Positions 1 through 29,717 of a DNA stretch of 29,717 nucleotides are shown piece after piece. The notes under the pieces are model-generated. The model ran no database searches. It had not been told where the DNA came from and saw only the letters and a list, made by a program, of their open reading frames with translations. The position numbers and the translations under genes are program-made. Source of the DNA: a virus. The stretch spans positions 1 to 29,717 of the IMG/VR virus record IMGVR_UViG_3300035698_005196, one strand, 5' to 3'. Position 1 is the first letter of the stretch. Each line of letters opens with the position of its first letter.

Positions 1-1394
1 ATCAAGACGTTGGTTGTTGTCTCACCAGCTTTGTATACAACCTTCACCATCCGGTTGCCATTAGGAACCCTCTTATCAAGGAATGTGATTCTACCTGAAC
101 TGTCCCAATCAATTGAACTTAAAGGGATCTCTTCACTTACAACTGAATCATTGTCAAGGGCTGCATACCTCATCGTGGGAGCTGTTGAATAATCGGCAGT
201 AGTACAGACGGCCTTAATGAAATACATACTATCTGAACTGTTTACTGTAGTCTTTTCCCAGGCATCCAAATAGTCCCAGGTAAGCCTACCTCCTGCAGTG
301 AAATCATCAGCACCGGATGTCTGAGCTGTTGGAGTAAAAGCCACCCAAGTTGTTCCGTTGTAATAATACCAAGTCACATCAGTTGTACCTGTATCAACGC
401 CAATGGTTGCAAGCCTGGTTGTCATACCAAAGAATCTACTACTGACACCAAAGTATATCTCATCATCATTTGCTGGAGTTGTAGCAAAGACATTAAAAGC
501 AGTCCCCTCAAGTGAGTTAGCTTCAACAGTGTTATCTGAATATGTACCACCGTCACTTGAATACACAGCATCATAGGTTGCATTCTTTCTAAGGAAGTAC
601 ACATAGTTCACTTCAGTTATGTTGCCTGGAAGCTGAAGCTCATCGTTCTCATCCCAATCACGGGCATAAGGTTCATCAGTTGTTGGATAGATAAAGCTTC
701 TACGAGTATCAAAGTAACCTACTGCAGCAGCAGGTGTATCCCAGACCCTTCCGGTCATACGTTCAACCTCCTCATCCATCCGTGGAAGTAATGTGGCAAG
801 CTCAGTATCTGTGATCTGTGCTGAATAAACATACTTAACGTATAGAATGTTTGAAGCAAGAGCAGTCAGACCGGCAGTTGTCAATACAATCCTACCTGCA
901 TCTTTGTCAAGTGTGTAATGGGTTGTCTCTGTTAGATCAGTGAAGTCAGTACTTCCACTGGCTGCATAAGATACCGTATAACTTCCAGCTATGACCTTTT
1001 GATTATCTAATGTAAAATACTTATTGGTAGTATCACCTGTGCCAACATTCTCATCAATGACATCTATCCCAAGACCGGCAGTGCGAACAACGGTTAAGGT
1101 GTCTGCATAATATGATCCAGTAGTAGTTGTAGCTGTAGTCGATTCAACCCACCGAATTGTGAGAACATCTGCATCATTTATTGGCAGATTGATTGTCAGA
1201 GTTGTCCCACTCATCGAGTAATCATAACTTGCACCTTGGATAAAATCTGTTCGGTTTGAATTGACCTCAACAGAACTTCCCTGTAGACTTGAACCGCTTG
1301 TGACAGGAATTGTATAAGTCCTTCCAGTATCACCGCTTGAACCGCCTAATGCACTGCCCAGTATGATTGTGTTTCTTATTGCGCTTATTGTCAT
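1..1394 (-). CDS. Partial tail/adaptor-like structural protein (first 464 residues)
   Basis: The reading frame is open from an ATG at 1394 to the window edge, so the C-terminus is missing. A good ribosome site (AAAGGAG) precedes the ATG. I checked every codon and found no stop. The first 200 residues are Thr/Ser/Gly-rich beta-type sequence. Around residues 180-210 a segment (ITDTELATLLPRMDEEVER) resembles the helix of gp6-like head-tail adaptors, with acidic residues followed by ERMTGR. Around residues 300-390 aromatic, Thr-rich sequence (WYYYNGTTWVAF, then LTWDYLDAWEKTTVN and a YFIKAVCTTADYSTAPTM tail) resembles repeats in phage baseplate-associated proteins. There is no signal peptide. It follows the 1803-aa lyase-like gene by 13 nt and is probably its operon partner. 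A virion role is inferred from composition and position; the exact family is unknown. Confidence 0.75.
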   Translation of the reverse strand, partial: MTISAIRNTIILGSALGGSSGDTGRTYTIPVTSGSSLQGSSVEVNSNRTDFIQGASYDYSMSGTTLTINLPINDADVLTIRWVESTTATTTTGSYYADTLTVVRTAGLGIDVIDENVGTGDTTNKYFTLDNQKVIAGSYTVSYAASGSTDFTDLTETTHYTLDKDAGRIVLTTAGLTALASNILYVKYVYSAQITDTELATLLPRMDEEVERMTGRVWDTPAAAVGYFDTRRSFIYPTTDEPYARDWDENDELQLPGNITEVNYVYFLRKNATYDAVYSSDGGTYSDNTVEANSLEGTAFNVFATTPANDDEIYFGVSSRFFGMTTRLATIGVDTGTTDVTWYYYNGTTWVAFTPTAQTSGADDFTAGGRLTWDYLDAWEKTTVNSSDSMYFIKAVCTTADYSTAPTMRYAALDNDSVVSEEIPLSSIDWDSSGRITFLDKRVPNGNRMVKVVYKAGETTTNVL

Positions 1395-1407
1395 TTTTTC
1401 ATCTCCT

Positions 1408-4400
1408 TTAACCTGTTATAATACCTTTGTAATTCTCACCGAATGTTAGGATATGTCCATTAGAGGGTGCGCCCCTATTGGCAAAAGTGATTGTGTTATT
1501 GAAAAATGTTGTACCGGCACTGATAAATGTAATGTTTCCTGTACCAATGTCACAGGCAGTAGAGATACTACAATTATCAGTTCCGTCAAACTCCCAGTTA
1601 GTATCTGTATTCGGACAATCACAAGGACTACCACCAAGAGCACCGATAGTAATGTTTAGAATACTTGTTGAGTTCTTGATTGATGAATCTGTTGCCAGTG
1701 TTACGTTAGCAAAGAAACTGTATGTGTTTCCTTCACTACCGGTTGCATTAACTCTCCAATAGAATCTAACCTTTGCACCGTCTTGGATAGTGAATGATGT
1801 ATTTGCGTTTGTATCATTTGTGCAAAATGGTGTAGCATCGCATGATTGAATAAGTCCACTCTTCGGGTAAACACAGGTTTCATTGGTGACATTATATCTA
1901 ACATAAGTTACATTAGCTGCACCGCAATCATTAGCATCATACTCAGTAAGGTTGCTTGATTGATTATAATAGTCCGTTGATAAACAAGTAAGGTTTCTCC
2001 ATTCAGTCCATGATGTATTTGTGATGTTTGGAGTACAACCGACGGCAGTAACAGGTTTGAAATCTGATTTATTGATATCACTTACTTCTGTTGCATTGAG
2101 AGCATAGCCAGAATATACTCTAAAGAAACCAATCGTACCATTAACCCAAGCACCACCATCTCTTGTTGCAACTCTTATTCTGGTAATAGTAGTATTTGAA
2201 TCCTGATTACATCCACCACTATCTGCAACCACTGAACCGTTTATATAAAATACTATTGTATCTGCGGGATTATCGAACACAACACAAATGTGTCTCTCTT
2301 TATTGAAACTGAAGGTGCCTGTCGTTGAGACATCACCGCAACCATTGGCTTGTAATGAATACTTACCATCTGTCTCTTGTTTTAAAGACCATCTGCTATT
2401 AAAACTCCAACCAAAATATACCTCTGCAGGGGGTGTTTCTGATTGATTAACTACAGCACAAATACTGACACTCTCAGTCAGACCATATTGGATCCCTGTC
2501 ACATCTGTTGTTTGTGAATAATCATTTGTGCCATCATAAACAGACCTCCATCCGTTAGTGAAGTTGCCGAAGTATGCACCATCTTTCAAGGTCAGATTAT
2601 TTAAGTATGGTCCAGCCAAATCATAACCGATAGTGCCTGAAGTCTCATTGAACGGAAAGAACATACTCAGATTCTTGCCCATATCGGATGCTGGATCAAG
2701 ACTGACATTCACAACACAAGGGCCATTATGACAAGTGACATCTACACTATATGTATAGTTCTCATGCTGTGAATGGTTCCCATTAGCATAAGGTGTCACC
2801 CAATCAATGCCAAGCGTTGTAACTCCTGCTACCGCATCAGCGATTGTATAGTAATCTCCATTCTGACCGGTTGTAACATCGAAGGTCACATTATTCAGAC
2901 TCTCCTTCACAATAGATACAGCAGTCACACCATTCTTTAGGACACTATGATTATCTGTCCCTATATCTGTTGTGTTTACAATGATCCGGACAGTCCTGGG
3001 TTCATCAATATAGTCTGCACGTTCCCAAGTATTTGCAGTCAGTACCATCTCTGTAGCACTCCTCGTGATGAACATAGAAATTGAATCATTTGCTTGGGTT
3101 ATGTTGTAAGTACCGACATCTATAAAAGTTGCATTGAAAGCTCCAGCCTCAGTAGCACCTTTATATGCTAAGGCCCAACCATCAGTTTCAAGCGCACCAT
3201 CAACTGCCTTACCATCCTCATTCCAATCAAAGATAACTTTGTGAGTACCGTTGAATTGAACACCACTATCATTGGCTGCATTAGATACATAGACAATAGC
3301 TTTCTGTTCACCGTCTAAGTACCAGTGATGGGTATGCAATACATCATTTTCTCCCTGGGTCCCATTATAGAATAAAACCCGTGAATAATTCTTCCCAGGA
3401 TTATCGTTTTTTGTTTTGGCAAAACTGATAGCTATATTAGTTTCCCCACCAGATATGTTCAACCCATACTGTGAGTAATGAAGCTCGGTGATCATATTCC
3501 TACCACTGTTGTTCTGTGTGAAATTTGTATCATTCAAGGTAAGCCCAAATTCATTATAAACCCAAATAAAGTTATGGAAGAATTTTGTCTCATTTGATGC
3601 GTTCACGGAGGATCGCTTGACAACCATATCATTATACTTAACAAAGTATTCCTTAACATCACTTGTATTCTCCTGTGGTCTCCAGACAAATACACCACCA
3701 AACTCAGCATCAGCAGTACCAAATGGATTCTCTAAGTCACCACCGTACATCATAGGGAACCTCCTATAATCTGGATAGTCTGTTGAGAAACTTGCAGAAG
3801 CACAATCACTCATCCCATAGTATTGACTCTTTGGGGCATTTCCACAAGTTGCAGAGTATTCACCATTAAGCCCTTCATCTGTCTGAGTCATGTCCCTGAA
3901 AGAAATACCATTCTTCCAGGTATCAGCTGCAACATCATTATCAAATGGGACCTGGACTTCATCAATAAACGGTTCACCAAGTGCATATAACATATATCCC
4001 TGAGCCTGTGAATGTCCACCACCTCTTTCTTCTCCACCATCAACGTGCAACAAAGTATCATTCCGGTAACTGTAATTGTCCCTCATCATAAAAATATCAT
4101 TAGCATTGTCAAATGCAATCAACGAAATGTTACTCTCTTCTGGAGACTTCTTACTTGTAATTTCCAGTTCTAATTGTGAATAGAGATACAAGTCAGGAGG
4201 TGGCCACTTGCAATCACCAGTGGCTTTATATAAGTCCCTTAGCCACATTAATGTTTCTTTGATATTCTTGTCATTACATAGGAGAGCATCATAAAGCATG
4301 ACATCGCACTCAATAAGATTATAGTCAGATATGTCTTGGTAACTGTTTGTATCTCCCCTGCTAATATATCTTTGATGGTTAGGTTCATCCCTTCGATAAG

Positions 4401-6819
4401 TAGAACCAAGATAAGTATGATCAAGCTGCTGAGTGATAATTTCTCTACCCCACGCACAGTACATATTTTGATAGTCATTGATATCATCCCTTAGATTATA
4501 TCGTTTCATAAGCCAAGCGTTCTCCATAAGGTGATTTTGTGAATAGGACTTGTATAACCAACCCTCCTGATAATTAGCCCACGAATCATTCTTATATGCT
4601 CTGTAGTAAGAAATCTCACGGTCCATCCATTCCTTTGCAATGTTTGGTGAATCATACTTATCAATAGCGTGTAAAAGCAAACTGGGATTATCTGCACTTG
4701 CACCTAATAGCATATAACAGAAGCCACCCATACCTGATCCAAAACCTTTACCATTGTCACCACTGATAGTATCATCAGTATCATCATAAGGTCTGGTATT
4801 TACAAGCTGAGTAATACCCTGGCATATAGCCTCAAAATCTCTACTGTAATTGATAGCTTGTGCTTGTGTCAAATTAGGAAACATATAATCAAATGTCAGA
4901 CCTACATGGAATAATTCATGGATAGTTTGTACATTTGTATAGGTAGAGGCAGCTATTCCACTCCATCCGTCTAAATGATTGTAGGCTCTATCACACATAG
5001 TTTTACCAGGATAATTGGACCATCCATTGATTACACAAGCTATTGCATTCTCACGCCCTTTCTTTCCCCTTGGGTCTACATCATCAGCATCCCATCCAGC
5101 GTTAAAATCATCAGCTTCTTTTACCCTCAGCTGTGTATAAGTTGCATAAGGTACGGGATTACTTGTATTTGTAAAAAACTGTTCATAGGTTCCAAAGAAT
5201 TGAGTCCTATTCCATAAGCCCCACGGTCTTGCTAAATAAGGCACATACACAGTCTCATTATTGTTATCCTCATCACTCTCAGTATTGTTTTTACCAATAT
5301 CAACTCTAAAAGTACAATCGTGAAATCCACTTCTGGGATCCGCCCAATGACAGGTAAAGATTGTATCAGCATAACTATCTGTTTGATTTGTTCCATTGCA
5401 GATCTGTGTGACTGACCCATTAAGAGAACAATCAAAGGACCAGTTATAAAGATTTGAATTGTTAGTCCCGAAGTTCTGGATAGTGAATGTTACGTTGAAC
5501 ACATTTAATTTATAGAAGCTGTTGTTCCGGTCACTCCAATTTATAGGAAGTGAATATGTTACGTTGTGCAAGAACAGATCAATCTCTGGTGGTGTACCAA
5601 GCCTTTGCTTATCCCATAGATCATATACATAGCTGTTGTTAAGTGGCGTTCCATTCCAGATCAGAAGCTCATCAATATATCCTTCCATGTTAATTGAACT
5701 AAATTGACCATACCCTATTGTTATCAATTCACCAATCGTATAGTTGAGATTCCCATAAGGAGTACTTGAATTGGCTTGGAGTGTACCATCCACCCATACT
5801 GTCACATTCTTCTCATCATATTGATAACAGTTGTATGACCAATAACCAGCAGTACTCCTCTCACCATAATCATCTGTTGCTTTTCCAGTTGCAGCATCCC
5901 ATTCAACATGGACACTGTATTGATTCTCCGTAAGCCATTTAATGTTTTGTCCTGTACCCATAGCGAATAAACTCTGTGAATTGCTACCTGGTTGTGTAGT
6001 ATACTTCTGCCACAAACAAATGGCCATACCATTATTTAAAGAAGCATTCAAAGCTGAAGATATTTTATCGGTACTATCTTTTGTGAAGTTGAAGCAACCA
6101 TACCATTTACAGAAGGATTTATTCACCCATGTAGCACCATCAACAGCAGTGAATATATGTCTTCTGTTACCGGTACTGTTTAGCCAAGTTGATTCCACAT
6201 CACCAGTTAGATTAATTATCAGCATCGAAGAAGGTTCTGGATCATACATTCTTACACTATAAGTCACACTACTAACTAAAGGCCGATACTTAATAAAAAT
6301 CTTTGGAGCAACGGTCTTATAGGTCTTAACCTTTTGATAGTAAGCACCGTCCTGCCATTCAATAACCATGTTGTGCCCAAACCCAAACGGACTTGTTATG
6401 TCTTGAGACTCACCATCATAGGTGATCTTGCTATATTGAAACGAGAGTATCTTACCTTCACAGTTATAACAGGAATGGATTTCAGAAAGTGGAATAAACC
6501 TTAAATCTGGAGTCCTACTATCAAACGTCATGTACGTGATCTGGGTGATGTTATCCTTATAATGAACAACCCTTTCCCAGGTTATCATTGGACCATCAAT
6601 AGTATAATTGATCGTTCTATTCTTAGCCCTCATCTTCTTAGAACCATCCCAAAGGATAACTCTCTCTTCAGCAGCTAAGACATACCCTCCATCTTCTGCC
6701 ACAGAGAATCCAGTATAAGTAGGTTTGAAATCAATACGGAGTGATCCAGGTAATAACAAATAGATACTACTGCTAAGAATAACAAGAATTAAAACTCCAA
6801 TCTTTATTCGGTGGGCCAT
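1408..6819 (-). CDS. Membrane-anchored 1803-aa polysaccharide-lyase-like protein with LamG domains
   Basis: I chose the ATG at 6819 (MAHRIKIGVLILVIL) because it lies 1 nt after the upstream stop and opens with Lys/Arg plus a hydrophobic helix (about residues 5-24). The 38 codons upstream overlap the previous gene. Domains in order: beta-rich N-terminus; a LamG/concanavalin-like sandwich (about 240-410, with VWVDG and a DELLIWN-type end); a CARDB-like beta domain (about 410-525); an alpha-helical toroid followed by a beta region (about 530-1150) resembling heparinase II/III or alginate lyases, with the signature-like GGGHSQAQGYMLYALGEPF around His936; further beta domains; a second LamG (about 1385-1585); a Cys-rich beta C-terminus. 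N-X-S/T sequons are very dense, as expected for an exported archaeal glycoprotein. It probably cleaves an acidic host-surface polysaccharide. The lyase call rests on pattern memory and its substrate is unknown. Confidence 0.7.
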   Translation of the reverse strand: MAHRIKIGVLILVILSSSIYLLLPGSLRIDFKPTYTGFSVAEDGGYVLAAEERVILWDGSKKMRAKNRTINYTIDGPMITWERVVHYKDNITQITYMTFDSRTPDLRFIPLSEIHSCYNCEGKILSFQYSKITYDGESQDITSPFGFGHNMVIEWQDGAYYQKVKTYKTVAPKIFIKYRPLVSSVTYSVRMYDPEPSSMLIINLTGDVESTWLNSTGNRRHIFTAVDGATWVNKSFCKWYGCFNFTKDSTDKISSALNASLNNGMAICLWQKYTTQPGSNSQSLFAMGTGQNIKWLTENQYSVHVEWDAATGKATDDYGERSTAGYWSYNCYQYDEKNVTVWVDGTLQANSSTPYGNLNYTIGELITIGYGQFSSINMEGYIDELLIWNGTPLNNSYVYDLWDKQRLGTPPEIDLFLHNVTYSLPINWSDRNNSFYKLNVFNVTFTIQNFGTNNSNLYNWSFDCSLNGSVTQICNGTNQTDSYADTIFTCHWADPRSGFHDCTFRVDIGKNNTESDEDNNNETVYVPYLARPWGLWNRTQFFGTYEQFFTNTSNPVPYATYTQLRVKEADDFNAGWDADDVDPRGKKGRENAIACVINGWSNYPGKTMCDRAYNHLDGWSGIAASTYTNVQTIHELFHVGLTFDYMFPNLTQAQAINYSRDFEAICQGITQLVNTRPYDDTDDTISGDNGKGFGSGMGGFCYMLLGASADNPSLLLHAIDKYDSPNIAKEWMDREISYYRAYKNDSWANYQEGWLYKSYSQNHLMENAWLMKRYNLRDDINDYQNMYCAWGREIITQQLDHTYLGSTYRRDEPNHQRYISRGDTNSYQDISDYNLIECDVMLYDALLCNDKNIKETLMWLRDLYKATGDCKWPPPDLYLYSQLELEITSKKSPEESNISLIAFDNANDIFMMRDNYSYRNDTLLHVDGGEERGGGHSQAQGYMLYALGEPFIDEVQVPFDNDVAADTWKNGISFRDMTQTDEGLNGEYSATCGNAPKSQYYGMSDCASASFSTDYPDYRRFPMMYGGDLENPFGTADAEFGGVFVWRPQENTSDVKEYFVKYNDMVVKRSSVNASNETKFFHNFIWVYNEFGLTLNDTNFTQNNSGRNMITELHYSQYGLNISGGETNIAISFAKTKNDNPGKNYSRVLFYNGTQGENDVLHTHHWYLDGEQKAIVYVSNAANDSGVQFNGTHKVIFDWNEDGKAVDGALETDGWALAYKGATEAGAFNATFIDVGTYNITQANDSISMFITRSATEMVLTANTWERADYIDEPRTVRIIVNTTDIGTDNHSVLKNGVTAVSIVKESLNNVTFDVTTGQNGDYYTIADAVAGVTTLGIDWVTPYANGNHSQHENYTYSVDVTCHNGPCVVNVSLDPASDMGKNLSMFFPFNETSGTIGYDLAGPYLNNLTLKDGAYFGNFTNGWRSVYDGTNDYSQTTDVTGIQYGLTESVSICAVVNQSETPPAEVYFGWSFNSRWSLKQETDGKYSLQANGCGDVSTTGTFSFNKERHICVVFDNPADTIVFYINGSVVADSGGCNQDSNTTITRIRVATRDGGAWVNGTIGFFRVYSGYALNATEVSDINKSDFKPVTAVGCTPNITNTSWTEWRNLTCLSTDYYNQSSNLTEYDANDCGAANVTYVRYNVTNETCVYPKSGLIQSCDATPFCTNDTNANTSFTIQDGAKVRFYWRVNATGSEGNTYSFFANVTLATDSSIKNSTSILNITIGALGGSPCDCPNTDTNWEFDGTDNCSISTACDIGTGNITFISAGTTFFNNTITFANRGAPSNGHILTFGENYKGIITG

Positions 6820-6820
6820 C

Positions 6821-8518
6821 TTAACACCCCGAACCTTCAACTCCACCGTTAGGCCACCCTCTGCATGAGGCATTACCCCAAGAGGAACAATCAGCATTAT
6901 AACATATTGTGCCATTGCCAACAGAATCATCAATCTTTAGTGCTGCTGCAGTCGTACTATCTTGCCGAATTACCAAAGCTACCTGGTCGTCACCTGTATG
7001 ATCTTGCCAAATACTTACAATAGGGATTGCAGTAAAAGATAGGTCCAGATTCCTATAAAATTCATTTGAGCCAGTTCTTTCTGAAGCATTGTTCGGATCT
7101 ACAGATAGACGAACCATACCATTATTGCTTGCCCCATACCTTGTCCTTAGAGCTGTTGCACCTTTGCCTGTAACTATATCCATTCCAAAGTTTGTTTCGG
7201 CCATACCTTCAGCATCAATATAAACAGCAGTACCATTACCGTCATAATCCATTAAGAATCCAGTACCAGTGGAGGTTGCATTACTTATTGCGAAATATAC
7301 AAATGATTCAGTTCCGGTTCCTATAAAAGATTTATCAGTTCTAATGTCAATAGCATTAGATTCTACTGAATCTGTTTGACCCTTAATCAAATCACCACTA
7401 CCATTGTAATGATAAATTCTCAATGCGTGAGAAGCACCGAATTGATTTATCTGGATACCATAACTTGTTCCATCTTGTTGAATCTTTAAGGCCGGTTGGT
7501 CGTCACCTGAAGAATCCTGTTCGATGAATACAAGTGGTCCAGCAGTGATACCACTTTGAATATTTCGATAGAACCAATTTGCACCATTAGCATTTGTACT
7601 TTCAGTTTTGATATAGAAATCTTCTGATTCATTAGCAAAGATGGCGAGTGGTCCTGCACCTTTTTGTGCCCTTACTTTAAGCCCATACTTAGTAGAAGAA
7701 GTTGCAGCTGAATCAATTATCATACCCATTACATCCCCATTATTATCTATGTCAAGTGCGTTTCCTGTACCGTCATTGTAGATACTGAGGACGTCTTGGT
7801 CGTCACCAGAGTTATCTTGTTTGATAGCCATAGTAGGTCCATTGGTCGTTGCTGAAGTCATATCCCTATAAACATACAATAAACCGTCAGCAGTTGAATT
7901 GTGTGATACTTTAACATAATTTTCTGCATCTGTACCTAACCAAGCAGGATGGCCACCCATGCCGGTAGTTACTCTAAGACCATAACTGCTATTTGCTTCT
8001 GAATCAATATCAACAGCAACAGCATCACCATTCTGGTCAATAAATAAACCAGTACCTACACCATCATTTCTAATCTCCAATACTTCTTCATCATAAGTTG
8101 CATTAGAAGCAAGTAATTTCATCATAGATGAAACTGCAGATACTCCTGCTGAGGTCTCAACATGAATAGCATGATTGATTGAATCTGTAACAATATCTAA
8201 GACTCTACCTAAGCCTGATGTTTTAATTAGTTGTAAATTGATAGCAGTTGTGATTTGTGTTATATCCATACGAGCAGCAGAGATATAATCACTTGCAGTA
8301 AGATTTGTTACTGATAGAGTATCAACAGAAAAGGAACCACCAACAGTTAGGTCCCCGGTAACATTAGAAGTATTACATTCGAGATAATCAACACTGGTGA
8401 TATTCCATAAGTCCCTATAATCAGTATTTCCATAAGGCACGTTTTCAATTGAAGAAGCAAGTGTACTCATCAGTACAAGAATCACTATTGCTATGATGAT
8501 TGATATGGTTCTTTTCAT
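6821..8518 (-). CDS. Secreted fibre-like repeat protein (565 aa)
   Basis: Residues 1-22 form a clear signal peptide (MKRT, a run of Ile/Val/Leu, then LASS). Next comes a segment typical of tail fibres and archaeal surface proteins (SNVTGDLTVGGSFSVDTLSV, about 51-70). The body is a repeat array: the motif QDxxGDDQ appears at about residues 234, 334 and 505, each after a YRN/YRD ... GP or IP stretch and followed by a DGT or IRQD beta unit. Four cysteines sit in the last 27 residues (539, 544, 552, 565) and may form disulfides. The ATG at 8518 follows the previous stop by 2 nt and no good ribosome site is visible, so translation is probably coupled. It overlaps nothing and runs straight into the lyase-like gene. 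A receptor-binding or surface-fibre role is inferred; export is predicted from the signal peptide. Confidence 0.8.
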   Translation of the reverse strand: MKRTISIIIAIVILVLMSTLASSIENVPYGNTDYRDLWNITSVDYLECNTSNVTGDLTVGGSFSVDTLSVTNLTASDYISAARMDITQITTAINLQLIKTSGLGRVLDIVTDSINHAIHVETSAGVSAVSSMMKLLASNATYDEEVLEIRNDGVGTGLFIDQNGDAVAVDIDSEANSSYGLRVTTGMGGHPAWLGTDAENYVKVSHNSTADGLLYVYRDMTSATTNGPTMAIKQDNSGDDQDVLSIYNDGTGNALDIDNNGDVMGMIIDSAATSSTKYGLKVRAQKGAGPLAIFANESEDFYIKTESTNANGANWFYRNIQSGITAGPLVFIEQDSSGDDQPALKIQQDGTSYGIQINQFGASHALRIYHYNGSGDLIKGQTDSVESNAIDIRTDKSFIGTGTESFVYFAISNATSTGTGFLMDYDGNGTAVYIDAEGMAETNFGMDIVTGKGATALRTRYGASNNGMVRLSVDPNNASERTGSNEFYRNLDLSFTAIPIVSIWQDHTGDDQVALVIRQDSTTAAALKIDDSVGNGTICYNADCSSWGNASCRGWPNGGVEGSGC

Positions 8519-8520
8519 CT

Positions 8521-8997
8521 TTATGCTGCGGTTACATCACCATTGATACTGAGAGGCTTCCAAAGACAGATGAACTTAATCACACCTGCAGTAATATTAG
8601 CTGTACCGACAGTTCCAATTACGTCCTGACTGTTCCCGAGTATTTCTTCAACCATAACTGATTCAAGTTCAATTCCAGCATCAACGGTTGCATCATGCCA
8701 AATATCGCCAGCATCAATAGCTGTTGCGTCTGCTACTTGTGCTAAAATGGCAGCAGTATTTCCTGTTATCCCAACCTCGAGGGTTGCAGCACCAGCAAGA
8801 TTTGTAGTACAGATGCCAACAATCTTCACAACAACCGTACCGGTCACGGTGAATATATCAAACGGATCTCCTGTTCCATCATGGTCACCAATAGCATTTG
8901 TAGTACCACCAGCAAATGTGATCTCTTTCTCGGCTTGTTGCCAGCCATCCCACTTGTAATCTTCTCTCATCAAGTCGTTTATATTTTCAAGTGTCAT
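8521..8997 (-). CDS. Small beta-rich virion-type protein (158 aa)
   Basis: The ATG at 8997 follows a GTGAGG ribosome site. The protein has no signal peptide or membrane segment. After an acidic helical start (MTLENINDLMREDYKWDGW) it becomes Gly/Thr/Ala/Val-rich, with AGGTTNAIGDHDGTGDP, GICTTNLAGAATLEVGI, IWHDATVDAG and ANITAGVIKFICLWKPLS. This combination is familiar from uncharacterised structural proteins in many tailed-phage genomes, where it lies among tail-fibre and decoration genes. It sits between the HeH-domain protein and the signal-peptide fibre, 2 nt before the latter. I infer a beta-sandwich virion component; the exact position in the particle cannot be told from the sequence. Confidence 0.75.
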   Translation of the reverse strand: MTLENINDLMREDYKWDGWQQAEKEITFAGGTTNAIGDHDGTGDPFDIFTVTGTVVVKIVGICTTNLAGAATLEVGITGNTAAILAQVADATAIDAGDIWHDATVDAGIELESVMVEEILGNSQDVIGTVGTANITAGVIKFICLWKPLSINGDVTAA

Positions 8998-9009
8998 TTA
9001 TAGCCTCAC

Positions 9010-9351
9010 TTATTTTCTCATGTGTGCAAGAATCTTTTTGATGATAGTCTTCTTACGCATCTTTCCTGTGATCTCTTTCTTCAGTCCAAGATCAGATGCA
9101 TGATCATTGAGTTCATCCTTATCCATGGCAGCAAGCTCATCAGGTGATTTTGATTCAGGCTCAACTTCCTCTGGGACTTCATCAAGAACACCAACTGGTT
9201 CTTCCTTTGGAACTTCAGCAACAACTTCTTCTGGTTGTTCAAACCGATGCTTAACCTTTTCAGGTACAACATCACCGTCCCGAAGAGTAACCCAATCATG
9301 CTCTCTTCCTCTCTCAAGTCTCACACTTACAGTTTCTCCTTTGTGTATCAT
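9010..9351 (-). CDS. Small acidic protein with C-terminal SAP/HeH-like motif (113 aa)
   Basis: The ATG at 9351 has a strong ribosome site (AAGGAG). Residues 1-40 contain VSVRLERGREHDWVTLRDGD followed by VVPEKVKHRF, the type of short beta segment seen in small phage head-tail proteins. Residues 41-70 are a low-complexity Glu/Pro/Val linker. Residues 71-113 (LAAMDKDELNDHASDLGL, then basic KKEITGKMRKKTIIKKIL) fit a helix-extended-loop-helix domain of the SAP/LEM/HeH type, which often binds nucleic acid. It comes first after a T-rich stretch that may end the upstream beta-helix transcript. It is probably a minor structural or DNA-contacting protein; function not established. Confidence 0.75.
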   Translation of the reverse strand: MIHKGETVSVRLERGREHDWVTLRDGDVVPEKVKHRFEQPEEVVAEVPKEEPVGVLDEVPEEVEPESKSPDELAAMDKDELNDHASDLGLKKEITGKMRKKTIIKKILAHMRK

Positions 9352-9373
9352 TTTCAGTCTCCTTCCCTTTTAA

Positions 9374-9388
9374 TAAAAAGGAAAAAAA
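9374..9388 (-). terminator. T-rich putative archaeal terminator after the beta-helix gene
   Basis: Just past the stop codon at 9393 the coding-strand sequence contains T7, CC and T5. Archaeal RNA polymerase commonly terminates at such U-rich runs without a hairpin. The short gap and the strong ribosome site just downstream leave partial read-through possible. Confidence 0.45.
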
Positions 9389-9392
9389 TAAT

Positions 9393-10442
9393 TTATGCTA
9401 TTGTTAGCTCTGCAGATTCATTAGAGGTTACACTTTGTCCGTAATTTTTAACGAAATGCACGGTTACGGGAATGTTTGCTCCAGTTCCAGCTGCTTTAAA
9501 GGTCAATGCAGTTCCAGCATCATTACCTTCACATCCAAAGGTGCAATTAGTTACCGTACCGCTTAGAGTTCCTGTTAATTCCATATATCTTGCGACATTT
9601 GCACCGATAGCTGGTAGTTGTCCAAATCTACAGTTGTCAATCTTGACTGAACCAAATCCACTACCACCTGCATAGATGTTGCAATCTGTATGTGCTGCAT
9701 AACCAGACATATCACAATCTTCAATCACTACATCTTGTGGCCTTGTGTTGGTTGTTCCCATCAAAGTAATGTCCGCCACATTTTTGTAGAATCTGCATCC
9801 AGAGATTAATACTTGCCAAGCATTACCTTCTGTAGTCCATTGGATTGCTCCACCTTCTTTTGCATCGTCTACGTCTGGCCCCTTACAATTCTTGAAGTGA
9901 CAATTAACTATCGACGTACCGAAAGCAGTCTTAGTTGAATAATCATCATCCAATAGAATACCTCCACCTGTAGCACCAGCACCATTGAAGCCCATATTTA
10001 CGATTAGACATCCTGCGGCCCTTATTGTTAGAAGTGCCTGAGTTGTGGTTGAACCTACTTTGAGTTGTGGCAGTCCGCCCTGAGTTCTTCCACGACTTAC
10101 GCCGATGATTGATAAGCTTGGTGTATCTGCTCCAATTACTAAGTTCTCAGTATAGCTTGTTGGATCTCCAGTAAAGTCTGTTATCAATGCAGCGGTTACA
10201 TAGATATTATCTCCGGCACCTGCAAGATCAATAGCATCCTGTATTAAAGTCAATGCGTCATTCCATCCTTTGCCAGAATTAGATGTTGAGCCGTTTGTCT
10301 GATCTACAAACCAAGCTTCACCTTCATTACCTACAATTGTGGCAGAAGCAAAGGTTATGTGTTCGCTGAATGTGTATGGCCCATTTGTGTAAGGCGGTGC
10401 TGCTATTCCACCAACAGGGCTTGTTCTAAATCCGTTTCCCAT
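9393..10442 (-). CDS. Right-handed beta-helix virion-type protein (349 aa)
   Basis: I chose the ATG at 10442 (MGNGFRTSPVGGIAAPPYT) because it has an AGGGAG ribosome site. An in-frame GTG at 10514 would add 24 residues but has no site and would read through a leader that folds well. Residues 1-55 resemble the conserved N-terminus of a family common in tailed phages (GIAAPPYTNGPYTFSEHITF, then VGNEGEAWFVDQTNGS). Residues 56-340 show beta-helix rungs: NSGKGWNDALTLIQDAID, GDNIYV, then repeated V-x-x-C-x-F units (VNCHFKNC, ISGCRFYKN, IEDCDMSG, IDNCRFG, VTNCTFG). No catalytic residues can be assigned. It is probably a head fibre, decoration or tailspike-like protein. T-rich terminators lie on both sides, suggesting its own transcript. 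Confidence 0.8.
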   Translation of the reverse strand: MGNGFRTSPVGGIAAPPYTNGPYTFSEHITFASATIVGNEGEAWFVDQTNGSTSNSGKGWNDALTLIQDAIDLAGAGDNIYVTAALITDFTGDPTSYTENLVIGADTPSLSIIGVSRGRTQGGLPQLKVGSTTTQALLTIRAAGCLIVNMGFNGAGATGGGILLDDDYSTKTAFGTSIVNCHFKNCKGPDVDDAKEGGAIQWTTEGNAWQVLISGCRFYKNVADITLMGTTNTRPQDVVIEDCDMSGYAAHTDCNIYAGGSGFGSVKIDNCRFGQLPAIGANVARYMELTGTLSGTVTNCTFGCEGNDAGTALTFKAAGTGANIPVTVHFVKNYGQSVTSNESAELTIA

Positions 10443-10452
10443 TTTCTTTCTC

Positions 10453-10510
10453 CCTGGGAGTTGTTTGCCCCTCTGTAGTTTACAGAGTGCTTTCACCAAG
10501 CAGTCCCAGG
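10453..10510 (-). promoter_or_regulatory. Foldable leader: putative three-way-junction RNA over the beta-helix gene ribosome site
   Basis: Read on the minus strand, three perfect inverted repeats nest. P1 is CCTGGGA (10510-10504) with TCCCAGG (10459-10453). P2 is TGCTT / AAGCA with a GGTGA loop (10502-10488). P3 is CTCTGTA / TACAGAG with an AAC loop (10487-10471). P2 and P3 abut, giving a closed three-way junction with 11 unpaired bases before the P1 3' strand. The AGGGAG ribosome site overlaps P1, so folding could hide it. Function is inferred from geometry only. It matches no riboswitch class I recognise. Confidence 0.4.
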
Positions 10511-10534
10511 CCACTTGATACAGTCATCGTTAAT

Positions 10535-10548
10535 AAAAATAAAAAAAA
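10535..10548 (-). terminator. T-rich putative archaeal terminator after the second 90-aa paralogue
   Basis: Three nt past the stop at 10552 the coding strand runs T8, A, T5. This is a typical archaeal U-rich termination signal. The A/T-rich tract could also serve as a weak TATA element for a transcript starting near 10510, where the foldable leader begins. Confidence 0.5.
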
Positions 10549-10551
10549 TGT

Positions 10552-10824
10552 TTAGTACCCAATAATAGCTATATTATGAATACCAGTAACAATGGTTCCA
10601 AGCGTGATTATGCCTGTGTCCGGATCCCAACTGCTGTCTTTGTCTGCTCCTGCATCATCTTGCAAAAGGGTCAGACAAATCTCAGTTATGGCTGCTCCTG
10701 CAAAAGTGTCACTTCCCAAGTCAATGGTATGACCTGTTGCACAAACTGCCGAACTCTGGATTAACAGAACCTTTATATCACCTATTATCACTTCTTTTCT
10801 GAATGTTTCAATTACTGCTGTCAT
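10552..10824 (-). CDS. Tandem paralogue B, small structural-type protein (90 aa)
   Basis: The ATG at 10824 follows an excellent ribosome site (AGGAGGAG). Aligned to the next gene upstream (10834-11109) I count 61 identities over 90 positions with one single-residue gap. Shared blocks include ETFRK, LLIQSSA, HTIDLGSDTFAGAA, QDDAG and TGIHNI-IIGY. There is no signal peptide. Being directly after the major capsid gene, and short and beta-rich, it fits a capsid decoration or head-completion protein, but no family is recognised. A T8/T5 tract follows its stop. The paralogue pair must come from a duplication; the copies have diverged mostly at charged and small residues. Confidence 0.8.
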   Translation of the reverse strand: MTAVIETFRKEVIIGDIKVLLIQSSAVCATGHTIDLGSDTFAGAAITEICLTLLQDDAGADKDSSWDPDTGIITLGTIVTGIHNIAIIGY

Positions 10825-10833
10825 ATTCTCCTC

Positions 10834-11109
10834 CTAATATCCTATTATCAGGATATTATGAATACCTGTTGCTGATAGTGTTCCCATCGTAACTACTCCT
10901 GTTCCTGGGACCCAGGTTGCCTCTTCATCCTGACCTGCATCATCCTGAACCAACGTCAGAAGAATCTCAGTCATTGCTGCACCAGCAAAGGTATCGCTAC
11001 CAAGGTCAATGGTATGTGCAGAATCACAGGCAGCCGAACTCTGAATTAACAGAAATTTTAGGTCGCCTACTACAGCTTTTTTCCTGAATGTTTCAACTAC
11101 TACTACCAT
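10834..11109 (-). CDS. Tandem paralogue A, small structural-type protein (91 aa)
   Basis: The ATG at 11109 is preceded by GGTGAT, a good archaeal ribosome site, and lies 10 nt after the major capsid gene. The protein is about two-thirds identical to its downstream neighbour. It starts MVVVVETFRKKAVVGDLKFL and ends GTLSATGIHNILIIGY, with a central HTIDLGSDTFAGAA. There is a single cysteine (in SSAACDSAH) also present in the sister copy. No transmembrane or signal segment is present. Position after the capsid gene and strong expression signals suggest a virion protein made in many copies, such as a decoration protein; this is inference. Confidence 0.8.
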   Translation of the reverse strand: MVVVVETFRKKAVVGDLKFLLIQSSAACDSAHTIDLGSDTFAGAAMTEILLTLVQDDAGQDEEATWVPGTGVVTMGTLSATGIHNILIIGY

Positions 11110-11119
11110 TCTTCATCAC

Positions 11120-12175
11120 CTACTTGATACCATAGATTTGCGAACTGGAAGCCTCGAAGGTCATTACCAAAGCAAGGTACTCCTTAAGCAAATATGGGTA
11201 GTTATCATTGTCGTTAAACTTCTCTTCATAGGTTACATCTTGAAGAACAGCCATGAAGACATATCTCATATCCAACATCAAGATTCTCCTTGAAGCTGAT
11301 GTGGTTGGCATATACCTATCCTTGATGAAATCAACTCCATCAAAGCTGAACGATCCAGGGATACCAAACGGCAAACCTTCAGCAGGTGGTGCTGGTTGTC
11401 TCTGGATGTCAAGAAGCAAACCTTTGATGTAGTTGTGTGTGCTTGCGTCTGTAACTGCCAGTGTAACCATTCCATTTGCATTGAAGGTTGTTGCAAGTTC
11501 AGCCCTGATATCTGATAATGTAACATAGGCATCACTCTTATTGGTAGTGTTGGTTGTGATAGACTTAATCATCCCATTGAACTCTTCAATGTTAGTAGCC
11601 TGATCTCCGTTGATGATAGCATCTTCTTCAGCTTCCTTGATAGACTTAACCTTAACTCTTAGATCAAGACTCTCAGGGTCAATGAATCCACGCATACCTG
11701 CCATTGCTGGTCCAGTGATTCTGCCTTTAGCATAAAGATATCGCATAGGAACAGAGGTTCTGTCGTATGTATCAATCTGGTCTGCAATTGCAGCATCTTC
11801 AAGTGCCCATGCAGCTCCGCCCTTTGCTGTCAGAGGGATGTAATCATAGGTCAATCCTCTAACTGCTCTTCGTGGTAGCAAGTCAGTCAATGGTGTCAAT
11901 CTGTCCGTTCTGTCAACAACAGCAGAATCAACGTATACAGGGATAAGTGCTGTACCTGCAGTACCAGCTCCACCGGTCTGAGTTGTTATGCTCGACTTTT
12001 GGATACTGTCTTTGATCTCAAGTCTCTTGTCAACTTTGTTCCAAGGGTTGTAATATTCCTTAGATGATCCGCTAAACTCATCACGCCCTACAGCCAGCTC
12101 TCCGAATGTCTTGTCAAAGAGATTCTCTGCTTCTGATCTGTCAATTGCAACTTGTCCAAATCCTTTTGTATTCAT
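11120..12175 (-). CDS. Major capsid protein, HK97 fold
   Basis: I place the start at the ATG at 12175, which has AGGATGTGAT upstream. A GTG at 12184 overlapping the protease stop as GTGA is the alternative and adds three residues. The 351-aa protein has the length and layout of HK97-type capsid proteins: a helical, charged N-arm (about 1-60), a TTQTGGAGTAGTALIPVYVD entry into the core, a conserved basic stretch LPRRAVRGLTYDYIPLTAKG, a long helix (SLDLRVKVKSIKEAEEDAII followed by NGD), an A-domain, and a beta-strand C-terminus with FEASSSQIYGIK. It follows the protease/scaffold gene directly, the classic order. The N-arm may be removed by the protease during maturation, as in HK97; no separate scaffold gene is visible. 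Confidence 0.92.
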   Translation of the reverse strand: MNTKGFGQVAIDRSEAENLFDKTFGELAVGRDEFSGSSKEYYNPWNKVDKRLEIKDSIQKSSITTQTGGAGTAGTALIPVYVDSAVVDRTDRLTPLTDLLPRRAVRGLTYDYIPLTAKGGAAWALEDAAIADQIDTYDRTSVPMRYLYAKGRITGPAMAGMRGFIDPESLDLRVKVKSIKEAEEDAIINGDQATNIEEFNGMIKSITTNTTNKSDAYVTLSDIRAELATTFNANGMVTLAVTDASTHNYIKGLLLDIQRQPAPPAEGLPFGIPGSFSFDGVDFIKDRYMPTTSASRRILMLDMRYVFMAVLQDVTYEEKFNDNDNYPYLLKEYLALVMTFEASSSQIYGIK

Positions 12176-12180
12176 TTGAA

Positions 12181-13062
12181 TCACATCCTAATTATCGGCA
12201 ATCCTTTCTTGATTCTTGCCTTTTCTTCTTCTTTGGGGTCAGGTTCATCATGCTTTGCTTTGTGTACTGTTTTAAGTTCAACCATTTCTTTCTCAAGATT
12301 TTGGTACTTCATTGTCATTGTATCCAAAGCTTTCTTCTCCTCAGAATCAACAGGGGGTGTTGGTTCCACTGGAGGTGTTGGTTCAGTTGCTGGTTCAGGA
12401 TCCTTTTCAGGTTCTGGATCAGCAGCTTTTTCTTCCATCTCTTTCCTTAGAGCATCAAATTTCTCGTCAACAGACTTCATGATCTCTTCGGTGTTTGACT
12501 TCAGAATATCCGTAATTTCTTTTTCTTCCATAGTCTTCTGTGCCTCCACAGTTTCTTTAATTGGGTCTTCAGGACTACCTATTAATCCCAGACTTTTTGC
12601 AATCCTCATGGCGGTTGAATTCTTATTGGCACCAATGCCAACCCAACTTGCTTCAAAAATCTCGCCTTTGGTATATCTCTTTTTAGTAGAATTTCCGATT
12701 GTGACTTCATCATAGCTCGTAGGTAAAGCACCAATGCTTAGGTCTAATTCTGCGCCCTCGCCAAGCATTCCCTGGATTACCTTAGAATTTGGGTTGCTCT
12801 TGAAAAACTTAGGCTCTGCAATAAGCGCATTGTGCCCATCAACCTTCATGACCTTCTGATTTATCCAATCACCAATTCTGTTTAAGGCTTTATTCTCATG
12901 ATCAATCATCATCCGGATTCGATCTCTACGTTTAATTGAATCTTCAAAGAATGACTTTCCAACCATTTCATCTTCCCGATCAACACTATCATCTGAAAGG
13001 ACACAAGAATATTTACCTGCAGAATTCTTAAATATCGTTCCGTGCATTAAGATTTTATCCAT
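12181..13062 (-). CDS. Prohead serine protease fused to scaffold-like region
   Basis: The 293-aa protein has an N-terminal HK97-type prohead protease domain (about 1-165). The expected catalytic His is in MMIDHENK (His55) and the Ser in LDLSIGALP (Ser109); SDDSVDREDEMV is the usual substrate-loop region. Residues 170-293 contain a coiled coil (EITDILKSNTEEIMKSVDEK), a Pro/Glu/Thr linker with repeated PTPPV units and another charged helix, which fits a scaffolding extension. The start at 13062 is ATG with no ribosome site. A TTTAAATA box is centred 29 nt upstream, so the mRNA is probably leaderless. The next gene is the capsid protein. The protease would cleave scaffold and capsid N-arm inside the prohead. 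Confidence 0.9.
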   Translation of the reverse strand: MDKILMHGTIFKNSAGKYSCVLSDDSVDREDEMVGKSFFEDSIKRRDRIRMMIDHENKALNRIGDWINQKVMKVDGHNALIAEPKFFKSNPNSKVIQGMLGEGAELDLSIGALPTSYDEVTIGNSTKKRYTKGEIFEASWVGIGANKNSTAMRIAKSLGLIGSPEDPIKETVEAQKTMEEKEITDILKSNTEEIMKSVDEKFDALRKEMEEKAADPEPEKDPEPATEPTPPVEPTPPVDSEEKKALDTMTMKYQNLEKEMVELKTVHKAKHDEPDPKEEEKARIKKGLPIIRM

Positions 13063-13085
13063 ATTATAGGGTATATTAGAAATTA

Positions 13086-13109
13086 ACTATTTAAACACAA
13101 TTATGATTT
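13086..13109 (-). promoter_or_regulatory. TATA promoter for protease/capsid operon
   Basis: The minus strand carries TTTAAATA at 13095-13088, centred 29 nt before the protease ATG, giving a start of transcription at or next to the ATG. The 24-bp block 13086-13109 matches the portal promoter block (19973-19996) at 23 of 24 positions. It includes the stop codon and last codons of the upstream MuF-like gene. Confidence 0.75.
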
Positions 13110-14201
13110 CTTGCCAAGTACAGCTTTCAGAACGCATCTGCAATTCGGATGAGCCGGTGGATGCATGAAGTACTTTCCTGTGCCAGGATCCTGAAAAGGC
13201 TCATCAAGTCCTCTAACCTGACCGTTCAATCTCTTGTCAATATCACCGGTTCTTTGGTCTATATGTGTCTTCCACTGCTTACCTTTGACAATATTGCTCT
13301 TCTTATAAGATATGATCTTGCTCTGATTAACAAACCGGTTTGATTCAGTCCTGGCAATCATGACAGCTTGGCCTTCCTTAGCCTGGGTGAATACTTCCTG
13401 CACATCCTTAGTGAGTTCCGGTAATGTCTTTTTATCCTTCATACCCTCCTGAACTCTGAGAAGTATCTTTGTCTGTAATTGTTTGGTTGCGCCCTTGATC
13501 CCGTGCCATCTCTTACCGTGGATATTGTAACCATTGAGTTGTTGGTCCTCAAATATCTTGGCCTGCCTGGTATGTTCAACAGTGAACCCTATGTCCATTT
13601 TCAATTCATCTTCAACAGACTCAACGCCATCCTTCATGACATCGGTGATCAGTATCCGAATCTTACTTAGGAAAGGTCCGGTGTTAATCGTATTCATCAA
13701 TACATTAAGGAACTCACCAAAAGTCTTGGTTGTATATTCAAGGCTCTTGTTTAAATCAACCTTATGCAGATCCCTCAACACTCTCTTTTCCCAAGCCGTT
13801 ATGACATTCTTGAAGAAGCTTTCATAATCCTCAGACTGTTCAACTACATCTTCACCAGGGTTGATAATATCGCTTTCCTTTGTGATAGGTTTTTCAATGT
13901 CAATATCAAAGTGTTCAAACTCAGGCTCTTCAATGATAGTCTCAGGGACTAAGACAACACACTGCTGACAATATGAGTTCCGGAAATCATTGCAGGCTTC
14001 AACAATATCATTGGTATAATCAGCGAACTCAAGAATGTCTGTCTTCAATACAATAGCAAAGTACTTCCAACCCTCATAGTTCTTCATGTAGAAGATAAAC
14101 CTGTCAGTCTCCTCAGAGTAATGAATAGTCGGGGTCTTGCGTGTGGACTCTTTGTGCCACTTGTACAATCTTTGCATTACATCAAATTTAATTTGAAGCA
14201 T
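13101..14201 (-). CDS. MuF/SPP1 gp7-like head morphogenesis protein (366 aa)
   Basis: I chose the ATG at 14201 (MLQIKFDVMQRLYKWHKE) because of a strong AAGGAG site; 45 further codons upstream overlap another gene. The C-terminal domain (about 235-366) has the Phage_Mu_F pattern: a helical pair, ARTESNRFVNQ (about 283), W-K-T-x-x-D-x-R-T-G with LNGQ (about 310-327), and the HPPAHPNCRC end (about 347-356). This minor capsid family sits inside the head next to the portal and is needed for assembly. The N-terminal half is an unfamiliar extension with a CQQC motif (about 106-109). Its stop codon is inside the conserved promoter block of the protease operon. Unusually, it is separated from the portal by four other genes. 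Confidence 0.88.
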   Translation of the reverse strand: MLQIKFDVMQRLYKWHKESTRKTPTIHYSEETDRFIFYMKNYEGWKYFAIVLKTDILEFADYTNDIVEACNDFRNSYCQQCVVLVPETIIEEPEFEHFDIDIEKPITKESDIINPGEDVVEQSEDYESFFKNVITAWEKRVLRDLHKVDLNKSLEYTTKTFGEFLNVLMNTINTGPFLSKIRILITDVMKDGVESVEDELKMDIGFTVEHTRQAKIFEDQQLNGYNIHGKRWHGIKGATKQLQTKILLRVQEGMKDKKTLPELTKDVQEVFTQAKEGQAVMIARTESNRFVNQSKIISYKKSNIVKGKQWKTHIDQRTGDIDKRLNGQVRGLDEPFQDPGTGKYFMHPPAHPNCRCVLKAVLGKKS

Positions 14202-14493
14202 CGTATCTCTCCTTAACTTTACATCCATTAGGTGAACATAAGTATTGCTTTGCTTTTGTTTCGGCTGGTGGAACAGAATCATTGATGATTGCATCCCAAC
14301 CGCACACAGAGTATTTCTTGCCCTTAGTTGTATCACTGTGAGGATAACAAGTAAGACCTGTACTGCTTAACCTTTCACAATGTTTTGTTATATTAAGACA
14401 TGATGAATAATGTGTATCCTCTGGTAGTATCGTGATCCCAATACCAATTAATGCAACTAATAAAACTCCCAGGGTTATTTCTATCTTAGTCAT
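14188..14493 (-). CDS. Small membrane-anchored Cys-rich protein (101 aa)
   Basis: The ATG at 14493 overlaps the end of the upstream fibre gene by 8 nt, with no strong ribosome site. Residues 1-23 (MTKIEITLGVLLVALIGIGI) form an uncleaved anchor or signal. The outside part, about 78 residues, has six cysteines (near 32, 39, 49, 64, 85, 91) in a spacing that could form three disulfides, plus NIT and NDS sequons. The end (SPNGCKVKERYDASN) overlaps the MuF gene by 14 nt. Together with the two genes before it, it forms an exported group inside the head operon. No family is recognised. It could tether or chaperone the neighbouring fibre at the cell surface; that is speculation. Confidence 0.75.
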   Translation of the reverse strand: MTKIEITLGVLLVALIGIGITILPEDTHYSSCLNITKHCERLSSTGLTCYPHSDTTKGKKYSVCGWDAIINDSVPPAETKAKQYLCSPNGCKVKERYDASN

Positions 14494-17400
14494 GTTCTTT
14501 TGTTATAAAGCCATAGGCTACGAAAGGTGTTGTTGCATAAGTTCCGTGACTATCAATTGTAACATCTACATCACTTGCAATATATTGCATATTGAGTTCA
14601 TCTCCTGCTTCTAATTCTCCATACCAAGTATGGTCTAACCAACTCTGTCTATTTTGTTTAGAAGGGTCAAATTCCTTATATGTTCCTGCTATTTCAACTC
14701 CTTTATTTGCAACCCTTATAGCTACATGAGAAGTTGGGGATGGAGAGGAATCAGCAGATGAAACACCAAAATTAATTAAATAGTCACCATCTTCTCCGAT
14801 CATGACAGTATTATTATATAAAAAAGAGATATTTTCAACTTCACCTAAACTACTATTGAAAGTTAGATTATACCAAGTATCTATTACTGCAACTGTGTGA
14901 ACTTCTGTAGCCAATCCGTACATATGGGGGACTTCATTATAAAAACTTCCTGTTACATTCATACTCCCTTTGACATTAAGGAGTCCGGTTCCTAATTCAA
15001 TAACTCCGTTGGTCTGGTCATGTGTCAATGATATCCATTCAGTATTGTTGGTATCTGGGTCTGTTGCTGAATGAACATATAAAGTTGGGTTTGTTTGTGG
15101 AACATGGTCATAATCAGTGTGTAGATTTACAGCCCCTATTATGAACTGACTACCAGCATACGGAGTTACCATTAATCCAGATTGGTCATAAGTATCACTT
15201 GCATAAAATTGTGCTGCAACATTAGCATCGGGTGCATAAAAAGTGAAATCTGTACCTTTCATATTTATCGAACTGCCCCACATCTCCAGGGAATCGTCAA
15301 AATAAGCTGTACCATCAACTTCTAATTTTCCAGAAATTAATAAATCGTCTGGGCTATGTACCCAATGTGTACGGGTAGCTGTTGCATCACCTATCTGTAA
15401 ATAATGGTCTACTTGAGTATCAATTATTGTTTTTGGGATACCACCTGCCGAATTATGGGAAATTGTAACTAAATTCAACCTGGCAGCATCAATATCTCCA
15501 GCAATGGTAGCGTTACCTGTTACATTAAGTGTACTCATAAGTTCATAAGATGTACAAGTAACAGAGTCATTTAATTGGGTTATAGCAGAGTAAGTTGGAC
15601 AGGCAGAGGGATAGTTCTGGTTGTCAGTCCAGTTCTGTGAACCACTGAATTCTGTTGCAATAATATTACCAGAGGCCCATATACTTGTACCATTGAGAGT
15701 CCTATTAACTTGCAACGGATATACTGGATTAGCATTGATCCCAACATAACCATTTTTATCAATCCTCATAGCTTCCCCTACATCCTTGACAAGAAAAGCG
15801 AGTTCATAATTTGGTATTGATGTTCCAATCTCAAATACACGATCTAATGCAGGTGTTGGTGCAGGTGTTGGTGCAGTAATATTATCCCAAGCATAAGTCA
15901 AGTTAGTAAAGATAGGTGTTGAATTTTGTGATGCACTATTAAGTGTTGCTCTTGCTTGAATGAACCTACTATCCCCAGAAGTTATATTACAAAGTGTATG
16001 AGCTGGGTCAAGAGTGCAAGCTTGCCATGAACTTATATCTATGATTTCATCTTGTGAGAGTGTTCGATTATATAATGAAACATAAGCTATATCACCACCA
16101 AACTCATTTCCATGAACAGCCCTCCCAATTACAATAGCTGTAGTTGGAGCTTGTAAAGCATTTCCAACAATACTTGTATTTGCTATCAAATTGCCATTTT
16201 TATAAAATAGTATATTTGCTCCATCATAAGTCCCAGTAAATTGATACCACTTGGTCCCATCATAAGAGGTAGCTAAAACATCATCATAAGCCCTATACCA
16301 AGTATCACCTTGGTTATAGATTTGCATAGCATATTTTCCAGCAACATTTTCTCTTTGTAACATATAACAACCATTTTTCCCGACTATTACAGCATAATTA
16401 GTTTGTGCTGAATTTGGTTTAACCCATGTGCTTAAAGTAATATTATCAGTAATATTGAACATTAAATCAGCGCCAGTTGTTATATAATCATCACTACCAT
16501 CAAAATAAGATATATTTTCACCTTCAAATACAGTATCAGTATCAATTCCACCACATATAACCCCCCCTCCAGCAGTACCATCGTTTCCATGATTTGAATA
16601 ATCCGAACAATTACCAGTTTCATTCAAAGGCCAGAACCCAATAAGGTCTGTATCACTTATATTAGGTTTGCTCATATTGATTTCTCTTGTCTGAAATGTG
16701 ACATTAGTAGAACCTGGTTCAGATATTGAGACATTCAAAGTATCCCAATCTACAGTATCTCCAGCATCATATATTGCTGATGTATAATTGCCTTGATGGT
16801 TGTATAATCCTTTGGCATAGAGTGCTGTAAGTTCTGCTGGAGATAAAGAACGGTTATATATTATTAATTCGTCCATTAATCCGTTAAAATAACTTGCAGT
16901 TATTTCAGCACCAATATAATTTTTTAATGGGCTGGATGATGGTTTACTTGCTGAATTATATGAACCTATTGATATTCCATTATTATAGAATACTCCTCCA
17001 GTTCCATTAAAGGTAATTACTATATGTGTCCATTCATTCATAGTAATCCCTGTATCAGAAAAATGAGAAGTACTACCAACAAAGAATCGTAATTTATTTG
17101 TTGGGTCATCATTAAGTCTAAGCATATATCCATCATCTCCTCCATAAAAAAAATTATTCATAAAAATCACTCTTTTGGTAGAAGAACCACTTGCATTAAC
17201 CCAAACAGACCATGTAAAATTCAGATTATATAAATCTAAACTTGTATCTGTTCCAACATTAATAACATCATTAGTTCCATCAAAATCATAATGTTCATGT
17301 ATATGGGTTGCACCGCTAACAGTACCATCATTTCCATACCCCGAACTATCACTGGCATTATCAGTAAACTGCCACCATCCAACTATTGAAGCATCAGCAT

Positions 17401-17551
17401 CAGCATGAGTATTACTTAGTTCAACAGTTACATCAGTTGAAGTATTAGAATTACTACCATATTGAAAATCCGTAATCACGAAAGTGTTTGAAGTAACCGA
17501 TGTAGCCATCATCAAAGACATCAATATCAAAATATAAAATATAGCCTTCAT
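14486..17551 (-). CDS. Secreted LamG-domain fibre protein (1021 aa)
   Basis: The start is the ATG at 17551 (MKAIFYILILMSLMMATSVT), overlapping the upstream stop as ATGA and preceded by GGGGTGA. Residues 1-21 are a signal peptide. Domains: LamG-like sandwich 1 (about 55-250, WWQFTDNASDSSGYGNDGT to MDELIIYNRSLSPAEL); LamG-like 2 (about 303-508, FWPLNETGNCSDYSNHGNDG to IAYVSLYNRTLSQDEI); Pro/Thr/Ala linker (about 558-568); a fibre region (571-890) with AMRIDKNGYVGI ... PLQV and STLNVTGNATIAGD, motifs seen at tail-fibre attachment regions; and a C-terminal beta sandwich (about 890-1021) that resembles a trimeric jelly roll. I count more than thirty N-X-S/T sequons. It probably binds glycans or a partner cell. 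It is unusual to find it between portal and MuF genes. Confidence 0.85.
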   Translation of the reverse strand: MKAIFYILILMSLMMATSVTSNTFVITDFQYGSNSNTSTDVTVELSNTHADADASIVGWWQFTDNASDSSGYGNDGTVSGATHIHEHYDFDGTNDVINVGTDTSLDLYNLNFTWSVWVNASGSSTKRVIFMNNFFYGGDDGYMLRLNDDPTNKLRFFVGSTSHFSDTGITMNEWTHIVITFNGTGGVFYNNGISIGSYNSASKPSSSPLKNYIGAEITASYFNGLMDELIIYNRSLSPAELTALYAKGLYNHQGNYTSAIYDAGDTVDWDTLNVSISEPGSTNVTFQTREINMSKPNISDTDLIGFWPLNETGNCSDYSNHGNDGTAGGGVICGGIDTDTVFEGENISYFDGSDDYITTGADLMFNITDNITLSTWVKPNSAQTNYAVIVGKNGCYMLQRENVAGKYAMQIYNQGDTWYRAYDDVLATSYDGTKWYQFTGTYDGANILFYKNGNLIANTSIVGNALQAPTTAIVIGRAVHGNEFGGDIAYVSLYNRTLSQDEIIDISSWQACTLDPAHTLCNITSGDSRFIQARATLNSASQNSTPIFTNLTYAWDNITAPTPAPTPALDRVFEIGTSIPNYELAFLVKDVGEAMRIDKNGYVGINANPVYPLQVNRTLNGTSIWASGNIIATEFSGSQNWTDNQNYPSACPTYSAITQLNDSVTCTSYELMSTLNVTGNATIAGDIDAARLNLVTISHNSAGGIPKTIIDTQVDHYLQIGDATATRTHWVHSPDDLLISGKLEVDGTAYFDDSLEMWGSSINMKGTDFTFYAPDANVAAQFYASDTYDQSGLMVTPYAGSQFIIGAVNLHTDYDHVPQTNPTLYVHSATDPDTNNTEWISLTHDQTNGVIELGTGLLNVKGSMNVTGSFYNEVPHMYGLATEVHTVAVIDTWYNLTFNSSLGEVENISFLYNNTVMIGEDGDYLINFGVSSADSSPSPTSHVAIRVANKGVEIAGTYKEFDPSKQNRQSWLDHTWYGELEAGDELNMQYIASDVDVTIDSHGTYATTPFVAYGFITKEHD

Positions 17552-18231
17552 GTGCAATTCACCCCGATATATCCAAACTCTAAGTAAATGCAACCTCCCA
17601 AGGTCACATTCCCTGATACATTTAAACTTGAGGTTATTATTTCGCCAGTAGTAGTGATATTAAAGTTGCCGGTGAATCCATCAGAATCAAACGTAAATCC
17701 ATTACTGCCTACTGTTGCCTGACAACCCGATTGAAACTGACAAGTTGCAGTAGACATATCACTGCAGTTTACGGCCACTCCAAGGCAATCACCATCCCAC
17801 CAATCAATGAAACATCCTTGCTGCCCATCCCAGGGTGTAAATCCACAAGCCATCAAATTATAATCAAATGCTGAACAGTTTACAGCCTTACCGGTACAGC
17901 TTGTATTCCCATGAACAATTAACTGCTCCATCACCTCAATGTTTGGTGCTGTTACATTCCCATTAAAAAATCCTTCTCCGTGGAAGTGTGTATCATTTCC
18001 ATCACTATGTAAAGAGGGAGAATCTAATCTGTCATTAACCTGTAACCAATCAACACTGATATTATCGGCAATCAAAGTTTCGCCTGAGAAGTTACCGCTT
18101 CTTAGCCATTGAGTCTTATAGGTCCAGGGATTGTTTGTGATGTCAAGCTTGATTGGTGATATATAATCTGTTGCTGAAATAATCCCAACTAATAGAATAA
18201 CCACAATTAACAAAATTATCCATTTCCTCAT
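17548..18231 (-). CDS. Secreted protein with tandem four-cysteine repeats (227 aa)
   Basis: I prefer the ATG at 18231 (MRKWIILLIVVILLVGIISA), which gives a typical signal peptide. An in-frame ATG four codons earlier overlaps the upstream gene. Residues 100-175 contain two copies of a Cys module, CxGxAVNCS followed by a Cys and a GC: C112/C119/C129/C140 and C149/C156/C164/C170. The C-terminus (SSLNVSGNVTLGGCIYLEFG) is the same kind of short beta segment found in the 565-aa and 1021-aa fibre proteins. Several N-X-S/T sequons are present. It ends by an ATGA overlap with the 1021-aa fibre gene, implying coupled translation. Probably an exported partner or base of the fibre; no defined family. Confidence 0.8.
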   Translation of the reverse strand: MRKWIILLIVVILLVGIISATDYISPIKLDITNNPWTYKTQWLRSGNFSGETLIADNISVDWLQVNDRLDSPSLHSDGNDTHFHGEGFFNGNVTAPNIEVMEQLIVHGNTSCTGKAVNCSAFDYNLMACGFTPWDGQQGCFIDWWDGDCLGVAVNCSDMSTATCQFQSGCQATVGSNGFTFDSDGFTGNFNITTTGEIITSSLNVSGNVTLGGCIYLEFGYIGVNCT

Positions 18232-18235
18232 ATTA

Positions 18236-18460
18236 TTACCCATAGGTTAGTGTTGCCCTATCATCCCAAACATTATCAAAGTTTCTGTCTGAGTCTGCGT
18301 GTTCCAACACCATAACAGCACCAGTAATAGTCTGCCTGGTAATCAACCAACCGGCAGCACCTAATGCAGTACCAGGTTCTGCATAGCCGTTATATATCAC
18401 AGTACCTGCTGATGAATCTGTAATGTGTTTATACCAGGGCTTAACATTAGCAAGGCTCAT
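18236..18460 (-). CDS. Small phage structural protein (74 aa)
   Basis: The ATG at 18460 overlaps the portal stop as ATGA. The protein reads as a short beta-rich unit: WYKHITDSSAGTVIYNGYAE, PGT, GWLITRQTITGAV and a closing FDNVWDDRATLTYG. The pattern (Y-x-G-x-A-x-P-G-T ... W-x-I-x-R ... F-x-x-x-W-D-x-R-A ... Y) is familiar from small uncharacterised structural proteins in many tailed phages. No signal peptide. It is made with the portal and is probably a minor virion component; exact role unknown. Confidence 0.8.
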   Translation of the reverse strand: MSLANVKPWYKHITDSSAGTVIYNGYAEPGTALGAAGWLITRQTITGAVMVLEHADSDRNFDNVWDDRATLTYG

Positions 18461-19941
18461 TTTGCTACAAGGAACTTCTCAAACTTATTTCTATAAGTCT
18501 TTTCCTTTTCCTTGTCTTCCTTGGCCTTCTTTGGATCTTTCTCCTTATCACCAGGATTCCCTTGGTTACCAAACGAACCACCAGCAAAAGGGTCTTGACC
18601 AAACAACTCATCTGAACCTTGACCTGGAGTTTCACCCCACTCAACATCATCAAGACCTTTCAATCTTCGGTACTCATTGATAGTCATTGCACCAATAGTT
18701 ATCTCCTGTATCTGTTGATTGAATAGAGCAACCTCTGCCTGCTTATCTTCTGTAAAGAATTTGAACTTGACTTTGATATCCGGCTTCTGTAGGATCTCTG
18801 GAATGATATCATTATTGATTCTTCTTTCAAGCAAATCAAGGTAAGGCTTGATAGCATTCTTCATAGTGACTCGTTCCTGGCCTTCTTGTGTTGATCTGTT
18901 TACATCTTCAATAAAGCCTGCCTCTTCTGGACTTACACCATAGATCCCGAACACCAGATGATAATACCACTTCTGACCTTCAAGCCATTCCATATCTCTT
19001 AGGTTCTTCTGAAGGTGGACCAGGGAAGCATTGTCACCGTTCAAGAAGCCAAGCTTGTGAGCTTTGCCTTTAAAGTTCTTCTTCCAATCAGTAGCAGCCT
19101 TCTTCAGTGATTCATCGTTTGCATTCTTTAGGAATACTAATGCGTCTGGGATAAGGTTCTGTAGAAATATCTCTTTATTGAATCGTGTACTCTGGATCAT
19201 GACTTCAATTATCTGCTGGATGGATTGCAACGGTGCCCAACCATATACTGAGTCAGGTCTGCGGTTCATCATGAAGTATGATAACTCATCATTACCGAAC
19301 CAACGTGGAGCTGCCTTTGGATGCTTGAAACTGTATTGATAGTATCCATGGGATCTCTTGTAGATGTCTACATTCTTAAAGAACATACCACCATCCTGAT
19401 CAAAGATTTGCAATAGCTCCCTCTTGCCAAATGGTTTGAGAATCTTCTGCGGTACAGTCTGAATCAGATTACCAGCAAGATCTTTCATTTCAATAAAGCC
19501 ATCAACATAGGATGCTTCTGAATAAGCTTTAGTCATAACACCTGCATCAATCTCAAGAAGGTCAGTAACAATTGAAGAATTCAAGTCATTGATATTGTCA
19601 CCGTTCTGGTTCACTCTCCCTAAGAACTGATTGATCTTATCAACATCAGCAGCATAAAGAGCAATGTCTTCTTCCGACTCCTCATCTTCAAGAACTATCT
19701 TGTGTGGTGTTTTCTGCACAGCTTTCTTAATAGCCATGTTCACCATCTGGACCCATTCAGATTTAGCGAACTGTCTAAGTTCTGTTAGGTTGAAGTTTAC
19801 ACGGGGTTGCCCTAACCTGGCACTCAGGTACCATTGAGGATATACAGCCAACTTCTCTTCTTCCACGGCGACAGATTGAAGTTGTATATCTCTCTCAAGG
19901 AACAACGCTTTCAATGTAGCTAAGTTTTCAATGAATCCCAT
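18457..19941 (-). CDS. Portal protein (494 aa)
   Basis: The portal forms the dodecameric channel at the head vertex through which the terminase packs DNA. Evidence: size close to the HK97/PBSX-type family norm, position two genes after the terminase pair and before MuF, and family-like segments such as WVQMVNMAIKKAVQKTPHKI, a VPQKILKPFGK wing region, YGWAPLQSIQQIIEVMIQST, KEIFLQNLIPDALVFL, and the stem-like FGIYGVSPEEAGFIEDVNRS. MTINEYRRLKGLDDVEWG (about residue 425) is the usual late portal motif. The last 60 residues are Gly/Pro then Lys/Glu-rich. The ATG at 19941 lacks a ribosome site; the TATA box lies 37 nt upstream with a palindrome between them. Confidence 0.9.
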   Translation of the reverse strand: MGFIENLATLKALFLERDIQLQSVAVEEEKLAVYPQWYLSARLGQPRVNFNLTELRQFAKSEWVQMVNMAIKKAVQKTPHKIVLEDEESEEDIALYAADVDKINQFLGRVNQNGDNINDLNSSIVTDLLEIDAGVMTKAYSEASYVDGFIEMKDLAGNLIQTVPQKILKPFGKRELLQIFDQDGGMFFKNVDIYKRSHGYYQYSFKHPKAAPRWFGNDELSYFMMNRRPDSVYGWAPLQSIQQIIEVMIQSTRFNKEIFLQNLIPDALVFLKNANDESLKKAATDWKKNFKGKAHKLGFLNGDNASLVHLQKNLRDMEWLEGQKWYYHLVFGIYGVSPEEAGFIEDVNRSTQEGQERVTMKNAIKPYLDLLERRINNDIIPEILQKPDIKVKFKFFTEDKQAEVALFNQQIQEITIGAMTINEYRRLKGLDDVEWGETPGQGSDELFGQDPFAGGSFGNQGNPGDKEKDPKKAKEDKEKEKTYRNKFEKFLVAK

Positions 19942-19948
19942 AAGTGTG

Positions 19949-19970
19949 AATAGTACATCATTGTACTATT
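19949..19970. promoter_or_regulatory. Perfect inverted repeat, candidate operator of the portal promoter
   Basis: Arms AATAGTACA and TGTACTATT are exact 9-base complements around a 4-base spacer. The site lies between the TATA box (19975-19982) and the portal ATG (19941), over the expected transcription start. That is the usual place for an archaeal repressor site. The winged-helix gene at 20952-21176 is a possible binder. Confidence 0.6.
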
Positions 19971-19972
19971 TT

Positions 19973-19996
19973 ACTATTTAAACACTATTATGATTT
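19973..19996 (-). promoter_or_regulatory. TATA promoter for portal/head operon
   Basis: TTTAAATA on the minus strand (19982-19975), centred about 37 nt before the portal ATG, predicts a leader of about 10 nt. The 24-bp block is identical at 23 positions to the protease promoter block at 13086-13109. As there, the block includes the upstream gene's stop codon (19988). Confidence 0.75.
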
Positions 19997-20482
19997 TGGC
20001 TTGAAGGGGTTGATGAAGTCCTCATTATTGTAAAAGAACTCCTTGATCACATCGGCGCATAATGCTGTTGCAATAACCGGATTTGTTGCCATTGCCCTCT
20101 GATATTGTGCAAACCGCTGGCAGTCGTTCCCTTTATCAGTCAGCCCATCATCATACTTATACTGATCCCTGATTTCCTGTTCAGTAAGTATACCAACATC
20201 ATTCATCAGTTTCTTTGCAAGAGCCAACTGGATATTATGCGCAGACTCATAATGCTTCTCAATGTCAGCAAGTTTCTTCTTTGCTTCCTCAAGCGATTCT
20301 ATGGTCTGTACCTTCTGGATGTCAATGTTAATCAACTTCTGTTTATCTTCAGCAACTGCAGCCCTTATAGCTCCAACACTCTCACAGATTGCTTTAGGTG
20401 TCAGGATAATATCTGGAAGATCCCGCTTGATCTTTAGATTAACACCATCCTTTTTAATGCTAAATTTTACGTCATTACTCAT
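19988..20482 (-). CDS. Unknown coiled-coil protein of the packaging module (164 aa)
   Basis: I chose the ATG at 20482 (MSNDVKFSIKKDGVNLKIKR), which follows GAGGTTGA and overlaps the upstream gene by 8 nt; a TTG two codons earlier is less likely. The N-terminus is beta-like (VKFSIKKDGVNLKIKRDLPD), and residues about 45-100 are a strongly charged helical region (QTIESLEEAKKKLADIEKHY) likely to coil. The C-terminal part is helical (CQRFAQYQRAMATNP, VIKEFFYNNED). No signal peptide, no enzyme motif. Genes at this position between terminase and portal are sometimes head assembly or packaging accessories, but I do not recognise a family. Its last codons and stop lie inside the portal promoter block. 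Confidence 0.75.
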   Translation of the reverse strand: MSNDVKFSIKKDGVNLKIKRDLPDIILTPKAICESVGAIRAAVAEDKQKLINIDIQKVQTIESLEEAKKKLADIEKHYESAHNIQLALAKKLMNDVGILTEQEIRDQYKYDDGLTDKGNDCQRFAQYQRAMATNPVIATALCADVIKEFFYNNEDFINPFKPKS

Positions 20483-20930
20483 TGTCAACCTCTTCCCTAA
20501 CTACCTTGATAGGTTTCATTGCTTTGATTGTCTCAACAACAAATGCTTCAACAATTGGTTCTGATCTCTCATTAAGCCATTTGTTACCAACAACTACATT
20601 CTTGACTTCAAGACCCTTCTCTCTATTTGGCATCCCTTCTTTCCATTCATTGTGGATACACTTATTCTTCTCAGTTATGCCTCTGTATTCTTCATAACTT
20701 ATCTTTCCATCACCAGCTGACATATACATCTCAAGCTTGCATATATTCATCGTTGGTGGTGTTGTGTGCCAATCAACAAGTCTGCCACGCATTATTTTCT
20801 CATTCTTTGCCTGGCTCAGTTTCTTTAGCTCTTTGTACCTGTTGATGAGTCTGGTTTTGACAGGCTTGCTCAGGTCAACTAAATCCTTTGCTACCTTAAT
20901 TGGTGCTTTTATCAAATCTTCTGGGTTCAT
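20475..20930 (-). CDS. Unknown basic/acidic protein of the packaging module (151 aa)
   Basis: The ATG at 20930 has a strong GGAGG site. The first 55 residues are Lys-rich and helical (IKAPIKVAKDLVDLSKPVKT, RYKELKKLSQAKNEKIMRGR). The middle contains MYMSAGDGKISYEEYRGI, which looks like half an EF-hand loop but lacks the first calcium ligands. The last third is a mixed alpha/beta segment (VKNVVVGNKWLNERSEPIVE) with an acidic tail. Two isolated cysteines, no signal peptide. It lies 21 nt after the winged-helix gene and is translated with the 164-aa protein through an 8-nt overlap. Function unknown. Confidence 0.72.
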   Translation of the reverse strand: MNPEDLIKAPIKVAKDLVDLSKPVKTRLINRYKELKKLSQAKNEKIMRGRLVDWHTTPPTMNICKLEMYMSAGDGKISYEEYRGITEKNKCIHNEWKEGMPNREKGLEVKNVVVGNKWLNERSEPIVEAFVVETIKAMKPIKVVREEVDNE

Positions 20931-20951
20931 GTTTCTTCCTCCATTTATTGT

Positions 20952-21176
20952 TTATTTTGTGACTGCGTACTTCCAGACATTCTTTACCCCTGTGATACCT
21001 GGACCGGATTGATCTGATTCAACATATACTGAATCAATCTCTGCCCTTCTTACCAACCATCCAATGCAACGGTATACACTCCTTCTGCCGGACTTTACAT
21101 TTGAGATGATTTCTTGAGCTGTACAGAATCTTCCGTTCTGTTTCTCCAGGTATTCAATTATCTCTTTTTGTCCCAT
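20952..21176 (-). CDS. Small winged-helix DNA-binding protein (74 aa)
   Basis: The ATG at 21176 overlaps the large terminase stop as TGATG. Residues 1-50 match a compact winged helix-turn-helix: KEIIEYLEKQNGRFCTAQEI (helices 1 and 2) then SNVKSGRRSVYRCIGWLVRR (recognition helix and wing). The remaining 25 residues form a beta hairpin-like end (KNVWKYAVTK). Such short regulators are frequent in archaeal viruses. Because it is made together with the packaging genes, and a perfect palindrome sits on the next operon's promoter, it may time head-gene expression. That target assignment is inference. Confidence 0.75.
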   Translation of the reverse strand: MGQKEIIEYLEKQNGRFCTAQEIISNVKSGRRSVYRCIGWLVRRAEIDSVYVESDQSGPGITGVKNVWKYAVTK

Positions 21177-22663
21177 CAAGCCACTACAAGCCCGCCTTCA
21201 TTACGGATGCAATCACTAAACGTCAAAGCTAATGCATCAGCACGATCCGGACTCTTCAAGCCTCTTTTCTTCATATCTTTCTTACGTTCAAGCTCAATCA
21301 AGCCATCATTCCCATGGTGGTACTTCCTGGTGCTAAGCTGTGCAACCAGCTCTTCATCATCAGGCAGATCAAGCTTTTTAATATTATCACGGATGTGTGC
21401 CCAGAGTTCAGTGCCACGGTTCTTATACAAGAGGTTGCCACGTTCATCCTTCATCACAGGTTTACCGCCAAAGTTCTCAGGTATGATCTGAATCCAATCA
21501 TTATCATCACGCCTCACGTTGTAGTTCAACTGATCAGTAACGCCACCACCAACGCCAGTATCATCAACTGCTACTCTGACCTTAAATCCAAGGTTATTAA
21601 AATGTTTCATTATGAAGTTGTAAATCCTGCCGGCACTTTCAACTGTAGACTTCTTACGCCATGCTTCCTGATGGATGATCTTGTTGCCACGCCTAACGCT
21701 TAGAATTGTTTCATCATCACCGAATCTGGCCACATCTACACCTATACTTATAGTGCCCACTTGAGTGTACCTTGTATCCTCTCTACCGACAGCAGCCTCA
21801 ACCTCATGCATTGCAATAAACACATCCTCACCTGCAAGCGGGAAATCACCTAAGACTCGGACCCGATATATGTCTGAGTCACCACCATACTTGGCTGCTA
21901 CATCTTGCGGATAACTCTTATCAACCAGTGGACTGTCTGCGCTACTGAAATTGAATAATTTGTACAGATGTCTATTCTTATGAAAGGCATTGTAGAATTC
22001 TCCTTCAAGCAGTGTTGGATTGCCGGTCATGATCAGTAGGGATCCCTGAGTACTCAATGCCCCAATGATTACTTCAAATATCTCATGCATAACAGCCGGT
22101 GCTTCATCAATCAAGAACAGTAGATACGGTGCGTGGAACCCCTGCATATTCTCTGGTTGTGTAGCTGTCCTTGCAACAGCAAACCAATCCTCACCATACT
22201 TAGTACTTCGATATTCTGTAGCTGTCCAGTAGTTATTCTTTTTGATATATTCAGGTAACTTCCTGTGCCACTTGGCAAGCTCAGCCCATAGGATATCCTT
22301 GATCTGTTTCTCTTTTCCAGCGGTGCATGGGATCTTGATAAACGGTAGATTGTTCATGGCCCAGATGATTATCCAAGCTATTAAGGTTGATTTACCTATA
22401 CCATGGCCAGACCTGATAGCAATGGGTATCCGGTTCTTAAAGCAATGTGGTATAGCATCCAACACTTCCTTCTGCTGCCAGGTTACTTCAGGATGCATCT
22501 TAACCTGCTTTCTATAAGCCTCATGGTTCTCAGGTGACATAGCAAACCATTGTTGTTTAGAAACTTTACAGGGTCTGACCCCCATCACATCCACAACATA
22601 CTCATAAGGGTGTTCAGAATAATACAACTGTGCTTTCTCAAGTTTGGTGTATTGTATACTCAT
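21176..22663 (-). CDS. terL: Terminase large subunit (495 aa)
   Basis: The motor and nuclease that pumps DNA into the prohead through the portal. The ATPase domain has a Walker A motif SGHGIGKST (residues 85-93) and Walker B LLFLIDEAP (181-189, with D186 and E187), followed by the coupling-type segment LLIMTGNPT (209-217). The RNase H-like nuclease domain shows GVDVARFGDD (D310), VAVDDTGVGGG (D367/D368) and SPDRADALAL (D473 and D476), the expected acidic metal ligands. Length is normal. The start at 22663 overlaps the membrane-protein gene as ATGA. All motifs look intact, so an active enzyme is expected. Confidence 0.95.
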   Translation of the reverse strand: MSIQYTKLEKAQLYYSEHPYEYVVDVMGVRPCKVSKQQWFAMSPENHEAYRKQVKMHPEVTWQQKEVLDAIPHCFKNRIPIAIRSGHGIGKSTLIAWIIIWAMNNLPFIKIPCTAGKEKQIKDILWAELAKWHRKLPEYIKKNNYWTATEYRSTKYGEDWFAVARTATQPENMQGFHAPYLLFLIDEAPAVMHEIFEVIIGALSTQGSLLIMTGNPTLLEGEFYNAFHKNRHLYKLFNFSSADSPLVDKSYPQDVAAKYGGDSDIYRVRVLGDFPLAGEDVFIAMHEVEAAVGREDTRYTQVGTISIGVDVARFGDDETILSVRRGNKIIHQEAWRKKSTVESAGRIYNFIMKHFNNLGFKVRVAVDDTGVGGGVTDQLNYNVRRDDNDWIQIIPENFGGKPVMKDERGNLLYKNRGTELWAHIRDNIKKLDLPDDEELVAQLSTRKYHHGNDGLIELERKKDMKKRGLKSPDRADALALTFSDCIRNEGGLVVA

Positions 22664-22842
22664 GGTTTTAGAGTTCCAATCTTCCGATATATCATCATGG
22701 CAATAAAAATCAAACCTGCTGGAATGAAGTTATATCCGTAAACATCAGAATTATTGTATATGCCTGCAGCAATCAAAGCCAGGATAAAAGCTGTCATATC
22801 TCCAACCTCACACAATATCCTAATTTTGGTCTTTAGCTTCAT
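22660..22842 (-). CDS. Small two-helix membrane protein (60 aa)
   Basis: I prefer the ATG at 22842 (MKLKTKIRILCEVGDM), which has a GGTGGG site. A TTG five codons upstream is also in frame. Two hydrophobic segments, TAFILALIAAGIY and FIPAGLIFIAMMIY, are joined by a short polar loop (NNSDVYGYN); the basic start suggests the N-terminus is inside. It overlaps the small terminase gene by 23 nt and the large terminase by 4 nt. A membrane protein between the two terminase subunits is unexpected. A holin-like role is possible by size and topology, but nothing proves it. Confidence 0.7.
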   Translation of the reverse strand: MKLKTKIRILCEVGDMTAFILALIAAGIYNNSDVYGYNFIPAGLIFIAMMIYRKIGTLKP

Positions 22843-23518
22843 CTTTCCCACCTTCAACCTTCACAAACTTGCGCTTGCCAAAGGCTCTGTTTATATATGA
22901 TCCCTTGCTCTCAGCTGCCTCCAGACCTCTGAACTCTCCAGGCTTGCAATCGTACTCATAATATGTCTCTGGTGATGTCTTGTACCAGATATGGATTTTC
23001 TTCAATTCTTCATTATAAGCATAGGCTTCAATGTTAGAACTATCACAAGAAACCTTATGAAAAATAGGTGTGTCCACCGGAGGATTTACACAAATTGGTA
23101 TACTGGGGTCAGGTTTGGGTGCTTCAATAACCTCTGGGGTGATGTCCAATTCCTTCTGACGCTTCTCAAAAGCAGTGATCAACACATCATGCCCATGCTG
23201 AATCTCACCGGAATGCTCAACCTTCTGTACATCCTGATAGCCACGGTCACGCATCTTGGTCCGGCTGTAATGTATCAAAAGAGGAGTATTACCCTTATTC
23301 AGCATTTCATCAACCATCTTAGATTCAACCATATCCTTAAGTTTCTCCCTGGCAGCATTAACCCTGGTTAGAAATGTTGGATCCTTCTCAACCCACCTGT
23401 AGTATGTCTTCCGTTCAATCTTAGCACCATCACAGCCCTTTGATATGTTACAGCCAGCCTTTATGAATGCCTCAAGAAATGTCTTCTTCTTAAGATTTGT
23501 GGTTAAGTGTGTCGTCAT
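22820..23518 (-). CDS. terS: Terminase small subunit fused to a KTSC domain (232 aa)
   Basis: Residues 10-95 match small terminase subunits: helix-turn-helix FLEAFIKAGCNISKGCDGAK then ERKTYYRWVEKDPTF, a helical dimer arm (REKLKDMVESKMVDEML) and HYSRTKMRDRGY. This part recognises viral DNA and hands it to the large subunit. After a Pro-rich linker (about 130-152), residues 155-217 fit the KTSC domain: KVSCDSSNIEAYAYNEELKK, WYKTSPETYYEYDC and AAESKGSYINRAF. KTSC is a small domain with unclear function, usually a separate protein or at enzyme ends. Fusion to a small terminase is unusual. The ATG at 23518 overlaps the methyltransferase stop as ATGA. Confidence 0.85.
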   Translation of the reverse strand: MTTHLTTNLKKKTFLEAFIKAGCNISKGCDGAKIERKTYYRWVEKDPTFLTRVNAAREKLKDMVESKMVDEMLNKGNTPLLIHYSRTKMRDRGYQDVQKVEHSGEIQHGHDVLITAFEKRQKELDITPEVIEAPKPDPSIPICVNPPVDTPIFHKVSCDSSNIEAYAYNEELKKIHIWYKTSPETYYEYDCKPGEFRGLEAAESKGSYINRAFGKRKFVKVEGGKDEAKDQN

Positions 23519-24648
23519 TTTGCTACTTTCTCGCAGGTTTTACCTGTAAACTTCTCCCATCGATCAATGATGATCTGACAGTATACAGGGTCTATCTCCA
23601 TCATGTAACAAGAACGGTTGAGTTGTTCACAAGCCATTAGCGTTGAACCTGATCCTCCGAATGGATCTAAAACATTCGTGCCTGGACTATTCTTTAGTCC
23701 CCGAGCAATTACTCCTATAGGTTTTTGTGTTGGGTGTACGTGCCTTTGTACTCTGGGATATTCCCATACATCACTATCACTCCCTTGAAATCCTCCAAAA
23801 TAGAAACAGAGTTCATATTGGCCCCTATATCCTCTACCGAGTCCAAAATTGTTCTTAACCCATACAATAACATCAGTTGGGTCTTCTTTTATATTATGCC
23901 TAAGATTTTTGTAATTTCCCCAAACATATCTCTCTGGGATATCCTGTGGCAAACAATCATAAAATTCTTGTGGATCTTTCTCATCCCCAGGGATTTGTAA
24001 TTTATTCCTTCCACCAACCACATTACTTCCGCCCATGCCATAGGGGGGATCAGTAAATAGTATGTCTGCCTTGTTTCCATCCATTAGTTTCCTGACGTTG
24101 CTTTCATCGGTACAGTCAGCACACATAAGCCTATGATTACCAAGCTTGAATATGTTACCCGCCTTGATCTTAGTCTTTGATTTAGCCCTTGAGTATGCGT
24201 TCACAGGGATTTCATCTTCTTTTATGTCAGGCTTTTCAACACCCATCACTTCAGATATGTCCAATGCATCAAACCCTGTGAGGTCCAGGTCTAAGTCTAA
24301 ATCTTTCAGATCAGTGAACTCCTGCTTCAGAAAGTCAAAGTCCCATTCTGATTCAGCTGATTTGTTATCCATGATCCTGTACGCTTTCAGTTCAGAATCG
24401 TTCAGATCTTCAACATAGATAGCCGGTACTTCTTTGATCTTGAGCTGCTTAGCTGCCATTACCCTTCCATGGCCAGCTATGATTGTATTCTCCTTATCCA
24501 ATAGTATTGGGTTTCTGAAACCGAACTTGTCAATGCTGAGCTTGATTTTCTCAATCTGTGCCTTTGGATGCTTCTTTGCATTGCGTTCATACGGTTTGAT
24601 ATCACTCAGTTTAATCTGCTGTATCGTTTTAGAAGCCAGTTTATTCAT
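23515..24648 (-). CDS. ParB-like domain plus DNA adenine/cytosine-N4 methyltransferase (377 aa)
   Basis: Residues 8-95 form a ParB/Srx-like domain (IKLSDIKPYERNAKKHP, FRNPILL, IIAGHGRVMAAKQL at 56-69). The methyltransferase domain (about 160-377) has the catalytic motif TDPPYG (D200-Y203), a HPTQKP motif (305-310) and the S-adenosylmethionine site DPFGGSGST (328-336), in the order of the beta class of N4/N6 enzymes. The combination is common in phages and modifies viral DNA, often without a matching restriction enzyme; none is seen next door. A run of Asp-Leu repeats (about 116-123) joins the domains. The ATG at 24648 has no ribosome site but a TATA box is centred 27 nt upstream, so it is probably leaderless. 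Confidence 0.92.
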   Translation of the reverse strand: MNKLASKTIQQIKLSDIKPYERNAKKHPKAQIEKIKLSIDKFGFRNPILLDKENTIIAGHGRVMAAKQLKIKEVPAIYVEDLNDSELKAYRIMDNKSAESEWDFDFLKQEFTDLKDLDLDLDLTGFDALDISEVMGVEKPDIKEDEIPVNAYSRAKSKTKIKAGNIFKLGNHRLMCADCTDESNVRKLMDGNKADILFTDPPYGMGGSNVVGGRNKLQIPGDEKDPQEFYDCLPQDIPERYVWGNYKNLRHNIKEDPTDVIVWVKNNFGLGRGYRGQYELCFYFGGFQGSDSDVWEYPRVQRHVHPTQKPIGVIARGLKNSPGTNVLDPFGGSGSTLMACEQLNRSCYMMEIDPVYCQIIIDRWEKFTGKTCEKVAK

Positions 24649-24671
24649 GATTTGTCTTAATAGTTATGTAA

Positions 24672-24679
24672 TATTTAAG
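24672..24679 (-). promoter_or_regulatory. TATA box of methyltransferase/packaging operon
   Basis: CTTAAATA preceded by purine-rich CGAAAAG (BRE-like), centred about 27 nt upstream of the ATG at 24648. The spacing predicts transcription starting at the A of the ATG. Confidence 0.65.
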
Positions 24680-24714
24680 CTTTTCGCTAAGAATTCATCA
24701 CTTTTCTTTTGTGT

Positions 24715-24900
24715 TTATATATCATGCGGGGTGATCATGTACATTATCTGTTTGTAGATTGGCTCATATTTCTCTCTGACAAACTTGAGAGCTTCATAAT
24801 GTGGTACCTTCATATCAAGTAGTCTGCAGTAGAAATGTAGGGGGTTATTCAAATGCTCAAACTTTTCTATTTCCTTTCTCAGCTTCTGATCAAGGCTCAT
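24715..24900 (-). CDS. Small helical protein (61 aa), likely leaderless
   Basis: The ATG at 24900 (MSLDQKLRKEIEKFEHLNNP) is set by a TTTAAATA box centred 26-27 nt upstream; there is no ribosome site. A TTG seven codons earlier would fall almost on the TATA box and is rejected. The protein is predicted to be nearly all helical, charged at the start, with LHFYCRLLDMKVPHYEALKF in the middle and an IMYMITPHDI end. No known family. Being alone behind a strong promoter and ahead of the methyltransferase promoter, it could be an early regulator; this is inference. Confidence 0.75.
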   Translation of the reverse strand: MSLDQKLRKEIEKFEHLNNPLHFYCRLLDMKVPHYEALKFVREKYEPIYKQIMYMITPHDI

Positions 24901-24922
24901 GATGTATATATGGTTGTTCAAC

Positions 24923-24930
24923 TATTTAAA
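24923..24930 (-). promoter_or_regulatory. TATA box for the 61-aa gene
   Basis: Perfect TTTAAATA on the minus strand, within a 12-bp match (24921-24932) to the portal and protease promoter blocks. Its centre is 26-27 nt from the ATG at 24900, predicting a leaderless mRNA. Confidence 0.75.
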
Positions 24931-25045
24931 CATAATTGAAAAAATGGCTTCATTGGGAGATAAACGTTCTTCAATGTTACATCAAAAAAGGCGGTGTTTG
25001 GATCACTCCCTCAGCCCTCGTTCACTTATACTGGATAAATGACTA
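24931..25045 (-). terminator. Non-coding boundary between accessory and packaging operons
   Basis: About 115 bp without a supported gene. On the minus strand, downstream of the 57-aa gene, it holds two T6 runs (24989-24984 and 24944-24939), the second next to the TATA box of the 61-aa gene. Best read as a weak U-rich termination zone followed by a promoter. No strong hairpin was seen. Confidence 0.4.
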
Positions 25046-25219
25046 TTATTTCTTAAGTTTCGCATAGACTTCGTTTAGCGTTTCTTCATAGAGGGCCAGT
25101 ATTTGGTCTTTCCTCAGTGTTCTAAGCTGGTTTATAATCCTCTCTGGTTCGTCACCAAACACAAAGTCCTCTGAACTTAAAGTCCTCAATCGTTCTTCTA
25201 CTTTATGATAATTCATCAT
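25046..25219 (-). CDS. Small charged helical protein (57 aa)
   Basis: The ATG at 25219 overlaps the upstream stop as ATGA, and GAGG lies just before it; a second ATG follows directly. The sequence starts MMNYHKVEERLRTLSSEDFV, then FGDEPERIINQLRTLRKDQI and a closing LALYEETLNEVYAKLKK. It looks like two or three amphipathic helices with no cysteine or membrane segment. It is the last gene of the accessory operon, just before the non-coding boundary. No family recognised. Confidence 0.65.
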   Translation of the reverse strand: MMNYHKVEERLRTLSSEDFVFGDEPERIINQLRTLRKDQILALYEETLNEVYAKLKK

Positions 25220-25584
25220 CTCTGCCTCATTAGTCTTTCAGCTGTCAGTTCAATCAGTGCTTCATCATAAGCTACATTGTTGAATAGCATATAAAGCATA
25301 GCTCGGTTCTTGTAGACTTCCTTCAAGACAACTTCATCACGTGCAGCACAAACACTTTCCATAAATGGCATGAATGTATACCCATACAAATACCAATTAG
25401 AATCACCGGTTAGCATATAGCTCACGGCTCTCTTACTGGTGCCACCCAAATTGTCCTGGGTCCAAGCTCCCTCATTCTCAGAGATATAACTTTGTAACAG
25501 TTCCATTGGATCAGTACTATAATCTATCGCACTGACTCCTGCTGCCATCAGTAGCAACATTACCAAACAAATCATTCCTTTCAT
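25216..25584 (-). CDS. Small secreted protein with signal peptide (122 aa)
   Basis: The ATG at 25584 has a strong AAGGAGG site. Residues 1-19 (MKGMICLVMLLLMAAGVSA) are a textbook signal peptide with AxA-type cleavage before IDYS. The mature part is about 100 residues, with two helical stretches (PMELLQSYISENEGAW; YDEALIELTAERLMRQR), a Tyr/Trp-rich middle (SNWYLYGYTFMPF) and a single cysteine. It overlaps the 55-aa gene upstream by 68 nt and the 57-aa gene downstream by 4 nt. No family recognised; it acts outside the cytoplasm if the signal is used. Confidence 0.8.
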   Translation of the reverse strand: MKGMICLVMLLLMAAGVSAIDYSTDPMELLQSYISENEGAWTQDNLGGTSKRAVSYMLTGDSNWYLYGYTFMPFMESVCAARDEVVLKEVYKNRAMLYMLFNNVAYDEALIELTAERLMRQR

Positions 25585-25684
25585 GTTTTTTCCTCCTTAG
25601 CTCTCTGCGAACTAAATTACTCAGATAATCACGCACCTGATTTTGGACTATTCCATAGGTTTGTATGCTCTCAGCAAGATTCAT
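25517..25684 (-). CDS. Small basic protein (55 aa), candidate
   Basis: The ATG at 25684 overlaps the upstream stop as ATGA behind GGGGGCCGACC, the recurrent junction of this region. The start MNLAESIQTYGIVQNQVRDY, then LSNLVRRELRRKKHE, is a plausible basic amphipathic helix. The last 20 residues overlap the signal-peptide gene in another frame, so only about 35 residues are free of overlap. It may be a real short gene or a leader that carries ribosomes to the next site. No family recognised. Confidence 0.5.
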   Translation of the reverse strand: MNLAESIQTYGIVQNQVRDYLSNLVRRELRRKKHERNDLFGNVATDGSRSQCDRL

Positions 25685-25893
25685 GGTCGGCCCCCTTCAA
25701 CAACTTCAATTTTAAATTTGATTTTCTTTCCAATATATTCTGGTGGCAAAGTTATTGTAGAAATACAGACATATCCCGTATTACCCCTTTTATGCTTAAC
25801 CAAAAACCAATCACACCATACCCCTAATCTTGTTTTTTTTTTTCCATATCTGAATTTACGAATAAGATATCCATCTTCACTAACCACAGTCAT
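25681..25893 (-). CDS. Small beta-rich basic protein ending GGRP (70 aa)
   Basis: The ATG at 25893 is preceded by GAAGGCGAGCAA, nearly the same as the sequence before the gene at 26271. The protein is basic and beta-like: VVSEDGYLIRKFRYGKKKTR, GVWCDWFLVKHKRGN, YVCISTITLPPEYIG, KIKFKIEVVEGGRP. Two cysteines, no signal peptide. Its last codons (GGG GGC CGA CCA) double as the ribosome site of the next gene. No recognised family; the beta pattern would suit a small nucleic-acid- or protein-binding fold, as inference only. Confidence 0.68.
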   Translation of the reverse strand: MTVVSEDGYLIRKFRYGKKKTRLGVWCDWFLVKHKRGNTGYVCISTITLPPEYIGKKIKFKIEVVEGGRP

Positions 25894-25916
25894 TTGCTCG
25901 CCTTCTCTTTTTTCAT
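25890..25916 (-). other. Eight-codon mini-ORF between cassette junctions
   Basis: ATG at 25916 sits behind GGGGGGAGACC (the same junction as its neighbours). The frame stops after MKKEKASK, overlapping the next ATG as ATGA. The start end resembles one junction type and the stop end the other, so this looks like a gene whose body was deleted, or a coupling leader peptide. Confidence 0.4.
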
Positions 25917-26089
25917 GGTCTCCCCCCTATAACTTCATAAAAAACTGGTAAAGTTTTACCAAATATATGAGTTACTCGATGTATTTTACGGGAAAGATTT
26001 TTCTGAATAATAATAATTGTTCCATCCTTTCTTTTTCTAAAAGTATAGTTCCAACCATTACTATTTGGTTCTGTTGTTTTACTTATCAT
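25913..26089 (-). CDS. Small basic protein ending GGRP (58 aa)
   Basis: I chose the ATG at 26089 (MISKTTEPNSNGWNYTFRKR), which overlaps the upstream stop as ATGA and follows GGAGGAGGGG. The nine codons upstream lie in the previous gene. The sequence is basic with a beta feel: WNYTFRKRKDGTIIIIQKNL, then SRKIHRVTHIFGKTLPVFYE and VIGGRP. No cysteines, no signal peptide. Its ending comes from a purine-rich stretch that is also the next initiation site. No family recognised. It shares size and charge with its neighbours but I see no clear sequence homology to them. Confidence 0.62.
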   Translation of the reverse strand: MISKTTEPNSNGWNYTFRKRKDGTIIIIQKNLSRKIHRVTHIFGKTLPVFYEVIGGRP

Positions 26090-26271
26090 GGTCGCCCCTC
26101 CTCCAATGTCTCCCATAGTTTTTTTAATTCGTTTGCTGTTAATTGTATAGCTTTAGCATAGCCAACATATAAACGCTTCTTGGGAGTAATAAAAAAGGTT
26201 ATACCCTCTTTGAACACTCTTATAGTTAGACTGACATCTTTCCTATCAATATTAATATCTTTTATTGTCAT
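26086..26271 (-). CDS. Small protein ending EGRP (61 aa)
   Basis: The ATG at 26271 overlaps the upstream stop as ATGA and follows GAGGCGAACAA. The first half is beta-like (VSLTIRVFKEGITFFITPKK), the second a helix (AKAIQLTANELKKLWETLEE). The order, strands then an amphipathic helix, suggests a compact alpha/beta domain. The pattern RLYVGYAKAIQLTANELKKL is reminiscent of small phage proteins whose strand pair is followed by a helix. The last codons GAG GAG GGG CGA CCA serve as the ribosome site of the following gene. Function unknown. Confidence 0.65.
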   Translation of the reverse strand: MTIKDINIDRKDVSLTIRVFKEGITFFITPKKRLYVGYAKAIQLTANELKKLWETLEEGRP

Positions 26272-26762
26272 TTGTTCGCCTCGTTCTGGTTTTCAAATGC
26301 TTCTTGTACTTCTGAATCATTCAAAGACATATTCAGAGGGATTGATTGATATTCTCCAGTATAGGGAACTAACACCTCATGTAATTCAGTCTCAATTGCA
26401 CCAGTGATACTCTCTACCTCAAATATGACAGTATTCCACATATGACATGATTCGTTAGGTAATCCTCTATCTTTGCATCCGATTTTGGTACCAACATTGT
26501 ATCCTAAATGATTCATAGTACTTTGAAAATCAATGGAGTAAGGTACACAATCATATTCATATATCTCATAGGTATGGTTATCTGCAAACCTTCTTGCTGC
26601 ATCTTGAAAGAATGTAATATCATCAAACTGTTTCTCCTGACCAAACTGTATCTCTTGACAGTCAATGATGAAATAATGTGAGAACCAGGATCCACCTATG
26701 AACCCTCCCAAGATACAGAATACTACGCCGATAATCAGTATCAGATCTTCTTTGTATATCAT
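26268..26762 (-). CDS. Membrane-anchored protein with possible Cys-His transglutaminase-like domain (164 aa)
   Basis: The ATG at 26762 follows GGTGGG and overlaps the upstream stop as ATGA. Residues 7-33 are one transmembrane helix (LILIIGVVFCILGGFIGGSW). The outside domain has YDCVPYSIDFQSTMNHLGYN (Cys72) then NESCHMWNTVIFEVES (His107, with Glu117 further on) and ITGAIETE. The order Cys on a helix, then His-x-W followed by strands, is the layout of transglutaminase-like or cysteine-peptidase-like domains found in archaea and phages. I have not seen all residues align, so this is tentative. Sequons NHT, NES, NMS and NDS fit an exported location. It heads the cassette of small genes. Confidence 0.65.
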   Translation of the reverse strand: MIYKEDLILIIGVVFCILGGFIGGSWFSHYFIIDCQEIQFGQEKQFDDITFFQDAARRFADNHTYEIYEYDCVPYSIDFQSTMNHLGYNVGTKIGCKDRGLPNESCHMWNTVIFEVESITGAIETELHEVLVPYTGEYQSIPLNMSLNDSEVQEAFENQNEANK

Positions 26763-26869
26763 TGTCCCACCGGCATAAGTATCACTACCATCATCAAGAG
26801 ACCTACAAACACAAAATAGATCTTAATCAAATATACCAGCAAATCATAATCAATCTTATCCATTCCCAT
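26759..26869 (-). CDS. Tiny single-helix membrane protein (36 aa)
   Basis: The ATG at 26869 follows GGAGGCGAAGAACG; a second in-frame ATG lies two codons later. The sequence MGMDKIDYDLLVYLIKIYFV leads into VGLLMMVVILMPVGQ, so almost the whole protein is one hydrophobic helix with an acidic/basic start. It stops by an ATGA overlap with the next membrane protein, suggesting they are made together. Tiny membrane proteins in phages can be holin-like, pinholin-like or exclusion factors; none can be chosen from sequence. Confidence 0.6.
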   Translation of the reverse strand: MGMDKIDYDLLVYLIKIYFVFVGLLMMVVILMPVGQ

Positions 26870-26990
26870 CGTTCTTCGCCTCCTTCCTACAGTAACCGTC
26901 CTCACCTTTGTGACACCAAGGTTCTTCCCTGGCATCCCAATAGTATACGCAACCTAAACATTCATTGTTGAATTGCATTGGGATGTACAC
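26856..26990 (-). CDS. Small Cys-rich zinc-binding-type protein (44 aa)
   Basis: I prefer a GTG at 26990 (VYIPMQFNNE), which has GAGG six nt upstream; an ATG at 26978 is possible but has no site. Four cysteines are spaced as CLGC, then WC after 11 residues and YC eight further on, followed by a Lys-rich tail (CRKEAKNDGNG). The pattern is like short zinc-binding or disulfide proteins often seen next to phage accessory genes. It overlaps genes on both sides by 14-29 nt. Function unknown. Confidence 0.55.
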   Translation of the reverse strand: MYIPMQFNNECLGCVYYWDAREEPWCHKGEDGYCRKEAKNDGNG

Positions 26991-27396
26991 TTTGATCCTC
27001 AAGCTTCAATTCTCCTTTCTGATAAGCCTCATAAAAAGTCTTTTTCCCGTCCCACATATAAGGCAAGAGTACTTGATCAGGTTTAGCTTGACCGCTTAGA
27101 ATCATGCTTAATTGTGCATGGACCCAATCTCTAATTATTCGCCAAGCAACCCTATATGCTCTCTCTCTCCTCGCTTTTGTTTCTTTACCAGCTTTGTATA
27201 ATGTATATAAAACACCATCAGCATTTGCAGGAATCTTGAACCCCTTATCTTGTAACCTAAAGATCAAAGTGGTTATTGTACCATCACTGAGATATTCCTT
27301 CATTATCTGTGTACATCCAAAGTCAATCAGTATCTTCTCAATCTCAGCAATGCTCCTAACCACAGGCACAGAGGTGGTATAGTTCTTTAGCTTCAT
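26962..27396 (-). CDS. Conserved-type phage protein of unknown function (144 aa)
   Basis: I place the start at the ATG at 27396 (MKLKNYTTSVPVVRSIAEIE), which follows GAGGG and comes right after the stop of a 43-aa gene. A longer frame starting at 27462 would add 22 residues that overlap that gene. The protein has KNYTTSVPVVRSIAEIEKIL, a DFGCTQIMKEY turn, a FRLQDKGFKIPANADGV segment, and a long helix ERAYRVAWRIIRDWVHAQLS ending near LLPYMWDGKKTFYEAYQKG. I recognise this layout from many tailed-phage genomes, where the family has no assigned function. No membrane or catalytic motif is evident. Confidence 0.78.
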   Translation of the reverse strand: MKLKNYTTSVPVVRSIAEIEKILIDFGCTQIMKEYLSDGTITTLIFRLQDKGFKIPANADGVLYTLYKAGKETKARRERAYRVAWRIIRDWVHAQLSMILSGQAKPDQVLLPYMWDGKKTFYEAYQKGELKLEDQSVHPNAIQQ

Positions 27397-27406
27397 TGTT
27401 CCCTCA

Positions 27407-27538
27407 TCAATGTGCTTTATTGCACCGTACAGCTTTGCCCGTTGATTCCCAATAAACGCCATGCTTCAATCTTCCAATCTCATGAACGCAACCGCATCCA
27501 TACTTTATATCCCTTGTCTCAACATATTTATTTTCCAT
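27407..27538 (-). CDS. Tiny Cys-containing protein (43 aa)
   Basis: The ATG at 27538 follows GAGGGAAGAAC and overlaps the end of the nuclease-like gene by 11 nt. The sequence MENKYVETRDIKYGCGCVHE then IGRLKHGVYWESTGKAVRCN has CGC and a late CNKAH, four potential metal ligands (C15, C17, C39, H43). It is read in a different frame from the longer version of the next gene, and its stop is followed by a good start there, which supports both. A zinc-knuckle-like fold is possible. No family recognised. Confidence 0.58.
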   Translation of the reverse strand: MENKYVETRDIKYGCGCVHEIGRLKHGVYWESTGKAVRCNKAH

Positions 27539-27944
27539 GTTCTTCCCTCATCAGCTTTTGATAATACTCACACACACCACCGTCAGTGATAAACAACTGC
27601 TGCATCATGGCATCAATCTGGGCCTCAGTAATAGTCACAGGCACAGGGATCACTGGTAACGGATAGTTCTTTGTGTCAAGGTTCTTGATCTTCTCAGAGC
27701 TTAAGACCTCAAATATGATCTTCCAATCCATTACAATGAAGTCAGCTCTACCGCCACCTTTGAATGTTGCCTCAGTTGAAAAGTGTAGATTGTTATCTAA
27801 ACAGAACTGTGCAAGCCACCACTTAACTTGTCTATGTGGTGCTTTCTCTGCCGGTGCGTGGCTGCACTTCACTGAATTCACAAATTGATTCAGGACTGCG
27901 TAACGTACATCTTGCCGTCTTTGTCTTCTCTCTGATTTTTTCAT
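27528..27944 (-). CDS. PD-(D/E)XK-like nuclease candidate (138 aa)
   Basis: ATG at 27944 with GAGGATT upstream. The core resembles restriction-like folds: HRQVKWWLAQFCLDNNLHFS, TEATF (Glu58), GGGRADFIVMD (Asp68), IIFEVLSSEK (Glu79). In active members the third motif is E-x-K; here it is E-V-L, with Lys absent at that position although Lys85 is close. It may use a shifted lysine, or be a binding-only derivative. The last part (TITEAQIDAMMQQLFITDGG) is helical. The first 38 codons overlap the upstream zinc-ribbon gene in another frame, an unusually long overlap (113 nt), so a later start is possible. It probably acts on DNA during replication or recombination, as inference. Confidence 0.68.
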   Translation of the reverse strand: MKKSERRQRRQDVRYAVLNQFVNSVKCSHAPAEKAPHRQVKWWLAQFCLDNNLHFSTEATFKGGGRADFIVMDWKIIFEVLSSEKIKNLDTKNYPLPVIPVPVTITEAQIDAMMQQLFITDGGVCEYYQKLMREEHGK

Positions 27945-28173
27945 AGTTTAATCCTCGCTCTTGATTTAGTATTTGACAGACTACTGCTGCGTGTTTGCCA
28001 CTCTCATACGGTCCTTTGAACTTCAACTGAAGACCTGGCTTATCTTTGTGGATGGCCACATGAAATGCATGGCAATACTTACACTCGAAGTGTGCATTCC
28101 TCAGACTCTTTTTTGTTAGACTCACTGAGTACCTGACACACTTAGGACATTGGACAACGTAAAATCTAATCAT
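27832..28173 (-). CDS. Zinc-ribbon protein (113 aa)
   Basis: ATG at 28173 after GGGAGGAT. Residues 1-40 form a clear zinc ribbon, CPKC (C9/C12) and CKYC (C31/C34), in the order YVVQCPKCVRYSVS and FECKYCHAFHV. The next stretch (LKFKGPYESGKHAAVVCQIL) is a short helix typical of this small archaeal/phage family (a zinc ribbon followed by a G-P-F/Y region and a helix). The final 40 residues lie in the long overlap with the next gene and look less constrained, so the natural protein may end near residue 75 or the overlap may be real. Probably binds nucleic acid. Confidence 0.72.
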   Translation of the reverse strand: MIRFYVVQCPKCVRYSVSLTKKSLRNAHFECKYCHAFHVAIHKDKPGLQLKFKGPYESGKHAAVVCQILNQERGLNYEKIREKTKTARCTLRSPESICEFSEVQPRTGRESTT

Positions 28174-28375
28174 GTTTATCCTCCCTTGGTTCGTATAAGC
28201 TTCTCAACATATCATCCTTGCTCATACCATACTTTCTTGTGAATGCTGCTGGATTCATCCCCCTACACTCAGGACAAATCCTTTGCCTTTTCCTATGCTT
28301 TACAAATGAAACTTTACATAACCTGCACGTCGGACCAGGATAATTTTCACCATCCATTGGATTACCTAAGACCAT
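28166..28375 (-). CDS. Small zinc-ribbon protein (69 aa)
   Basis: The ATG at 28375 has a strong GGGAGGAG site and overlaps the upstream stop by 14 nt. Four cysteines form CRLC (17/20) and CPEC (34/37) around a basic segment (KVSFVKHRKRQRI), a treble-clef or ribbon-like layout. The tail (TRKYGMSKDDMLRSLYEPRE) is helical. It overlaps the next gene by 8 nt. Such proteins are usually nucleic-acid-binding; the true target is unknown. Confidence 0.72.
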   Translation of the reverse strand: MVLGNPMDGENYPGPTCRLCKVSFVKHRKRQRICPECRGMNPAAFTRKYGMSKDDMLRSLYEPREDKHD

Positions 28376-28583
28376 GGTACTCCTCCCAGATTACTCTTTC
28401 ACGGCCTTTGAGCTTGCCACCCTTACTGTTTTCAATCTGCCACATACGTTGGCCGTGTATCCAGCAACAGAAATACTTATTCCTAATGTCAGTTGTGAAC
28501 TTCTTTAGGCAATATGGACAAGTCCGATGGAATGTCTCCTTCAGGAAATGATGCTTCTTTTGTAATGGTTCAACTATCTTCAC
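28362..28583 (-). CDS. Small Cys-pair protein (73 aa)
   Basis: I chose a GTG at 28583, which has GGAGGG six nt before it; a TTG nine codons upstream lacks a site. CPYC (22/25) and CCWIHG (C39/C40/H43) surround a basic loop (LKKFTTDIRNKYF), consistent with a zinc finger. The end (GRERVIWEEYHGLR) is helical and charged. The similar start of several phage HNH-adjacent zinc-finger proteins suggests nucleic-acid contact, though no nuclease motif is present here. Overlaps genes on both sides by 14 nt. Confidence 0.66.
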   Translation of the reverse strand: MKIVEPLQKKHHFLKETFHRTCPYCLKKFTTDIRNKYFCCWIHGQRMWQIENSKGGKLKGRERVIWEEYHGLR

Positions 28584-28872
28584 TGTACTCCCTCCGAAAT
28601 ATGATTTCAAGATATAACTTTGCAGATAATGTATGACTGCACGTTGGTATTGTTCGGTTCTTGGTACTCATAACGCACCCCCATGGTTCTTTTCCTTTAT
28701 CACTGACAGCATTACAGATCCAAGATATATTCCCGTGTGAATCTATCCTTCTGTATACATCCGTGCCATCTACATCAAAATGAAAATAGTGAGGAGAGAT
28801 GCTATCCTTGTGGAGAGTAACATCTCCTTCCCTCACAAATCTATATGCTTTCGCACGGGTGTTTTGCATCAT
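28570..28872 (-). CDS. SWIM-like zinc-finger protein (100 aa)
   Basis: ATG at 28872 overlaps the previous stop as ATGA; a second ATG follows directly. The core is a beta hairpin (GDVTLHKDSISPHYFHFDVD, then VYRRIDSHGNISWIC) followed by Cys53, Cys66 and CSH (C78/H80), then a helix (AKLYLEIIFRREY). The order Cys ... Cys ... C-x-H with a helix after it resembles SWIM fingers, although the first pair is spread over 12 residues rather than C-x-C. The neighbour at 29191-29526 has the textbook version. Likely binds DNA or protein; role unknown. Confidence 0.65.
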   Translation of the reverse strand: MMQNTRAKAYRFVREGDVTLHKDSISPHYFHFDVDGTDVYRRIDSHGNISWICNAVSDKGKEPWGCVMSTKNRTIPTCSHTLSAKLYLEIIFRREYSEDS

Positions 28873-29216
28873 TTTGGTAGTTTCTTTTGCTTTACCTTAA
28901 CCTGATCAAGCCCCATCATTTCTCTTAGAGATTGGCAGAAGGCAATCAGGACTTCCTCAGTAGGTTGTAGCCATTCAGGATTAAACCTTTCAAGCTTTGG
29001 ACCATAGCTTTGCATCCGTTCCCATACTGATTGGTATAAGATATGTATCCAATCATTAGAGTTCTGAATCTTCTTTGTCAGTCTTGCTTTGATCTCAGTC
29101 ATTTGATCTTCTGTGTACCTAACTTTCCAGCCAAAATCTTTCACGATCTCAACGCTGAACTTTGTAATTTCCACAGCTTTCCTTGGTTCTCTAACCATCT
29201 GTACTTTCAATTCCAT
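28869..29216 (-). CDS. Unknown helical protein (115 aa)
   Basis: ATG at 29216, with a GGGGGAC purine stretch upstream, overlapping the SWIM gene by 26 nt. The sequence is mostly helical: EPRKAVEITKFSVEIVKDFG, TEDQMTEIKARLTKKIQNSN, IHILYQSVWERMQSYGPKLE and TEEVLIAFCQSLREMMGL. The tail is lysine-rich. One cysteine only, no signal peptide or enzyme motif. It lies between the two SWIM-type proteins, so a shared complex is possible. No family recognised. Confidence 0.68.
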   Translation of the reverse strand: MELKVQMVREPRKAVEITKFSVEIVKDFGWKVRYTEDQMTEIKARLTKKIQNSNDWIHILYQSVWERMQSYGPKLERFNPEWLQPTEEVLIAFCQSLREMMGLDQVKVKQKKLPK

Positions 29217-29526
29217 TTTTCTTTTGTCCCCCTATAAATTCATATAAGTTTCTTCCACCATCAAGTACCTGTTGCCTGAACAACCGGACAGCTTGATAAT
29301 GACTGCATTCAAGATGCATACTTGTATTACGTTGGCAGGTGCAAGTTCCCTTACACATATCAACAGTGTGAGTTATATATCTACCCTTGCAGGGATGAAC
29401 TAAGAATATGTCAGGATCAGATGTTGCCTGGATCTTCTTCTCTCTTAGAAACTGTCTGACCTTATTTCCTATGTTCCCAACTAACTTATGTTCAGTATGG
29501 TCCCAGTAGCAGATTTCAGGTATCAT
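29191..29526 (-). CDS. SWIM zinc-finger protein (111 aa)
   Basis: ATG at 29526 overlaps the upstream stop as ATGA. Residues 40-85 carry the textbook SWIM pattern: a beta lead-in (FLVHPCKGRYITHTVDMCKG), C62-x-C64, nine residues, then C74-x-H76, followed by the helix YQAVRLFRQQVL. SWIM domains bind zinc and contact DNA or proteins; they occur in transposases, helicases and SWI2/SNF2-type ATPases but also as short free proteins in archaeal viruses. No ATPase or transposase domain is present here. Residues 20-35 (NKVRQFLREKKIQATS) form a basic helix in front. Confidence 0.78.
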   Translation of the reverse strand: MIPEICYWDHTEHKLVGNIGNKVRQFLREKKIQATSDPDIFLVHPCKGRYITHTVDMCKGTCTCQRNTSMHLECSHYQAVRLFRQQVLDGGRNLYEFIGGQKKNGIESTDG

Positions 29527-29645
29527 TGTTCGTTCACTTCTACCTCACAATTATAACACCACCACATTACAATATAAGAACCCCCTTGAGATTCCATAAT
29601 GTCCTTTAATGGTGTTGATTCTTTCTTACAGATGTGGCATTTCAT
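29523..29645 (-). CDS. Tiny zinc-ribbon protein (40 aa)
   Basis: The ATG at 29645 overlaps the upstream stop as ATGA, and the frame ends by an ATGA overlap with the SWIM gene. Four cysteines in two CxxC pairs, CHIC at residues 3-6 and CYNC at 30-33, joined by TPLKDIMESQGGSYIVMWW, make a minimal zinc ribbon. The tail is acidic. Translation is coupled on both sides. Probably a small nucleic-acid-binding or protein-bridging factor. Confidence 0.65.
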   Translation of the reverse strand: MKCHICKKESTPLKDIMESQGGSYIVMWWCYNCEVEVNEQ

Positions 29646-29717
29646 GTTTTGGTCATGATCTTGTTAGCCTCTGTTACTTCTTCCTCAGTTATTTCAACAC
29701 CATCAGATTTCTTTGCC
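29642..29717 (-). CDS. Partial CDS, last 24 codons of an upstream gene
   Basis: An open frame enters from the right edge and ends at 29642. The visible end is acidic and helical (SDGVEITEEEVTEANKIMTK). It overlaps the next ATG as ATGA, the arrangement used throughout this operon, which supports it as coding. Too little is present to name it. Confidence 0.5.
   Translation of the reverse strand, partial: AKKSDGVEITEEEVTEANKIMTKT

Follow-up and report, generated by a model that had tools for sequence, protein, structure and literature searches.

Head and tail assembly in the known tailed viruses takes place in the cytoplasm and, to our knowledge, assembly of tailed viruses is taken to be wholly cytoplasmic; likewise, we know of no tailed-phage fibre or receptor-binding protein that carries a Sec signal or is assembled elsewhere. 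The phage lambda morons lom and bor encode surface proteins. Secreted proteins with signal peptides, termed SH-like proteins, have been described from archaeal head-tailed viruses, and the host envelope has been suggested as their site of action (PMC11576556). These are amyloid-like sheath mimics of 159-288 aa from viruses of Methanotrichales, Methanomicrobiales and Syntropharchaeia/ANME-1 (PMC11576556). No description of the viral clade considered here, or of exported tailed-virus fibres, was found in the open-access literature.

Gene order, relatives and the portal-MuF junction

The window, i.e. the whole stretch of DNA analysed, is a 29,717-bp IMG/VR record classed as linear and with no host given. 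On its minus strand lie TerL, small genes, portal, a 74-aa protein, three proteins of 227, 1021 and 101 aa, MuF, protease and capsid protein, and the presence in this order of TerL, portal, MuF, prohead protease and an HK97-type capsid protein identifies a member of the Caudoviricetes with an HK97-type head. The portal protein (494 aa, 18457..19941) matched Pfam Phage_portal at 5e-23 and PHROG portal at 9.9e-32, the MuF-like head protein (366 aa, 13101..14201) Pfam Phage_Mu_F at 1e-16, the prohead protease (12181..13062) Pfam Peptidase_S78 at 2.8e-4 and the major capsid protein (11120..12184), which is at most 78% identical to its relatives, Pfam Phage_capsid at 1.2e-6. Between portal and MuF, the 74-aa ORF (18236..18460) has no export signal, occupies the position at which relatives have a q451-type gene and shows weak similarity to a 116-aa protein of locus L096 (1e-5). 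It is followed by the cassette of genes for the 227-aa (17548..18231), 1021-aa (14486..17551) and 101-aa (14188..14493) proteins.

Each gene from portal to MuF overlaps or abuts the next. Given that the 1021-aa gene starts at ATG 17551, with GGTGA upstream, and MuF at ATG 14201, preceded by the Shine-Dalgarno sequence AGGAG, the overlaps within the cassette and with MuF are 4, 8 and 14 nt. The gene order, overlaps and portal and MuF identities put forward in a sequence-only reading of this DNA were thus correct, as were its LamG folds in the case of the 1021-aa protein, which has two LamG stretches (8e-47), and its Cys repeats, two imperfect copies of which (CxGxAVNCSxxD...GC) are visible in the 227-aa protein. 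That the cassette consists of chance ORFs is ruled out by the overlaps, the Shine-Dalgarno sites and the existence of homologues.

Viral contigs scanned with the portal query yielded no relatives, and a scan with the fibre linker described below matched locus L002 alone. A linker-plus-repeat query, assembled from rows joined from separate proteins, gave no match in genome contigs and matched locus L078 in viral contigs. The L078 match led to a three-sequence capsid alignment, and it was this query that worked: 148 viral loci were recovered, of which 80 were kept, most with 57-78% capsid identity.

Portal and MuF form a single ORF in 26 of 52 typed loci, are adjacent in 3 and are separated by cargo in 23, and 11 changes between the fused and split arrangements were counted on the capsid tree; the nearest relative of the window, L080, has a fused portal-MuF. 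The junction is therefore a recurrent cargo site of the clade, which accounts for the location of the cassette. The cargo is mostly not exported. Exported cargo was found in three lineages, namely the window, L083, in which an exported 394-aa protein with the linker occupies the junction, and the distant L159, in which exported proteins of 658 and 901 aa and an anchored protein of 83 aa precede MuF (Pfam 8.5e-13). The search of related viral contigs that the earlier reading had proposed was thus successful, and an insertion confined to the window is ruled out by L083 and L159. In L081 (2994-5510), an 839-aa portal ORF contains what appears by eye to be an intein-like insertion (CYSDDTEVLTENGW ... 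VAIQGN).

A second exported block, passed over in the sequence-only reading, lies downstream, also on the minus strand. An exported repeat fibre of 565 aa (6821..8518) occupies the canonical slot of the clade, which runs from the capsid protein to an adaptor-like gene, p463 (3..1394), cut by the contig end. The p463 family is conserved across relatives and bounds this slot; its assignment as an adaptor is weak, being drawn from a comparably placed L002 gene with a SU10_adaptor match at E=0.13. The repeats of the 565-aa protein are common to L002 (5e-34) and to the non-exported fibre of L078 (3.8e-41). Next to it, an N-anchored protein of 1803 aa (1408..6819) contains LamG and 78 sequons (25.6 expected) and shares its N-terminal 200 aa with L127 (2e-48). 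Since these two proteins have the same export and sequon features as the cassette, the cassette belongs to a larger pattern. The idea of a single odd insertion therefore stood with regard to insertion and export and fell with regard to its being single, given the second block and the presence of the module in most typed relatives. Two early-region proteins of the window (122 and 164 aa; 25216-25584 and 26268-26762) also have N-terminal export or anchor segments, and neither had a database match.

Export signals and sequons

Export was called with a hydropathy measure of our own, the mean KD value of the N-terminal 12 residues. Values of 3.78, 2.61 and 2.82 were obtained for the 227-, 1021- and 101-aa proteins, respectively, as compared with 1.3 or less for all head and packaging hallmarks in the window, in agreement with the signals or anchors previously proposed for all three. 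The signals of the 227- and 1021-aa proteins terminate in a small-x-small site and have a cleavable appearance, and the N-terminus of the 101-aa protein looks like an uncleaved anchor. Given that ∼11% of plus-strand ORFs of the relatives (142 of 1270) reach a KD of 2.2, three such genes in succession would arise by chance with a probability of the order of 0.001.

Counts of N-X-S/T were compared with those from 2000 residue shuffles. The 227-aa protein has 10 sequons against 3.1 expected (p = 0.001) and the 1021-aa protein 33 against 15.6 (p = 0.0005, the floor of 2000 shuffles). Hence, the dense sequons ascribed to all three proteins were found in these two and not in the 101-aa protein, for which the excess was not significant (2 against 0.6; p = 0.13, 2000 shuffles). 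The hallmark proteins of the window showed no excess by the same test (p = 0.14-0.88, 2000 shuffles).

Similar behavior was observed across the clade. Of 26 loci that span the canonical slot, 15 encode exported proteins of 200 aa or more within it, and exported fibre-like proteins are present in the structural operon of 33 of the 44 typed loci represented as tree rows; the exported state changes 6 times on the tree, with at least 5 changes forced by well-supported branches. Pooled over 80 distinct exported ORFs, a set that takes in those of the window and a small number of short or early genes that pass the hydropathy threshold, 1491 sequons were counted against 720 expected (2.07x). The corresponding ratios were 0.97x for non-exported proteins, 1.08x for hallmarks and 1.03x for the reversed motif in exported proteins. 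A second hydrophobic segment is absent from 79 of the 80, and 78 have a small-x-small site after the hydrophobic core by a loose test. Since the excess is confined to exported proteins across the clade, their export and N-glycosylation are likely to be real. The more distant L002 encodes an exported fibre with no sequon excess (10 against 16.8). In partial loci of terminase relatives (L005-L077), no exported sequon-rich proteins were found by a detector of the same kind, though a stricter one that would have passed over L002 too, and the trait is therefore not general among related terminases. The opposite strand of L174 (11214-11777) encodes a 188-aa protein that has CDNSTWC-like repeats and 21 sequons (5.6 expected) and no export signal.

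Fibre architecture, the 101-aa family and the host

The mature N-termini of 25 canonical-slot fibres, a set to which the 1021-aa protein does not belong, could be aligned (TPxSDID.R..Y.IYN.TNIT), and their pairwise similarity drops toward the C-terminus; a conserved N-terminal and diversified C-terminal region, as in fibres, is thus a property of the canonical-slot proteins. The 1021-aa protein comprises a signal peptide, the two LamG stretches, a Cys-containing NWTDNQNYPSACP linker common to other proteins of related viruses and a C-terminal domain with close sequence relatives in exported proteins of L151 and L163. The linker motif (NWTDNQNYPxACP) is present in 14 ORFs belonging to the clade and L002. 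A structure model of the C-terminus resembled C1q domains with a TMt of about 0.7-0.8, with weaker matches to the spike knob of phi812 and to one chain of a cyanophage tail complex. The model has a pLDDT of ∼60-84, and the first 279 of its 421 residues are unreliable; with moderate confidence, then, the protein is predicted to end in a C1q/TNF-like head, a jelly-roll or comparable fold as in receptor-binding heads. Fibre proteins are expected to be cytoplasmic and to have no export signal. Given the export signals (hydropathy, sequons), the exported proteins were not filed as ordinary tail fibres. No homologue of the 227-aa protein was found in the loci of relatives.

Iterated HMM searches and alignment placed the 101-aa protein in a family, p101, of small N-anchored Cys proteins encoded downstream of exported fibre genes. 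In 34 of 50 cases, a hydrophobic segment is also present at the N-terminus of the protein encoded after an exported fibre, well above the plus-strand background given above. Among 371 genomes of the same phylum, two contigs of a Nanoarchaeota MAG carried p101 and a single further genome had a broken copy, and on the basis of this near-absence the family is virus-specific. A structure model of p101 (pLDDT 46) was left out of use owing to its low confidence. The broken copy (L190, genome G346) lies beside a fibre-like ORF and short toxin-like ORFs and is possibly part of a provirus remnant. Small proteins with TM and coiled-coil segments are encoded near the fibre slot in L083 (16832-17116), L002 (3300-3641) and L078 (9037-9333) and look like lysis (XhlA-like) proteins.

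In genome contigs, the capsid protein had four matches, in Woesearchaeota, Nanoarchaeota, an unclassified archaeon and a WOR-3 MAG; in the 371 same-phylum genomes it was found in just two, both found before. Given that these relatives, as binned into MAGs, are mostly DPANN, the host is probably a DPANN archaeon (Woesearchaeota, Nanoarchaeota). The WOR-3 assignment and the unusually large size of the Nanoarchaeota MAG (2.1 Mb) speak against this. The Nanoarchaeota MAG contig L163 carries a close match to the head domain and a p101 gene; its terminase ORF (4391-6364) contains, by eye, an intein-like insertion (CFPEHTNINTDRG ... ILVHNC). The viral contigs searched contained no host MCM genes. In L174, L175, L188 and L177, the usual tape-measure position holds an ORF of only ∼246-274 aa, which suggests very short tails if that ORF is the tape measure.

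Virion fibre or cell-surface protein

The cassette may be an exported, glycosylated receptor-binding fibre module of a tailed virus, inserted at the cargo site; this is our preferred reading, at a little under an even chance. Here, the 227- and 1021-aa proteins would leave the cytoplasm by way of their secretion signals, a step that the data support well, and outside the cell would acquire N-glycans and probably disulphide bonds, as the sequon excess and Cys pattern suggest. The 101-aa anchored protein may, to judge from gene neighbourhood, be their partner. With its LamG lectin-like domains followed by a predicted C1q/TNF-like head, the 1021-aa protein would belong to receptor-binding fibres that are made as secreted proteins, are retained close to the membrane through their anchored partner and might meet the virion at release. 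Extended to the clade as a whole, in which fibres would be made extracytoplasmically, with Sec export and N-glycosylation, held by a membrane protein specific to these viruses and attached to the virion only at release, the proposal is tentative. Given the cytoplasmic assembly of known tailed viruses, the way in which an exported fibre would reach the virion is put forward as a proposal.

It is somewhat less likely that the exported proteins remain on the infected cell and never enter the virion. They would then act as adhesins on its surface or as proteins that mask receptors, either preventing superinfection or drawing infected cells and new hosts together. Such a role is favoured by the N-anchored partners present in most clusters, and both p101 and the large 1803-aa protein, membrane-anchored by their look, fit retention on the cell, which counts against the fibre proposal; cytoplasmic virion assembly is, moreover, the rule. 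L144, which carries exported proteins alongside non-exported fibre-like genes after the tail hub, points the same way. By contrast, in L078, which the tree places within the exported relatives, the fibre slot is filled by homologous repeat and LamG proteins that show neither export signals nor sequon excess, such that exported proteins replace non-exported fibre-like ones there. Inspection of the unannotated ORFs after the tail hub revealed no further fibre-like gene in four exported-type contigs, and the conserved mature N-terminus with a variable C-terminus is the usual pattern of fibres. Both roles, display on the host and acquisition by the virion at the membrane, had been suggested in the sequence-only reading. 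On the basis of the fibre slot and fibre architecture, a virion role is slightly preferred over a cell-surface role.

It is improbable that the proteins are egress factors, i.e. proteins, secreted or anchored, and enzymes by which the S-layer or glycocalyx is disrupted for virion exit. The secreted proteins of archaeal head-tailed viruses provide a published precedent (PMC11576556), and one stretch of the 1803-aa protein resembles polysaccharide lyases by eye; however, Pfam detected no enzyme in this protein or in the three cassette proteins, and LamG and C1q-like heads on long variable shafts have the look of binding modules. That the hydrophobic N-termini belong to ordinary cytoplasmic virion proteins is very unlikely: the signal predictions are heuristic and the genes sit within a structural operon, but a twofold sequon excess limited to exported proteins, with the reversed motif null, would be difficult to account for if the proteins were not exported into a compartment with N-glycosylation.

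Should the virion reading of the fibre module be true, a tailed virus would possess an extracytoplasmic assembly step. The exported fibre-like group either breaks the rule of cytoplasmic assembly or represents tailed viruses that turn fibre parts into host-surface proteins, and on either reading the contact between DPANN viruses and their hosts becomes directly testable. The p101 family and the exported-fibre N-terminus are marker families with which similar viruses can be found.

Several known systems resemble the locus in part. Tailed-phage fibres with C1q/TNF-like knobs (phi812, cyanophage A4) share a conserved N-terminus, variable C-terminus, jelly-roll head and location in a structural operon, whereas the proteins of the window carry export signals. 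The lom and bor morons are likewise envelope proteins encoded inside a late region. Unlike them, the cassette genes overlap their neighbours, recur across the clade and occupy a fibre slot; a moron is an autonomous unit with its own promoter and terminator, against which the 4-14 nt overlaps argue. A LamG 'structural protein' of the Altiarchaeum virus Altivir_8 (BK059162) is 29% identical over 156 residues but, by the hydropathy measure used above, lacks an N-terminal export segment. The SH-like proteins of viruses of sheathed archaea (PMC11576556) are the nearest published case, with which the present proteins share a signal peptide, as judged here from hydropathy and cleavage-site heuristics. 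Fold and size differ: in place of a two-sheet amyloid fold of 150-350 aa, the 1021-aa protein has LamG and C1q-like domains, and the proteins described here combine LamG, linker and C1q-like modules in a sequon-rich fibre architecture.
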